This document shows positions 1 through 64,000 of a DNA stretch of 64,000 nucleotides, in pieces (within the stretch, counting starts at the first letter, position 1; each line of letters starts with the position of its first letter). Source of the stretch: Porphyridium purpureum (lineage: Eukaryota; Rhodophyta; Bangiophyceae; Porphyridiales; Porphyridiaceae); NCBI GenBank assembly GCA_008690995.1, contig VRMN01000001.1, forward strand, positions 3,720,001-3,784,000, in the 5' to 3' direction. The notes below the pieces were generated by a model that was not told the origin of the DNA, did no database searches, and saw nothing but the letters and a program-made list of their open reading frames with translations. The translations under genes were made by a program, and so were the position numbers.

Positions 1-1063
1 GCACAACTGCGAGTTGCCGGCTTGTCGCACACGCACGTTCAGCAGCAGCGCAAGAACGTTCCCGGCCTAGAGTGGAAAGAGCGGCAGTCGCGCCACAGGA
101 CCACACGCGCTCCGCCTTGACCATCCTCCCACGTACATTCCGCCAGGGGAGAGATGCCCGCCACACTCGCGCCACGCTGGGAGGACCGACACACGTTCTG
201 CAACAACTCTTGAACACAACGCCTGGCGCCTGGCGCACCCACGCACCCGCTCGACATGGAAAACAAAGCAAAGTGAACAACTCGTCCAGAATTTGGAGCG
301 GATTTCATGGATGCGCCACGGCTGCGTCACCTGTATGGTGTCATTCTTTGCTTCGAAGGTCCTTGCCAAGAGCAGTCAAACGTTGTGTCTGACCTTGAGT
401 ACCCCAAGGGTCAGGCACCCATGTCGGATGCCCCGGTCAACCGAGCGAGCCAGGGCGTCTCCAACCACGCAACAAAGATATTGTCATCGTGGATTGGTCT
501 CCGCACTCCCAATCCTTTTCTCTCGGTTTCGTCGGGTCAGAAGCATCCGGACCCCGGCGGTACCAAGCGCCATGGGTGAATGGGTGGGACCACTCGATTA
601 TTTCATGCGAGCTTCGTCGCGCCCGGTCATGCCTTGCATCGAAACTCCCTCAACAAGACAACGAGTGTAGTTCTTCGAGGACCCAACTTGCGCAGCGCCA
701 ATCTCGTACGCCGGCACAAGCCGCATCGATTCCCAAGGTGTCAATACGGCGCGCACTTCTGCCTTCCCGTGGGATTAACCTACCACTACGTCGGGGCAAT
801 TCGTGCGCAGTCGGCACGTCTAGGCGTGATTACTCACGCTCCCCTTCCGCTTCTTGCACACATCGCGTCTACACGCCTCTCGTCTCGCTGACCCTTCTCT
901 GAATCGGCCCTGTCTTCCCTCACCGGCAAGCACCGATCCGACTGGTTTGCCGCTAGTAAATCAGGTCATTATACCATACAAATCAAATGATAAGCGCGTG
1001 CGGGTCCGACAATGCGACGGTGCCACTTGTACCTTTCTCAAAAGAAGATGCACGCTCGACAAC
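1..1063. other. Left flank, no gene recognised
   Basis: Only short overlapping open frames on both strands, none with a recognisable motif. The frame of the downstream methyltransferase gene is open from about 854 but has no ATG before 1064, so the last 200 bases are most likely 5' leader. I see no tRNA, repeat array or clear TATA box here. Confidence 0.5.
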
Positions 1064-2989
1064 ATGTCAACGCGCGACAGCGAGCGTGCGGCGCTGGGCG
1101 GCGTCACGCCCACACAAAGCGAAGCGCTGGTCGCGTCGCTTCTGGACGCGGGCGTGTGCGAAAGCAATCCGTACTCGGTACTGAAAAACGATAACGTGTC
1201 GAGCGCCACGGCCGAGCGCTCGCACATTGAACGATGTTGCCCGTGTGAGGCTCAGTCCAGCTCGTCACTGGCAGTTTCATGCTGCTCATACCTTCACGAG
1301 CAATGTAAATATGCGCAATTTGTGGAGAACGGGTTTGATGCGTTGCCCGCTCATGTGAATCCTGGCGGTGCGCACGCAGGGACCATGGCCGAGTCGCGCG
1401 GCTCGAATAAGCGCGCTCAGCTCTCCATTCTGGTTCGGCTGTGCACCGAGCTCTCACGTCGGAAGCGACGCGCCAAGCATTCTGCGGCGGCGAGCCAGAC
1501 GCAGAAAACATTCACCGTGGTAGACTTCTGTGGTGGGTGCGGCCATGTGGCGCTCACCCTCGCTGCCGTACATCCGGGCTGGCACCTGACTGTCGTCGAC
1601 GTGAACCCCAGGGCGCTTAGCATTGCTATGGAACGCGCACAGGATGCATCACTAGACAACGTCTCTGTGTGGGCTGGACATGCCGCTGACTTTCATGGCC
1701 AGTTTGACCTCGCAGTCGGTCTGCATGCGTGCGGGATGGCATCTGACGTCGTGATTGCCAGTGCATTGAGCCGGCGCGCTCCGTTTGTGGTTGTACCTTG
1801 CTGTACTGGAAGTGTCACTCCACGCAGTGACCAATTTCTGAGCTCGTATCGGTACACGCGGAACAAGCAATTCTGCTCCGACAATGCGAGCAAGCGTGCG
1901 GTTGTTGATGCTCAAGCCGAGCCTGAGGAAGCGATGCTCAGTCGCAGCGCGCGTTCAGCGGTCTTCTCGGAGCTCCTGTCAGACGAATCATTCGCTGATC
2001 TCGCTCGAGCCGCCGATTTTGAGACGCGTATGGTCAGCGAGGACGCGCGATACTGCTGGCGGAGGATGGCGAAAACGTTACTCGAGCTCGACCGCTGCTT
2101 TGCGGCAGGAGAAAGCCTGTATTGTACGCGCCTACTCAAGCTCCGACCGCTGTGTGCCTCGCCGAAGAATGATATTCTCGTGGGGTGGCCGCAAGAAAGT
2201 GACCGTGGCGCTGACGGCCAGGTGTGCACGTGCCGCCAAATCAGCACCGCATTTGAGCCCGACCTGCTCATGGAACATATCTGTGAGCAGGTGAGAAACA
2301 ATGTTGATTTCTCAGTCGAGCATTTTGAGCGCTTTTCGTCGGATCTGAAGGCTTTCAAGCGCCTGGACTTGGGCAATGAGCTCATTCTGGCAGATGGCGT
2401 GGGCAAGAAGATTCGAAAGGCAGCGCACGCGGCTGCCGAGGAGTGCGGCCTCTACCATCACAGCCGCGGCGAAGGAAAGCAGCGCAAGGTGTTGGTGCGA
2501 AAATCACTCATGTGGCCATGGTGGCCAGCTGATGGTTTCTTTGCGTTGTTTGGCGATCAAATTGAACGCGTCGCTGCTCGTGCGTTTTCCGTAGAACAAC
2601 TTGTTCCTGCGGCGTGGGCAGAGCAGAGACGCCAAGCACGAGGCGCTGCGCATCATCTGACGCTGCTCGGGCCAGCGGACGTGCGCCGCTGTGGGTATGC
2701 GCGAGCGCACGCAGCACTGACCTCGTGGGCAGGCCGGATGCTGGATGCGCAACGTCAAGCCGAGATCGACGCGCTGGGCATCGGGTTTGCCAGGCGGTCG
2801 CCCGCCGACGGTGGCGCGGATCAGGCCTCGTGCTGCTTTGTGGTGGTGCAGTGGCGCGAGGGCCAAGCGTTCCGTCGCCACTTGCAGCTGCCCGAAACAG
2901 ACTTCCACATCACGCTGGGGTTTTCCGGAAGCGGCGACGTGCACGGCGTGCGCAAGGACGCCTCGACCCTGTCGCACCGCTGGGAGTGA
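1064..2989 (+). CDS. GSTCD-like methyltransferase fused to R3H and 2H phosphoesterase-like domains
   Basis: A predicted 641-aa SAM-dependent methyltransferase starting at the first in-frame ATG. Residues ~148-165 hold motif I (VDFCGGCGHVALTLA), ~220 has LHACG, ~244 has PCC and ~363 has CASPKNDILVG; this order of blocks is what I associate with GSTCD/Methyltransf_32 proteins. Residues ~419-480 resemble an R3H nucleic-acid-binding domain (KIRKAAH, Arg and His four apart). Two HxT motifs follow, HLTLL at ~531 and HITLGF at ~615, the paired signature of 2H phosphoesterases, which act on cyclic phosphates or 2'-5' links in RNA. The combination suggests RNA modification or repair, but the substrate is not shown. 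Motif I is intact, so the methyltransferase is probably active. The GSTCD name is a family resemblance; the R3H and 2H calls rest on short motifs. Confidence 0.8.
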   Translation: MSTRDSERAALGGVTPTQSEALVASLLDAGVCESNPYSVLKNDNVSSATAERSHIERCCPCEAQSSSSLAVSCCSYLHEQCKYAQFVENGFDALPAHVNPGGAHAGTMAESRGSNKRAQLSILVRLCTELSRRKRRAKHSAAASQTQKTFTVVDFCGGCGHVALTLAAVHPGWHLTVVDVNPRALSIAMERAQDASLDNVSVWAGHAADFHGQFDLAVGLHACGMASDVVIASALSRRAPFVVVPCCTGSVTPRSDQFLSSYRYTRNKQFCSDNASKRAVVDAQAEPEEAMLSRSARSAVFSELLSDESFADLARAADFETRMVSEDARYCWRRMAKTLLELDRCFAAGESLYCTRLLKLRPLCASPKNDILVGWPQESDRGADGQVCTCRQISTAFEPDLLMEHICEQVRNNVDFSVEHFERFSSDLKAFKRLDLGNELILADGVGKKIRKAAHAAAEECGLYHHSRGEGKQRKVLVRKSLMWPWWPADGFFALFGDQIERVAARAFSVEQLVPAAWAEQRRQARGAAHHLTLLGPADVRRCGYARAHAALTSWAGRMLDAQRQAEIDALGIGFARRSPADGGADQASCCFVVVQWREGQAFRRHLQLPETDFHITLGFSGSGDVHGVRKDASTLSHRWE

Positions 2990-3607
2990 GGCACGCGCAT
3001 GCGTGTCCACCACCACCTACAAAAGCAACCTAGTCTACTTCCAACGCAAGCTGGCTGCTCACGCCAACTCCTTGTTTTTAAAGGGTTGGCGGGCAGATCG
3101 TGAGGATTGGGGGAAGAAAGACGAATTTCGGGTGGCAAGCTGCGCGTGTGGCATGAGCGTGCATGTGTTATTTTTTTTCCTTATTTGTAGCGTGCAAGAT
3201 GCATTCCGTTTGTCTCACGAAAGGTGCCGTCCAAGTCGGTGTCGCGCGGGTCGTCCAACGGGATGCGTGGATGGGAGGGTGGGAGGATGGGGTTGTGTGC
3301 GTTCGCGAGAATCTCGCGGTTTCGATATGCGAAAACAGGCTTACTGCGATGTCGTGTGTATCCTGGTCGCGCAGCAACAAAAGCAGTGATTGAAGTCAAT
3401 TTCGGCTCCTACGGCGCCACAAACGTATTCTTCGGGGGCCTGGTGCCCACGTGCGAACGTGCACAAATCATGGCATATGGCAACTCCTTGCAGAAGAGGT
3501 TCGCGCGAGATGCGCACCAATCTGCGTGTGCTTTCTCATAGGATCCGTGCATTTTTGATGCGCTGTCTCCACGATCTCGGGGCTTTCCCCCTCGTCCTAT
3601 GGGCCAT

Positions 3608-3626
3608 GGCACGTGACGTATAAAAC
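3608..3626 (+). promoter_or_regulatory. G-box plus TATA-like core promoter
   Basis: CACGTG at 3610-3615 runs into TGACGT and then TATAAAA at 3619-3625. This is the clearest TATA box in the window, about 180 bases upstream of the ATG of the secreted-protein gene at 3803. The rest of 2990-3800 holds no gene that I can support, only the 3' side of the preceding gene and this promoter. Confidence 0.5.
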
Positions 3627-3802
3627 GGGACGGTTGGCGTCCACGGTTGCTGTATGACGAAGGAGACAATCACGCTCCTGAAGCAAGGCAAAGGCCGGTG
3701 CTTGGGCAGAGGCTGTGGGCAGAGGCTGGGAGCACGGCATGCTGTGATTCGCGTGCGGACGAGAATTGGACTTGCCGCAATCCGAGGTTTACGACCAGCA
3801 CA

Positions 3803-5020
3803 ATGGGGCGCGTGCGTGTAGCTGGGATTGCGTGGCTTGTGCTGCTGCTCGGGGCGACGGCCGCCGTGGCGCGTGCTCAACTGAACCCCGGCGTCGTGTA
3901 CGGTATGGCGACTTCGGTCGAGAATAAATCGTTCTGGGCTGTGGACACCACCGTAGCGCTCCCGACCATCTCGCTGGTTGCAGAGATGGAGGCATAAGAG
4001 CTCCTGCCAAACTTCCCATTCAACTGCTACGGCTACCAACAAGCCGCAGTGACTGGCCCGGACGCGCCTTTGAACTTGTTTGCTCCAAATGCTTGTGCCT
4101 ATGACGGCGTCAGCAGAGTGTACTTTGTGGCTTGGGATGCCGACAAGCTCAGGCAGGCTCGCCTGTGCTACCTCAACATCCTGGATGCGCCAATTCCTGG
4201 CGAACAAGCGTTTGAGTACGTACAGGACTTGCAGGAAGTAGACATTTCGGGCGCTGCGTTTGACCAAGAAGCGTATGCCTTTGTGGACATTCGTGAGGGT
4301 ACTGCGTCTTCTGGCCTATTGGTGCTTGTGATCGAGTTTCTGAATCGAGCTACGGGAAGGCCCGATGGTCGGCGTGTCATTAATCAATTCCGTGACGTGA
4401 CTGGCGGTGGAAGTCCGCCGGCCGGCCCGCTGCCACTGGTCTACTTGGCTGGCGACCAAGCCATTGATTGTTCAGGAATCTTGTACGCCTCCTCGGTGGG
4501 TGATGGCGCTATTCAAGGTGCAAAGGCATTCTTCAGCTTGACGCCGGACAGTACCAACAATCCTTCAATTCTTGACTACAATCTGATCCATCGAGACTTT
4601 CCGCCGAATGCTGAACTCACCGGCTTTGCGACTGCGGACCAATTGGCCTTTGCTGTCAGTGGAGTGCTTGTTTCTCAGGACTCTGGTCTGGGCCGTTTCT
4701 TGTTGGTGGACCTTGCGACTGGTGCAAACGGAGAGCTCGGCACAGAAGGCGTTGATTACGTTGTATTCTATGACCCCGTGACCGAGGAGGCGCTTACATT
4801 TGCAGATCTGGCGAGCACACTGGTGTGCAACATTGGCAACAGGTGCATTGCCACTGAAGTCGAATCGCAGTGCGACGCCGGTGAGTTCTTTACGCAGTAC
4901 TTGCCCGATCCAGACGGCACGATTCCGTGCGCGCCTGTCGAGCGTTTGTGCAGGGTGCCACCGGCTTGTATCGAGGAGGCCGAGTGCGTGTACTACATTC
5001 GCACGAACCTCCCGAACTAA
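3803..5020 (+). CDS. Secreted protein of unknown family, probable small intron 3903-3998
   Basis: The ATG at 3803 opens a clear signal peptide (GIAWLVLLLGATAAVARA). The same frame reads on to 5020 but meets a TAA at 3995-3997. A 96-base stretch, 3903-3998, begins GTATGG and ends ATAAG; removing it keeps the frame (phase 1) and gives a 373-aa protein, so a stop-containing intron of length 3n is the simplest reading. The alternative is a nonsense change. The mature part looks like a beta-rich extracellular or cell-wall protein (YVVFYDPVTEEALTFADLAS) and is rich in cysteine near the C-terminus (CRVPPACIEEAEC). I do not recognise the family. Its own TATA box lies at 3619. Confidence 0.6.
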
Positions 5021-5495
5021 GCACCTCCAGGAGAGGAGCACGCACGATCGGGCACTCTTTGCATTGCGGAACTCGCGTACTGCGTGCATGTGGAGGTGTT
5101 TGAGGGCGTTTGCCTTGCTCAGTTTTCACTCCTTTTTCTTTTGGTTCGTGCTCGCTTTGCTGTGTTGTACTGCATCCATCCTTCTGCTTTTGCCTTTGTC
5201 TCCCGCTTCGTTTCCCTCCTTGGGCTTGCATGACTTTCTGAAGAGCGGCAATTGGGGTCACACGATCGCTTCCTTTCTATAGTCCCAAGTAAAGTTCGCC
5301 TTTTCTGAGAACGGCACCCGCAAACCCCCCTTCTTCACCTGGGGGACTGGCGTCTATCTCGGCAACTGGAAGGCTTTTGTTCGAGCTCATCCCGTGTTGG
5401 CCGAGGACTGAGTGCGAAACGTACCAATTCGCCACGAACGACTTTCATGCTGCGCTCTGTGCTGTTGTCGCATTGCGCGAATGTCAGACACTACC
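5021..5495. other. Convergent 3' spacer
   Basis: Space between the ends of the secreted-protein gene and the condensin gene. It is T-rich around 5110-5230, as expected of 3' untranslated sequence. No gene or repeat seen. Confidence 0.5.
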
Positions 5496-8087
5496 TCAGA
5501 GCTTTAATGATGATATTCTGCAAGAAAGAGGGTCCATGGCATTCTGTGACGGCTTGGTATCCACAGGAGTTTGCTTCTCCAGTGGAAATTGTTGAATGCT
5601 GGTCTGCTTTGACGAGGCAGAGTCGATCTCATTCAGCTTGTTTCCAAAAGACTGCAGGTAGGTCATGGCACGCTTGTCCTCCCAGACGAGCCGCTCGCAG
5701 CTCTCTAGTAGAACCGAAAGCTCCCGGCAACTCTCGTGCTCGCGGTGCAGTGAAGCAAGGTCCAGGGAGTTGAGAAGCCGCGAAAGCACGCGCACAAGCA
5801 CAGACGCAAAGACGGAGTCCCGCTGACTCATCAGGTCCCTCAAGTGGCTTAAAATTGTCGTAGCAAGTTTGGCGTGTACAGACTCAGACTTTTGCCCTCC
5901 AGTCGAGAGCTTGGTTGCTGCTGAGGCCCGTGGCCGTTCGCCCGTGAGAAATGCCATGTACTGGGCTGCCCGCCACGCCTGCGCGGCGCCCTTCCGAGCA
6001 GAAGCTTGCTGCAAGGTGTTTCTCAGGACGTCCATGAAGGCATCCTCGATGACGAGACGATGAGAGATGGAGGCAAACGCAAAAGCTGGCAGGAAGACGG
6101 ACAAGGTCTGCTGAATCAGGCTGTCGGAGGAAGTAGTCTCCTCATTTGCTGCGTCGCGGCTGTGAAAGATGGTCAGCAAGGTTACCATAATATCGCGGTC
6201 AGCAATGACCGCTCCGGACAGAATCAATTTGCAAAGACCTTGCACTCTCGTGGCGAGCATAGGACTTGGCTTTGGAATACTCGACTCGCAGCTCCGCCAC
6301 GACATGATGGGCGCCAGTACCGCTTGCTCAAGCGCTGATGTGAGCTGCGCCAGCCTTTCAAGCGAAGGCTGCCCCTCCGCTTCAACGTCAAAAGCTTGCT
6401 TTTGTGCATGCACATGCACATGCACAAACGTGAGGAGGTCCACCAGAATTCTCACAGCCTCAATCTGGATCTGCTCTTGATCGCGCTCTACAACTTGAAG
6501 GAACAATGGTGCAAAAGTCACGGTTTGAACGAGACTTTGATCTTGAAGACACACAAGCGCCATGCATTGAATCGCCAGTCCGCGGCTGTGCAGATCCGAC
6601 ACCTGGAGCGTGGGAAGAATAACGCGATCCACAAGAGGCTCAATCATGGCCGCAAAGTTCCGCTCCGTCGCTTGCATCGACGACAGCGTGGCCTGCAGAA
6701 TCGTAAGGGCGCGCACTGGGTCTTGCGGTGTGAGTGAATCTGTCTCAATATGAGCGACAGCACATTCCAGCAGCATCGCATCCACGACATTTGAAGCGCC
6801 TTGCATGATAAAACGGACGGCATGCACAACGTCAGCCAGCAGCCCCATGTCGCAGAAAGGATTCAATAGAAATTCTGTGCGAAGCACTTCAACAAGCTCC
6901 TTGCATCCGTGCTCATCTGCTCTCACATCGTGACCGTATCCGTCCTGGGAGCCGATCAGTGACAAAAGCAAGTGGCATACCGCCACATCGCTTTTGTAGT
7001 AGTTCACCGCACATGTATAGGTCGCAACGCTCTGGATTAGCCTCTCGCGAAGAATTTGGGCATGATGATTGGGTTCTGAACAAAGCGCATGCATAAGCAC
7101 GGCCGCGTGGAAGTCCAGCGAGTCAAGATCAAGCTTGTCGGCAGCAGATTCGAACACTGCGTCAGGATCGACTCTCGAAATGCAGCGCACAGCCTCTGCA
7201 GCGGCGTGGATGCACGGTTCTTCGTTGGCTTGTAAATCGAAAAGCGCCAGAAACTTGAATGTATCAGCACCGCACGCGACGCGATACCAAGATTTCAACA
7301 GTAGATGCTCTGAAAAAGTGCGCCGCACGGTCTCACTTCGCTCGCTTTGTCCGCACTGCAGCACATGCATGCGCGCCGCAGCGTCCAGGTGGACGAATCC
7401 TTGCGCGGAGCCAAGCGCTTTGTACGCAGAGCGTCGAACGTCTTCCTTTGTGTCTCGAAGTCGTAAAAGAATTTCCGGCAGTGAAAACGATGACACAGAC
7501 AGGGCACTAAGGCAGGCCTTCCGCACAAGACTGGAAGAGTCTGTACTCATCAGAGCGACGAGCTTCTTCGTTACGAGATCGTCCTCGGGATTCGTTGCAT
7601 CCTGCAGGAATCTCAGTGCCTCAATTGCTGTGGCACGAACTCTTGGAAGCTTGTCGTCTGTGCGAATGAGCAACTGCTCGGCAAGAGCAGTCGCATCGTA
7701 CCACGCCTCGTCGTGCGATTTTTCTAACATGCTGCTGAGAACATGACATGCGCGAAAGCGCACTGACTTGTCCGCCGAATTGAGGCAGGCGTCGCAAAGA
7801 AACTGTCCGAACCTCTTGCAAAAATCAAGCTTGACTGGGTTGGCGTGCAGAGATACGTTGCTCGTCGCAAACGTCGCAACGAATGCCACGAGGCGCTCTG
7901 CAGGTGGTTCCCTGGAGTATGCTAGCAGTATGTGCTTGGCACATTCAACAAAAGCATGGAGGACATTGTCCGTGCGATTCCCATTCACCAGTCGCTTCTC
8001 AAGGACCCCTGCGCAGCGTTCATGAACCGCAAAGGACATCTGCGCGTCTTGAAACACGCGCGCGCACACGCGCGTCTCTTCTTCCAT
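5496..8087 (-). CDS. NCAPG: Condensin complex subunit 3 (CAP-G/YCG1-like)
   Basis: 863-aa HEAT-repeat protein. The N-terminal third has the CAP-G pattern: VECAKHILLAYSREPPAERL, then KLDFCKRFGQFLCDACLN, RFRACHVLSSMLE and KLPRVRATAIEALRFLQD, followed by more alpha-helical HEAT units and the C-terminal Cnd3-type region. In the condensin complex this subunit helps hold DNA and supports mitotic chromosome compaction. It is slightly shorter than the usual ~1000 residues. Start at the ATG 8085-8087. A short CATGCA repeat lies inside the coding sequence near 6406-6430. It is divergent from the sphingosine kinase gene across a 413-base promoter. Confidence 0.85.
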   Translation of the reverse strand: MEEETRVCARVFQDAQMSFAVHERCAGVLEKRLVNGNRTDNVLHAFVECAKHILLAYSREPPAERLVAFVATFATSNVSLHANPVKLDFCKRFGQFLCDACLNSADKSVRFRACHVLSSMLEKSHDEAWYDATALAEQLLIRTDDKLPRVRATAIEALRFLQDATNPEDDLVTKKLVALMSTDSSSLVRKACLSALSVSSFSLPEILLRLRDTKEDVRRSAYKALGSAQGFVHLDAAARMHVLQCGQSERSETVRRTFSEHLLLKSWYRVACGADTFKFLALFDLQANEEPCIHAAAEAVRCISRVDPDAVFESAADKLDLDSLDFHAAVLMHALCSEPNHHAQILRERLIQSVATYTCAVNYYKSDVAVCHLLLSLIGSQDGYGHDVRADEHGCKELVEVLRTEFLLNPFCDMGLLADVVHAVRFIMQGASNVVDAMLLECAVAHIETDSLTPQDPVRALTILQATLSSMQATERNFAAMIEPLVDRVILPTLQVSDLHSRGLAIQCMALVCLQDQSLVQTVTFAPLFLQVVERDQEQIQIEAVRILVDLLTFVHVHVHAQKQAFDVEAEGQPSLERLAQLTSALEQAVLAPIMSWRSCESSIPKPSPMLATRVQGLCKLILSGAVIADRDIMVTLLTIFHSRDAANEETTSSDSLIQQTLSVFLPAFAFASISHRLVIEDAFMDVLRNTLQQASARKGAAQAWRAAQYMAFLTGERPRASAATKLSTGGQKSESVHAKLATTILSHLRDLMSQRDSVFASVLVRVLSRLLNSLDLASLHREHESCRELSVLLESCERLVWEDKRAMTYLQSFGNKLNEIDSASSKQTSIQQFPLEKQTPVDTKPSQNAMDPLSCRISSLKL

Positions 8088-8320
8088 ACCCGCAATACTC
8101 TGTGCCCTACGCGCAGACCTCGACGCAGCTCGCAGCTTGCAGCACGCGCTTCACGTCCACCCACTTCCACGCGCAGGCCGACCACCTGCATGCGCATTCA
8201 CGGACAACACCCCGCTCGACTCCCGCCTTCCGGTCTGTCCTCTGTCCTCCAAACGTAAAAGCACAAACCATTTTTGAAAATTTGAAATTCGCGGTTTCGA
8301 GTTTTGAGTCGTTTGAGAGG

Positions 8321-8339
8321 AACCGTTAAACCGTTAAGG
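8321..8339. promoter_or_regulatory. Double AACCGTTAA element between CAP-G and sphingosine kinase
   Basis: AACCGTTA occurs twice back to back in the divergent spacer 8088-8500. The core CCGTTA fits the plant-type MYB site CNGTTR. Related clusters occur in four other divergent promoters of the window, near 13410, 24901, 28813 and 56408. Confidence 0.45.
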
Positions 8340-8500
8340 ACGAGAACTGAGAAGGAGGAAAGAAGCGGGGGTGCGGGTTGTTTGCGCAAGATGAGCGTGT
8401 TGATCACGTCTGGAACCAGCGGCACACGCAGTTCGCTGTCCGGCTTTGCCTCGTAGAGCGGGTTCGACTGTCTGCCGCACGCTTGCGTGCGTGCGGCTCC

Positions 8501-9841
8501 ATGCAGTATGAAGGAACAGTGTCCGGGGGGCGTCGCATTTGTCTGGGCGTAGGTGACCGCGCGTTGCTTGTCGAGGAGTCCCGCGTGGCATGGGAGATTC
8601 CTTGGACTGCCGTGGTGGATGTCGTGCGCGGCAGTAGTCAAGAGGAGGTGCAACTGATGTGCATGGTGCCAAAGTCACGCTCTGCGCCATACAGGAAGGA
8701 GGTCGGGGAAAAGTTGAGTGCAGAGTATCAAAAGCAGAGCTTGGAGTGGAGAAAATGGGCGATCACACTATCTAGGACTGACGCAGATTCCTTTTCTGCG
8801 GCCGTATGGGCCCGCCTGGGACGCGCTTTCCGGAATCAGAAAATTGACGTCGTTATCAACCCAATATCCGGAGGAAATCATGCGAACGTGGTTAAATATC
8901 AACGGTGGGTGCAACCCATCCTGGAGAATGCCGGCCTGCAGCCTGTCGAACATGTCACCACCAGTCAAGGTGACGGCGAGCGTTATGCCGAAACGCTTGA
9001 CTTGGTCGACTCGGTAGGTATTCTGAGTATCGGAGGAGATGGAACGCTGTATGAATTGGTGAACGGCTTGTGCCGCAACCCGAAATACGTGGAAGGAATA
9101 TGCTTCCCCATCGGTGTCCTCCCTTTTGGCTCGGGAAATGGAGTCGCGGCCAGTCTTCAGTGCTCGGAGTCGCTGGAGTGGTCTGTGTTGCAGTGCGTTC
9201 GGTCGTGTCGCGTGCAATCGTATCAGATGCTGTGTCCAGCGTGGGTCGTAAGAGATGACTTGGACGAGAAGAGGCTTTCCGTGTTGGGTGTGACGTGGGG
9301 ACTTGTGGCTGACACGGACGTGGACTCGGACACATGTCGCTGGTTGGGATCAGCGAGGTTTGATGTGGTTGGTCTCCGGAATTTACTGTTCAAAGATGGA
9401 CGGCGGGGGCGAATTTCGTTGGTTTGCAGCGACGGACAGTCTGCATTGGATGAGATTCGCGGGTTTCAAAACCGAGAAGGGCCGGGCGACTTAGGAGCAG
9501 GTACGTACTCGTCAGTCATGGCCTATACCGCTCCATTTGCAACGCCGCAATATAACTTTGCACCGTTCGCAAAATTGGAATCCCAAGAGATAGACGTTGT
9601 GATTCTGCGAAAGCAGAACTTCTCTTGCAAAATGCTCAAGATGTTCCTTTCGGGGGCTTTTGAAAGAGGAGCACATGTGCTTGACCGATCAGTGCTGTAT
9701 TTCAAGTCTCGCGAGCTGACGATCGAAACTCTGGACAACTCTCCGTTGGTTCTGGATGGAGAACTTACCCGGGCAAATCAAGTTCGAATTTTCTTTGACG
9801 ACAGTTCGCCTGCCTTTAACATGATGCACTGCACGATGTAA
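8501..9841 (+). CDS. Sphingosine kinase / DAGK-catalytic-domain lipid kinase
   Basis: 446 aa from the first ATG in frame. It phosphorylates a sphingoid base to the 1-phosphate. Residues ~115-125 have VVINPISGG, ~175-188 the nucleotide-binding SIGGDGTLYELVNGL, then LPFGSGNGVA. The sphingosine-kinase segment WGLVADTDVDSD and LGSARFDV follows, which favours sphingosine kinase over ceramide or diacylglycerol kinases. The N-terminal ~100 residues look PH-like, as in plant enzymes. The stop codon is 14 bases from that of the convergent sphingosine-1-phosphate lyase gene, which destroys the product. Confidence 0.88.
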   Translation: MQYEGTVSGGRRICLGVGDRALLVEESRVAWEIPWTAVVDVVRGSSQEEVQLMCMVPKSRSAPYRKEVGEKLSAEYQKQSLEWRKWAITLSRTDADSFSAAVWARLGRAFRNQKIDVVINPISGGNHANVVKYQRWVQPILENAGLQPVEHVTTSQGDGERYAETLDLVDSVGILSIGGDGTLYELVNGLCRNPKYVEGICFPIGVLPFGSGNGVAASLQCSESLEWSVLQCVRSCRVQSYQMLCPAWVVRDDLDEKRLSVLGVTWGLVADTDVDSDTCRWLGSARFDVVGLRNLLFKDGRRGRISLVCSDGQSALDEIRGFQNREGPGDLGAGTYSSVMAYTAPFATPQYNFAPFAKLESQEIDVVILRKQNFSCKMLKMFLSGAFERGAHVLDRSVLYFKSRELTIETLDNSPLVLDGELTRANQVRIFFDDSSPAFNMMHCTM

Positions 9842-9855
9842 CATGCTATAAAATA

Positions 9856-11451
9856 CTAGGCCCCCATTTCATACAGCGCATCCACGTATGCCACAGCAAG
9901 TTCTCCCACAATGGATCGGTCCGGGATGCTTGCAGCTAAACCGTACATTGCGCCTTGGCCATCTTTAAAGGCCCCTGCGGGCGCAGTCCTCACTTCTTCC
10001 ACGCTCGCCTTCAAATCTTCTACAAATGCATTAGCATCTGTCATTAATGTGACGCACAGATGGAGCGCTGGAGGGTCCTGCAATGCATTCAATTCCCACC
10101 CACGGCTGCTCATGGCATCCAGCACATTGAATACGTTCAGTGAAGTTGATTGGAAAGCAACCACACTCACTTTGGGGTCCCCGCAAACCTGCAAATCGTC
10201 CAGCACCCGCACGCCTGCCAGTACAGTTTTTGTCGACTTCATGATCTGCTCTGCTGCTTCGCGATACCCGGCCTTCCCCATTGACGTCATGACCGCCCAG
10301 CAACCCGCTACCAACGCTCCTGACCGGCTGCCTGCTAAAGTGGCGGTCGCGTACACGCCGCCTGTCCAATCTGCAGACACGTGGTACTGAAACGCACGGA
10401 GTTTGGCATCACGGTACATAATCACAGACGTTCCCTTTGGTGCAAATCCGTACTTGTGGGGGTCACATGAGATGCTCGACACACCGGACACCGAGAAGTC
10501 AAAGGCAGGTATGGATTTGTCCACTTCGGCGACACATGGAATTAAGAAGCTACCCAAGCAGCAGTCCACATGACAGCCGATGCCGCGCGATTCGGCCAGA
10601 GCAGCAATCTCGCGCACCGGGTCCACAATTCCGTGAGGAAAACTGGGCGCTGATGCGACCAGCGCGACCGTGTCTCGGTTGATCTTCCTGCTGATTGCCT
10701 GGACGTCCGCGGCAAACGTTACGGGGTCCACTTCCACAATCTCCACGTCAATTCCGAAATAGGCACCTGCTTTGAAGAACGCAGCGTGCGCGGACTTGGC
10801 GACCACTATGTTTGGCCGCACCACACCTTTTGCGCGACCCCAGTCGCGGTACGCCTTACACGCGAGAAGAATGCTTTCCGTCCCACCTGATGTCGTCGTG
10901 CCGCAGCCGGTGCCGCTGTCCACGTCCGCGTGAAATAGACTCAGTGTCATCGCGACAACTTCAGCCTCCATGCGGCGAACAGCTGCAAACACACCTGGAT
11001 GTAAGGGGTTAGAGAGAAGAAAAGACTCCATGGCGGCGGCCGCGACTTTCAGAAGATCTGGGCGTCCATGGTACACTGCGCCGCTGATTTTTCCACTCTG
11101 CCAGTGTGCGTTGTCCTCGGCAGCCCAGTCCCGCAGCTGCGACAGCACTGCCTTTTCGGGTACTCCAACATCCGGAAGCCCGCGGATGGTATTACCTGGC
11201 GGCCAGCGCATCCCGTGGCGGATCGATTGCTTCGCCTTGTCGAGCTCTGCATCGATCACACGTCCAGCAAACGGCGCTTTGCGCGCGAGTCCCACCGACC
11301 ACTTGCCCAGCAACTTTGCCCATCCACCCTCCTCACGCGCACGCCTTCTAACCCATGTCGATAGCCACAGCAACGAAGTTACATACACGCCACTTGCGCA
11401 TCCACAGAGCACCAACACCTTCTCATCACTGGGGACTTCAACTTTCCACAT
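9856..11451 (-). CDS. Sphingosine-1-phosphate lyase (PLP-dependent)
   Basis: 531 aa from ATG 11449-11451. It cleaves sphingoid-base 1-phosphates to a fatty aldehyde and phosphoethanolamine, the only exit from the sphingolipid pathway. An N-terminal membrane segment (VLVLCGCASGVYVTSLLWL) is followed by the group II decarboxylase-like fold: KISGAVYHG, GTTTSGGTESILLACKAYRD, ASAPSFPHGIVDP, HVDCCLGSF, and the PLP-binding lysine in CDPHKYGFAPKG near residue 333. All of these match the S1P lyase family. The protein probably sits in the endoplasmic reticulum. The frame is open further upstream but only with TTG, so the ATG is preferred. The ~480 bases upstream, to the DHHC gene, show no other gene. 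Confidence 0.92.
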   Translation of the reverse strand: MWKVEVPSDEKVLVLCGCASGVYVTSLLWLSTWVRRRAREEGGWAKLLGKWSVGLARKAPFAGRVIDAELDKAKQSIRHGMRWPPGNTIRGLPDVGVPEKAVLSQLRDWAAEDNAHWQSGKISGAVYHGRPDLLKVAAAAMESFLLSNPLHPGVFAAVRRMEAEVVAMTLSLFHADVDSGTGCGTTTSGGTESILLACKAYRDWGRAKGVVRPNIVVAKSAHAAFFKAGAYFGIDVEIVEVDPVTFAADVQAISRKINRDTVALVASAPSFPHGIVDPVREIAALAESRGIGCHVDCCLGSFLIPCVAEVDKSIPAFDFSVSGVSSISCDPHKYGFAPKGTSVIMYRDAKLRAFQYHVSADWTGGVYATATLAGSRSGALVAGCWAVMTSMGKAGYREAAEQIMKSTKTVLAGVRVLDDLQVCGDPKVSVVAFQSTSLNVFNVLDAMSSRGWELNALQDPPALHLCVTLMTDANAFVEDLKASVEEVRTAPAGAFKDGQGAMYGLAASIPDRSIVGELAVAYVDALYEMGA

Positions 11452-11932
11452 GTCGTCATGGATGAGGCCCTCGTGATCTCGACAGCCTCGTTGCTCCTCA
11501 AGCTGGCTCCGACCTCGGTGCAAACAACAGACTTCCGAATGCGGTACCGAAGATCCAGAAGGACACGCCCTCTTCAACGCGTTTCAAAGCCGCTTTCGTC
11601 TTATTGCCGGTTTCAGTCCAATGTGCATTCTTGGTTTTGCGCTCGGCTTGGAAGTTGTGGGATTAAGCTTCACGTACGCGAGACAAGAAACACGCAAGTC
11701 GTATCCCTCTGTGCAAAGATGGCGCATCGACCTGAGGCAATTGCATGCGTCCAACGGTGTTGCCGTCGGTGACGCGAATCCTATTCGGCCTCGTATCTCT
11801 TATTTGCGTGCCTTGCGGATTCTCTTGCACAAGCGTTCGAACGCAGGTGGATACCGAGAACGAAGACATGTTCTTTGGGACGCGAAATGGTGGGCATTAT
11901 GGAAGCGCACAATAAATATATTAAAGATATCA

Positions 11933-13243
11933 TCAATGGGCAATCTCTGAGGGCGCCTGCTGCCCGCCACGCGAATTTACAATGGTCTCTTGGTCCGCAC
12001 CAAGCAACTGGACTCCGTTCGCATGTTCCAGCTTGATCGGCGCAGAGATTTTTTCCGGGGCCAGCTTGTTGAGTACAAGCGCCTCGACGTCAAAATCGGT
12101 GTCCGGCCCTCCATACCTGGCTTTGATCTTACTATGCGTTTTGCGTTCAGTTACCCGGACCCATATCGCGTACGGACCTCGTTCTGGGAATGGGTTCGTC
12201 TCATTATGCTTCCCGTACGTGTGCTTCACGAACTCGTTCGTCGTAAGGTTGCGCCACATCAAGTAGAGGTGGAAGCCTGTCAGGCCACCTGCGAAAGCTA
12301 AGCCTAAGAAACAGTACAACATCAGTACCAACAGAGCCCCGGATCCCCAGAAGCCCAGCGCTTCTCGAAACGCTTCGCCAGAGCTCAGCTCGGGCATGAT
12401 TCTTTGGAACCGCCGCGTGTTTTCAACCAGTTGGACTGCGCTCATGGCGATGGCGAGCATCAGCATTACTGTTGTCGAGCTTACAAAAATGAAAAAGGAG
12501 CGATAGTTTCTTCTCCCCACGCAGTTACCCAGCCATGGACTAGATATGGATCATTCAAAAGATGGCACATAAAAGCGCAGGGGTATACTTGGTCAGCACC
12601 ATTGCATGCATTTCGAGAAGAAAAAAGGAAGTCACGAAGGCGGACGCGGTTGACTGCGACACTGCTGCGTCATTTCGAGACCACCCAGAAGAAAGCAAAA
12701 AGCAGAGCGCTAATGAGAAGGAAGGCGATGGAAAACGAGAAAAAAAGCGTCCTCAACGTACCAGTGGTGGTCAAAGCGCTCCACGCAATTATTACAGACA
12801 TTGCAATGGATGGCGCGCGGAGGTCTCCAGTGGCGGCAGGTTTCGCAGTACTTGACAACGACCTGCGTATCATTTATCAGCACTGTCTGCTCGCGCATGA
12901 CATGCTCATTGCCCTGCATGCTGGGCGGCGCGACGCTCTGCTTTGGAATGATGCCCGGGTCATCTGAGGTGGCCAAGACAAAGGACACCAACACCGTTAT
13001 ACTCAGCGGCAGCGAGACAGCGAGCACGACCCATCCAGCCGGCGTCCAATACACACACAACCACGCCACGCAGATCCCGTAGTACAAGCCGAGCGGCAGC
13101 AGCATGCCGACGAGCGTGCCGACGGCGTTCCAATAATCCGGGCCTGTCAGCGCGCGGCCGCTCCACCACAGGCGCGAGCGCGTCTCATACGCGCCGCGCT
13201 TGCAGCGCCCTGCGTCTAACCGCGTCCCCACCTTCACCACCAT
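11933..13243 (-). CDS. DHHC-type palmitoyltransferase, two exons
   Basis: Coding exons are 13243-12762 and 12539-11933, 362 aa. The intron (12540-12761, 222 bases) starts GTACGT and ends CTAG, and splits the catalytic motif itself: exon 1 ends in ...RFDHH plus TG, exon 2 supplies the rest of Cys followed by PWLGNCVGRRNYRSFF, restoring DHHC-CPW. Protein S-acyltransferases of this family transfer palmitate to cysteine. Membrane pairs lie at ~45-95 (VGMLLPLGLYYGICVAW, VVLAVSLPLSITVLVSFVL) and after the motif (SSTTVMLMLAIAM, LVLMLYCFLGLAFAGG). DPG, the Cys-rich zinc motifs, TTNE (TTxE) and an NPF near the C-terminus are all present. Best match is the ZDHHC9/14/plant PAT group. Start chosen at ATG 13241-13243. 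Confidence 0.9.
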
Positions 13244-14096
13244 CTCCCCACCCCCACCCTTCCTCCTCTCTGCCAGAAGCACAGACCCACACAACCCCCG
13301 CCCTCACCACCTCCCAATCATCCCGGTCGAAACTCTTTTCTCAAAATCGATTTCTTCTCCACTGTACATGCTCCCACACTAACTGTACCCCAACACTCAA
13401 CTTTAACCTAAATGGTTAACGGTTACCATGACGAATCGGTTCATGACCAAATGACCGAATAGTTTGACGGCTTAACAGCCTAATGGCTTATTGGCTTATT
13501 GGCTTATTGGGTAGCCGTGAACCGATAAGAATGGTGTTGGGGAGAGGAGAATAGTTGGGTGTTGTTCAGGTGGCAATCGAAGCGTGGTGCGCGTGGGTTG
13601 GGAAGCAGATAGACAGCCTGCGCATGACGCTGGATGCCGACCGCGCGTGGCCGCTGTGGCGGCTGGTCGGCAGAGCGAGTGAGTCAGTGATCTGGCTGGA
13701 AACGATCGACGCCGAGCATGGGTGTGGCGGGCAGGTTGCATGCATGTCTTGCCGGCGAGTGAGAAGTTCTGAGCGCGTCCGCAGCAGCCACTTTGGGGGA
13801 GGTACAGTTGTAGACAAGTCGGGGGTGTACAGTGAGACCGAGAAAAGCAGGCGGCGGATTTTTGGAAGCGGGGAAGAAAGAGCCACAGGGAGTTGGTTGG
13901 GCTTGGGAGGGATGTTTGCAAGTGGATGCATCGACACACGACGGTGACCGTGGTGGCGGTGGTCGTGTCGGCGGTGGATGCAGTGGCTGCGTGCGCGCGG
14001 GTGGGCCACGCACGGGGAGCGAGCTCGTGACGGCTGGATTCGGTCCCGCGTCGCTGCGATGCGCCGAAAGCACGTGCGCGCAAACGGGGTCCGAGC
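13244..14096. promoter_or_regulatory. Divergent promoter with CTGTAC, AACGGTTA and CCAATAAGC elements
   Basis: Between DHHC (-) and MED16-like (+). CTGTAC occurs at 13362 and 13383, and GTACAG at 13802 and 13827. GGTTAACGGTTACC lies near 13414, and GGCTTATT is repeated three times in tandem at about 13485-13509. Both element types recur elsewhere in the window. No gene is supported inside. Confidence 0.5.
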
Positions 14097-17000
14097 ATGA
14101 AGCCGGTGTACTTCGTGGAGGTCGCGGACGGTGGGGGCGAAGGGACGTCGCGGAATGTGGTGGCTGGCGCCGCGGGGTCGCGGCACGTGCGCGCGCAGAG
14201 CGTCGCGTGGAACGAGCTCGATGACCTTGTTGCGTTCAGCACGGAGCAGGGAAAAGTGTACGTGTTCCACCCAGAGCTGCCGAATGTGCTGTGCGAACTG
14301 GAGGCCGCAGATAATGCGCCTGTCCAGCGAGTCGTCTGGCGAACCCCGCGCGACTTTATGCCACTCCTTGTGACGTGCGATGTCAACCACCAGTTGGTGT
14401 TTTGGAAGTGCGTGCAGCACCGCGTCAACCTGTGGGAAGTGTGTCTTGTACACGATCTCGGCAAGCCTCTAGTATGCCTGGGGTTCACGCCAGACTCCAT
14501 TACCCTTGTCTGTATCACAGTGTCTGGCGAGATCATTGCCCTGGCGCCGCGCTTGCGCGAGGAGGAGCCCGGCATGTTGTCCTCAGCGTATGAGATGGTT
14601 CCACCACTGAACGAGCAACCAAGCCCAGCCGCGTGGCTGCTCGACCGAGGGATCAAGATGGCCGCGTTGGCGGGCTGCCAGGCACGTGAGCACGCGAATA
14701 CATTGTACGCCGCGATTCTCATCAATCAGGACGTTCCCTTTGTCGTGATTTGCCACATTGCTACGTTCACGATGAGCAACCAGGGCGCGAGCCCTACACT
14801 TGTTCACGTGCTCCGTTATCTGGCCGCATTCTCGCTGCAAATTCCGGGCGCAGGCGGTGTCAAGGCATTGGAGATTTTGCCAGACGACGGTATGCTGTAT
14901 GCTGCCTACGAGAAGGGGCTGATTGCTTGCTGGAGCATGCAAGATCCAGTACCGTTTACATCCATGGCCGCGGTAATCGATCCCGAGCTTGCAGAATTTG
15001 GCTTCTCGGTACGAGCCACTTTCCAAATTCCTTTTCAGGACAGCCACTTTGTTGCCGCGCTGGCGGTGTCGAACAAGAGCAAGTTTGTTCTCGTGTCGCT
15101 TTCGAGCTGTTCACTTTTGCTCCTGGATTACCAAACTTTGACTGTACAAGAAAGCTGGCAGGGTCCTAGCACGTCCTGTCCTTCACCGAACCGGAACGTC
15201 CGAGAAATTGCAGGCATGGGAAAGGATGCAGGTGACGGAGTTGCTGGCGGCAGTATTGTCGACGACAGGGATATGGCATGCGGTCCTTTTTACCCGTTTG
15301 CCCATAGTTGCGAGGCCATGGAACTGGAATTCCTGGATCCGAACACCATAATCCAAAACGGCGCGTTTCCAACGCCATTTTCCGGTCCTATTGACGACTA
15401 CAGCGGTCAACGGCAGAGTCAGACCGTGGCTGGCGCTGCCATTACGCAAACATATGGAACTCGACCGGGCAGGAGGCCTGACCAAGCGATGGCACATGAT
15501 AGAAGTCACGGCTTATCCGGGCTTGCACTCAGTCCAGTCGGGGCGTGCGCTGTTGGAGTATCGGCATCTGGTTGTATTCGAATGTTAATTTTGGATCGTA
15601 CGCTGAAAAACCCAGAGTTGCTTGCAAACGGGCTCATCCGTACAAGCAACCGCGGCATGCGGCGTGGTGGCTGGGATATTTTTGCAAGCACATCCGTAGT
15701 GTTCCAACTCTCGTCGTCAGCGCAAGGTGACTGCAATGAGAGTGGCAGCAGCGGTCAGAGCGATGGGATCAAAAACCTTGCTGCGTCGATGGTGCGGCAC
15801 TTGGCTCAAGGCGACGCCTCGCGTGCAGAATCTTTGCGTTTTATTATGCTTTCTTCGATCGACGCTGACATGGGTGCTATTTTCGCGGCCCGGCGGTTGC
15901 TGGAGCTCGCCATGGAGGCCATCCAGCACACCGCGCCTGCGGTAATTATGGACCAGTTTGCTCGCGCAAAGGAGAGTATGGGAAGCTCTCTATCGTCCCT
16001 GGAAAATGTCACGCAGAAACTGCACGAAATTACAGCTCCACTGCAAGTGACCGCATCGGTGTTTGAAGCCCTTCCCCTCGTCGACTGGATTTTATTGCTT
16101 GTCACGGTGTGGCTCAAGCGAGTGGCCAAGTCTTTGGTCTCGTCAAACAATGCTTCCGAGAAAGATACGCCTGAAATGGATCCGCGCTGGCGTGCAGTGT
16201 GCGACAGCGAGCCGTGTGTGCTGCAGGAGCGGTCGAGCATTGTGACCGATGGTGCGCTGAGTCGCGCGCTGCGCTCTGCAGCGTTTGCGGCGGCATGTAT
16301 TATGCGTTTGTACGAGCAGAGTTTCCCGGACGACTGCAAGCTGGCACTGTTGATCGAGCGAGGCATCGAACAGATGCAGACATCCGTATTCAGCATTCGG
16401 TATTGCCGCTTTGGAATCAAGGAGTGCACTGACCTTGTCGCGTGCATGTGGGATGTGTCTCGCGCATTCGAGCACAAGGATGCTAACAATGGCAATGAGC
16501 AAGATATAAGTCGGCAGGGAGGACGCACTGCAATGATTTTCCAGGCGCTAGCGCGCCACCCGTTCGCGGCGACAGCCATCCAGTGTCGCGGTGCCAAGCT
16601 GAATATTCACACGGCCGAGTGGGCACTTGGCATTCGAGGTGCGCCCAGTGGCGCCGGTTTCATAAATTCCTTTTCTCGGCGTCGTTGTCTGGCGTCCGAC
16701 CCGAACGTGAAAAAGGAGCTCGTTTACGACTGCATCACGGGCGAACCGCTGTCTGCGTCGAAACCGCTGCGGCGCTGCTCCTACTCGGGTCTTTTTTCTG
16801 TCGAGGTGGAGAACTTGCGCGACTTGCCCAAGTGGCAAGCGCGTTGGGAACTCGAATCGCCCTTTGGGGCGCCCTGGATACGAGTACCATCGCTTGACCA
16901 TTGTTCATTTCAAGTGAACTGGGCGTCCACAAACAAGCGCGCAACGCCGGACGACGAGTATGGCGTTTTCACACCGGCCGTAACTGGACGTACAGCGGCT

Positions 17001-18155
17001 CCTGAAGGTGGTCCGCATCCACAAGGTGCATTGCCCACAAAAACAGAGGCTGTAGGGCTTCCGGAATCCGATGAACCGTCACAAATTCCTTCAAGAAGTC
17101 TGTTGACGAGCGACGGTGTGCATGGAGCACTCATCCACGGAAGAGTGGATGCTCGCGAAAACACGGCAGAAGCAGCCACTGGGGTGGCACCATCGAAGGG
17201 GGCTGATCAGGGAATCGGTGCACATTCACGGCAGCAGCAGCCGCAGCGCTTTTCCCTCCCTTTCGCACCATCGGGCGGAGCCGGATCTGGTATGACCAGC
17301 ATCTTAGATACAGACGATATGGTCTCTCAGCGGTCGTCAGTTTTGTCGCATCAGTCGGCTCATAAGACAGCTAGTCAAAAGAGTGGGAGAACGAAGGGCA
17401 AGTGGAGAAACGGCGGTGGCAACGTCGGCGTTGCGAAGGCTCAACGGAAGAGCCCGGGCTCTCAACAATCGCGTAGAAATCTGGCCAAGGGGAAAGAAGG
17501 CTCTGAAGAGGACTCGACGGGACACTTGAGCGCTTATCAACGCGGGCCATGCGGTTCCACGAGTCATGTTGTCACAGCGCAAGAACATTCGGCTTCAATT
17601 GGGGGAAGCGTTCCCAGCCGGCCGCCGCCTGCGTCGGTTCCGTCGTCCGTGCACCTCGGGGGCTCTGCTTCTGGTCTTTCTGGCGCACAGGCGGAGAGTG
17701 AGGATGCCACGGCGTTAGCAAAGGCGCCGCCCTTACCAAGCGAGATCTGGCGCGGGAAGTTCCGACTCTTTGGACCTGATGGCAAAGTAACATTTAGCGT
17801 CAACTGTGCAGCAGTGTCACTGGAGCGGCAGGGCTACCAACCGCTGCTAGATGCATCGAACTGGCCTGAATGTCTCGATTGCAGTGCAAATCAGCTGAAA
17901 AGTGCGTCCGAAGTGTGGCCGCGGATGACACAGCCGGATGCGCGCTGGTATGCTCGGATGGTGATGCTGGACACCCAAATGCCAGCGTCGCGCAAGATGG
18001 AGGAGCTCTTGCGAGTCATCATTCAGCGAAGGCTCGTGTTTGAGTGCAGTTCGCGCGCTCAGCATGGAACTCTGTTTTTGTGGGGTATTGAGCACGAGCG
18101 CCAACCGACCATGTTTGGAATCTATTTGCCGCACGAGCTACCCGGAGACATGTAG
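14097..18155 (+). CDS. Mediator tail subunit MED16-like protein with C-terminal ACID/PTOV-like domain
   Basis: 1352 aa, single exon, start ATG 14097. Residues 1 to ~500 form a WD40-like propeller (SVAWNELDDLVAFSTEQG, VQRVVWRTP, LVFWKCV, GLSGLALSPVGACAVG). A helical region follows to ~885. At ~891-930 comes CSYSG...WQARWE...GAPWIRVP, which parallels the Cys-rich, W-x2-RW, W-x-RVP ending of animal MED16. A disordered Ser/Gly/Gln-rich linker spans ~930-1215. Residues ~1217-1352 (IWRGKFRLF, NWPECLDC, ARMVML, GTLFLWGI, MFGIYLPHE) resemble the activator-interacting ACID/PTOV domain of MED25. MED16 and MED25 are both Mediator tail proteins, so a fusion would make sense. The MED16 call is fairly good; the ACID call is tentative, with a SPOC domain as the alternative. 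Confidence 0.65.
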   Translation: MKPVYFVEVADGGGEGTSRNVVAGAAGSRHVRAQSVAWNELDDLVAFSTEQGKVYVFHPELPNVLCELEAADNAPVQRVVWRTPRDFMPLLVTCDVNHQLVFWKCVQHRVNLWEVCLVHDLGKPLVCLGFTPDSITLVCITVSGEIIALAPRLREEEPGMLSSAYEMVPPLNEQPSPAAWLLDRGIKMAALAGCQAREHANTLYAAILINQDVPFVVICHIATFTMSNQGASPTLVHVLRYLAAFSLQIPGAGGVKALEILPDDGMLYAAYEKGLIACWSMQDPVPFTSMAAVIDPELAEFGFSVRATFQIPFQDSHFVAALAVSNKSKFVLVSLSSCSLLLLDYQTLTVQESWQGPSTSCPSPNRNVREIAGMGKDAGDGVAGGSIVDDRDMACGPFYPFAHSCEAMELEFLDPNTIIQNGAFPTPFSGPIDDYSGQRQSQTVAGAAITQTYGTRPGRRPDQAMAHDRSHGLSGLALSPVGACAVGVSASGCIRMLILDRTLKNPELLANGLIRTSNRGMRRGGWDIFASTSVVFQLSSSAQGDCNESGSSGQSDGIKNLAASMVRHLAQGDASRAESLRFIMLSSIDADMGAIFAARRLLELAMEAIQHTAPAVIMDQFARAKESMGSSLSSLENVTQKLHEITAPLQVTASVFEALPLVDWILLLVTVWLKRVAKSLVSSNNASEKDTPEMDPRWRAVCDSEPCVLQERSSIVTDGALSRALRSAAFAAACIMRLYEQSFPDDCKLALLIERGIEQMQTSVFSIRYCRFGIKECTDLVACMWDVSRAFEHKDANNGNEQDISRQGGRTAMIFQALARHPFAATAIQCRGAKLNIHTAEWALGIRGAPSGAGFINSFSRRRCLASDPNVKKELVYDCITGEPLSASKPLRRCSYSGLFSVEVENLRDLPKWQARWELESPFGAPWIRVPSLDHCSFQVNWASTNKRATPDDEYGVFTPAVTGRTAAPEGGPHPQGALPTKTEAVGLPESDEPSQIPSRSLLTSDGVHGALIHGRVDARENTAEAATGVAPSKGADQGIGAHSRQQQPQRFSLPFAPSGGAGSGMTSILDTDDMVSQRSSVLSHQSAHKTASQKSGRTKGKWRNGGGNVGVAKAQRKSPGSQQSRRNLAKGKEGSEEDSTGHLSAYQRGPCGSTSHVVTAQEHSASIGGSVPSRPPPASVPSSVHLGGSASGLSGAQAESEDATALAKAPPLPSEIWRGKFRLFGPDGKVTFSVNCAAVSLERQGYQPLLDASNWPECLDCSANQLKSASEVWPRMTQPDARWYARMVMLDTQMPASRKMEELLRVIIQRRLVFECSSRAQHGTLFLWGIEHERQPTMFGIYLPHELPGDM

Positions 18156-18310
18156 CAATAATGATTGCTTTGTGGCGGTCAAGGACAGCATTGTGCGTAC
18201 TTGTGATTCTTTTCAGTACGTAACAAAAAAGCGATCGTGGTGCACCGTGCCAGAGATCTTGTGCATGGGTTTTGTGAGGCCTTTACAGACGAACTGTAGC
18301 TTACCATGTG

Positions 18311-18330
18311 TATATATATATATATATATA
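18311..18330. repeat. (TA)10 microsatellite in convergent spacer
   Basis: Ten TA units in the 400-base spacer between the ends of the MED16-like and SmG genes. The rest of the spacer shows no gene. Confidence 0.9.
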
Positions 18331-18554
18331 GAAATCATTCTCAGAGCAGAAAGCGACGACGTCACAAGGGACTCATCGCAGGCCCACTCGAGAATCATTC
18401 TCCCTACTTGTCTTTATTGCGCACCGCGCCGCGTGCGCAGGCGGATCTGTTGCTCTGCCCACAGCCGCGGAAAGAGCCGATTCTCTCGACGGAGCTCGTC
18501 AAATCGCGCAAGTTGCCGAGATCATCTTTGCGACGAGGATGAATCAGGCGACCG

Positions 18555-18788
18555 CTAGGTCATTCGCTCACGTACGTCCATCACCACAATGCTGCTGCCG
18601 CGAATGACCACAGTACCCAGCGGCGTGTCGTCGGCGTCGCCCCGATGCACTTGTACCGCGTCATCCAACACGATATTCATGAACTGGTCGTACCCACGCA
18701 GCGTGCCGCGCACCTCGCGCTGTCCATTCAGGCTCACATGCAGCTGCCGGTTCATCAGGCGCTTCATTTCTGGTAGGTATCGAGCCAT
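18555..18788 (-). CDS. SNRPG: Small nuclear ribonucleoprotein SmG
   Basis: 77-aa Sm protein. Sm1 reads LPEMKRLMNRQLHVSLNGQR, then GTLRGYDQFMNIVLDD, and Sm2 is GTVVIRGSSIVVMD, matching SmG rather than other Sm/LSm proteins. SmG is part of the seven-membered Sm ring on U1, U2, U4 and U5 snRNAs. Start at ATG 18786-18788; the open frame runs further upstream but that part does not look like an Sm fold. It shows the spliceosome is kept despite few introns. Confidence 0.9.
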   Translation of the reverse strand: MARYLPEMKRLMNRQLHVSLNGQREVRGTLRGYDQFMNIVLDDAVQVHRGDADDTPLGTVVIRGSSIVVMDVRERMT

Positions 18789-18972
18789 GTTGCGAGTTCC
18801 TTCCTCACCAACCACGCGCTCCTTGTTTGATCTGTGCCCGCACGCTACGCACGCAGCCGTGAGGACGGGCATGTTCGAATGTCGGAACGAGGCAGCGGCA
18901 AAACGTTTGATGTTTTGGTAACTACTTTGATGGAGAGACTACTACGGGAAACGCAAGCTACGCCCTTCGAGC

Positions 18973-19782
18973 CTACCACGACTCAGCTGGGTCAAGAAGC
19001 ATGGTCCCGGCAAGCTCGAGCGCCTTGGCCGATCCAAACATCTGTTCGACCAGCGAGAGCGCAAAGACCAGCGCAGTACCAGGGCCCTTGGACGTAGTGA
19101 TATTGCCAGCAATCACGACGCTATCCTCGTCTGTATCAATGGGAATAGGGAGCGCATCAAGGAAGTGCTTTGCGGGGAAGCACGTGGCTCGCCGGTCTTT
19201 CAGGATGCCGTGCGGTGCCAAAATGACGGCGGGCGCCGCACAGATGGCAGCAATCCTCTTATTCATGGAATCCTGCTGCAGCAGCATTTCCTTGAGCGTC
19301 GCACAGTCACGCAGACGCTCTGCGCCCGGCATCCCGCCAGGCATGGCAATGAGGTCAAAATGCATGTCTTTGACGTCGTCGATCATGGCATCTGCGTCGA
19401 TTTTCAACCCACGCGACATGGTACAGACACGAATCAGCTCCACGGACGCCACTGTCACATCCGCACCCGCACGCACGAGCGTATCTGTGATGCATGCGGT
19501 CTCAATTTCCTCGGAGCCATTCGCGATGGGCACCAGCACGCGCTTCACATGCACAGGAGCCGCGGCCTGTCCCTGCGCGTCGCCTGCTGCCTGCTGCATG
19601 CGCATGGTGCGCGCGCCGCGAGCACGGCGCACGCCGCGCGCAGAGACGCGGCTGCGGCTCGCCAGACTCGTATCCACGAGCGCGCCGGCTTGCTGCGCAC
19701 GTATCGCCGTCGCACACACGCCTCCGGGCGCCAGCGCGAATGCCGGCACGACCGCGCCGATCACGACGCGCCTGTGCTCCAT
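18973..19782 (-). CDS. DJ-1/PfpI family protein with organellar presequence
   Basis: 269 aa from ATG 19780-19782. The DJ-1 fold starts at about residue 80: KRVLVPIANGSEEIE, FDLIAMPGGMPGAERL, and the nucleophile cysteine in IAAICAAPAVILAPHG near 186. The pattern is that of the DJ-1/YajL clade, which has protein-repair, chaperone or glyoxalase-type activities. The first ~80 residues are Ala/Arg/Ser-rich with few acids, like a plastid or mitochondrial transit peptide. A tetranucleotide repeat and four GTAC elements lie upstream. Confidence 0.88.
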   Translation of the reverse strand: MEHRRVVIGAVVPAFALAPGGVCATAIRAQQAGALVDTSLASRSRVSARGVRRARGARTMRMQQAAGDAQGQAAAPVHVKRVLVPIANGSEEIETACITDTLVRAGADVTVASVELIRVCTMSRGLKIDADAMIDDVKDMHFDLIAMPGGMPGAERLRDCATLKEMLLQQDSMNKRIAAICAAPAVILAPHGILKDRRATCFPAKHFLDALPIPIDTDEDSVVIAGNITTSKGPGTALVFALSLVEQMFGSAKALELAGTMLLDPAESW

Positions 19783-19839
19783 CTCGACACTGCTCAATGC
19801 CAGCAGTCAGATCCAACACACAACGGGAACCAAGCAAGC

Positions 19840-19912
19840 AGGCAGACAGGAAGGTACGCAGATAGACAGGTAAGCAGGCAGGTAGGCAGGCAGGTAAACA
19901 AGCCAGCCGGCC
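19840..19912. repeat. GGCA/GGTA-type tetranucleotide repeat
   Basis: Degenerate CAGGCAGG/CAGGTAAG repeats just upstream of the DJ-1 ATG, probably in its leader or promoter. Plain low-complexity sequence. Confidence 0.7.
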
Positions 19913-20049
19913 AGCGCACAAGCTACGAATCTCTCCTCCCTTCAACCTTCAGCTCCACACCACCACGCCATCACCGAGACACACCGCGCCTCCAGACCCA
20001 AGCTTAAAAAATGCGTTAGAAAAGTGGAAGCGGGAAAAAAAATCTGGAG

Positions 20050-20120
20050 GTACAGTGATCACCAGGGCGGCGTGCTGACAGTAACTTGAGGTACACTAAA
20101 ACGTACAGCGAAAGTACACG
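20050..20120. promoter_or_regulatory. Cluster of GTACAG/GTACAC elements upstream of DJ-1
   Basis: GTACAG at 20050 and 20103, GTACAC at 20091 and 20114. The cluster sits between the 3' end of the ACT gene and the DJ-1 5' region, about 270-340 bases before the DJ-1 ATG. Confidence 0.4.
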
Positions 20121-20236
20121 GGTTGTTTACGTGAGCAGCGGGAAGTGCCGGGATGGTTGAATGGATGTTGACCGTGTGAGTCGACCGTGGAGACGCTGCC
20201 AGCGCGCCATGGAATGTTGGATGCCTGTCGAGTCGT

Positions 20237-20947
20237 TTACTTGTCGACCTCGTTCACCGTGATGGTGAGGCCAAAGTCGTCCTCGACAGACTGGAGCATG
20301 TTCTGCAGCTTGGCTAGGCTGTCCTTGTTGGCGCCGAAGCGCGCGGTGAGCACAAACATCGGGAAGCCGGCGAATGGCGCGGTGGTGAGGTCGGTCTGCA
20401 TGTCGAGGATCGAGACGCTGCAGCGCGCCATACTCTCAGTCACGGCGCTGATGATCCCGACCGAGTCCGGGCCTTCCAATTGAAGCTCGTACTGCGTCAT
20501 GCCCGCCGTCATCTTCTTGGCGTCTGCCGCCTTCACACGCCCCGCGGGTCGAGTGTACACGACATACTCCTTCATGCGCTCCTGGAGGGCGCTGGACAGC
20601 GACGGCATGCTGCTCTCCGGGATGCTCATCAGCGCGATCAGGCTGAACTGGTCACCCAGCAGGGTCGAGCGACTCGCCTCCATATTCCCGCCCATTTCCG
20701 ACACGGTGGCTGCGAGCTTGGACACGACGCCTGCGCGATCGGGCCCGCTCATGAACAAGACATGCGTCGAGGACGCCTCTGGGCCGGCCATGAACGCGCG
20801 CCGCAGTTCGGCCAGCGACGCCGAGGCGCGCGGCGCGTTCCACGCGCGCGGCGCGCCGCCGGCTGCTGCTGCTGCTGCCGCCGCCGCCGGCACGCCCAAT
20901 CGCCGCAGCACACTCGATCCACCCAGCCTCGCCATGATACTCGCCAT
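20237..20947 (-). CDS. Double-ACT-domain protein (GcvR-like), probably mitochondrial
   Basis: 236 aa from ATG 20945-20947. Two ACT regulatory domains: ~65-140 starts with THVLFMSGPDRAGVVSKLAA and EMGGNMEASRSTLLGDQFSL; ~150-236 starts with YELQLEGPDSVGIISAVTE and has SVSILDMQTDL. This layout resembles bacterial GcvR and related amino-acid sensors; ACT domains bind small ligands such as glycine or serine. The first ~45 residues include an Ala tract and several Arg and few acids, consistent with an organelle presequence. No catalytic domain is present, so a sensing role is likely but the partner is unknown. Confidence 0.8.
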   Translation of the reverse strand: MASIMARLGGSSVLRRLGVPAAAAAAAAAGGAPRAWNAPRASASLAELRRAFMAGPEASSTHVLFMSGPDRAGVVSKLAATVSEMGGNMEASRSTLLGDQFSLIALMSIPESSMPSLSSALQERMKEYVVYTRPAGRVKAADAKKMTAGMTQYELQLEGPDSVGIISAVTESMARCSVSILDMQTDLTTAPFAGFPMFVLTARFGANKDSLAKLQNMLQSVEDDFGLTITVNEVDK

Positions 20948-21357
20948 CTTTCCGCTCAACACACGCCTCTGCTCCCCCTCAACCTAGACGTCACACACCA
21001 ATCTCCTCCAACACCCATCTATCACCCAGATCGGCGCAGATTGTCCTGATAAAATCGTGACTACCACAATTCTTCCCCCTTCAAATCAACCCAAAACAAT
21101 CCCTAAACCCAGACCCAAACCCGCGGGGCGAGTGTTGGACTACACGATGGCTGTACACCCTTACACTGTACTTACTCCTCAATTTTCTAACATTTGTCCC
21201 GCGCGATGTGCGTGTCCATTTTTTTTTTTAACTTTTATTTTTAATTCTTCAATTTCATTTTCTCTAGCTCTTGAAGTGCAGCGGAGTTGGTGTGTGTGAG
21301 GAAGGAGGCGGAGAAAACTGGGGGAGAAGCAAGAGGGGGCACAGCTTGGTGAGAGCC
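20948..21357. promoter_or_regulatory. Divergent promoter with paired CTGTAC elements
   Basis: CTGTAC at 21151-21156 and 21166-21171, fifteen bases apart, between the ACT (-) and amidohydrolase (+) genes. A T-run lies at ~21220-21245. Confidence 0.45.
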
Positions 21358-22836
21358 ATGCATCATCGGGACGTGGCGCTGGTGATCAGCGCGCGGTATG
21401 TGCTGCCGATTGAGCCGCGCTCGGATTTGGTGTTGGACGATCACGCGGTGGTCGTCGATACCGCGGGCCGGATCGTAGAGCTGCTTGACCGCGCAGAGGC
21501 GTGGGACAAATATGGTGCCGAGTGGCCGGCCGTGGGGGACGGCGGAGTTCGGAGCGGCAACGGCGATGATGTAAAGGTCGAGGTTTCGTCGCCCAAGTGC
21601 CCGCATATCGAGTTTGTGCACTTGCCGGACCATGCTCTCATGCCTGGCTTTGTGAATGCGCACACGCATACTGGAATGGCGCTGATGCGCGGCATGGCCG
21701 ATGACGAGGCGTTGTTCGCCTGGTTGCAGGACATTTGGAAGGTCGAGGGACGCTTTACGTCGCAGCCCTCTTTCTGCTACGACGGCGCGTACTTGTCGGC
21801 TGCAGAGATGATCCGAAATGGGACCACATGCTTTGCAGACATGTATTGGGACCCAGACGAGGCCGTGGCAGCGACCACGCGCGCAGGGCTGCGCGCGCTC
21901 ATTGGACTCATCTGTATTGGATTTCCGTCGCACTTTGCAAAGGACGAAGACGGATACATCACGCGCGGGCTGCAGACGCTGGAGAAACATAAGCACGAGC
22001 CTCTCGTGCGCTTTGCGTGGAGCCCCCACGCTCCTTACACCGTGTCAGATGCTACCCTGAAACGGCTGTCGGATTTATCGGAGCGTGACAACATTCCCTA
22101 CCACATTCACCTGCATGAAACCAGCGAAGAGTGCGATGCCTCAGAGCAACTGAATCGCGATTCGGGTGCTTGCCACAAGTCGGACTTTCTGGGAAGACCT
22201 GTCGCCAATCTCGAGCGGCTGGGAATCCTCAACTCACGCATGCTTGCCGCTCACATGGTCCACTTGACCGATGACGAAATCCAACTTGTTGCCGCGCGGA
22301 ACGTGAATGTGGTCCACTGCCCGACCTCGAACTTGAAGCTGGCCAGCGGATTCTGCCGCACGGTTGATTTGGTTCGCGCGGGCGTGAATGTGGCGCTCGG
22401 GACAGACTCGGTCTGCTCGAATAACAGCCTGGACATTTTTGAGGAGATGAAGATGGCGGCGTTGCTGGGCAAGACGCTCGCAAAGAGCCCTTCGTCTCTG
22501 CCGGCCCATATCGCGCTCAAGATGGCCACGCTGAATGGTGCTATCGCGCTGGGCATGCAGGATCTTATCGGAAGCCTAGTGCCTGGTAAAATGTGTGACA
22601 TGATTGGTGTCGAGTTGGGCACGCGGGCTGGAACGTCCCCTATCTTCAATCCGATTTCAACTCTGGTCTATGCAGCGTCTCACGAAGACGTAAAGGAAGT
22701 GTGGGTCGGAGGACGTCGTCTGCTCAGAAAGGGCAAATATGTCGACGTGGACATGAATGCACTGCTGGAAAGGAACCGCTTCTGGACCGAGAAGATAAAT
22801 GACTTTCGCAACTCGCAACCGGCGACAACACATTAA
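21358..22836 (+). CDS. Amidohydrolase, 5'-methylthioadenosine/S-adenosylhomocysteine deaminase type
   Basis: 492 aa, start ATG 21358. Metal-dependent amidohydrolase of the TrzA/MtaD group. Visible motifs: PGFVNAHTHTGMALMRG (metal His pair), IRNGTTCFADMYW, WSPHAPYTVSDATL, YHIHLHETSEECD, AAHMVHLTDDEI, HCPTSNLKLASG, and the catalytic Asp in ALGTDSVCSNNSLDIFEEMK. The order and spacing fit bacterial MTA/SAH deaminases better than guanine deaminases. It would deaminate the adenine ring of methylthioadenosine or SAH, linking to methionine salvage. Substrate cannot be fixed from sequence. The frame is open a little upstream but without another ATG. Confidence 0.85.
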   Translation: MHHRDVALVISARYVLPIEPRSDLVLDDHAVVVDTAGRIVELLDRAEAWDKYGAEWPAVGDGGVRSGNGDDVKVEVSSPKCPHIEFVHLPDHALMPGFVNAHTHTGMALMRGMADDEALFAWLQDIWKVEGRFTSQPSFCYDGAYLSAAEMIRNGTTCFADMYWDPDEAVAATTRAGLRALIGLICIGFPSHFAKDEDGYITRGLQTLEKHKHEPLVRFAWSPHAPYTVSDATLKRLSDLSERDNIPYHIHLHETSEECDASEQLNRDSGACHKSDFLGRPVANLERLGILNSRMLAAHMVHLTDDEIQLVAARNVNVVHCPTSNLKLASGFCRTVDLVRAGVNVALGTDSVCSNNSLDIFEEMKMAALLGKTLAKSPSSLPAHIALKMATLNGAIALGMQDLIGSLVPGKMCDMIGVELGTRAGTSPIFNPISTLVYAASHEDVKEVWVGGRRLLRKGKYVDVDMNALLERNRFWTEKINDFRNSQPATTH

Positions 22837-23009
22837 AGCGCTTCTCCTTCTGACTTTAAGATTTCGCTGGACGGGCGCGCATGCGAGTGAAAATTGAAGC
22901 GTCTCAGTTTTGGCGGGGCAAGGGGCACACACCGCCGACCGGATCGTTTTTCCAAGGAAGGAGAAAGAAGAAATGCTTTCGAGCCGGAGGAAGCCTGTCA
23001 TCCAGAGCC

Positions 23010-24225
23010 TCACATACCGAACGAGTATTTTACAAACGGCTGGGATCGCAATGTGTCAAAGATGTACACTACCTCCGATGCGCTGTCTACATGCACGGTG
23101 ATAATCACTTCAACATACCGCCCTGCCACGCCTATCTCTAGGTCATCCAGCGGGACTTCGCGCTTCAGCACGCGTTGCAGCTCACCGTGAACGCGACTTG
23201 AAAAGTCCTTCCCCTTTCCCCACACTCTGAAGGTATACAGACACGGGAACGTCATCGCAACATCGATCGCAGCGGGCCCCGGGTCCAAGTCGTCGAGCAT
23301 TTTGCGCCTCCCGCGTCGGGCCCTTGTTTTCAAGATTGGCTGCGGGGATGTCGCAGCAGGTGAGGATGGTGCAGTGTCCGTTATGAGCTCAACGAGCTCA
23401 TCGGAGGACCGTGCCTTCGGATTTGACAATGATCGATTTTCCCGCTCGGTGTCAGTCCTCTTCGCGTGGGCTCGAGCAGTTGAGCCTCGCGCTTTTACGC
23501 TCTGAGACGACGACTTCGCTTCCACATAGCTACTCATCACTTGCACGCAATCAGCAGGCGGGCCGGCACCAAAGCCCTTACTCCATTGCAACATTTCTGA
23601 CGGCGACTTACCCAACGACAAATCAAAGAGGGCCTTCGCAGCATTCTGTTTGCTCTTTACCTCTGCCTTTGAATTTGAGTCGCGCGAATGCAAAGCCTTG
23701 ATGGCGCGCGCGTCTGCTTTTCCCGCGTAAGCGACTTCCACCTCCACCTCCTCGTTCAAAATCCAATCCTCTGGTTTTCGCGTGTGCTGGATCGCGTAGT
23801 CCATTGCATTGCGCGCATTATCATCGTCATACTCTGCATAGGCACTCAAGTCGGGGGACCAAACACCTGCTTCCCGTGGTCTCACCTGCGGCAAATCTGC
23901 CACAGGATTTTCGGGGTCATCCACTGGCTCTGGCAATGAAGGCGCCTCAGTAATCTGAAAGGATTCCATCAGCTCGTCTGTGTCATCATGATCAGATACG
24001 TCATTATCGTCTTCATCATCGTGTCTACTGTCGTCGAGTGTCTGCAAAACTTTGGCAGAGGACGCGGGTTGAGAAGTTTGCGGATCGACTGTTTCGTCTT
24101 CATCATCGAGAAGATCTTGGTCTTCTTCCTCCTCCTCTTCCTCTTCTTCATCACTCAGACGGTCATGGTCCTCACCACTATCTGTATCGACATCGTCTTC
24201 TTCCTGATCCTCTTCCTCTTCCTCC

Positions 24226-24269
<44 letters not shown>

Positions 24270-24767
24270 ACCATCGTCATCACCATCGTCATCAAATAAT
24301 GCGCCTCCCTCCCGTTCCGTGGTCGCGCCGGCATCACCATCTTCCACGACAACGGCGGGCGGCAGCTCGATATCCTCGAGCAAGGTCCAGAGCAGTTCAT
24401 CATCAGACGGCACCCTCTCGTCGTGCTCTTCTCCGCTGGCCCGCGCAGCCCCTTGTTGTCGTCGTCTTCCCTTTCTATCTTGCGGGGCAGTTTGCTGGTA
24501 CGCGCTACTATCATTATACTGATCTGACAAAGCGGTCCGGCTTGTCCGCAACCTTGCACCCGCCTTTAACCTAACGCGCAAACCCACTGGTCGAACAGCC
24601 AGCAGGGATGCGTTGGCGGACGTCGACACGCTCGTTTGCCGTCGGCCGTACCCAACGACCTCTAGTCCAACATGGCAGAAGCACGGTCCTATGCGCTCTT
24701 TTCCATGGAACGGCGAACCTACGGCGCTGTCTGCGGCCGCCGCAGAGCTCGCGCTGAGGTTCGCCAT
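23010..24767 (-). CDS. DUF493 (YbeD-like) domain protein with long acidic tract
   Basis: 585 aa, start ATG 24765-24767. The last ~80 residues (FPCLYTFRVWGKGKDFSSRV ... IGVAGRYVEVIITVHVDSA) match the DUF493/YbeD fold, a small ACT-like domain known from bacteria and plastid proteins. Residues ~165-285 are almost all Asp and Glu, coded by a hexanucleotide-like GAT/GAC microsatellite at about 24220-24295. The N-terminal ~85 residues are Ser/Ala/Arg-rich, suggesting plastid targeting. Function is unknown; the acidic middle may bind a basic partner. Confidence 0.7.
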
Positions 24768-24900
24768 CCTCGCATTGGCGCGCTCGCGCGTGACAGAAGC
24801 GTTGTTCGCAACGTTTATCGCGGCCTTCCCTTCCCCTTTAGATCCTTCTTCACTGTGCGCTTGTTGACTTTGAGCGTTCGCACTGAACTGAACCGAACCG

Positions 24901-24945
24901 AACCGTTAACATGAACCGAACCGTTAACATGAACCGAACCGTTAG
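24901..24945. repeat. 18-bp tandem repeat of an AACCGTTAA element
   Basis: AACCGTTAACATGAACCG occurs twice exactly (24901-24918, 24919-24936) and then as AACCGTTAG to 24945, preceded by more AACCG units from ~24887. It lies upstream of the DUF493 gene and shares the AACCGTTA core with other promoters in the window. Confidence 0.85.
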
Positions 24946-25695
24946 TGGATTTTTTTTAAATTTGCAAGTGGCATGCCGGGTCAGAGAACGAGAGTCAGAA
25001 CCTGGCGGCGCCGGGAGCGTTTTGAGCGACGGCCAGCAAATGCCATGGAAGAAGCCAAAACGAGAGGTCTCAATAGCACCGACGGCAACGTCTTCAACGC
25101 CAGCGTCAGCGTCAGCAGCGGGCAATGAGTTCTACCCGTGGTTGAATCAGCAATGCAAGCCAACCGGTCGGTACAAGTAGCTACATGAATCAGAAAAACG
25201 GCCAGAAGCAAATGCCGGATGCGCACGAGCCAACAAAGCGATGCCGTCCTTTTGCGCGTCTGCGTCTCACGGCGCGAGATCCAAAAGCGCACACCATGCA
25301 GATGATGTTCGGCCACGTGCAGAACCGCGTCCTTTCTGTCGATGCAGTCAAAATGTAGCGCATTGTGCGGCTGGGCGTGGGCATGGGCGAGCTGACGTCC
25401 AATTTTGATACAGCGGATACCGTACGCCAGTACTATGTGCCGTGACGCACAGCATGCATGAAGGCGCACGCCCAACGCAGTGGACGAGACGAGCGAGCAT
25501 CTGGCCAAGGTACTGAAGGGCGATGACGAATGCAGTGGAAAGAGGAGAGATTTCGGACACGAGACGGCTAAATAAGGTTTCCTGCCGTCTCTTTCAGCTC
25601 CTTGTGTCTGTGGCGTATCTGAAGGGATCTTCTGGAGAGGTCAAGTAGGCGAGGAACACAAAAATATGGGGTTTATACTTCCAGGAGACCGCGCG
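24946..25695. other. No confident gene; short open frames only
   Basis: Short plus-strand ATG frames occur at 25040-25180 (46 aa) and 25185-25358 (57 aa), then a 25359-25445 stretch in frame with the second after its stop. They are in different frames and no donor/acceptor pair that I tried joins them. None matches a family I know. This could be a small multi-exon gene, an eroded gene, or a transcribed spacer. Confidence 0.35.
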
Positions 25696-27201
25696 TTACT
25701 TCAGTCGCTCGAATGCGGCGGTAAGGTCCTTGATCAAATCGGCGGTATCTTCTAGCCCAATGTGGAGGCGCAATGTCTTTCCGTATGTGTGGTCGTCATA
25801 CTGGAAAGTGTCGACGGAACGAGCCGAGTTGATGTTGCAGGGCATGATCAGACTCTCAAACCCACCCCATGAAAACCCAATGGAAAAGAGTGCCAAGCCG
25901 TCAATGAAGCGGTCCACGGCATCCTGCGCAAACTCAGCTTTCAGTTGAAAGGTGAAAAGCCCATTTGAGCCAGAAAAGTCGCGCTTGAATAGCTCATGTT
26001 GCGGGTGTGACTGTAGACCCGGATGGATCACGCGAGCCACCTCAGGACGGGTCTCCAACCAGTTTGCCACTTCCAACGCATTCTTTTCGTGCTGGCGAAG
26101 ACGGACCCCGAGAGTGCGCAGACCGCGCAACGCAAGATAACAATCATCTGGGCCGGGAGGACATCCAAGCATTGCGACGCTCAACTTGACCGGTCGATAT
26201 GTCTGTTCTGTGCACGCAATGAGACCAAGCATAATGTCTGAATGGCCACCGATGTACTTGGTGGCTGCGTTGTAAGAAACATCCGCGCCCAGTGCGAGCG
26301 GTTGATACAAAGTCGGCCCATACGTATTGTCAACTATCACTTTGGCCCCCAACTCGTGCGCAAGTTCACACAGCGCGGGCAGATCTTGCACTTCAAACGA
26401 AAGCGACGCAGGTGATTCGCAAAACAGGACTTTGGTCTTCCCCGGTTTAAATAGGGAGCGCAAGTTGTCCACGGGCGTCGCCGGAGAATAGTAAGTCACA
26501 TCGACACCGAAACGCTTCAAAAACTTATCACAGAAAGAGCGTGTTGGGTCATACACGGCATCGGTCATCAGCACATGGTCACCGGCCTCCACGAACGCGA
26601 GAATCGATGCGTTTGCGGCGGCCACACCAGATCCTACGGCGCAGGCGTTATGACCACCTTCAATAACGGCAAAGGCCTCTTCAAGTGCCCAGGATGTGGG
26701 CTGACCGTGTCTTCCATACCACAGGCCCGTGAACGGCCAGTCTGACGAAGCGTATCTGAGCGCCTTCATTGTCGGAAATGTGACCGTGGATGCATGATAT
26801 ACGGGCGGATTCACCACTGACCTACCATACTCATCTGTAGTCCACAAGTGCGGCGCGTGTCCGCCCTTGATCAGCTTGGTCGCCATACCATACTGCTCCA
26901 GCTCACCTTCGTAGCCCGAATTTGATGAGCGTGGCGACGCGGGCTCGTTGTTTTGTGCATTTGCAGGCTTCGCATCCATGCTCAGTTTAGCGCAGCTTCG
27001 TACGCGTCCTCGAAAACACTCCCTTGATCGAGACTGCGCGAACAGCAGCTGCTGCTGTGGATGCACACAGAACGAATGGCGCAGATACTGCGTCCCCGAC
27101 GCGAGTCTGCCGGACGCCTGGTCGCGCACCGACAATAATCCCAACCCGACCCACGCACATTCACCAGACATGACCTTGATGCGCGCTGGGTCTCCACTCA
27201 T
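25696..27201 (-). CDS. Cystathionine beta-lyase, proteobacterial MetC type, copy 1
   Basis: 501 aa from ATG 27199-27201. PLP enzyme of the Cys/Met metabolism family. Motifs: YHASTVTFPTMKAL, LWYGRHGQPTSWALEEAF, VGSGVAAANASILAFVEAGD, CESPASLSFEVQDLPALCEL, VDNTYGPTLY, and the PLP lysine in NAATKYIGGHSD at about residue 315, then SIGFSWGGFESLIMP. These follow Escherichia/rhizobial MetC rather than the plant-type lyases. The reaction would cleave cystathionine to homocysteine, pyruvate and ammonia. The first ~100 residues look like an organellar transit peptide. It is a tandem paralogue of the gene at 27348-28715. Confidence 0.85.
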   Translation of the reverse strand: MSGDPARIKVMSGECAWVGLGLLSVRDQASGRLASGTQYLRHSFCVHPQQQLLFAQSRSRECFRGRVRSCAKLSMDAKPANAQNNEPASPRSSNSGYEGELEQYGMATKLIKGGHAPHLWTTDEYGRSVVNPPVYHASTVTFPTMKALRYASSDWPFTGLWYGRHGQPTSWALEEAFAVIEGGHNACAVGSGVAAANASILAFVEAGDHVLMTDAVYDPTRSFCDKFLKRFGVDVTYYSPATPVDNLRSLFKPGKTKVLFCESPASLSFEVQDLPALCELAHELGAKVIVDNTYGPTLYQPLALGADVSYNAATKYIGGHSDIMLGLIACTEQTYRPVKLSVAMLGCPPGPDDCYLALRGLRTLGVRLRQHEKNALEVANWLETRPEVARVIHPGLQSHPQHELFKRDFSGSNGLFTFQLKAEFAQDAVDRFIDGLALFSIGFSWGGFESLIMPCNINSARSVDTFQYDDHTYGKTLRLHIGLEDTADLIKDLTAAFERLK

Positions 27202-27347
27202 GGCGTCGCTCCACAAATCACTCACTTCCACACAGCGCCCGCTTCTCCCCCACAAGGATCGCTCTTTCCCTTAGTTTATTGCCGACCACTGTCGCCGACG
27301 GGTACAAGTTTCCGGCGCAGATTCGTCGTTCTTCAGAGTTGACCGGT

Positions 27348-28715
27348 TTATTCTCTCCCATTCAAGCAATCGAAAGCAGCGAGCAGGTCGTGGATCAAGT
27401 CCTGTGGGTCTTCGAGGCCGACGTGCAGGCGCAATGTTATGCCAAAGGTGTGCTCATCATAGACAAACTTGGAGACGCGGCGGCTGGAATTAATCCTACA
27501 CTGCAGAATTAAGCTCTCGAAGCCGCCCCACGAGAAGCCGAGCGTGAACAACGTTAGGCCGTTGATGAAGCGGTTGGCGTCGTCTTGTGAATATCGAGCA
27601 TGCAGCTGGAACGTAAATAGACCATTGGAGCCAGAAAAGTCACGTTTGAACAGTGCGTGCTGAGGGTGTGAACGCAGACCGGGGTGGATTACTCGCACGA
27701 CTTCGGGTCGCGATTCCAGCCATTGGGCCACCTGCAGACCGTTCTTTTCGTGCTGTTTGATGCGCACGCCGAGTGTACGGAGACCCCGTAATGCAAGGTA
27801 GCAATCGTCTGGACCGGGAGGACACCCAAGCATCGCGACACTTCGCTTCACTGCCGTATATGTTTGCTTCGTGCATGCAATCAATCCCATCACGATGTCT
27901 GAGTGACCGCCAATGTACTTGGTGGCTGCGTTGTAGGAAACGTCCGCACCAAGCGCGAGTGGCTGATAAAGTGTCGGCCCATAAGTGTTGTCGGCAATCA
28001 CTTTGGCACCAAACTCGTGCGCAACTTTGCAAAAGGCGCGCAAGTCCTGAACTTCGAAAGAAAGCGACGACGGCGACTCGCAGAAAAGCACTTTGGTTTT
28101 CTTGGATATGAATAGAGTACGCAGCTCCTCTGCTGACGCAGTTGGGCTATAGTAGGTAACCTCAACGAAGAAGCGCTTCAGAAACTTGTCACAAAATGAC
28201 CGTGTTGGGCCGTACACTCCGTCGCTGACCAAGACATGGTCACCGCCCTGCACGAATGCTAGAATAGATGCATTGGCGGCCGCGACACCTGAGCCCACTG
28301 CGCACGCCTTGTAAGCACCCTCAATCACAGCGAATGCCTCTTCTAGAGCCCACGAAGTAGGCTGACCGAATCGACCATAATACCAGCCTGAGAGCGGGCT
28401 TTTGTTGGCATGGTTCAAAGCTTCCACATTTGGGAAGGTCACTGTGGACGCATGATACACAGGCGGGTTCACGACCGATCGACCATACTCATCACTTGTC
28501 CACAAATACGGTGCATGCCCTCCTTTGATCAGCTTGGTGGCCATTCCGTACTCACGAAGCGCATCGTGTTGAATCTCGGCGGACTGACTCGATTCTTCTG
28601 CACTTGTCATTACAACTCGCTCCGAACGCATGCCATTCGGACACCTGAGCGCTTGTTGAGGAGCCGACAGTACAGCAAACGAACTCAACACGAATGCAGG
28701 CCGTCCAGACATCAT
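27348..28715 (-). CDS. Cystathionine beta-lyase, proteobacterial MetC type, copy 2
   Basis: 455 aa from ATG 28713-28715 (a second ATG follows at once). Closely similar along its whole length to copy 1: EYGMATKLIKGGHAPYLW, YHASTVTFPNVEAL, WYYGRFGQPTSWALEEAF, and NAATKYIGGHSD with the PLP lysine at about residue 266. Differences are concentrated in the presequence and the loop after YYSP. Both copies keep the catalytic residues that I can recognise. Tandem head-to-tail arrangement, 146 bases between copy 2 stop and copy 1 start, points to local duplication. Confidence 0.85.
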   Translation of the reverse strand: MMSGRPAFVLSSFAVLSAPQQALRCPNGMRSERVVMTSAEESSQSAEIQHDALREYGMATKLIKGGHAPYLWTSDEYGRSVVNPPVYHASTVTFPNVEALNHANKSPLSGWYYGRFGQPTSWALEEAFAVIEGAYKACAVGSGVAAANASILAFVQGGDHVLVSDGVYGPTRSFCDKFLKRFFVEVTYYSPTASAEELRTLFISKKTKVLFCESPSSLSFEVQDLRAFCKVAHEFGAKVIADNTYGPTLYQPLALGADVSYNAATKYIGGHSDIVMGLIACTKQTYTAVKRSVAMLGCPPGPDDCYLALRGLRTLGVRIKQHEKNGLQVAQWLESRPEVVRVIHPGLRSHPQHALFKRDFSGSNGLFTFQLHARYSQDDANRFINGLTLFTLGFSWGGFESLILQCRINSSRRVSKFVYDEHTFGITLRLHVGLEDPQDLIHDLLAAFDCLNGRE

Positions 28716-28812
28716 GCCAGTGGGAAAAGCGTGCGCACACTGTGGCACAAGACATTCTCCGGCAGAATGCCATTCGCGTTGTCGTGCACATTTGCGCAAA
28801 AACGGTGGAACG

Positions 28813-28875
28813 GTTTATCGCGTCATCAGCTAAACGGTTTATATTGGTTCGATAAGCCGATAAGCCAATAAACCG
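28813..28875. promoter_or_regulatory. CCGATAAGCC/AAACGGTTTA element cluster upstream of CPSF2
   Basis: GGTTTATCG, AAACGGTTTA, then GATAAGCCGATAAGCC and CCAATAAACCGG in about 60 bases, shared promoter of the lyase copy 2 (-) and CPSF2 (+). The same words occur near 13485-13509 and 56440-56475. Confidence 0.5.
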
Positions 28876-28913
28876 GAATTAAGGGTCAGAGAAGACGCGA
28901 CGGAAGGAGCGAG

Positions 28914-28916
<3 letters not shown>

Positions 28917-28942
<26 letters not shown>
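28917..28942 (+). repeat. (GA)n leader before CPSF2
   Basis: A pure GA run ends 24 bases before the ATG of CPSF2. Similar purine-rich leaders occur upstream of MND1 (~36437), galactokinase (~40918-40958) and dihydroorotate dehydrogenase (~56885-56905). Confidence 0.8.
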
Positions 28943-28944
<2 letters not shown>

Positions 28945-28965
28945 CGAGAAGAAGAGCGAGCGACC

Positions 28966-31326
28966 ATGTCGTCTGTTGTACGATTCACGCCGCTGTACGG
29001 AACAGGAACGGGCGCGCAAGCGGTTTCGTATTTGCTAGAAATCGATGGATTCAACATTTTGGTGGATTGCGGATGGAATGATCGGTTTGATGACCCGGCA
29101 CAGAGCATTGTGCCAGCGTTGCAGCAAGTGACGCCCAAGGTGGACGCGGTGTTGATCTCGCACTCGGGGCTGCACCATGTAGGCGCGCTGCCGTATGCGT
29201 ACGCTAAGCTTGGGCTGTTGGTGCCCACGTATTGCACGTTGCCGATCACGCGCATGGGACAGCTTGCATTGTACGACGCTCTGCTCAGCAAGCAGGCCGA
29301 AGAGCCGTTTGACCTGTTCTCACTCGATGACGTGGACGATGTCTTTGATCGGATTGTGCAGCTCAAATTCCAGCAGCACCACGCCATGACGGGCAAAGGC
29401 GCCGGAATTACGGTGACACCCTACAGCGCGGGCCACAGTCTCGGCGCGACCGTGTGGAAAATTAAGAAGGACACGGAGGAAGTCATTCTTGCCACAGATT
29501 TCAACCATCGCAAAGAAAAACATTTAAATGCTACGGCATTGACAACGCTAGTGCGACCGAGCCATCTTGTCATCGGTGCTTCTCAAATGCTGGAAAAGCA
29601 CAACCCCAAAAGCGACATGGTGGCGCCTGTAGAAGCGGCCTTGAGGCGAGGATGCAACGTGCTGATCCCTACTGATACTGCTGGTCGCATTGTAGAGCTC
29701 GCGCTTGCTTTTGACGAGCTTTGGACTGAGAAAAAGTACGGCAAACTCTATTCGCTATGCGTGGTTCACTCGGTTGCATACAACACTTTCGAGTTTGCGC
29801 GCAGTATGATTGAGTGGATGTCCGATGCGGTGGCCAACAAGTTTGACGAAACGCGACAGAACCCATTCACGCTCCGTCAGGTTGAGATCTGCCACAGCCT
29901 TAGCGAGGTCGATGCGCTCCCAGGCCCCAAAGTGGTGCTGGCTTCGTTTACGTCGCTGGAAACAGGTTTCGCGCGCGATCTCTTTGTGGAGTGGTGTTCG
30001 AACCCGAAAGCGCTCGTCTTATTTGCGGACCGGCTCGAGCCCAATACGCTCGCACATGATGTGTGGTCCAAGCACAGTGACTTGATGGCAGAGAAAGACT
30101 CGACCATGGACGACGACAAGCAGCAGACGTCGTCCGCGCCTTTGCCGCACGATGAAACTCATATTCGACCTGCTTTTGACGTGGAGGTGGTGCTGAAGCG
30201 CAAAGTGGCACTTGAGGGTGCCGAGCTCAAGGAGTTCCGCGATGCACGGCGCCAGGAGAAAAAGGAGAAGCAGAAATTAGAGCGGCGGCGACATCACCGC
30301 AAGCGTGAAGTCTCAGGGATAGACGGAGCGCCGGACGTTGCGCGTGAAGACGGTGGCCCTGCGCCAATGATGATGGAGGAGCTATCTGAAAGTGAAAGTG
30401 ATGCGAGTCTGGAAGATATTCCCATGGCTGGCGGAAATGTGCAGATGGATCCCGCGCATGTGCTCATGTTCCCCTTCACGGAGCCGGTCAAGGAGTACGA
30501 CGATTTCGGTGAGATCATAGACACGGCCAGGTTTATGATTGGCGAAGACCCTGGAGGAGACGATGACGATGAGGACATCCAGGCTATGGTACGCTTTAAT
30601 CAGGCAGAACATCAACAACAGCAACAGCAGCAGGAGGAAGAAGAACAAGTGCCGAGCAAGTACGTGCAGCAGAATGTCACACTGCACGTGGCCTGCGATT
30701 TTGCTCTCTGTGAGCAGTATGGCGTTTCCGATGGCCGCGCGATTAAACAGATTGTATCGAGCGTGGCTCCACGGCGACTGATCGTTGTGAATGGCACCAA
30801 AGAAGAAAATGAGGCACTCCGCGAATGGGCGACAAGCGAGAAGGGACTCATGTTGAAGGCATCCGAAGTATACGTGCCGGATGCCATGGAAACCATCAAC
30901 GTTACATCTGATACATCGGTTTATCGCGTAACGCTGCACGACTCTCTGTTCGTTAACGTTGACTGGCGGCAAGTTGGTGACGCACTCGTGGCTTACGTGA
31001 CTGGCTCGCTTCGCGTTGAGGATGCAGAGCAGGGTATGATTGGCATCGAAGGGTCACAAGAGCAAGATCGCGGACATCCAACTATTTTCTTGGGTGATTT
31101 GAAAATGCCGCTCCTAAAGGAGAGCCTCATGAACGAAGGCATTCATTCGAGCTTTGCCGGTGGCTGCCTGTGCATTGAGAACGCGCAGACAGGAGCCGTT
31201 GTGGTGGTCAAAAAGGTCGGCTCCGGCGAAGTCACTATTAATGGGGCGTTTTGTGAGGAATACTTTGCAGTGCGCGACATTTTGTACCAACAGTTTACAA
31301 CTCTTCCGGATATTCTTGGCGCTTAG
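28966..31326 (+). CDS. CPSF2: Cleavage and polyadenylation specificity factor subunit 2 (CPSF100)
   Basis: 786 aa, start ATG 28966. Metallo-beta-lactamase/beta-CASP protein. The N-terminus reads VSYLLEIDGFNILVDCGW, then HSGLHHVGALPYAYAKLGL where catalytic members carry HxHxDH, so the zinc ligands are lost as in all CPSF100. TPYSAGHSLGATVWKIKKD and ATDFNHRKEKHLN follow, then the beta-CASP domain. A Gln/Glu tract lies at ~545-560. The C-terminal domain begins around VTLHVACDF. In the cleavage complex it pairs with CPSF73 as the non-catalytic partner. No intron. Confidence 0.92.
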   Translation: MSSVVRFTPLYGTGTGAQAVSYLLEIDGFNILVDCGWNDRFDDPAQSIVPALQQVTPKVDAVLISHSGLHHVGALPYAYAKLGLLVPTYCTLPITRMGQLALYDALLSKQAEEPFDLFSLDDVDDVFDRIVQLKFQQHHAMTGKGAGITVTPYSAGHSLGATVWKIKKDTEEVILATDFNHRKEKHLNATALTTLVRPSHLVIGASQMLEKHNPKSDMVAPVEAALRRGCNVLIPTDTAGRIVELALAFDELWTEKKYGKLYSLCVVHSVAYNTFEFARSMIEWMSDAVANKFDETRQNPFTLRQVEICHSLSEVDALPGPKVVLASFTSLETGFARDLFVEWCSNPKALVLFADRLEPNTLAHDVWSKHSDLMAEKDSTMDDDKQQTSSAPLPHDETHIRPAFDVEVVLKRKVALEGAELKEFRDARRQEKKEKQKLERRRHHRKREVSGIDGAPDVAREDGGPAPMMMEELSESESDASLEDIPMAGGNVQMDPAHVLMFPFTEPVKEYDDFGEIIDTARFMIGEDPGGDDDDEDIQAMVRFNQAEHQQQQQQQEEEEQVPSKYVQQNVTLHVACDFALCEQYGVSDGRAIKQIVSSVAPRRLIVVNGTKEENEALREWATSEKGLMLKASEVYVPDAMETINVTSDTSVYRVTLHDSLFVNVDWRQVGDALVAYVTGSLRVEDAEQGMIGIEGSQEQDRGHPTIFLGDLKMPLLKESLMNEGIHSSFAGGCLCIENAQTGAVVVVKKVGSGEVTINGAFCEEYFAVRDILYQQFTTLPDILGA

Positions 31327-31648
31327 GATGACGTCCGATTTACTTTTGCAGTGCTCTGAAGCGAGAACGCGTTGCGTCTTTGGTGCCTTTTCTTGATTAC
31401 GAACTATTGAGCTCAACGGAAGTGTAGGTTTTCTTTTCTCCTTTTGTTTTTTTTCCTTTCCTTGACCTGTTGCCAGCTGTACCATCGACTGCGTTCTGCG
31501 GCCGGCATTCACCTAGAGCTTTGAGATCTCTGCATGGCCTTAAGTACGAAACTACACATGGAGCCACCTAACTATGCCCAACAACGCTGGCAAAATATTA
31601 GACAATATCCTGCCAAAAGAAAGGAACAACGCTTCCCTTCTCGATCGC
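31327..31648. other. Convergent 3' spacer
   Basis: 322 bases between the stops of CPSF2 and the GPR107-like gene. T-rich around 31430-31460. No gene seen. Confidence 0.5.
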
Positions 31649-33493
31649 CTACTCGTCGTCGAGCGTAAAGAACGCCTTGACGTCAACTGCGTTTCTCAGA
31701 TCCGTCTGCTCCATGCTCGCGCCCAAGAATGGCTCGTCCTCAATGATTTCGCGCCGTGATGGGGCGTAAGATGCGCTGCGCTCACCAGGGAAGAATAAAA
31801 TCATCTGGATCACCAGCATTGCGCCAAAGAGAAGATCCCAAATCACTCCTCCAGCCGGGAAGCCTCCAAGTAAGTAGTAGCTTTCCCAATGCTGATAGTT
31901 CCACTTCTGCGCGGAACTGCTTGTTAGGGCCAACACCAAAGAGTAGATTCCGACGCCAAGTGCAGCGCAGAGAAACACGACTAGTGAGAGGGTGAAGAAG
32001 CGGTACATGTTCAGTTTGGACGCATGACTGCGCTCGCGGAGAACAGTACGCGTACGTGACAGCTCAACAAATATCCAGAACACAAGCAGCAAGTCCAGGA
32101 ACATCGCGGGTGCCGCGATTAGCGCGCTAATGAGGAACGAAAGTCCCGTCTTGTGCGTCGCTGAGCTTGCCACCTCGTGCGCAAGCGAAAAGATGAAACT
32201 AAACGATGAGTAAACGACCACGGCCTGAACAACCTTACGACCCAGACTGGCTTTCACGATGCACCACCCCATACTCACCAACAGAATGAGCGCTTTGGAA
32301 AAGACGATCTTCAGCACCGATACGAGGTTAGCTGTGACCAGAGACACCGGCAAAGGGCTTAATGGACGCCCGCTCGAGTTGAGTGAGTGATAAGCATGAC
32401 GGAAAAGCATGGACTCGAGCAGCGCTAGCACCAGCACGGCCGAGATATAAACATGCAGCGAAAGCATGTACTTGCTACGCAGCGCGAGGATGGCGATCCA
32501 CAGAACGGTGAGCCCAAGGTACACGTAGTAGAGGACTTCGTAGCTGCGCATGAAACCCACCAACTGCCCGGGAAGATAGCCGGATGGATTTTTGACAATA
32601 ACTTGGCCCTCCATGACCAATGAGCGCGAGACCGGGTCCTGCCCGCATGCTGCAACGACCAATTTGTAGATGCCGGTCTTGCGGATGTAGATGGTCTGAT
32701 CTATGCGTTGCTTGTATGTGTCGGCATGCACGTATTCGTCGCGTAATCTTGAGCGGAAGACGCCCAGCGACGCGCCCCCGCGCTGCCAGGGCCTGTTGGT
32801 CTTTATGTCGACCGGCGACATCACCAGCCTATCCAACGACTTTTGTGAGCATGCGCCGCGATCTCCGTCAACACTCTTCCTGTATCGTGCGAGCTCTGGC
32901 GTACAGCAGTATTGCCGGACGCCCATTTGATTCATGACTCCGACAATCTTCTCATCTTCGAGCGACACAACGGCGACTTCAAAGAATGACTTCCCATTGG
33001 AGATATTATACGAGTTCTTCTCGTCTTTGAGTTGTTTTGGTGTGGGAGGCGTGTACATGCTTTCGTCAGGATACAATGATCCCTCCAGCGTTACTTCCAA
33101 TGCGATAAACGAGCTTCGGCTGTGTTGCAGTGCCTCCTCGAACGTGATGCGAGGCACGCTGCTTGTGTTGGATCCAGCGGTCGTCGCAGACGCATCTCCC
33201 GATCCCGGCACCACCGGAGGAAGTGCTGCAACGACGTACCGCCAGGCATAAATACCGCCCTCGGAAAACTCGAACGCGTGGTTCTCCGGGGCCAGCGACG
33301 AGAAGGGCACACGCACGTCGTGAATCGACGCGTGGGCGCCACTCGCCACCAATGTCACAATCAGCAACACCGCAGCCAATCCTAGCCCTGCGCACCGCGG
33401 CGGCATACACAGCGCGACATGTTTGCGGCTACTGCGACAATTCATGCTGCTTGTATCGCGCGCTGTCCGCAACCCCTCAGCCATGTCCACCAT
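31649..33493 (-). CDS. GPR107/108-like seven-membrane-helix Golgi protein
   Basis: 614 aa from ATG 33491-33493. A hydrophobic signal (GLGLAAVLLIVTLVASGAHA) is followed by a luminal beta-rich domain with several cysteines to ~residue 290, then seven hydrophobic helices (LYYVYLGLTVLWIAILAL, ISAVLVLALLESMLF, VVYSSFSFIFSLAHEV and others). This is the LU7TM/GOST arrangement; GYLPGQLVGFMRSYEVLYYV just before helix 1 is typical of GPR107. Human and plant members act in Golgi trafficking. Alternative ATGs at 33484 and 33406; the last would begin right at the signal peptide. GTACAG elements occur 60 and 120 bases upstream. Confidence 0.82.
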   Translation of the reverse strand: MVDMAEGLRTARDTSSMNCRSSRKHVALCMPPRCAGLGLAAVLLIVTLVASGAHASIHDVRVPFSSLAPENHAFEFSEGGIYAWRYVVAALPPVVPGSGDASATTAGSNTSSVPRITFEEALQHSRSSFIALEVTLEGSLYPDESMYTPPTPKQLKDEKNSYNISNGKSFFEVAVVSLEDEKIVGVMNQMGVRQYCCTPELARYRKSVDGDRGACSQKSLDRLVMSPVDIKTNRPWQRGGASLGVFRSRLRDEYVHADTYKQRIDQTIYIRKTGIYKLVVAACGQDPVSRSLVMEGQVIVKNPSGYLPGQLVGFMRSYEVLYYVYLGLTVLWIAILALRSKYMLSLHVYISAVLVLALLESMLFRHAYHSLNSSGRPLSPLPVSLVTANLVSVLKIVFSKALILLVSMGWCIVKASLGRKVVQAVVVYSSFSFIFSLAHEVASSATHKTGLSFLISALIAAPAMFLDLLLVFWIFVELSRTRTVLRERSHASKLNMYRFFTLSLVVFLCAALGVGIYSLVLALTSSSAQKWNYQHWESYYLLGGFPAGGVIWDLLFGAMLVIQMILFFPGERSASYAPSRREIIEDEPFLGASMEQTDLRNAVDVKAFFTLDDE

Positions 33494-33663
33494 CCTCTTC
33501 TCCCTCAAGGACTTCGAAGACACGAACCCAGCACGTGGCCTCCACAAGAAAAGTACAGTGAATCGTGGCCACGTGTGATTTTCTGAGCTTATTTTATAGT
33601 AAAATCGATGTACAGTTGCGAAAGGGCGAGGGGCTTTTTTTCTGTCTTCAAGTTTCGTTTGGA

Positions 33664-35919
33664 CTAGGTGAAGCCGAGTGCGTCGGGTTGCTTGACGCGG
33701 TAGATGCGGACCAGCCAATGTTCTGACGTAAACGCCTCCTCAAAGTAGCGGAGAGTGATATCGTGCTCCGGCGCTTGCACGCGCCGCACAAGGTCGACGG
33801 CAAAGTTGCCGTGGTTTCGCACTTCGTTAAACCGATAGTAGCTTAGTCGGTACATCAGGCTGTTCTTGAGCGTCTCGGACGCGTCCTCGCCCATCGAGTA
33901 CTCGCCTCGCGCCGTCAGATAGTCCTCCTCCTTCACGGACGGATCCACACTGCCAGAGATCCGAATGGGCCATAAGAACTTGTTGATGTCGTCCGACGAG
34001 TAGCCGACTAGCCCACCAAAGATGATCAGAACATAGTCCACATCGAGCTTGCGCGCGATCGTGTGAGCCTTCTTCTCGTCAGAGTTGAGACATCGCCCGA
34101 CCGTGGCAATGTGAGAATTGTTCCATGTGTTGTTGTCCACAATCGTCGTGCGGTTCGCCATGCCAGATAACTGGTATCCGTAGTCCCACCAGGACAGAAC
34201 CGTGTCATCGGGATCCGTGTTTTGGCTCAGCCAAAAGTATGCTTCACGAAAGTCATCCCAATAGCTTCCGTCGTTCAGCTGAATGACCACGGACGGGCTT
34301 GAGTAATAATGATTCGCCATGTACAAGCAGTGCTGGATGTACTTGAAGAGCACAAAGCTCGCAATCAGCAGCAGAGCCACGGAAACCTCCAGGGTCACCT
34401 TGAATGGGCGCGACATTGCTGCTCCCGTTTTCCCGGAGGACGACGCAGTCGAGGCGGATCCTTGCACGCTCGCTGCCTTTCGCGTCGCGACTGCCTTCTT
34501 CGCAGCCCCGCGCTTCCCAGATTGAGCTGCGGTGTCAGTCGAGCTCGCGGTGCCACCATCCGGATGCAAGGTAGCCGTGGAAGACGTACTGCTACCATCA
34601 TGTGGCGCCCTTTTCACCATTTCAAACACCGAGGCGGCGGCCTTGTTGGTCATCTCGCTGAGAGCGACGCCGCTCATGAGCGCTGAAGCCGGCGCCAACA
34701 CAAGCATGAGGCGCGACATGACACCCGAAAAGTAAGCGGCAAAGACTGCGTACACAATGAGCAGCAGGTTTGTATCCGTCACCCCCTTCATGAGGTAGTA
34801 CAGACCCACTGGGAACAAAAAGTTCAGAACGTGCAGATCCATAAAGTACGATGCCCACGCAGTAGGCTGGTGCTCTGACACAGATGCGATGATAGGAATG
34901 AAGCGCTGCGCGTAGGTCGGGTCGAGAATCGTGTAAAAGCGACCCTCCCACGGCCCGAAAAAATTAGTTCTGAATGCCCACGAAAGCGCAATGGCCACGG
35001 TACCGACAAGAACAGCAACTGTTCCGCTAAACAACAACCAAAACTTTCTTCGCGGCATAAGGGAATACAGCCACCGGCCAAATACATACAAGTGCAGAAA
35101 TCCAAACACTGCGAGTGCCGCAAGTTTTTCCTTGCTCTGGATAGCACCAAAGCCAACAAAGCGAATCTGCATGGACAAGAGCGTGCCCAGAACGTAGAAA
35201 GTGGAGTAGGCTACGTACAGGCGATTCGAGAAACGGCCCAGTACAAGCATCACCATGACGTAGATTGGAATGATGTTGATCACGAAAATGTAGCCACCCC
35301 AAGTGGAAACCATGTACAGGTATGCAATGGCGCTGAGCGCCGAATACAAGATCGATCCAGTGCGGACCGCTCGCATGAACCCGTAGAACACAAAAACGAG
35401 CGCGGTAATGGCCACACCCTCGTTATCGAACGAGCCGGCGGTCGATCGCGACATGTATCCAGGCACAATCGATGTGATGACCGCAGCAAACAAGCCTGCG
35501 CCTGAGCTGTAGGCCTCTGTGCCGAGCAAGTAGGCTGCGATGGCCGTGAGACCCGAAAAGATGGGTGCCGTGAGCACGCACACCTCCCGAACATGAATTT
35601 CCGGGAAACCAAGCGCGTGCAAGGCGTGGTAGATAAACCCAGCGGTAAACATGATGCCCGGGTAAACCGTGCCTCCAACCACCCTGCCTAACGGGTACCA
35701 CGACTTGTGGTCAAACCAATTCCAAAACGCGTACATGCCGTCCTCCACGAACACTTTGGTCGAACGGTAGTTGAACCAGGGGTCAAACTCGTGGATGATA
35801 CTTTCATACCGGATCACCGAGAAGAGACGCGCCGAGAACGCCATCACGTAGATCAATGCCATAGTACCCAGCCGCACCAGCGCCTCAGACTGCCGGATCG
35901 CCAACCCTTCCCTCGCCAT
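33664..35919 (-). CDS. STT3: Oligosaccharyltransferase catalytic subunit STT3
   Basis: 751 aa from ATG 35917-35919. Catalytic subunit of the ER oligosaccharyltransferase that moves the lipid-linked glycan to Asn in N-X-S/T. First loop has HEFDPWFNYRSTKVFVEDG with the metal-binding Asp, many membrane helices follow to ~residue 470, and the signature WWDYGYQLSGMANRTTIVDN sits at ~577, with the C-terminal luminal domain after it. A Ser/Thr/Ala-rich insertion at about 450-500 in the last cytosolic loop is longer than usual. Single exon. Confidence 0.95.
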   Translation of the reverse strand: MAREGLAIRQSEALVRLGTMALIYVMAFSARLFSVIRYESIIHEFDPWFNYRSTKVFVEDGMYAFWNWFDHKSWYPLGRVVGGTVYPGIMFTAGFIYHALHALGFPEIHVREVCVLTAPIFSGLTAIAAYLLGTEAYSSGAGLFAAVITSIVPGYMSRSTAGSFDNEGVAITALVFVFYGFMRAVRTGSILYSALSAIAYLYMVSTWGGYIFVINIIPIYVMVMLVLGRFSNRLYVAYSTFYVLGTLLSMQIRFVGFGAIQSKEKLAALAVFGFLHLYVFGRWLYSLMPRRKFWLLFSGTVAVLVGTVAIALSWAFRTNFFGPWEGRFYTILDPTYAQRFIPIIASVSEHQPTAWASYFMDLHVLNFLFPVGLYYLMKGVTDTNLLLIVYAVFAAYFSGVMSRLMLVLAPASALMSGVALSEMTNKAAASVFEMVKRAPHDGSSTSSTATLHPDGGTASSTDTAAQSGKRGAAKKAVATRKAASVQGSASTASSSGKTGAAMSRPFKVTLEVSVALLLIASFVLFKYIQHCLYMANHYYSSPSVVIQLNDGSYWDDFREAYFWLSQNTDPDDTVLSWWDYGYQLSGMANRTTIVDNNTWNNSHIATVGRCLNSDEKKAHTIARKLDVDYVLIIFGGLVGYSSDDINKFLWPIRISGSVDPSVKEEDYLTARGEYSMGEDASETLKNSLMYRLSYYRFNEVRNHGNFAVDLVRRVQAPEHDITLRYFEEAFTSEHWLVRIYRVKQPDALGFT

Positions 35920-36184
35920 ATTGGATGCGCGAGCGTCGTTGCGCGCGTGACGCACGGACGAAAGAGCAGAAAGCAGCTGTGAGCGGATTATCTCTGGCCA
36001 AGGCCCAGATCTAATGTCCGGAGACTGCTCCGCCCCTGTTCCGCGCGCGTCCCGCTGGTCTCCAGGCCTACCGCAAACATCCGTCGCACACCTTTCAGCT
36101 TTCCCTCCTCAATCGCCATCTCACACAAACGCTACCGCGCGACGAAACAAAGAACCCCAAAACCAAAAAAGCAGCTCGACTGAG

Positions 36185-36247
36185 GTACAGTTTCCAGAAA
36201 TCACTGTACACTACTGAAATCATCGGTGACTGTACTTATCACTGTAC
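36185..36247. promoter_or_regulatory. Four CTGTAC/GTACAG elements between STT3 and MND1
   Basis: GTACAG at 36185, CTGTAC at 36204, 36230 and 36242, all within 63 bases in the shared promoter. This is the densest such cluster in the window. Confidence 0.5.
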
Positions 36248-36522
36248 ACACGTAATTTTGTCCGCGCGAACGGCGGGCCGAATCGAAACTGGCCGCTGCA
36301 TCCAAATGGTATGGTGGTCGTTCGAGGGCGAGCGTCACTATACACTATACAAATCGCGTGGTTTACTATGAGACATTGGGACTGAACCTCCTTTTCCTTT
36401 GTTGGTTGCTTGATGGCAGGTGGCGAGAAGAAAGAGAGAGAGAGAGAGAGAGAAAGGTGGGAAGGCGGAAAGGTGGGAAGGGAAGCAGAGACTCGTGGTT
36501 GTGTGAGCGCGTGGAGCGCAAG

Positions 36523-37152
36523 ATGTCGAAGCGCAAGGCGTTATCGTTTGATGAGAAGCGCGAGAAGATGCTCGAGATCTTCACCGAGACAAGCGAGTTC
36601 TTCACGCTCAAGGAGCTGGAGAAAATCGCGCCCAAGCGAAAGGGCATTGTGTCGCAGACGGTGAAGGAGGTGCTGCAGTCGCTCGTCGATGATGATATGG
36701 TCAGCTCGGACAAGTGCGGCGTGCAGACCGTGTTCTGGTGCCTTCCCAGTGAGAGCGTCCAGAAGAAGCGCGCACGGCTGAGCAAGCTCGACGAGACCAT
36801 CGCGGCCAAAGCTGCGGCGCTGGAAAAGATGACCGCAGAGCAAGAGTTGCTTGCCAAGGGCCGGGAACAGTCCGACACGCGGGATGCTGTCATCCAGGAG
36901 CTGGAGGTAAAACGTCAGCACGTGGCCGACATGCGCGCGCAGCTCGGCCAGTTTGCGGCGTGCGATCCAGAGACCTTTGCCGAAATGAAGAGCGGTCTCG
37001 AGGTGTGCGTCGAAGCGGTGAATCGCTGGGTCGACAATATCTCCACACTCAGGTCCTTTGCAAACAACACCATGGGTGTCAGCAATGAAGAGTTCAACAG
37101 CGCATTTGACCTTCCGGCAGATCTCGATTATGTCGAGCTCGAGGCCTTGTAG
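36523..37152 (+). CDS. MND1: Meiotic nuclear division protein MND1
   Basis: 209 aa, start ATG 36523. The N-terminal winged-helix reads ALSFDEKREKMLEIFTET, LKELEKIAPKRKGIVSQTVK and EVLQSLVDDDMVSSD, then FWCLPSE; a coiled coil covers ~85-155 and VNRWVDNISTLRSF plus the C-terminal FDLPADLDYVE follow. All match MND1, the partner of HOP2 in meiotic DMC1/RAD51 strand exchange. Its presence suggests that the organism keeps a meiotic programme. A GA-rich leader lies upstream. Confidence 0.95.
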   Translation: MSKRKALSFDEKREKMLEIFTETSEFFTLKELEKIAPKRKGIVSQTVKEVLQSLVDDDMVSSDKCGVQTVFWCLPSESVQKKRARLSKLDETIAAKAAALEKMTAEQELLAKGREQSDTRDAVIQELEVKRQHVADMRAQLGQFAACDPETFAEMKSGLEVCVEAVNRWVDNISTLRSFANNTMGVSNEEFNSAFDLPADLDYVELEAL

Positions 37153-38639
37153 TCGGCGAGCCGCTGATAATTGGACCACACCAATACATATGACACCGGG
37201 GATTTCTTCCTTTCGTGTAACGAATCTATGAAATTATCATCGCAATCGAAGCTTCTCTTACTCTGTGATCGATGGATGGCTTCTGGGAACTTTCAGCCCG
37301 GGGATGTTGCAAGAGGATATCGAGCATGTTTATAAGCACACGGTAGGCACAGCAAAGAATGGAGGGCGCGAATAGGCTGTAACGAAACAAGCGACTTGGC
37401 AGAAGTGCCTCGCAAAAAAGAGACCAAAGGCGCACAAGCCGTCATCTGATCTGCGAGTGTCGCGCATTGTATGTATGCCACCGACCTACGGAGGGCTAGC
37501 CTTTGATCTGTCTATGCCTTCGACGTGATAGCCATTAAGTATGGCAAAAGGAAAGCGCCAGAATCGTGCCAGAGCCCGGACCAGTTGACTTTGGCAGAGC
37601 TCTTATTGTTGCCTGGACAGTAAATGTTGAAAGTGTTCAGGAATGCAACGTTAACAACGCCACCGACATTGGTTCCAACCATCTCTATCTGCAGACTTGG
37701 CTTGGTGCTGGACAAATTAAGAGAGCGAACACAGCTGTGTCGATTGCAGCTGCACGAGTTTCAGGAGGGACTAGCATTTTTGCCATGATTTGAAACGATT
37801 CTTCCGCTTCGGGATTCCAGACCTATGGCGAGAAATTCGGCTGGATTGCCCTTGATGAAGTTCTGCCTCGAGCCGAGAGATACTCCACGCCGTCATCTAA
37901 ATTATTTCGCATTACCATTGCTAAGAGAGGCTTCGATTGCCAAATATCTTCCCAGCATCTATGGGTGAGCAATGTACAAAATGTTGTGAAATTCAGGACC
38001 AGACGCTGCGGAACTTGAACTACTTGTTCTCAGGAAATTTTCATGGATGAGACACTGCGCCTGTATAGCCGGAAGCAGCGAAAGCTGCAATTCCCGCCCG
38101 GGAGACAATACCCTCTCCTCCTGGACGTGAACTTGAAATAATTTGTTGAGATTGCCCAAAATCCGATTCTGGCAGCTCTTCGCGAAGCAGCACATACCCC
38201 GACCTTTTTGGCCATTTCTGAAACTCGGACCCTGCGCTTTCCAAGTCCTAAGCGAACCCGAATGCACCGCGGACCGGTTTGTACTACGAAAGCTCCGCCC
38301 TCCAAGAATTCCGACCGCACTCTTGCCCCATGTAGCAGATGACTCACCCTCGCCGCATTACGCCAGCCCATGCATTTTCACACCTCGATACTTTCGCGAG
38401 ACGTGCGCCATGTCGGGTTGCTGGCGTCAGGCACGGATTTCGCGCCTTCATTGCAGGGTTAACGCTGTCTCACGGCAAGTGCGTGTCGCGCCGTTCTTCA
38501 TTCGCACCTAGTCGGACATTTGCCCGCGTGCCAGAGTTCCCAATATGCACAGGCAAACCTTCGAAGGCATCCTCAAAGTTACAGATCATGATTTCACTGG
38601 ATGAAGACTATCGAAGGTTCTTCGCTTTCTAAGTGGAAG
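37153..38639. other. 1.5-kb convergent gap without recognisable gene
   Basis: Between the 3' ends of MND1 and MetRS. The part 37450-38160 looks more AT-rich than its surroundings. A plus frame from 37566 (GTG, no ATG) reads 75 codons, stops, and stays open for another ~75 codons; I cannot assign it. Two related words, GAACTTGAACTACTTGTT at ~38011 and GAACTTGAAATAATTTGTT at ~38128, hint at an eroded repeat. No RNA gene recognised. Confidence 0.4.
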
Positions 38640-40538
38640 CTAGACAGCCGTCTGCGGCGCCTCGAGCCGCATGAAGACGGGTTTCGGGGTCGGAAAGGCG
38701 TGGCCTTGCTTGAGCATGCCCCATTCTGTGTCTTTCCACGTCAAGTTTGCGTACACACTCTCGTCGAAGCCAAGCGCAGCATAAATATCTTTCGTCAGGC
38801 TCGGTACGACGGGATTGAGTGCAGTGGCCACAATGCGCGTCGCTTCGAGAACCACCGCGAGCGTCTGTCCGGCTTCTGTTTTCCCCTCTTCCCCTTCCTT
38901 GAATTTCTTCCACGGCGCGGCTGCATCGATGAATCCGTTCGTGTCGTGCGCGATCGACACAATCTTGAAGCATGCCTCTGGAAAATTCCGCTGGTCGAAT
39001 GAAGCACGCGCTTCAGCCGCCCTAAGCTGTGCAGCCTGTCGCAGGGTGTCGCCGCCTTCGACTGCGTCTGCGGCGGCTTGCGAATCGGCGGGGATGACCG
39101 AATCGCAATTCTTTCGGAGCAAGTTGAGCGAACGGTTGAGCAGGTTCCCGATACTGTTCGCAAGTTCAGAGTTCACTACATCGATGAAGCGCGAATTCGA
39201 GAAATCGCCGTCCTGGCCAAACTCCACAGCGCGCATGAAAAAGTACCGAACAGCAGTCGCACCGTACGTGTCGACGAGCTCGGTCGGGTCGAGAGTGTTT
39301 CCTAATGACTTGCCCATCTTGAGCCCGTCTTTGGTTAGAAAGCCGTGACCAAACACCTGTGCTGGCAAAGGCAAGCCTGCGCTCATGAGCATCGCCGGCC
39401 AGTACACTGCGTGGAAGCGCAAGATATCCTTTCCGATGACGTGCAAGTTTGCAGGCCATCCGCGCTTGACGCAAGCATCGAGAGAGACTTCATCACCTTC
39501 TTCGCGCAGGCTACTTACATAGCCAAGCAGCGCGTCAAACCAAACATAGATGGTCTGCTTTTCGTCACGCGGCACGCGGATCCCCCAGGGGTTGTTTGCA
39601 CGCGATACGCTAAAGTCGCGCAGGCCGCTCTTAATCCAGCCCAGCACCTCGTTGCGCCGCTCCTCAGGCACGATAAAGTTAGGATTTTGCTCGAGAAACT
39701 CAAGCAGCGCGTCGCCGTACTTGGACAGTGCGAAAAAGTAATTCTCCTCCTTGCGCATCTCACACTCGGCCTGGTGCAGCGGGCACACGTTGCCTGTGTT
39801 CAACTCCTTGGGATCTTTATACTCTTCGCAGCCCGTGCAGTACAGTCCTTCGTACACCGACTTGTAAATATCGCCATTGTCCCACACGCGCTCCATAAAC
39901 TCAGACACGATCTTGGCGTGGTCGCTCGATGTGGTGCGCGCAAAACGGTCATACTTGATGTCCAGCTTGTCCCACAAACTCAAAAACTGAGCCGCAATAA
40001 TTTCCACGTGCTCTTGCGGCTCGCGGCCCATCTTGTGCGCGGCCTGGGCGATTTTCTCGCCATGCTCGTCGCAGCCCGTGACAAACACTGGGTCGCGATC
40101 GGTCATGCGATAAAATCGCGTCAGCACGTCCACCGCAATGGTCGGGTACGCAGATCCCATGTGTGGAGCGGCATTCACGTAGTACAGCGGTGTGGTGATT
40201 GCAAACTTTGTCCCCGGCTCAGGCACGTTCGCGACGCCGTGTCTACCTGCCCTGGACGATGACGGCGCGTGACTATGGCTCGCACCGCCGTTTGGCACGG
40301 GCACCACCGCCTGACTCGGGCCGGTACTCATGCGGACGAGCACAACAGACCTACTCCTCGCGCGCGCCAGCCCCACTAACCTCGGACGATACGTGTGTCT
40401 CGCTGCCGCGAGGTGCATGTCGCGTGTGCCCAACCACGCGCTACCGCGGCCACCAACGTGCGGCTTCCACACCATCCGCCCGCCCACCACAAACGCCATG
40501 TGGCACGCGCGCCGCATGCTCTGCGAATCATCCATCAT
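38640..40538 (-). CDS. Methionyl-tRNA synthetase, organellar (bacterial) type
   Basis: 632 aa from ATG 40536-40538. Class I synthetase charging tRNA-Met. The HIGH motif is HMGS at ~126 within TTPLYYVNAAPHMGSAYPTI, CTGCEEYKDPKELN...CPLH gives the knuckle cysteines, and the KMSKS motif is KMGKS at ~407 in KDGLKMGKSLGNTLDP, a conservative change. The anticodon-binding domain follows with NSELANSIGNLLNRSLNL. There is no C-terminal tRNA-binding domain. The first ~115 residues are basic, rich in Arg, Ser, Ala and look like a dual plastid/mitochondrial presequence. The cytosolic enzyme must be encoded elsewhere. Confidence 0.9.
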   Translation of the reverse strand: MMDDSQSMRRACHMAFVVGGRMVWKPHVGGRGSAWLGTRDMHLAAARHTYRPRLVGLARARSRSVVLVRMSTGPSQAVVPVPNGGASHSHAPSSSRAGRHGVANVPEPGTKFAITTPLYYVNAAPHMGSAYPTIAVDVLTRFYRMTDRDPVFVTGCDEHGEKIAQAAHKMGREPQEHVEIIAAQFLSLWDKLDIKYDRFARTTSSDHAKIVSEFMERVWDNGDIYKSVYEGLYCTGCEEYKDPKELNTGNVCPLHQAECEMRKEENYFFALSKYGDALLEFLEQNPNFIVPEERRNEVLGWIKSGLRDFSVSRANNPWGIRVPRDEKQTIYVWFDALLGYVSSLREEGDEVSLDACVKRGWPANLHVIGKDILRFHAVYWPAMLMSAGLPLPAQVFGHGFLTKDGLKMGKSLGNTLDPTELVDTYGATAVRYFFMRAVEFGQDGDFSNSRFIDVVNSELANSIGNLLNRSLNLLRKNCDSVIPADSQAAADAVEGGDTLRQAAQLRAAEARASFDQRNFPEACFKIVSIAHDTNGFIDAAAPWKKFKEGEEGKTEAGQTLAVVLEATRIVATALNPVVPSLTKDIYAALGFDESVYANLTWKDTEWGMLKQGHAFPTPKPVFMRLEAPQTAV

Positions 40539-40656
40539 ACAGCACCAACTGTCACTAACCACTTGCCTGCTCGACAATCAAGCCGCACATGCGTCCACAC
40601 CAGTCTCGCCCACGTGCTCCAGTCGCGATCTCGCGTTGATTGAGCTGGCACACACA

Positions 40657-40813
40657 GATGACAAAATGTCATGCGGGAGAATTTAAAGATGTCATATTTT
40701 AATCCTCTAAATTCAAAGATATATTTGTCATCAATATTAAATCACAAAGATGATAATGTCATCTTTGCATCGTAGATGATGTCAATGTCATTATTATGTT
40801 GCAAAAGATGACA
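40657..40813. promoter_or_regulatory. AT-rich promoter with repeated TGTCATC/GATGACA elements
   Basis: GATGACA at 40657, TGTCAT at 40667, GATGTCAT at 40688, TTTGTCATC at 40724, a near-palindrome of AAAGATGA and TGTCATCTTT at 40746-40766, GATGTCAATGTCAT at ~40776 and AAAAGATGACA at 40803. All lie in the shared MetRS/galactokinase promoter, which has neither the CTGTAC nor the CCGATAA elements of the others. Confidence 0.55.
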
Positions 40814-40995
40814 AGTATGCTTCCACTTGGAGGTGGGTGCCAGGAATAAGAGGAGCGTGAGTTTGGGCGAAGAGCAGCAGGGGGAAGAGATGGGAAGAGT
40901 AGGAGACAGACAAGAAGGAAAGGAAGAAAGGTAGGAAGGAAGGAAGAAAGAAAGAAGGGTAAGATGGGGGCACCTGGGCAAAGGCGGAGACATTC

Positions 40996-42174
40996 GTGAT
41001 TGACGCGGTGCAGCGCGCGAAGGCGCTGTTTGAGACGACGTTTGGGCAGAATGATGCGCAGACGGTGGCGGTGGCTGCGCCTGGACGTGTGAATCTGATT
41101 GGGGAGCACACTGATTATAATGATGGGTTTGTGCTGCCATTGGCGCTCCAGAAAAACACGGTGTTGGTGGGTGCCAAGGCGGCGGAGGGGAGCACCATTG
41201 TTCGTCTGGTGTCCGAGATGAGCCCGGAAGATGTGGCACAGTTTGATCTGAGCAAACCGGACGAGCTCAAGCCCGGCGGTGAACCGGAATGGGCAAATTA
41301 CGTGAAGGGTATGGTGGTCATGTTCCAGAGGCAAGGATACGCGGTGCCTGGGTTCGACGCGGCGGTGAGCTCGGACGTGCCCACGGGCGGCGGCGTGTCG
41401 TCGTCGGCGGCACTGGAAATGGCGACCGGCACGCTTCTGGAGGTCTTTGCAGACATCACCCTCGAGCCTTCCACCAAGGCCAAATGGGGCCAGAGCGTCG
41501 AGCACGAGTTTGTTAATTTACCGTGCGGAATCATGGACCAGCTCATTTCCGCCGCCGGACAGGAAGGCCACGCCATGATGCTGGACTGCAGGTCGTTTGA
41601 AATCAAACCAGTTCCGCTCGATGATCCATCGGTAAAGATCGTGGTTGCCAACTCGATGGTCAAACATTCGTTGAGCGGCTCCGAGTATCCTGAGCGCCGT
41701 GCACAGTGCTATGCTGCCGCAAAGGCACTGGGCGTTCCCCACTTGCGCGATGCGACCATGAAAATGCTGGATGCGCTGCCCGAAGGCACGCTCGACCAGA
41801 AGACATACATGCGTGCGCGCCACGTTATTACCGAGAATGATCGTGTAGTGCGGTTCGCGCAGGCCCTGCAGGAGCGAGATTACATCAAGGCGGGCCTGCT
41901 CATGAACGATTCACACACGTCCCAGCGAGACGACTATGAAGTTTCGGTGCCGGAAATCGACCATCTGGTGCGCATTGCACAGAGCGTGGAGGGCGTCTAC
42001 GGAGCACGCCTAACAGGCGGTGGGTTTGGCGGATGTACGGTAACGCTTTGCCAGGAAAACGCAGTGCCGGCTCTTTTCGAGGCCTTCAAGAAGGAGTACG
42101 AGCCGACGATCGGAAAGGAAGCGCTTGTGTTCGACACCGAGGCTGGACCAGGGGCACGCGTGCTCAAATTGTGA
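40996..42174 (+). CDS. GALK: Galactokinase (5' end uncertain, no ATG in frame)
   Basis: GHMP kinase converting galactose to galactose 1-phosphate. AAPGRVNLIGEHTDYNDGFV near residue 18 is the galactokinase signature, TGGGVSSSAALEMATG the ATP loop, PCGIMDQLISAAGQEGHAM includes the catalytic Asp, and LTGGGFGGCTV closes the active site. 392 codons, close to bacterial and GALK1 lengths. The frame opens after a TAA at 40960 and has no ATG before the conserved region; it begins GTG ATT GAC. An ATG at 40964 lies in another frame. So translation starts at a non-ATG codon, an upstream exon supplies the start, or the sequence has a one-base error here. The leader is GA-rich. Confidence 0.88.
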   Translation: MIDAVQRAKALFETTFGQNDAQTVAVAAPGRVNLIGEHTDYNDGFVLPLALQKNTVLVGAKAAEGSTIVRLVSEMSPEDVAQFDLSKPDELKPGGEPEWANYVKGMVVMFQRQGYAVPGFDAAVSSDVPTGGGVSSSAALEMATGTLLEVFADITLEPSTKAKWGQSVEHEFVNLPCGIMDQLISAAGQEGHAMMLDCRSFEIKPVPLDDPSVKIVVANSMVKHSLSGSEYPERRAQCYAAAKALGVPHLRDATMKMLDALPEGTLDQKTYMRARHVITENDRVVRFAQALQERDYIKAGLLMNDSHTSQRDDYEVSVPEIDHLVRIAQSVEGVYGARLTGGGFGGCTVTLCQENAVPALFEAFKKEYEPTIGKEALVFDTEAGPGARVLKL

Positions 42175-42286
42175 TGCTTGTAGGTTTTGCGGCTTGGTCG
42201 CCTTTCAGCCGGCTACGGCCAGCACCGCAAAAGATTCTAGGTTTTGCATAAACTATTGATGAATAAAATCCAACGCACGTCCCAAT

Positions 42287-45200
42287 TTACACGCTCAAAT
42301 CTGCTGTTTGCGGCAGCTTTCTACCATGGAACGTTCGAAGAGGCACGCTCGTGATCCCTAAAGCCGCCAATGATTTCTGTGAGACAGAGACATGGTGTTC
42401 AGGGATTTGGACACCTGACGCCGACGCCTCGCGCGCAATATATTCAAAGCGCTGACACCATGCTTCCAGCAGCACTGGGTCCGGCACAATGTGCAATGCG
42501 GCAAACGACCAAATCACGTTCGAAAGTTCAAATGTGTTCATTGCGCGCACCGCACAGTGCAAAAGATCCATCATGACGCCGAGCAACGTGCCACTTGGCT
42601 TTAGGTTCTGCTTGGCTAGGCACCAGAACAGCACGGACACGGCTTCGCCGTCGCAGGAGCTCTGTTTTTGAAGAGCGTGTGCGCGGAGAATGCATTGCAA
42701 GAGCAGCCCCGACTCGTGTCGGACATGCAGGCGCATAAGCGCGAGACTCAGCATGCTAATTTCGCGCCCAGAACCTCGGTGGTTCTGCAGCTCCTCCATC
42801 GCCGCATCGCACATTTTCTGGAGAAAGCGATCGTCCGGAACAACAACGAGCCGACTGCACGCAAACAGTACGCGTGCAATGTCACTGATGGACGTCAGCT
42901 CACGAGAGTCCAGCTTCGATTCAAGCGCATAAGTCCAGCGATTCACGATCAAAGTGCCTGGCCACCAGCCCAAACGCGCGACCGACCAAAACGTATTCAC
43001 GAGAGCGAGCGTATCAAATCGGTCGCAGCTCAACTCAAAGGCTAAAAGCCAGCGCTCCAAATACCTGGTGCAAGGTCCTTGGCTCACTCGGGGTTGGTTG
43101 ACCAATCGCGCTGAGTCCTCATGGTACTGCAGATGGACGTTTTCGTTGCCTTCAACACAAAAGAAATGACTCTCGCGCGCTTTTTCGGCCGCCTTCTCTG
43201 CTGTTTTCGCTGCCTGTCCAGCGCTCGTGTCCTCTGGAACCGCAAGAATCAGGTCGGTCATTGCAGAAAGAACGACCGAGAGTTGCTGTGGGGTAAACTG
43301 CCGCTTGCGAAGCTCAAAACTTTCCCACCACGCGTCCAAGAATGAGTCCGGTGGACTTAGACCGAGCCTTGCACATGCGTGCAAACAATTGGCCATTGCG
43401 TGCGGCTGCATGTCTGCGGCAGACGCCAAAAACAAACCAAAAAACTCGTGCTGCACCGCCCCGTTTTCGTTCGCAAAAAAGCGTTCCACAACAGGAGCAA
43501 CTCCAGGCTTCATTGTGAGCCCGGCCAGAGACCACCAAGCGACGGAGAGTTCGGGCGCCGAAAATTCAGTCATGCTCGCTCGGATGGACGATGTGAGCTT
43601 GTCCATGAAAGGCTCCGACGGTATTCGATTTTCGAGCTTGGCCACTGCCCAAATCGTGTTCGCGAGCGACTGGGAAGAAAATTGGATGAGACGCGCCACG
43701 CACATGCGCTCCCACATGTCCCAAAACAGCTCCGAGTCACGTCCCTCGACTCGAGGAGAAATCTTCGCAAACGCCCAACCGATAAGAGAAATTGACTGGG
43801 CGCTCACAAGTGCGTCCGATTTTAGCACACCCTGAGGGTGTACGCGAAGATGAAGCGCTTGCGAGAAAAGCTCTGCGCTTGTACTCTGAAGCTGACGGGT
43901 GACGAACGGGTCAACCACAAACAGTTCAAGTTCGGAAAAGATAGCCAGCGCGTACAGTGTGTTTGAAAGCTCAACAGAGGAAAACGATGCAAAGTGACGC
44001 AGGCATGCACGAGAGCATGCGGAGCGAAAAAGAAGAACGTCACGCTGAAGTTCCTCATCACATTCCAGTTCGACGTGAAAATCTGCACTTGCGTACGACG
44101 CAAGCTTGGCGAGACCCCACATTGTATTGGCCGCAGCAGTACTCTTCATGGCCTCCGAGCTAAAGGATGCAAAGACGCTCATCGAACGGCGCAAAACGTC
44201 TCGCAACGAACCTAGCCGTTGCCCACGTCCGATCACCCACGGCCCATCAGCACTCGCGCCGCCGCACGAGAGGCTGGCGGTGGCCCAGACGGCCATGGAT
44301 AATTGCTGCGGTGTCGCCTTGTGTGCGACATGAACAAAGCGCTGCGTCCACGTGAGCAAGAACTCGTGATCCCAGCTCAAAATCGAGCTCAATGCGAGCG
44401 ACGGTTGGTCGAAGTCTTCTGCACTATTTTGCGAGCAGTGCGCATGTTTGGCTAGTTTGGCGAGTCCGTGCACAACGGTACATAAGCTCTGTATGTTAGA
44501 ATAAGGCAAGCATTCACGCATGGCGACATGCCAGGCGTTCGCAAAGCGCGCGTCCGGATACAGCTTCAGGGCGCCGAGAGAGTACATGATGGAAGAGAGG
44601 GTTCGAGCCAATGTCTGCAACTTGGACGCACGTTGCTGTGGACTCAGTTGCATATTATGCTCCTCCCATAGCGCGCGGAAGGCCGAACTCACCGCTTGCG
44701 CGCCGACGACCATCAGCGCACGCCGAAAGGGCTCGAAGGCCAGGAGCACGTTCACTTCCTGCTTGACGTTTTCGACTGCACCATCGCGGTTCACATACAC
44801 CAGGCAGCTCAGCACTCTAGCGTACGAAACCACATTAAACGCGGGGCTCAGCCCCGCGTCGAGGCGCAGCAGTCTGTCAAGCTGCGAAGCCCACTCCCTC
44901 GCTGCAACGCGGTCGTCTCCGTGCGCGACATGACGCGCGGCGCTCTCGAGCTGTCCGATTCTGATCAGTAAGTCCTGCTTTCGCTGCTCCTCGCTGCTGC
45001 TCTGCGACAGCGACGAATGCAACAGCATGTGATGATCGTTTTCCACCTCGTGCTGTCCACGGATCTGTCTCCGCCTGTGCGAAACACGCACCGCCCGCGT
45101 CCCAGACGGATACGCCGGCATCATTCCATCCTGCAAGGCGCCCTTCCACTCTGAGCGCTGCCTCCTCGACGCTCGCGCGCGCGGCGCTGTCCTCTCCACA

Positions 45201-45409
45201 TGTGTGCATGACTGCCTGCGCGACAAATTCAGCTTCCCGCCTCTACCATACGGGGACAGCACCCCATATGCAATGAACGCCGCGCGGTCCAACCGCTCTT
45301 CGGTCTCCATGTTCTCCCACACCACCATCCCTCCGCTCTCCACCAGCCTCTCTTCCATCAGGATGCTAGTCGTTGTCCGTTCTTCACCTTGACCTTTTCC
45401 CACAAGCAT
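42287..45409 (-). CDS. Octotricopeptide-repeat (OPR) RNA-binding protein
   Basis: 1040 aa, start ATG 45407-45409. The body is a series of ~38-residue helical pairs with the theme L-x-N-x-x-W-A-x-A-K-L: LSMAVWATASL, ANTMWGLAKLASYA, LSNTLYALAIF, LANTIWAVAKLENRIPSEPF, LSVAWWSLAGL, MANCLHACARLGLSPPDSFL, LVNTFWSVARLGWWPG, ELSNVIWSFAALHIVPDPVL. This is the OPR pattern of organelle RNA-maturation and translation factors such as TBC2. I see no RAP domain at the C-terminus. The N-terminal ~130 residues are unlike the repeats and could contain the transit peptide. The RNA target is likely a plastid or mitochondrial transcript. Confidence 0.75.
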   Translation of the reverse strand: MLVGKGQGEERTTTSILMEERLVESGGMVVWENMETEERLDRAAFIAYGVLSPYGRGGKLNLSRRQSCTHVERTAPRARASRRQRSEWKGALQDGMMPAYPSGTRAVRVSHRRRQIRGQHEVENDHHMLLHSSLSQSSSEEQRKQDLLIRIGQLESAARHVAHGDDRVAAREWASQLDRLLRLDAGLSPAFNVVSYARVLSCLVYVNRDGAVENVKQEVNVLLAFEPFRRALMVVGAQAVSSAFRALWEEHNMQLSPQQRASKLQTLARTLSSIMYSLGALKLYPDARFANAWHVAMRECLPYSNIQSLCTVVHGLAKLAKHAHCSQNSAEDFDQPSLALSSILSWDHEFLLTWTQRFVHVAHKATPQQLSMAVWATASLSCGGASADGPWVIGRGQRLGSLRDVLRRSMSVFASFSSEAMKSTAAANTMWGLAKLASYASADFHVELECDEELQRDVLLFRSACSRACLRHFASFSSVELSNTLYALAIFSELELFVVDPFVTRQLQSTSAELFSQALHLRVHPQGVLKSDALVSAQSISLIGWAFAKISPRVEGRDSELFWDMWERMCVARLIQFSSQSLANTIWAVAKLENRIPSEPFMDKLTSSIRASMTEFSAPELSVAWWSLAGLTMKPGVAPVVERFFANENGAVQHEFFGLFLASAADMQPHAMANCLHACARLGLSPPDSFLDAWWESFELRKRQFTPQQLSVVLSAMTDLILAVPEDTSAGQAAKTAEKAAEKARESHFFCVEGNENVHLQYHEDSARLVNQPRVSQGPCTRYLERWLLAFELSCDRFDTLALVNTFWSVARLGWWPGTLIVNRWTYALESKLDSRELTSISDIARVLFACSRLVVVPDDRFLQKMCDAAMEELQNHRGSGREISMLSLALMRLHVRHESGLLLQCILRAHALQKQSSCDGEAVSVLFWCLAKQNLKPSGTLLGVMMDLLHCAVRAMNTFELSNVIWSFAALHIVPDPVLLEAWCQRFEYIAREASASGVQIPEHHVSVSQKSLAALGITSVPLRTFHGRKLPQTADLSV

Positions 45410-45540
45410 CCCGCACCCGTTCCAAACTAGGGTTTCGTTTCAAGCTCCTATTAAAACGCGCATGTTTTAATAGATCCCCCCCCCTCCCGCTCAGATCTCT
45501 CTGCCGCATCTCCAAAACAACCCACCCACCCAGCAGCTGC

Positions 45541-45586
45541 AGCAGTACCCCAGCAGTACCTCCAGCAGTACCCCCAGTAGTACCCC
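45541..45586. repeat. CAGCAGTACC tandem repeat
   Basis: Four imperfect copies of CAGCAGTACC, each containing a GTAC core, in the OPR/eL22 divergent spacer (45410-46054). More GTAC words follow at 45784-45816, including CTGTAC at 45811. No gene in this spacer. Confidence 0.7.
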
Positions 45587-46054
45587 GTGCCGACTCACTC
45601 GAAATGCGTTCAGAGATGACATCCAAAACCACTCGCAACAGAAATTACCTCACACATTCCCATGCGCGACTGGCTGGTGCACGCCTCGTGAAAACCCTCG
45701 TTCTGACTAAACGGTAGGGTTATGTTGAGGGTTGGTGAGGGCGTACGGGGTTTTGTGTTCTTGACACAGAGAGAGAGTGCGAAGTGTACTCAGTGTATTT
45801 AGTGTACGTACTGTACTCAGGTGTTGAGGTGGTGCGACGCCGGCCGGGAGTGCGACGCGGGAATGGGAAGAACGGCCCTTTTTGATAAGAAGGAACGCGG
45901 GAGTGAGGAGAGAAGGTCGATGATGAGCAGGGGCTTGGATGTGGGGGTACCCAAGGAAGGCTTCTGACTCGCCTTGTGAAGGCAGGGGAGGAGGTAAAAG
46001 GAAAGGGAGTGAAAAGGTTGGGTTGGTATTGAGGATTAGAGGAGCATTGTCAAG

Positions 46055-46915
46055 ATGGCGGTAGCGGTACGTTGAACGCGGCGCGGTGAATGCGGTGCTT
46101 GATTCCCGCCGGGATTTTTAGATGTTTTGTTCTCTGACTCGGCTCCTGCGGTGTGGATTGGATGTCTTTGTCTTGTTTCCTGCATGCCGGCTGGCTGTGC
46201 CGGTCGTTTAGATCGCTGGCCAGATGGTGTTTTCGGTCTTGTATCCATGCACGCGCGCAAGTCGGTGATCGGTGCCTGCGCGCCAGCGTGGATGTCGGTC
46301 AGCGAGAAACGGTCGCAGTGCGTGTGGTGTGTGGCCATCGGAACAGCGGGCGAGCGGACAAGGCGCCAATACGACGCGGGCAAGCTTCGTGGCAGAATAG
46401 GAGTGATGCCTTTCATTCCCTTTGTGCACGGCGCCCAGCAGTCTTGCGAAATAGCAAGACTGCTGGGCGGGAGTCGAGTAGTCATACCAGAAGATTTGAA
46501 ACAGTTTTGGCTAACGCGTTTCTGATCCTGTGTTTTTGATTTGCTTACTCATGTGTAGAAGAAGATGCGAAAGCAGAAAAAGGTCACCAAGACCTTCACC
46601 GTTAACTGCCAGACCCCGGTGCAGGACGGAATCATGGATGTGGCCTCGTTTGAAAAGTTTTTGAACGACAAGATCAAGGTGAACGGAAAGCCCGGTGCTC
46701 TGGGCGAGTCTGTGGTCGTGTCGCGTGACAAAACCAACGTGACTGTCACTGCGAACATTGACTTTAGCAAGCGCTACCTCAAGTACTTGACCAAGAAGTA
46801 CCTGAAGAAAAACATGATCCGCGAATACCTGCGGGTGCTTGCGGTGGACGCCACCACGTTTGAGCTGAGGTATCCGCACATTGAGGATGATGAGGAAGAG
46901 GAGGCCGAAGAATAA
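46055..46915 (+). CDS. RPL22: Ribosomal protein eL22, two exons
   Basis: Exon 1 is only 46055-46066 (MAVA); exon 2 is 46559-46915. The 492-base intron starts GTACGT and ends ATGTGTAG, with CTTACTC before the acceptor. The joined 122-aa protein reads [50 protein letters not shown] and an acidic tail, all standard eL22 of the large subunit. Exon 2 has its own ATG two codons in, but eL22 proteins start with a short extra N-terminus. The intron carries a 16-bp hairpin, listed separately. Confidence 0.92.
46432..46469 (+). ncRNA. Perfect 16-bp hairpin inside the eL22 intron
   Basis: CGCCCAGCAGTCTTGC (46432-46447), loop GAAATA, then the exact reverse complement to 46469. It lies about 90 bases before the 3' splice site. 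No other hairpin of this quality stood out in the window. eL22 is known to bind stem-loops, and yeast Rpl22 controls its own intron, so a role in splicing feedback is a fair guess. Confidence 0.6.
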
Positions 46916-47116
46916 AGTGGGTGATTGGGAGTTTGCGGTATATCGAACGATCAGGAATTTACTGTTCTTGCTTTGGCGCTCACAGGGCCGCGCCTGTGGG
47001 GTTCTTCTCAAGTTGAGGAGCGAGACGCGCGCTGGTATGAATATGGTACGACGGCCGTCGCTCGCTGGCATGTTTCTATCGAGCGTCGCTGGGTCCCACG
47101 TATGACTCTCTCACGT

Positions 47117-47716
47117 TTACTTCTCGAGCACCTCGGCCAACCCGGCAGGCGGTGGCGGAACCTCGTCCGCAGCTTGCTTCTTCGGCGCGTTGCTCATCGT
47201 GCTGAGGAACGCGTTGTATCCGACCTGGATAAAGTTGATGTACAAGATACGCTGGCTGGAGGGGACGAAACGGAAGTTGATCACGTGGGCAATGGGCCAC
47301 ACCTTCCAGTTCACAAGCATGGTCGGCCAGAGCTTGGCCTCGATTTCGGGCACGATCTCGTCTGGCTTGCCGTCCATGAGCTTCATCGATCCAAAGAAGA
47401 CGGACGTGAAAATGGGAGCCCAAAGAATCTGATCAACCGCGGTCTTGGTGGCGACGGCGGCGGCCGAGGTGGGCGCGGCCGTCATGATGGTCCGATCCAA
47501 AAAGCCGTACCAGTAGTGCCCGATCGGTCCGTGCAAGCACGCTCCGAACGCCGCCAGCTTTCCCGTACGCACGGCGTCCCACGGCTTGCCATCCATCATA
47601 TCCGGGGCCTGCGCCACCAGGTCGCCCAGCACAAAGCCCGTCAGCGACGTCAGCGTCTTGGTCCGCAGCGGATTGCTCGCCAGAGCCCGATTGTACGCTG
47701 CCCGGATTCCCGCCAT
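47117..47716 (-). CDS. MPV17/PMP22 family membrane protein
   Basis: 199 aa from ATG 47714-47716. Four-helix organellar inner-membrane or peroxisomal protein. Motifs: NPLRTKTLTSLTGFVLGDLV, GPIGHYWYGFLDR, KTAVDQILWAPIFTSVFF, and the C-terminal signature LWPTMLVNWKVWPIAHVINF plus FVPSSQRILYINFIQVGYNA. MPV17 proteins are thought to form small channels. Convergent with eL22; a TATA-like TATAAAAG on the minus strand lies at about 47963-47970. Confidence 0.92.
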   Translation of the reverse strand: MAGIRAAYNRALASNPLRTKTLTSLTGFVLGDLVAQAPDMMDGKPWDAVRTGKLAAFGACLHGPIGHYWYGFLDRTIMTAAPTSAAAVATKTAVDQILWAPIFTSVFFGSMKLMDGKPDEIVPEIEAKLWPTMLVNWKVWPIAHVINFRFVPSSQRILYINFIQVGYNAFLSTMSNAPKKQAADEVPPPPAGLAEVLEK

Positions 47717-47962
47717 GATGAGTCTCGAATTCAGTCACACTCGCCCCCAAAACTTTGCCACACGACCTACTCTACCTCTCCCCCGCTCACGTCAACGCGC
47801 GCACAGTTCTTCCTCCCCCCCGCACACCTCGTTGTACAATGTTGCTGCTCCTGCTTCTCCCGCTTGCCCTCTCCGCACGATTGTCGAGTGAACCGTTCCG
47901 CCCTCCGCACGCCAACCGACTCGAGACCGCAGATTTGCCAGCTCGCCAAGCAAATCCGCCCG

Positions 47963-48046
47963 CTTTTATACCATCACGCCGCACTGAACACACAGTACTC
48001 AGGTCCACAGTACTTTGCACTGAACCTACAGAACCCTAAACTGTAC
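47963..48046. promoter_or_regulatory. Divergent promoter: TATA-like box and CAGTAC/CTGTAC elements
   Basis: TATAAAAG on the minus strand near 47970-47963, CAGTAC at 47993 and 48008 and CTGTAC at 48041, between MPV17-like (-) and the membrane protein at 48253 (+). Confidence 0.45.
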
Positions 48047-48252
48047 GCTAGCCAGCGGGTGTTCAGCATTGTGCCGGTTGAGTCAAGAGAGCGCGAGAGA
48101 GAAGAGGGGAGACTCGTCTTGATCAGCGGCGCGGCGCCATTCTCTGGATTTGTTTCCGCGTGGTGTTCAGAAGGAGTGGTGATTGGCGTCCGCGTGATGC
48201 TCCGTGACTGGTTCCATTGGATTCCAGAGCATACACGTTTGCTCCGGGTTGC

Positions 48253-48936
48253 ATGAATGGCGAAGGACTTGGCGATGAAATGAAGTCGGCTCGAATGGGT
48301 TTGGGTTCTGGTGCGGAGCTCGCCGTTGAGCAGATGAGCCGAGCAGAAGCCGAGAAGTATTTCATGGCATCGCCTACGAGGCTGACAAACCGGTTGCTGG
48401 ACGATGTCTGGCTGTACGTGAAGAATAACCACGCACTGCTGGCGTGTGTCGCCGCCCATAGACTCAACCCGTTCAGTCGAGGAGAGCACCGCTGGTGCCT
48501 GGTATGCTCGCTGACGCTCAGTTTCTTCCTGGCCGCCGTGCAAATTTACATCGACGCCTTGGGCGGCGTGTTTGACATGCTGTACACTTATGTCTTGGCG
48601 CCTTGTGCCCTCTTTGTATTCGATGCGTGCTTGGGACTGTTTGCCACGTGCGAGGCGGTCGCTGGTCGCGACGCCGACTCGTGTTCGGGCATGGTGCTAC
48701 GTTGTACGGGAAAGCTCATGCTCTTCGCAGCAGCTGTGACTGGAAGCATCTTTTTCGTGCTCGGGCTGGTGCTTGTGCTTTTGGGCCGATCGAGTGGGAT
48801 GATCGATTCGTTCTGGCCCCGCTTTTTTCAAATCTCAGTATCCAGCTGGCTCTGGTCATTCCCGATACTAGCCGCATATTACGTGGGCTGGACTTTTCTG
48901 TTTCCAGCGACGCATGAAAGTTTGCTTCCAAAGTAA
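48253..48936 (+). CDS. Membrane protein of unknown family, four predicted helices
   Basis: 227 aa from ATG 48253. Soluble N-terminus of ~80 residues containing the conserved-looking block NNHALLACVAAHRLNPFSRG, then four hydrophobic stretches: WCLVCSLTLSFFLAAVQIYI, TYVLAPCALFVFDACLGLF, LMLFAAAVTGSIFFVLGLVL and SSWLWSFPILAAYYVGWTFL. The 'NH-L..-HPFSR' type lead-in occurs in several protist membrane proteins, but I cannot name a family. No signal peptide. Confidence 0.7.
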   Translation: MNGEGLGDEMKSARMGLGSGAELAVEQMSRAEAEKYFMASPTRLTNRLLDDVWLYVKNNHALLACVAAHRLNPFSRGEHRWCLVCSLTLSFFLAAVQIYIDALGGVFDMLYTYVLAPCALFVFDACLGLFATCEAVAGRDADSCSGMVLRCTGKLMLFAAAVTGSIFFVLGLVLVLLGRSSGMIDSFWPRFFQISVSSWLWSFPILAAYYVGWTFLFPATHESLLPK

Positions 48937-49000
48937 TGCTGCGCGTGGCTCATTTATATAACATTCTAGATGGCGCGTGAAAAAAATCGACAGCGCGATG

Positions 49001-49855
49001 CTACAGCGATGGACGAGCTTCGATGGTCACCACGGTCCCGGCAAGCGCACTTTGAATGGCTACTATGCTCCAGCCATTCTCGCGCAGCAAATCTGGGATC
49101 CGCAGATTCCACCGGCACTGCTTGCTCAGTCGGGTGACCGCGGGTTCGGTGATATCCTGGTAAGTGCCGAGCAACGGCCAGGAACTTCGCGTGTGATCTA
49201 GTATCAAAAGACGCGAGTCATCTGATTTACGAATGATACGGTGCGCTTCCCGAAGCACGGCGCCAGGATCACTCATCACGCACAACGCGAACGTCTCGAC
49301 GATGGTGTCAAAGCTGTTGCTACCAATGACTGGTGACATATCGGTCGCGTCTGCTTGCACAAATTCAACCTTGCCGTCGGCATTCAGGCCGAGTGCACGC
49401 GCTCTCATTGCAGCCTGAGCGAGCATGCCTTGCGACAGATCTGCACCGGTCAAATTTGTGACATGGCCCGTCCCGAACGCGTAGTATGGCAGATTCAATC
49501 CAGTGCCGACACCGAGTTCAAGCACTCTTCCCTTTGCGCGTGCCAGGAGTACGGCGCGCATCTGTGGAAATTGCAGTGCTTGGGCCGCCGGGCCATCGTC
49601 TAGCGCGTCGTACTTCGTGGACGCATCGTCGTACTCGGCCTGCGTGTTGGCACGACGCGCGCACACCGTCTCTGGGCCAAGCACTGTTCCAACCGCCACT
49701 GCCGCCGCAGCGGACACAACAGCGCGACGAGATACACAACGCTCGCGCGGTTGCGGTCCGCAGTAAACACCGACAAACATGTTTGTCCGCGTGAATGCGA
49801 TACAACGTCGCACCATGGGCCGCGAGAGCTCAGAACACGCGCGGTCGATCCACAT
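49001..49855 (-). CDS. METTL7/UbiE-like methyltransferase with twin-arginine-like presequence
   Basis: 284 aa from ATG 49853-49855 (other ATGs at ~49816 and 49780). Class I SAM methyltransferase: motif I VLELGVGTGLNLPYY at ~112, post-I LTGADLSQGMLAQAAMR, then VEFVQADATDMSP and FDTIVETFALCVMSDP, closest to the METTL7/methyltransferase 11 group. Residues ~42-62 read SRRAVVSAAAAVAVGTVLG, a twin-arginine followed by a hydrophobic stretch and an alanine-rich exit, as in thylakoid-lumen proteins that use the Tat route. So a thylakoid location is likely. The substrate is unknown; metabolite or thiol methylation are options. Confidence 0.75.
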   Translation of the reverse strand: MWIDRACSELSRPMVRRCIAFTRTNMFVGVYCGPQPRERCVSRRAVVSAAAAVAVGTVLGPETVCARRANTQAEYDDASTKYDALDDGPAAQALQFPQMRAVLLARAKGRVLELGVGTGLNLPYYAFGTGHVTNLTGADLSQGMLAQAAMRARALGLNADGKVEFVQADATDMSPVIGSNSFDTIVETFALCVMSDPGAVLREAHRIIRKSDDSRLLILDHTRSSWPLLGTYQDITEPAVTRLSKQCRWNLRIPDLLRENGWSIVAIQSALAGTVVTIEARPSL

Positions 49856-49866
49856 GGAGAATGGCG

Positions 49867-49886
49867 GTACAGTTAGTGTACTGTAC
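49867..49886. promoter_or_regulatory. GTACAG and CTGTAC pair between methyltransferase and RING gene
   Basis: GTACAG at 49867 and CTGTAC at 49881 form an inverted pair 8 bases apart. The position argues that the RING gene starts downstream of it. Confidence 0.4.
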
Positions 49887-50135
49887 CAGACAGGCTTATC
49901 GGCTCAAACGGCGCGGCGCAACTTGACATTCCTCGAGAAAGGCGTTTTGACCTGGGCGATGGTTGAGGAACGCTGCCACGCAGCTGCCAACGAGGCATAC
50001 AGAAACGTCAGGACGCAGCAGTGCCAGTCGCATAAGCTCGCGCTGTTCAGACAAGGCCTTTTCTTTCTCGTCGCTGCGTCGTGTCGAAGAGCTGCTCATA
50101 TTGCAAGGTTGAGGGAAGACAGAAATGGGACAAAC

Positions 50136-50960
50136 ATGGACCGAGCACTGTCTGAAGAACTGAGCTGCGGGATTTGCCTGTGCGAACTCTGCGACCCACG
50201 ATTTCTGAGCTGTCTTCACTCCTTCTGCCGTTCGTGTCTGGACGAACTCGCAGCACACTCAATTCTCGACACACTCGTGTGTCCGCAGTGTCGCGCGCAA
50301 CACGAGTTGTCCAGCTTTGAGGTCGCCGCACTCCCTGCCGATTGCCGCGCAGTGCGTTCGCTGGACTTACTCCATGCGTCTCAAAACCAGCACCAAAAGG
50401 GAACCCATGCAAGCCTCCGGCCACCGGGTACTCTGATTGCTGGCCAAGGTGACGGATGCCCCTCACGATGGGAATGCGCTACAGAGGCGTGGACCCATGC
50501 GGGCAGGGATGAGTATGCGCAAGGAAACTTCTCTGATGCTGTGTACTGGTGGCGAAAAGCTGCTCAGAGCGATCCTGATGCTCAGTGCATGTTGGGAAGA
50601 TGTTACGAAATGGGGTTGGGGGTTTCGCGTGACGCGCGTTTGGCAGTAGAGCTTTTTCAGGAGGCAGCAGGCAGCGGAAATACGGACGCACAGCTTCATT
50701 TGGCACGATGCTACGAGAATGGTAATGGAATTTCGCAAGACTACGCAAGGGCAGTACGTCTGTTCGGAAAAGCAGTTGTGAATGGAAGTGCTGACGCAAA
50801 ATTTTACTTGGCACGCTGCTACGAATCTGGCCACGGCGTCGCGAAGAATAAGACGCTGGCCAAGGATTTGTACCGAGATGCAGCAGATTGTGGGTGTGTT
50901 TTGGCGTGCATCGCCTTGGACGTGTTGGAATCAGGGCAACGGCAGTGTGCGCTCATGTGA
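50136..50960 (+). CDS. RING finger protein with Sel1-like repeats
   Basis: 274 aa from ATG 50136; the frame is open back to an ATG at 49779 that overlaps the divergent gene, so the shorter start is preferred. Residues ~9-52 are a C3HC4 RING: CGIC, CLHSFCRSC, CPQC, suggesting E3 ubiquitin ligase activity. From ~125 there are three to four Sel1 repeats (AVYWWRKAAQSDPDAQCMLG, RCYEMGLGVSRDARLAVELF, RCYENGNGISQDYARAVRLF, RCYESGHGVAKNKTLAKDLY) that bind partner proteins. Such Sel1 repeats are known from ER-associated degradation adaptors, but there is no membrane segment here. Confidence 0.8.
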   Translation: MDRALSEELSCGICLCELCDPRFLSCLHSFCRSCLDELAAHSILDTLVCPQCRAQHELSSFEVAALPADCRAVRSLDLLHASQNQHQKGTHASLRPPGTLIAGQGDGCPSRWECATEAWTHAGRDEYAQGNFSDAVYWWRKAAQSDPDAQCMLGRCYEMGLGVSRDARLAVELFQEAAGSGNTDAQLHLARCYENGNGISQDYARAVRLFGKAVVNGSADAKFYLARCYESGHGVAKNKTLAKDLYRDAADCGCVLACIALDVLESGQRQCALM

Positions 50961-51165
50961 GAATATGGTGTGCCGCTGGCCATCCGCGAAAAACATCCTT
51001 GGACGCTAGGGGTGCACACGACGAAGCCGAATGGCATTACGCTTCGAGCCGATCAAATGCGCGATACAGAAGATCTGTGCGAGAACGCAAAAGCGTGTGT
51101 GCGCAGCCACCTGTTGACGACGGAGAGTGAGTGTTGCACGGAAGAACTGCTTGCTGCGGGTTGGC

Positions 51166-51722
51166 TCAGAATGCAGGGCCGTAGTCGATTCCGCGGTCCA
51201 GTTCTAATTCAGTCTTGTGCTGAGCCTTGCGTTTTGGTACATCGTTGTACAGGGACTGCAGTGCACCCGTGCGAGTGCAAACGATGCGAATGCGACCAAT
51301 GCTGTGCAACCCACCATCTTGCACGAACTGCGAAAGCACATCTGCAATGAGGGTACGCAAATTGGCGCGAAGCTGAGAACATTGATGCCGAATTTTTTTT
51401 GTCTTCGTCCCAAAGAGAACTCTTGCTGCAGAGCTGAGCCTCGCGGTCGTGCACGTATGTGAGGAACTGTGCTTAGTGCGCAAGCGAAGTAGCGACGTAC
51501 GTCTGACACATCCAGGGATCTGCGCGATGCAAAGGATGTTTGCGACAGCCGAGAAAAGGTGACGTGATCAGCCGCAAGGCTCATCAGAGCGCACGCAAGC
51601 TGACTGTTGGTTGCAGGTGATCCATGAGGTGCGCCGCTTGCTCCGTGAATTACGTAGCGCGAGTACGTAGATTTGTTGCAATGCTCTCGCTCCGTGTCAT
51701 CGGTCTCGGGAGAGCGTAGCAT
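51166..51722 (-). CDS. Predicted small two-exon protein, family unknown
   Basis: Exon 1 51722-51501 from ATG 51720-51722, exon 2 51372-51166; the 128-base intron starts GTACGT and ends TCTCAG, phase 0 at both ends, joining ...SRRSLDVSD to LRANLRTLIADVLSQFVQDG. The donor is identical to those of the DHHC and eL22 genes. The 142-aa product is mainly helical, with GRIRIVCTRTGALQSLYNDV and a basic-then-acidic tail. I do not recognise it. The prediction rests on the splice signals and the look of the joined protein. Confidence 0.4.
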
Positions 51723-52149
51723 GCCGCACGATATGCTCTCGTTCGCATTGACCAATAAAGCTGGAGCCGCTCAGTGTCTCTGCATCGACCTTGGCGTACG
51801 CTCCTTGACGCCCACGCACTGGCTCGTGCAGCTTCCGAAAACCTGCGTAGATTGGCGGCTGCAGGATGCGCGCACCACGGCAAGCACTTGCTCACTTTCA
51901 TGGTAAACTTATTGACCTTCCGATGGAGCATGACGCAGCACGCGGTAAGCTTTGCACGCTGCATGCCGAAGCGAATGTGCTCTGCGCATTGCTCGGAAGC
52001 GTGCGAAACCCACCAGAGGGGGGTTGCATCATTCCGCAGCCTTGTTTGATACCAGTGCGATCTTCATCTGCAGGAGGAAGGCGCCAGGCCAAACTTGTGA
52101 CGCGGCGCTTCGGCCAGCTGCAAGAAGAGATCTGCTGGTCGTTTCAAAG

Positions 52150-54336
52150 ATGCAGCAGCGAATCGCCGGGGTATTCGATGTAATCGTCATTGGCGGTGGT
52201 CATGCCGGAGTTGAGGCAGCAAGCGTGGCGGCGCGCATGGGTGCGCGAGTAGCGCTGGTGTCACCGAAGCGGGACACGATTGGCTTGATGAGTTGCAACC
52301 CATCGGTTGGCGGGTTAGGCAAAGGGCATCTAGTTCGCGAGCTCGACGCACTGGATGGTGTGATGGCGCGTGCGGCAGACGCCTCGGCGACGCAGTGGCG
52401 CATGCTGGCCAGTGGCCGGGGTCGGGCGGTCCAATCGCCCCGCACGCAGAACGATCGTGCTGCCTACGGGCGTGCAGTGCGGAAGATACTGTTCGAAGAG
52501 CAGGATTCGAGCCGTATCCCTATCACATTTTACGAGCACTCTGTGCACAACTTGCTGGTCACAAAGAATCCAAAACCAGCAGCAACGAGTTGTGACCCGT
52601 CCGATGCACGGCGCTGGCAGTGCAATGGAGTAGTCTTGTCTGATGGAACCGAGCTGCCGGCAGGCGCAGTGGTTTTGACATCAGGTACTTTCTTAAACGG
52701 CACAATGCACACAGGATCGTCCCGGACGCGCGGAGGGCGAATTGGGGATTCAGGTCAATTCCAAGCTTTGGCAAGCATGCTCCGGGATGAGCTGGAGCTG
52801 AAAATGGCGCGGCTGCGAACCGGCACGCCGCCCAGGCTGGCACTGGACTCGATAAACCTCACAGGTCTTGCTCAATTTACGTCTGACTTTGATCGGTATG
52901 AACCGTTTTCTCTGCTGAATGCACCGAACGAGGTGCAGCACAAAGAGGCGCTTGCAGAACGAGAGCAACCTGTGTTTCAGACCTACACAAATGAAGGTAC
53001 ACATGCAATTGTGCGGGACGCTATGCAGCGTGGACTGATTCCACAACTTGACGGCGGGCTGCCGCCGCGGTACTGTCCCTCAATAGAGACCAAAGTGTCG
53101 CGCTTTGCGTCCGTGCCGGCCCACATTGTGTGGTTGGAGATTGAAAAGGAGCTCGACAAAAATCCTGTGGGCGGCAGTGGAGACCAAGCATCACCAGGAG
53201 GATCGTCCAGAGACATTCCCACGTCCACAGTGGTTTACCCGCAAGGTATTTCTTGCTCGCTGCCCAGTGACATTCAGATGAGCATGGTTCGTTCAATCGC
53301 GGGACTGGAGAAAGCGCGCATTTTGCACTATGGGTACACAGTAGAGTACGATTACGTTGACCCGCGCTCGTTGTCGCGCACGCTGGAGCTGCGGAAAGTT
53401 CGCGGCTTGTTTTTGGCAGGTCAAATCAATGGGACAACAGGATATGAGGAAGCCGCATCACAAGGATTGTATGCCGGCATCAATGCGTGTCTGCGTGCAT
53501 CGTCCCTTTCGGCTCCCGAATCAGCTTCAGACGCATCGCAATTCCTTTTGAATCGGTCGGACGCGTACCTTGGCGTTCTGGTGGATGATTTAACGCAACT
53601 CGGTGTGCTTGAGCCGTACCGCATGCTGACGGCGCGCGCCGAGCATCGTCTTGAGCTCCGCTGCGACAATGCCGACGCGCGGCTCACGCAGAGAGGGATC
53701 GTCCAGCTGGGATGTGTCAGCGAAGAGCGCGCACGCGTCTTTCGTGAGCGATCTGCTGCCATAGAGGCATGCAAAGATGCACTGCGCTCTATCTCTTTGA
53801 AAGCGGAGGAGTGGCACGCAATGACGGGCGTCAAGCTCGCTGAGCCAACGCGCCGGGTAACCGCAGCATACATGCTGGAGCGCACGACAATGTGCGTGCA
53901 CGACCTAATGCAAAAAGGGCCTCAAGTGCGGGACGCACTCCTGTCTGCACAGTCTCGCAACTGTGTGCCATCGCCATCCCATGCGAACATACTCCGATCG
54001 GATATTGTTGCTCGTATTGAATCTGACCTGAAGTACGAGCTGGCGATTCAGCGTTCTCATGTCACGCTTGAACGCTGTGGGGCGCAAGACGCCGCAGAGA
54101 TCCCGGAAAATGTGGACTACAGAGGGATCCATGGACTTTCTAATGAAGCTGTGGAGCGTTTGAGCCTGGAACGGCCGTCTACGATCGGAAAGGCCCGCCG
54201 AATTAGCGGGGTGCCAGCAGACGCGGTTCTGCAGCTAGAAAAGTGGCTTAGAAGACAAAAGAAGGTCCAAAGTCCCGTGCAGACGGGCACGGTCAGCTGC
54301 AGTCGCGACGCTTCTGCTGAACATGCCTCCCTGTAA
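52150..54336 (+). CDS. MTO1: tRNA uridine 5-carboxymethylaminomethyl modification enzyme MnmG/MTO1
   Basis: 728 aa from ATG 52150. FAD enzyme that, with MnmE, modifies U34 of organellar tRNAs. The dinucleotide motif [20 protein letters not shown] is followed by the MnmG blocks [73 protein letters not shown] and [20 protein letters not shown], with a C-terminal helical domain. The frame stays open for 66 codons before this ATG and that stretch is Arg/Ala/Cys-rich and almost free of acidic residues, like a transit peptide, but has no ATG; a first exon may be missing. Stop is 18 bases from the NDUFAF5 stop. Confidence 0.93.
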
Positions 54337-54354
54337 ACCCGCCTATTTCTTGAT

Positions 54355-55425
54355 TTATTGGTGCGGGAACCCGCCTGGAACGCGTTCCGAGAGTTCTGAA
54401 AGGTCGCGCAAGGAAAACTGTTGGGAACCACGTCGCGCTGGCTTGGGTTGCAGTTCATGCGGCTTCCAGCCAATCATGTACACAACCATGAACGATGCCG
54501 TGATATACCCCTCATCGCTTGAGCCAAACCGTTCCTTGTAGATTTCCTCTGCGCGTTTGAACGCTCTTCTCCCAAAGTGCGTCCTACGACCAAGAGCACA
54601 GTTGTTCTCGCCCATGCCTTGCAAATGGCGCATGAGCGCGCCAAAGTCCTGAAAGGTGACCTCGATCACATCGGTATCGACGGTACACATTGTGAGTCCG
54701 GCATGATTGCTGAGCAGTGGTGCCACATCTTGTACCTGAACCATCGGCGACACATGCGGCGAGACGCCGCTCCATACTTCCTCCTCAGCGAGCTGCATGC
54801 TCACGCGCAGCTCGCGCAGTGTCTCGCCGCCGAGCATTGCGCCCAGGAATACGCCGTCTGGCTTGAGAAGCCTGCCGAGCTGGTTGAATGCGCTGCCCAG
54901 GTCGTTCACCCAATGCAGGTTCATGCAGCTCAGCACAGCATCAAACGGCGCGTCGCTCGTGACTTGAAGCAGTCGATCTGCAAAGGTGGCACTCCCCTCG
55001 TCCAGCACCTCGAACTGTGTTTCAAAACTAGTGGTTAATGGCCGTGTGTTTGATGCGCCTTCGGTCGCCGCTTGCGCGTCCGCCTCGGCCACGGCTTGCG
55101 AGACAGCGGCTTCCAGCTCGCGCTGCGCACGGCGCACCACCTCATTTGACGCATCGGTACATAACAGTTTCTCGCAGTGCGGACGCTGCGAGGGACCTGG
55201 TTGGTACTTGTTCAGTGCCTGCGCTACAAATGCGCCGGCGCCGCACCCAACGTCGAGAATACGTGGCAACGGCTTTGTGATGTCCAGGAGGCGCTCGGTC
55301 AGCCGGTCGGCGATTTCCTTCCGTAAATAAAAGTAATCCGACGCGTTTGGACTGCGTGCGGCACGCGAGCGCTGCGCCAATTTGACGCTGCGGTCAAACA
55401 CTTTTAGCGAAGCCGGCACGCTCAT
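54355..55425 (-). CDS. NDUFAF5: NDUFAF5-like complex I assembly methyltransferase/hydroxylase
   Basis: 356 aa from ATG 55423-55425. KVFDRSVKLAQRSRAA at the N-terminus is the hallmark of NDUFAF5, followed by DYFYLRKEIADRLTERLLDI, motif I RILDVGCGAGAFVAQAL, LSCMNLHWVNDLGSAFNQLG, RLLKPDGVFLGAMLGGETL and SPMVQVQDVAPLLSNHAGL. The protein hydroxylates an arginine of NDUFS7 and is needed early in complex I assembly in mitochondria. There is an Ala-rich insertion at ~105-125. No long presequence is visible before the core. Confidence 0.92.
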   Translation of the reverse strand: MSVPASLKVFDRSVKLAQRSRAARSPNASDYFYLRKEIADRLTERLLDITKPLPRILDVGCGAGAFVAQALNKYQPGPSQRPHCEKLLCTDASNEVVRRAQRELEAAVSQAVAEADAQAATEGASNTRPLTTSFETQFEVLDEGSATFADRLLQVTSDAPFDAVLSCMNLHWVNDLGSAFNQLGRLLKPDGVFLGAMLGGETLRELRVSMQLAEEEVWSGVSPHVSPMVQVQDVAPLLSNHAGLTMCTVDTDVIEVTFQDFGALMRHLQGMGENNCALGRRTHFGRRAFKRAEEIYKERFGSSDEGYITASFMVVYMIGWKPHELQPKPARRGSQQFSLRDLSELSERVPGGFPHQ

Positions 55426-55538
55426 GACGGACTTGACAAACTCTCGTGGGTCACTTCCTTCTTTTCTTTCCTTTTCGTGTCAAGTAAACAAAAGCGATTC
55501 ATTCACAATTAAGAACGGGCGATGTCTGCGTCGAACTC

Positions 55539-55985
55539 CTACTTGATGTATCTAAAGGTGATGCGACCCTTTGTAAGGTCATACGGAGACAGTTCCACAG
55601 CGACCTTGTCACCCACAAGGATGCGAATGTAGTTTTTGCGGATCTTGCCGCTGATATGAGCGTTGACCGAAATTCCGTTCTCAAGCTCCACTACAAAGTA
55701 CGCGTTCGGAAGCGACTCGACCACGATGCCCTCCATCCCGATCATATCGTCATTCACCTTTGGGCCACGCTTCTTATTCTTATTATTGCTGCTGCTGCTA
55801 CTGCTACTGTTGCTGCTCTGCGTGTTGGGACGACCAGCCTTCATACTGAGCACTGCCCGCCGCGGCGCAGACACCGCCTCGACCTCGCGCACATCTGTCC
55901 TCAAACCACACAGTAACCCCGCATGACCGGCCCATCCACTGCAAACCGCGCCTGTAACTCCACCCACGTTCACAAACATCGCCAT
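55539..55985 (-). CDS. infA: Plastid translation initiation factor IF-1 (nuclear infA)
   Basis: 148 aa from ATG 55983-55985. The last ~70 residues are a bacterial IF-1 OB-fold: [72 protein letters not shown]-1 binds the ribosomal A site during initiation. The preceding ~75 residues look like a transit peptide and end in a Ser/Asn tract coded by a trinucleotide run (~55785-55815). infA is plastid-encoded in many algae, so here it has been moved to the nucleus. Confidence 0.88.
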
Positions 55986-56311
55986 CTTCCCCTTTGCAAA
56001 CCTTCCGCCCGCCGTACAGCCAAAACCCAAACCGCCACTAAAACCAACCGGTCACACACGCGCTCCAAGTTGTCGGCACACCAAAGTCGTAACCCACGTG
56101 AACTGATAATCGCACAGTCGCGCTCGGCACCACCCTTCCCACACCAATCAAACAGAAGCGGCCCCTCTGAGTCTCTCCCTCCCACAATCTCGTCCCTCCC
56201 TGCCTTCAACCTTTCTTCTCCTCCCCCGCCGCTCCAACTTCCAACCGCGGCCGCTTCACAAAAAAAGCAGGCAGCAGCCGCATTCCTCCACGCATTGCCA
56301 GCAAACCACAA

Positions 56312-56475
56312 CTGTACATGATCACTGAACACAATACAAAAATCACTGTACTTTACATGTACCCCCTCTCTTCTTCCGAAGCACGCAAAGCGAAACCGGC
56401 AGATCAGTTAACGGCCAAACGGCTACTCTATAACCGATAACCGATAGCCGATAACCGATAAGCGGCAAGCGGTAA
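56312..56475. promoter_or_regulatory. Divergent promoter with CTGTAC and CCGATAA arrays
   Basis: CTGTAC at 56312 and 56346, then TTAACGG, CCAAACGG and a run of ACCGATA units at about 56440-56462 (TAACCGATAACCGATAGCCG). Both element classes together, as in the DHHC/MED16 promoter. The spacer IF-1/DHODH (55986-56905) holds no other gene. Confidence 0.5.
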
Positions 56476-56905
56476 GAAGCTTGGCGTGGTGAAGAGGGTG
56501 CAAGAGGCGGGAAGAAAGTGAGTGTTCTGTGTACGTGTTAATGTAGACGGCGTGTAATGTTGGACGCAGAGCGTGACCGCGAAGGTTGTGCGCAGCGAAC
56601 GAGGCACCGGTGGACAGGAAAGACGGTGAGCCTTGCTGTGATCAGCTGGGCTTGGCGGTCGCGGTTCATGTCAGCCGCCGCGAGATTTCTGAAAAGTAGC
56701 TATTGGTTCGGCTCGGTTCATGGTTCGCTGCTGCGCCGCATTCCGTGATGGCTTGTCTAAGCAGAAAGTGCCATTTTACTCGGAACATTATTGGGATGAC
56801 ACAGGAATGCAGAGGTACTGTGATGAACCGCTTGGGCTTGTTTGCAGCTTGGTGGTGGGCGATGTGTCGGAGAGGAGCCAACAAGGAGCAGAGAGGAGAG
56901 GAAAG

Positions 56906-58099
56906 ATGTCCGTGCGCACAGCGATAAGGACGCTGGCGGTCGCGGGAGGCGCCGGCGCGATTGCGTTTGTGGGCGCAGCGACGGCGCAGGTGGATGTGTT
57001 TGAATCGTCGGTGTTTGGGCCCGTGGTGCGAACCTTGGTGAATGCCGAGCTGGCGCATCGCGCGGCAGTCTACGCGGCGCAGTATGGGTGGTTTGGGTTT
57101 GGGCGCGGTGCCGTCGTGGATGATCCGCGCTTGCGGTCAGAGGTCTGTGGCCGTGTGTTCCTGAATCCTGTCGGTGTCGCGGCGGGCTTTGATAAGAATG
57201 CAGAGTGCGTTGAAGGCTTGCTCAAGTCCGGGTTCGGGTTTGTGGAGATCGGCTCCGTCACGCCTCAACCGCAGGACGGAAACCCGCGGCCGCGCGTGTT
57301 TCGTCTCACGGAGGATCGCGCCGTGGTGAATCGCTACGGCTTCAACTCGGACGGCATGCGTCAGGTGCGCACCAGACTGGAGCGCGTCGCTGAAAAACCG
57401 CTGAAGGGCGTCGTGGGGGTAAACGTGGGCAAGAATAAGACTACTGAGGACGCCAAACAAGACTATGGCGCCGTCATCTCAGAGCTTGCGCATCTGAGCG
57501 ACTACCTAGTGGTCAATGTCAGCTCACCCAACACACCTGGACTGCGTGATCTGCAGCACGAAAGCGAACTCGCAGCCCTTCTGAAGCACGTCATGAACGC
57601 ACGCAACGAGGCCGTGAGACGCGAGCGACCAAACGCACAGCTTCGCTCGATGCCGCCCGTTTTTCTAAAGATCGCGCCGGACCTCAGCGAGGAAGATAAA
57701 CAAGGCATTGCGCGCGTGTGCCTCGATGTCGGCATCGACGGCATCGTCGTGTCCAATACCACCGTCGCGCGACCAGACTCGCTCAAGTCTGACAAGAAGC
57801 TTGTGGAACAGGCCGGCGGGCTATCTGGTGAGCCGCTCTTTGACGCGAGCACGCGTGTTCTCGGGGACATGTACCGTCTCACCCAGGGTAAGCTTGTACT
57901 GATAGGTGTAGGTGGTGTTGCGTCAGGCGAGCAGGCGTACGCAAAGATCCGGCGCGGCGCCAGCCTTGTCCAGCTATACACTAGTTTAACTTATCAGGGC
58001 CCGAAAGTTGCCGAGCGCATCAAGCGCGAGCTCTTGGAATGCCTCGAGCGAGACGGCTTCAACTCTGTCTCGGAAGCTATTGGTGCGGACTTTCGGTGA
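56906..58099 (+). CDS. DHODH: Dihydroorotate dehydrogenase, class 2
   Basis: 397 aa from ATG 56906. Fourth step of pyrimidine synthesis, dihydroorotate to orotate, quinone-linked at the mitochondrial inner membrane. A short basic start and a hydrophobic helix (GGAGAIAFVGAATAQV) are followed by NPVGVAAGFDKNAECVEGLL, GFVEIGSVTPQPQDGNPRPR, RYGFNSDGM, VNVGKNK, and the active-site loop with its base serine, VVNVSSPNTPGLRDLQ; then FLKIAPDLSEED and IGVGGVASGEQAYAKIRRGA. All match class 2. The leader just before the ATG is GA-rich. Confidence 0.95.
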   Translation: MSVRTAIRTLAVAGGAGAIAFVGAATAQVDVFESSVFGPVVRTLVNAELAHRAAVYAAQYGWFGFGRGAVVDDPRLRSEVCGRVFLNPVGVAAGFDKNAECVEGLLKSGFGFVEIGSVTPQPQDGNPRPRVFRLTEDRAVVNRYGFNSDGMRQVRTRLERVAEKPLKGVVGVNVGKNKTTEDAKQDYGAVISELAHLSDYLVVNVSSPNTPGLRDLQHESELAALLKHVMNARNEAVRRERPNAQLRSMPPVFLKIAPDLSEEDKQGIARVCLDVGIDGIVVSNTTVARPDSLKSDKKLVEQAGGLSGEPLFDASTRVLGDMYRLTQGKLVLIGVGGVASGEQAYAKIRRGASLVQLYTSLTYQGPKVAERIKRELLECLERDGFNSVSEAIGADFR

Positions 58100-58248
58100 C
58101 CGGCGGGTATGCGCATAATGTTTGACCTTGTCTGGCCCCGACTAGGCGGTGTGCATTGACGATGACCGCTGTTCTACGAGAAACACAGCAGCGATGACAA
58201 ATCACAAACTAAGATGAACCCATGTACCCATATTAATTTCTGATTGAT

Positions 58249-59189
58249 CTATGCCTTGTTGCGCGCATACACAGCCAAAATGTTGTGGTCGCGCCCAGAC
58301 CGGCCAAAGTCAAAAGTGAACTCGGTATCGGCGTACAAAACCGTGCCACCATGTCGCTCCACGAGCTCCTTCATGGTATGTCTTGAAAACCCGTGGGCGT
58401 GGTGCACGCCCTTACGCTCCAGCATATCTTGGTCGACGATCGCGTGGTCCGTGTGGCCAGGCACGGAGTCGCCTGGCTCCTTATCAAAGTACACGATGGT
58501 GCCGCGTGGCTTTGTGATTGCACATAGCATGGCATGCAGTGCATCAAGGTGTTTGGCATGGTGTGCCACCATGACACATATTGTCACATCGGCTTGCGCA
58601 ACGTCGGGACTCAGCGCAACCAACTTGTCGATGACCTGTTGCTGCGTTTCGGACTCAAAGTCGTGGATCACGGCGTGAGCGCGCTCTGACACGTGCGGTC
58701 CCGCATCTTCGGCATTGCTCTTGAAAAGCCACGCCATGGGTTGCGACTGAAGTGGCATTCACGACGCCACACAGTAAAAAAGAACGCGAGAAGTAAATGT
58801 GTTAGAGGACGAACTGATCCCTCGGGCGCTAACCAACAAACAGAGAAAGAACTGACGTCTGCAGCCGTCTAACATACGTAATCCACGCTGATGAGCGCCG
58901 TCGCGTACGGCGCGAGCGTGAGAAGCGCGTGACCCGGACCGGCGCCCACGTCAATGATCACTGCACGCCGCTCGTTGAACGCGGCATTCTCGCATTCCGG
59001 AAGCCTCCTCAGTAGCGAAGCGCTCACATTACGAGCGTTCGCACGTACCGACTCGGACGAATCGTACGTGTTCGCGAACGCGTCGGACTGCCAATCATGC
59101 TTTTTCTCATGATGTGAGTGACTGGCACCACCTGGAGCCTCGGCGTGCTCAGAAGCATCATGTGCAGTCGCACAAGCACCTCCCGTCAT
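58249..59189 (-). CDS. SAM-dependent methyltransferase, two exons
   Basis: Exon 1 59189-58878, exon 2 58746-58249; the 131-base intron starts GTATGT and ends TTCAG, phase 0. The splice joins IIDVGAGPGHALLTLAPYAT and LISVDY to SQPMAWLFK, giving a proper motif I and post-I. The 269-aa product continues ADVTICVMVAHHAKHLDALH and PRGTIVYFDKEPGD, a usual class I methyltransferase core. N-terminal HDWQSDAFANTYD resembles UbiE/arsenite- or small-molecule-type enzymes. There is a His-rich stretch at ~22-30. Substrate unknown. Confidence 0.8.
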
Positions 59190-59327
59190 GGTCTGGCTGT
59201 CGTCTAGATACTCAGCCCTGCACCAACAACGTCTCCGGTCGCGCGCGACAAGTTTAACCAGAAAGTCGGACCCATTTCAAGTCATGAACGTGCCGAAGCG
59301 CGCGCTCATGCACGTAAGGCAGCGAAT

Positions 59328-60479
59328 ATGATAAATACCGTCCGCGGCGGTCATCTCTGCAGGAGCTCGCGGCATGGTGCCACCATAGCATTCCTAGCGG
59401 CGTGGTTTCCGCACTCGCATGCTTCGAAGCGCGCTGCATTGGCCGTGCTTCCGGTGCATCAGCTTCAGCGCTCGTTCTCGTTTGCATGTGTCGCAGGTGC
59501 AAGGAAGCGAAGTGCTTTGTCAAATACACCACCGGCTTGCGCATCGCGGCATTGGCGTCGACTTGAGCGACGTGATCGACAACATCCGCAGCGGCGATGG
59601 TGTGTGAGTAGTGAGGCAGGTACAGAGATCCAAGATGATGAATCATCCGCAGGCGTTCCGGAGGGGCGCGCGTACCGATACAAGCAGCCCGGAGAAGACA
59701 ACACGGAAGAAGACGATGCGCCCAAAGAGCTACTACTTGTGCAGAATCAGCGCTTTTCGCCGGGCGTGATTGTGAAATTGAGCGTGGAGCAGCTGAGGCA
59801 CCTACGCGCGAGGCGACGCTTACCGGGCGAGCTAATCGAGGTTTTCGACGGTGAGGGTAGTTTTGCGACCGGAGTACTGCAAGACGGATTTTCCCAAAGC
59901 AAGACCAAAGGCGGCGCCGAAGTGCGGCTACAGACATGCCGCAGCGTCCCGCCCTTTTCGCCTCGCATCGTCGCGGCGGTCGCGATTCCAAAGGGAAGTC
60001 GGCATGACTGGATGATTGAGAAGCTGACAGAGCTAGGCGTCGACGAGATTGTACCCATCGTGTCAGCGCACTCGCAGCGCTCTCGCGTTGAAGTGCGTGC
60101 GCAGCGCTGGAAGCGACTCATCGTTGCGAGTAGTCAGCAATGCCTGCGGCCTTTCCTGCCCACTCTTGGTGACGAGCTTGACCTGGACGAACTTGTCGAC
60201 TATCTGAGGGGGTTGCCAAGCCCAGCGCTCACATTCTTGGCGGCAGCTGATGGGTCCAGCTTCCACTCGCTGTGGTCAGATGCGCTAGAGGTGCACAGCG
60301 ACAAAGAGCTGCACACGCTTGTATTTGTAGTCGGGCCAGAAGGCGGGTTCAGCGAGAGCGAGGAGGCGCTGCTCGTGCTCCGCGGTGGCGCGAAAAAAGT
60401 TGGATTAGGACGGCTCCGGCTGCGTACCGAGACAGCGTCGATCGCACTCGCATCGTGCGTCGCGTCGCTTTTTGTTTGA
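59328..60479 (+). CDS. rsmE: 16S rRNA m3U1498 methyltransferase RsmE, organellar
   Basis: 383 aa from ATG 59328. SPOUT-class (knotted) methyltransferase. QLRHLRARRRLPGELIEVFD is the N-terminal PUA-like part, then AVAIPKGSRHDWMIEKLTEL, GVDEIVPIVSAHSQRS, KRLIVASSQQCLRPFLP, FVVGPEGGFSESEEALL at ~334 and LGRLRLRTETASIAL at ~365 form the knot. It methylates U1498 of the small-subunit rRNA in plastid or mitochondrion. The first ~120 residues are basic and Ser/Ala-rich, a likely transit peptide. The stop is 27 bases from that of the convergent dCMP deaminase. Confidence 0.92.
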   Translation: MINTVRGGHLCRSSRHGATIAFLAAWFPHSHASKRAALAVLPVHQLQRSFSFACVAGARKRSALSNTPPACASRHWRRLERRDRQHPQRRWCVSSEAGTEIQDDESSAGVPEGRAYRYKQPGEDNTEEDDAPKELLLVQNQRFSPGVIVKLSVEQLRHLRARRRLPGELIEVFDGEGSFATGVLQDGFSQSKTKGGAEVRLQTCRSVPPFSPRIVAAVAIPKGSRHDWMIEKLTELGVDEIVPIVSAHSQRSRVEVRAQRWKRLIVASSQQCLRPFLPTLGDELDLDELVDYLRGLPSPALTFLAAADGSSFHSLWSDALEVHSDKELHTLVFVVGPEGGFSESEEALLVLRGGAKKVGLGRLRLRTETASIALASCVASLFV

Positions 60480-60506
60480 AATGATGTGTAAACCCTTCTT
60501 GCTTTG

Positions 60507-61445
60507 TCATAACAATGAGCCGTCGACCCGGTCTATAGAAACACCGACCTTTTTAAGGAGAGTGACACATTGGGCGTCTGCTGCGTAAGCGCGCGAGTAC
60601 ACGACGCGAGTGATTTCTGCCTGAATGATTTTCTTCGTGCAACTCATGCACGGAAACAAATTGGTGTAGATTGTGCCTCCGCGGCAGCGGTCGCGACCGG
60701 CTTCAATGATAGCATTTTCTTCGGCATGGCAGCATAAGCATTGATACAGGTCTTCGCCTGCTGCCGAGAACGAGTTGCATCGCTCACAGCCACCGGCGTT
60801 ACAATTGGGGCAGTTTTTCGGAGTCCCGTTGTACCCTGTGGCCACCACGCGGCACTCTCGGACGATCACCGCGCCGACGCGGCGCTTCATACAGTTTGTG
60901 CGCGTGGCTGTCAGGTCTGCGAGCCGCAAAAAGTATACGTCCCAACTGGGCCGCAGCCGGACTGGATTTGCCAGATCCAGAGTTTGCAACTGCTGCCATA
61001 GCGCTTCAGTCGTATCATAATTGTTGACGACTGTCACAGGTGCCATTCGCATCATACTCCAAAGCGACAACGCCATGGGTGAAGTGCTTGCTTCAATGTC
61101 GGGTCTCATGTCGACCTCGTCGTAAAGCACGCTCTGATCACGCGCCAGGAACGCGCCGCTCTGGCTCTCGCCGCTGCGCCTGAACCGCACCAGCGCAGCC
61201 GCATCCACTGCACAGAGCAGAAAAAAGGGCCGCCGCTGCATTTCCATCACGCATGCTGCATGCTCGGGCGTGCTCCGGAACACTACGACACCGTGTTTAT
61301 CCGGCTGCCAGAACAATGTGCGCAGCGCGTGCAGCCGCTCGCTGGAACCGTCCACGTCGACCCATTCGAACCCAAGGCGTTCTGCGAGAAGATTGGCAAC
61401 CGCCTGCTTCCCGCTGCATACGGGACCAACCAGCCCTATCAGCAT
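60507..61445 (-). CDS. Deoxycytidylate (dCMP) deaminase with N-terminal P-loop
   Basis: 312 aa from ATG 61443-61445. Zinc enzyme making dUMP, the thymidylate precursor. The C-terminal half has the deaminase motifs: VYFLRLADLTATRTNCMKRR, TGYNGTPKNCPNC, CHAEENAIIEAG with the catalytic His/Glu at ~240, and PCMSCTKKIIQAEI. The N-terminal ~150 residues begin LIGLVGPVCSGKQAVANLLA, a P-loop (GxxxxGK), resembling the kinase-like N-terminus of fungal DCD1. Whether this part binds nucleotide, perhaps the allosteric dCTP/dTTP, is open. Confidence 0.92.
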   Translation of the reverse strand: MLIGLVGPVCSGKQAVANLLAERLGFEWVDVDGSSERLHALRTLFWQPDKHGVVVFRSTPEHAACVMEMQRRPFFLLCAVDAAALVRFRRSGESQSGAFLARDQSVLYDEVDMRPDIEASTSPMALSLWSMMRMAPVTVVNNYDTTEALWQQLQTLDLANPVRLRPSWDVYFLRLADLTATRTNCMKRRVGAVIVRECRVVATGYNGTPKNCPNCNAGGCERCNSFSAAGEDLYQCLCCHAEENAIIEAGRDRCRGGTIYTNLFPCMSCTKKIIQAEITRVVYSRAYAADAQCVTLLKKVGVSIDRVDGSLL

Positions 61446-61464
61446 GATGCCAAGGATTCGCCAC

Positions 61465-61505
61465 CGTCTCTTGTCGTCTCTTGTCGTCTCTTGTCGTCTC
61501 TTGTG
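61465..61505. repeat. 10-bp tandem repeat TTGTCGTCTC
   Basis: Three exact copies at 61471-61500 with partial copies at both ends, 20 bases before the dCMP deaminase start, presumably in its leader. On the coding strand it is GA-rich (GAGACGACAA). Confidence 0.85.
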
Positions 61506-61823
61506 TCCTCCGCATCCGTCGCGTCCCGCCCGAGACAGGAAGAAGAATATTTATAAACCATTTAATGAACTGATGAACCGATACACGTTTGAAAGACGCG
61601 GTCTCGGTGGGCGACACGCGCTTCTTGTGCCCACTTTGAAGACCATCCTCACGCGTTTGCTCTCGTGCGACGACGCGAGCATCCAGAGTACATCTGTTTG
61701 CGCCGACTTCGCACTTTTCCATCCCTCTTGAACGAAACAATGTTTCGTTAGACCCTTCCAAGACATCCGGTCCTGTGCGCACCTTCCGGCTGTCACGTGC
61801 GCCACACATGCCCGCCCGCTGCT

Positions 61824-62573
61824 CTACTCGGAAGACCTTTGAGAAACGAAGCACTGTCCGACCTGTTCTTGCTTCAAGACATCATACTTCTGCATGGTGC
61901 CGAAAGAAATCACGGATTTCGGCTTGCTGGGACAGCAAACATCGCAGGCAGAGGCCATTTGTGAGCGTGGGGCATTTGCGGCCTGTCGCGCGACTTTGAA
62001 GAACAGCGCGTGCAGGTTCTTACACGTTTGGCTCATCGTTTGGAAGGTCTGTGACTCATTCACCAAAATCAGGAACGGCTTACTTGGCATTGTGCCAAGA
62101 ATCGCACCTTCAGAAAAGGGGAAGTTATGCAAAAGTTCCCCGCTTGAATCGAAGATCGACTGCGTAATTCTTAGCAAGAGGGTTTTGGACGCTGGTGATC
62201 GATTTCAGCTGTCTCGTTTGAATTGTGTTCGTGTTCACTTTCTCGCTGCTTTTTGTTAGCTCTGCATGAACACAGGTATCAGGTCCGTATTCGCCAACCA
62301 AAATAGTTTCATAACCCTGTCGTACGCGTGCCACACATGTGGCACAAGTTCTCTGATGCTCACACTGGCTAACAAGGGTGCCTTCCTCTCTGCCTCGAAC
62401 AAGTCAGTCAGAAACTCGCTCCCGACGCGAGGCGCAACTGACACATCGAGGTGTGGTGACAGGCATGAACGCCGCATCGAAGCTGGTGTGCCGATCCTAA
62501 CAACCAGTACCAGCACCGCGGCAAGCGCCAAATGGATGCTTGGATGTGTGAATAGGTCATGATGTTCGATCAT
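61824..62573 (-). CDS. Possible two-exon protein, family unknown
   Basis: Two minus-strand frames look coding: 62573-62326 (MIEHHDLFTH..., with a hydrophobic SIHLALAAVLVLVVRIG) and 62169-61824 (ITQSIFDSSGELLHNFPFSE ... GTMQKYDVLKQEQVGQ). A GTACGA donor and a CTTGCTAAG acceptor would join them in phase 2 through a 156-base intron, giving 197 aa. The donor is less good than those in the DHHC and eL22 genes. I do not recognise the product, and the two frames may be separate or chance. Confidence 0.3.
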
Positions 62574-63139
62574 GATCAAGCCTGCGAACTATCTGACCGA
62601 CGAGCACGTTTTTGGATGCGGTACACTGGGTCGGCTTTCTCGCGTTCCTTTTTTTGCCCTACAATAGCTGTCGCTCCTTCCATTCGTAGCATTCGAGACG
62701 GAGTCACGAGCAAAAAACGCACCCTTTGCCGACCGTGTGCCTGCTTTTGTGTATATACCCTGGCTGAGAACGCATCATTCATGTGCGCTCTCCGCGACCC
62801 AAACCGAGCTTCTCAGGCTCTAAGTGGAACGCAAGAGGACGAGAACAGCTTAGATCCCAAACTCGGTCCCTTACAAGAGCTGCACGTACACTCAATTGAC
62901 AAGCGAGAGACTGAAAGTACGAACGGCATCCGGGCTGACTCGCAAAGACAAAAGGTTTGCGGGCCGAGCCGCATAAAACATGGTTCATCCGGCGGGAGTC
63001 TCCAAGTCGGAAAGCACGCACTCCTAGATTCTGAATGTGGATTCAGACCAAAACAAATACTTTGCAGATCAGTCGTTTCCAGTCCGCATCGTGTGTAGAT
63101 AATGCGCGTTACGGTCACAAGTCCAAATGCAGGCAAACC
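62574..63139. other. Spacer with no supported gene
   Basis: Long plus frame 62559-63098 is open but its translation has no recognisable motif and a composition typical of a shadow frame. Probably promoter of the uncertain gene and 3' region of the MYB gene. Confidence 0.4.
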
Positions 63140-64000
63140 TCACGTCGTTGCGTCGTGATGACCTGATGAGTTTTCGACACTATTTGCACGTGAAGAGCGA
63201 GGCTGCTCCTCCTTCCTTTCCGACTGACCGGCCGCTCCGTGCAGTGCTTTACGCGAATCAAGCTGTGTAAGAGCCGATACATTTGAATTTGGACAAGGCA
63301 ATCTGCCGACGGTTTCAGACTTGGGGCTTCGAGCCGATCGATCGCTGACGCTCTCCGTACCTTTGCCCTTACTTCCTCCTTCTGTTTCAGCACGCACCCT
63401 GCTCAGTTGATGGTATCGGCTCTTAACCTCTTGGTCGGTCCGGTCGTTTAAGTGGCGTGAGATCCAGTTCCATCGACGTCCGTGCTCCTCATAGAGTTGC
63501 AGAATAAGCCGATCCTCTTCTTCTGAAAATGGTCTCCGCCGATCTCGCTGATCGAGAACGTAAATCCATCGCGAGCGCAGCTGGGCGCCAGCACGATGCG
63601 GCATGAACTGGGAAGCCATTGCCTGCCACCGCTGCGGACCGAAATGATGCACGAGTTCAGTCAGCTGTTGATCTTCCTCATGCGTCCAAAGGACTCGCTG
63701 CTGCTTGAGTGCCAATGAATGGTTCGGATGGTTGTTCTGATACTTTTTGACTTCGCTGTATCCGCAGGCGCGAGAAAGCTCCCCGGTTGTCTCTTTCGAC
63801 GGCGTTCCTGGACGTGGCGGCAACGTCGCCAGAGATATTGCTTCTGGAAGACGCTGTAACGACTGCGGCGGGGGCGGCGACGGGGACGGCGGCGACGCCG
63901 GATGATACCAGCCGCGACCGGGAAAAGCAGATACAATGGCACGGCCCTCGGCAGGATGAAGGAGCAGAGGTGCGCACGCTCCGTTCGAATATCCGTAAGC
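63140..64000 (-). CDS. MYB-domain transcription factor, 5' part beyond the window
   Basis: The minus frame is open without a stop from the right edge to the stop at 63140, at least 286 codons, and has no ATG before the MYB region, so the gene begins outside. Two MYB repeats: WTHEEDQQLTELVHHFGPQR / WQAMASQF ... RSRW and PFSEEEDRLILQLYEEHGRR / WNWISRHLNDRTDQEVKSRY, each with the spaced tryptophans or aromatics. The N-terminal part is Pro/Ser-rich, the C-terminal part low-complexity. R2R3-like DNA-binding factor; sites with AACNG are typical for such proteins, and AACCGTTA repeats occur in nearby promoters. Confidence 0.85.
   Translation of the reverse strand, partial: AYGYSNGACAPLLLHPAEGRAIVSAFPGRGWYHPASPPSPSPPPPQSLQRLPEAISLATLPPRPGTPSKETTGELSRACGYSEVKKYQNNHPNHSLALKQQRVLWTHEEDQQLTELVHHFGPQRWQAMASQFMPHRAGAQLRSRWIYVLDQRDRRRPFSEEEDRLILQLYEEHGRRWNWISRHLNDRTDQEVKSRYHQLSRVRAETEGGSKGKGTESVSDRSARSPKSETVGRLPCPNSNVSALTQLDSRKALHGAAGQSERKEEQPRSSRANSVENSSGHHDATT

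What the first reader, a model, noticed from the sequence alone, without database searches (positions are those of the whole stretch)
14097..18155. MED16-like Mediator subunit fused to a MED25-ACID-like domain
The WD40/helical body ends in the Cys, W-x2-RW, W-x-RVP pattern of MED16 and is followed, after a ~285-residue linker, by a domain resembling the MED25 ACID/PTOV fold. Both subunits sit in the Mediator tail and are functionally linked in plants. A fusion would put the activator-binding domain directly on the tail.
Basis: partly seen in the sequence, partly recalled or inferred. Interest (0 to 1): 0.75.

Follow-up and report, generated by a model that had tools for sequence, protein, structure and literature searches.

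The report
Possible MED16–ACID fusion in Mediator tail
A single uninterrupted reading frame from an unnamed eukaryote probably encodes the Mediator tail subunit MED16 with an extra C-terminal domain that resembles the activator-binding (ACID) domain of its neighbour MED25, which would hard-wire two parts that are separate proteins in animals and plants; the resemblance rests on short motifs and is not proven.

Summary
The 1352-aa ORF at 14097-18155 is real: ATG to stop, no internal stop. Pfam and PDB sequence searches give no MED16, MED25 or SPOC hit. That silence says little: Pfam also missed the Arabidopsis ACID and put Arabidopsis MED16 (recalled) below every cut-off.

MED16: human MED16 (checked against 7emf_P, 23) matches collinearly near both ends: human 62-143 to 54-137 (1 of 2000 shuffles) and 798-837 to 894-931 (3 of 2000; BLOSUM45, 38), with the exact motif W-x2-RW-x9-W-x-RVP (about 1e-7 expected). 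The helical middle gives no signal, and only one of five C-terminal cysteines is kept.

After the motif, where human isoform 2 ends, come a disordered-looking linker (936-1211) and a domain (1212-1352). Three ACID blocks each have their best hit in the whole protein there, in order; 2 of 10,000 whole-protein shuffles score as high, none of 135 decoys does, two SPOC domains score lower. Blocks were chosen after viewing the sequence; plain pairwise alignment shows nothing; both AlphaFold models have pLDDT under 37. A separate MED25 could not be sought.

Verdict: MED16 likely, ACID plausible, fusion about 0.55.

The parts
14097..18155 (+). Single ORF, 1352 aa plus stop: candidate MED16 body, linker and ACID-like domain
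   Evidence: no GTRAGT or GTAAG in the ORF, but other GT-type donors cannot be excluded
14097..16901 (+). Residues 1-935: MED16-like body (propeller-like N-terminal part, helical C-terminal part)
   Evidence: weak generic propeller hits within 25-150; low-confidence single-sequence model with most strands between 46 and 355 (four helices among them) and helices only from 364 to 881; human MED16 anchors
14256..14507 (+). Residues 54-137: N-terminal anchor aligned to human MED16 62-143
   Evidence: score 79, 1 of 2000 shuffles as high, best of 12 other window proteins 64 (BLOSUM45)
15513..15614 (+). Residues 473-506: candidate last propeller blade, aligned to human MED16 431-464
   Evidence: collinear but not significant, 647 of 2000 shuffles and a decoy scores higher (BLOSUM45)
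16776..16889 (+). Residues 894-931: MED16 C-terminal signature, C-x3-G then W-x2-RW-x9-W-x-RVP
   Evidence: human isoform 2 ends 4 residues after the same motif
16902..17729 (+). Residues 936-1211: disordered-looking linker
   Evidence: composition
17730..18152 (+). Residues 1212-1352: ACID-like domain
   Evidence: three-block test; single-sequence structure model failed, pLDDT 35
17742..17768 (+). Block A, residues 1216-1224 (W-x-G-x-F), counterpart of the first ACID strand
   Evidence: best of all positions in the protein
17856..17882 (+). Block B, residues 1254-1262 (NWP), counterpart of ACID NWP/QWP
   Evidence: best of all positions in the protein
18111..18137 (+). Block C, residues 1339-1347 (G-x3-P), counterpart of the last ACID strand
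   Evidence: best of all positions in the protein, 13.5 against 13.0 for the runner-up at 738

Best explanation
The gene encodes a divergent MED16 whose chain runs on, past the usual MED16 end, through a flexible linker into an ACID-like activator-binding domain. In animals and plants ACID belongs to MED25 and reaches the tail because MED25's N-terminal von Willebrand domain docks at the MED16 region. Here the docking step would be replaced by a covalent link: the MED16 body sits in the lower tail, the 276-residue linker acts as a tether (the MED25 linker is given as about 180 residues in mammals), and the terminal ACID-like barrel captures activation domains. Shown here: one ORF, the MED16 C-terminal signature, collinear anchors, linker composition, and ACID motif order. 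Inferred: the MED16 fold, the ACID fold, incorporation in Mediator, activator binding, and any loss of a separate MED25.
For: Motif W-x2-RW-x9-W-x-RVP with identical spacing to human MED16. Collinear human anchors near both ends. Strand-then-helix layout at low confidence. ACID blocks: score 46; 2 of 10,000 whole-protein shuffles and 0 of 10,000 C-terminal shuffles as high; maximum 34 among 135 decoy ORF pieces; SPEN 30.5, RBM15 23.5. Each block's best hit in 1352 aa lies in the last 141 aa, and 0 of 20,000 domain shuffles reach 46. With the plant ACID alone as profile the candidate (55, 1 of 3000 shuffles) scores above human ACID and SPEN SPOC. Functional logic: the MED25 von Willebrand domain nestles between MED23, MED24 and MED16 and ACID hangs on a disordered loop (PMC7921410 passages); in plants that domain is required to join Mediator via MED16 (PMC5467580 passages citing Yang 2014).
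Against: No Pfam hit to Med16_N, Med16_bridge, Med16_C, Med25 or SPOC. The bridge region gives no signal (1064 of 2000 shuffles with BLOSUM62, 390 with BLOSUM45, and decoys score higher). The longer human 700-841 piece gives only 189 and 63 of 2000. Human-plus-recalled-Arabidopsis mini-profiles are modest: C-terminal 32, N-terminal 103 (its best domain on another blade), middle 927 of 3000. With recalled Arabidopsis MED16 alone phmmer gave nothing collinear, and segments gave 1370, 1264 and 24 of 2000 shuffles for N-terminal, last-blade and C-terminal pieces. Only one of the five cysteines in the human C-terminal 44 residues is kept. Candidate against ACID in pairwise alignment is within shuffles in all eight tests, whereas SPEN SPOC against plant ACID rises above them in some (2 of 1000 in one). 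With the human ACID alone as profile the candidate gives 102 of 3000, while RBM15 SPOC gives 20 of 3000; SPEN and RBM15 also beat most of their own shuffles on the combined blocks, 11 and 46 of 3000, so the block test is not purely ACID-specific. Blocks were picked, and two of them set in register by hand, after inspecting the candidate. AlphaFold models are unusable; Foldseek with the body model had no match at E up to 0.001.
Confidence: 0.55

Rival explanations
1. A divergent MED16 with a C-terminal SPOC-superfamily barrel that is not ACID (SPOC-, Chp1- or Ku-like), serving as a phosphopeptide- or partner-binding module rather than an activator target.
For: SPOC, Ku, Chp1 and ACID share one fold (PMC4981400 passages). 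SPOC block A scores 17 on the candidate. SPEN SPOC itself scores 42 on the plant ACID blocks, 6 of 3000 shuffles, so the two families blur.
Against: All SPOC blocks together on the candidate: 28, reached by 196 of 3000 shuffles, with the central helix block at 1.5 and the FPP block at 9.5, against 70.5 and 54 in SPEN, which helped to build the profile. No Pfam SPOC hit, although SPEN is hit strongly.
Confidence: 0.2
2. A divergent MED16 followed by an unrelated C-terminal domain; the ACID motifs are chance plus selection by eye.
For: Pairwise alignment to ACID is within shuffles; blocks were chosen after viewing the sequence; human-only profile 102 of 3000.
Against: The blocks lie in stretches that human and plant ACID share in their own alignment, and all three best positions fall in order in the last tenth of the protein.
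Confidence: 0.13
3. Not MED16: another protein with a propeller and a helical region, where the terminal tryptophan motif arose by chance.
For: The Pfam rows obtained are mainly generic propellers such as EML, IFT140 and CDC20, all below cut-off; the helical region has no MED16 signal.
Against: The exact motif and spacing at the end of the helical body and the two-ended collinearity.
Confidence: 0.12

Closest known systems
MED16 (human isoform 2, PDB 7emf_P; Arabidopsis SFR6/MED16, sequence recalled)
   Same: Propeller-like N-terminus, helical region, C-terminal W-x2-RW...W-x-RV signature; collinear anchors with human
   Different: Human isoform 2 ends 4 residues after the signature and the recalled Arabidopsis sequence ends with it; this ORF continues 421 residues. 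Four of the five human C-terminal cysteines are missing. Not recognised by Pfam Med16 models.
MED25 ACID (human 2xnf/2ky6; Arabidopsis 8y4l_A)
   Same: Elements W-x-G, [NQ]WP and G-x2,3-P in order; placed after a disordered-looking linker
   Different: Attached to a MED16-like body instead of a von Willebrand domain; below detection by Pfam Med25 (8) and by pairwise alignment; no residues after the last block that could form the C-terminal helix described for human ACID (PMC4981400 passages)
SPOC domain (SPEN 1ow1, RBM15 7z27)
   Same: Same fold group as ACID (PMC4981400 passages); W-x-G in the first strand
   Different: SPEN and RBM15 lack WP; the candidate scores poorly on the SPOC central-helix and FPP blocks

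Membership tests
MED16 | Pfam Med16_N, Med16_bridge or Med16_C above cut-off | tested here: not met
   weakly informative, since recalled Arabidopsis MED16 also fails every cut-off, while human passes all three (25)
MED16 | C-terminal W-x2-RW-x9-W-x-RVP signature at the end of the body | tested here: met
   residues 913-931, expected 1.1e-7 by chance
MED16 | Cysteines around the signature (CxxC and CxC in human, five in the last 44 residues) | tested here: not met
   only Cys 894 is kept; whether these cysteines are defining is not established here
MED16 | N-terminal propeller followed by all-helical part | tested here: inconclusive
   strand-then-helix order in a model of mean pLDDT 36.5; weak propeller hits; architecture described in PMC7921410 passages
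MED16 | Incorporation in the Mediator lower tail | not testable with these tools
   needs biochemistry
MED25 ACID / PTOV | Pfam Med25 (PF11232) hit | tested here: not met
   weakly informative, since Arabidopsis ACID (one letter from 8y4l_A) is also missed
MED25 ACID / PTOV | W-x-G, [NQ]WP, G-x2,3-P in order and spacing | tested here: met
   blocks chosen after inspection
MED25 ACID / PTOV | Overall sequence similarity above shuffles | tested here: not met
   human against plant ACID also fails this test
MED25 ACID / PTOV | Beta-barrel fold | tested here: inconclusive
   single-sequence model pLDDT 35 (22)
MED25 ACID / PTOV | Binding of activation domains | not testable with these tools
   needs biochemistry
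MED25 (whole subunit) | N-terminal von Willebrand domain | tested here: not met
   no such Pfam row for the ORF at E up to 10 (4); a divergent one could be missed. The protein is not filed as a MED25.
SPOC | Pfam SPOC hit; central-helix and FPP elements | tested here: not met

The most novel reading that the evidence does not exclude
A natural MED16-ACID fusion in which the activator-binding domain is covalently part of the tail scaffold and the von Willebrand docking half of MED25 has been dispensed with, so that ACID can no longer come off the complex.
Probability: 0.4. Interest if true: 0.65.

Novelty: new variant of a known kind. Interest (0 to 1): 0.5.

Why it matters
Mammalian tail integrity survives loss of MED25 (PMC7921410 passages), and in plants MED25 joins Mediator through MED16 (PMC5467580 passages). 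A lineage that fuses an ACID to MED16 would be independent evolutionary evidence that the MED16 contact is what matters for ACID, and a natural test of whether ACID must be detachable. It would also show that MED25 functions can be missed in genomes searched only for a VWA-ACID protein.

Tried and rejected
Pfam on the whole protein and on pieces: no Mediator family. PDB sequence searches with the protein and two pieces: none, none, and one irrelevant chain at E 0.3. Relatives in viral contigs and genome contigs: 8 and 125 pattern matches, none confirmed; these collections hold viruses and prokaryotes, so this is expected. Metagenome contigs was not scanned because its cap is 0. Structure predictions without an alignment: mean pLDDT 35.2 and 36.5. 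Foldseek against PDB with the second model: 703 matches up to E 10, none up to 0.001; of the 50 printed none is titled MED16 or Mediator, and many are propellers (recalled from their titles); not used as evidence. Pairwise alignment to ACID and SPOC: within shuffles; its end-gap-free 'global' alignments are partly degenerate. hhalign of the two single MED16-type sequences: probability 7.2, E 0.0049, out of register, rejected.

Idea that two genes or exons were merged: there is no stop in 1352 codons and no GTRAGT or GTAAG in the ORF (40, 67). This is weak, because a neighbouring DHHC gene appears to have an intron with donor GTACGT (by eye). GTACG occurs 5 times in the ORF and not in the linker; the linker has two GTATG and one GTGAG (67). 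A second start at Met 1066 or 1075 cannot be excluded either.

Tandem repeats around the gene: one 8-base array at 13484-13510, outside the ORF (51). Rfam at gathering thresholds and ARAGORN on the window: nothing. Literature: searches showed no paper presented as a MED16-MED25 fusion. I saw the listed titles and starts of abstracts only: 2 of 2, 15 of 226, 13 of 13, 7 of 7, 3 of 3, 0 of 0 and 12 of 51; and passages of six papers. Bourbon 2008, which I recall as the main comparative survey of Mediator subunits, is not held. So I cannot say the fusion is unreported.
Full report
What is there. The ORF at 14097-18155 on the + strand runs from ATG to stop over 1352 codons. It holds no GTRAGT or GTAAG (40, 67). 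That does not exclude introns: a nearby DHHC gene on the minus strand appears to be split by an intron with a GTACGT donor (by eye, 66), so this genome has introns and tolerates other donors. The surrounding window holds ordinary eukaryotic genes, many as long single ORFs: condensin Cnd3-type, CPSF100, STT3, Mnd1, LSM (35), GOST-family, galactokinase (64). The window is 52-59% GC in 2-kb steps (3). A unicellular red alga such as Porphyridium would fit; that label is recalled and was not tested. No genome is held (6).

Pfam silence and its control. For the whole protein and its first 501 residues Pfam gives mainly weak propeller hits, all below cut-off (4, 8). The same library finds human MED16 by all three Med16 models, human ACID by Med25, and SPEN by SPOC. 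It does not find the Arabidopsis ACID (25; one letter from 8y4l_A, 27), and it gives recalled Arabidopsis MED16 only Med16_bridge at E 0.0068, below the cut-off (42). So a divergent true member can be missed.

MED16 evidence. Human MED16 isoform 2 was checked letter for letter against 7emf_P (23). It ends 4 residues after W-x2-RW-x9-W-x-RVP (19); the ORF has the same motif and spacing at 913-931. Expected by chance in this composition: 1.1e-7; 0 of 20,000 shuffles carry either of two relaxed versions (34). Segment alignments (BLOSUM45, 38) place human 62-143 on 54-137 (1 of 2000 shuffles), 431-464 on 473-506 (not significant, 647 of 2000) and 798-837 on 894-931 (3 of 2000), all collinear. With BLOSUM62 the C-terminal 44 residues give 12 of 2000 (38) and 84 of 20,000 (34), and among 586 decoy pieces one scored 47, above the candidate's 45 (34). 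The longer human 700-841 piece gives 189 and 63 of 2000 (38). phmmer without filters gives 2.0 bits, E 0.0021 for a one-sequence search, with domains at 91-137, 257-285 and, at the C-terminal motif, 907-931 (33). Recalled Arabidopsis MED16 gives 24 of 2000 for the C-terminal piece at the same motif; its N-terminal piece lands at 54-103, collinear but not above shuffles (1370 of 2000), and its last-blade piece lands elsewhere (43). Two-sequence profiles give 103, 927 and 32 of 3000 shuffles for N-terminal, middle and C-terminal parts (45). A W-D pair at 526-527 (67) may correspond to the DWWD of human MED16 (23); this is by eye and not tested. The helical bridge shows no similarity (38). Only one of the five cysteines of the human C-terminal 44 residues is kept (67). 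I put MED16 at about 0.85, my judgement.

Beyond MED16. Human isoform 2 stops after the motif; the recalled Arabidopsis sequence does too. Here 421 residues follow. Residues 936-1211 are rich in S, G, A and P (67% disorder-promoting against 50% in the body), and 1212-1352 returns to body-like composition (40).

ACID evidence. In their own alignment human and Arabidopsis ACID share short stretches at W-x-G, around QWP/NWP, and at the last strand before a proline (third alignment in 28). I made three nine-residue blocks there, and set two of them in register by hand (W on W, P on P), which differs slightly from that alignment. I had already looked at the candidate, so the test is partly post hoc. 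The candidate scores 46. Of 10,000 whole-protein shuffles 2 score as high, of 10,000 shuffles of the C-terminal 417 residues none; the best of 135 decoy pieces is 34; SPEN scores 30.5 and RBM15 23.5, though these too beat most of their own shuffles (11 and 46 of 3000 as high) (39). Each block's best position in the whole protein lies in the last 141 residues in the right order; 0 of 20,000 shuffles of the domain reach 46; human MED16 gives 18, the body alone 19.5, the reversed protein 22 (53). With a plant-only profile the candidate reaches 55 (1 of 3000), human ACID 39 (21 of 3000) and SPEN 42 (6 of 3000); with a human-only profile the candidate has 37 (102 of 3000), plant ACID 39 (2 of 3000) and RBM15 34 (20 of 3000) (39). 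SPOC blocks give the candidate 28 (196 of 3000) (40). Pairwise alignment gives the candidate nothing for ACID or SPOC; human against plant ACID also gives nothing, but SPEN against plant ACID does rise above shuffles in some settings (2 of 1000 at best) (28). The candidate ends 5 residues after block C (53; length from 2), leaving no room for the C-terminal helix that PMC4981400 passages mention for human ACID (36). The fold was not established: single-sequence models have mean pLDDT 35.2 and 36.5 (22, 60), and Foldseek with the latter gave no match at E up to 0.001 (65).

Mechanism. Passages of PMC7921410 describe MED16 as propeller plus helices contacting the other lower-tail subunits, the MED25 von Willebrand domain lodged between MED23, MED24 and MED16, and ACID carried on a disordered loop (about 180 aa) and not seen in the map. 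Passages of PMC5467580, citing Yang 2014, say the plant MED25 von Willebrand domain is required for joining Mediator via MED16; PMC8417128 passages (59) report MED16-MED25 binding in Brassica napus. In that light a MED16-linker-ACID chain has a comparable geometry without the docking domain. Activator capture by 1212-1352 is inferred.

Verdict. MED16 is likely, ACID is in my judgement more likely than SPOC or nothing, and the replacement of MED25 is untested. Confidence in the fusion is 0.55, interest 0.5, as a new variant of a known kind.

Noticed in passing
854-2989 (+): One ORF combining a methyltransferase domain, an R3H domain and a 2H phosphoesterase domain (Pfam); an unusual-looking domain combination.
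   Followed up: no
11933-13294 (-): A DHHC palmitoyltransferase gene (Pfam on 12710-13294) seems split over two ORFs by an intron with a GTACGT donor, interrupting the DHHC motif (by eye). So the genome has introns.
   Followed up: partly
25696-27255 and 27348-28799 (-): Two adjacent, very similar ORFs that look like a tandem duplicate of a PLP-dependent cystathionine-lyase-type enzyme (by eye; not searched).
   Followed up: no
42287-45409 (-): 1040-aa ORF with only a sub-threshold FAST-kinase-like hit; possibly an organellar RNA-binding repeat protein.
   Followed up: no
23010-24767 (-): DUF493 domain at the end of a protein with a very long Asp/Glu run (translation).
   Followed up: no
49779-50960 (+): ORF with RING-type hits just below cut-off followed by Sel1 repeats; its start overlaps an ORF on the other strand, 49001-49855.
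   Followed up: no
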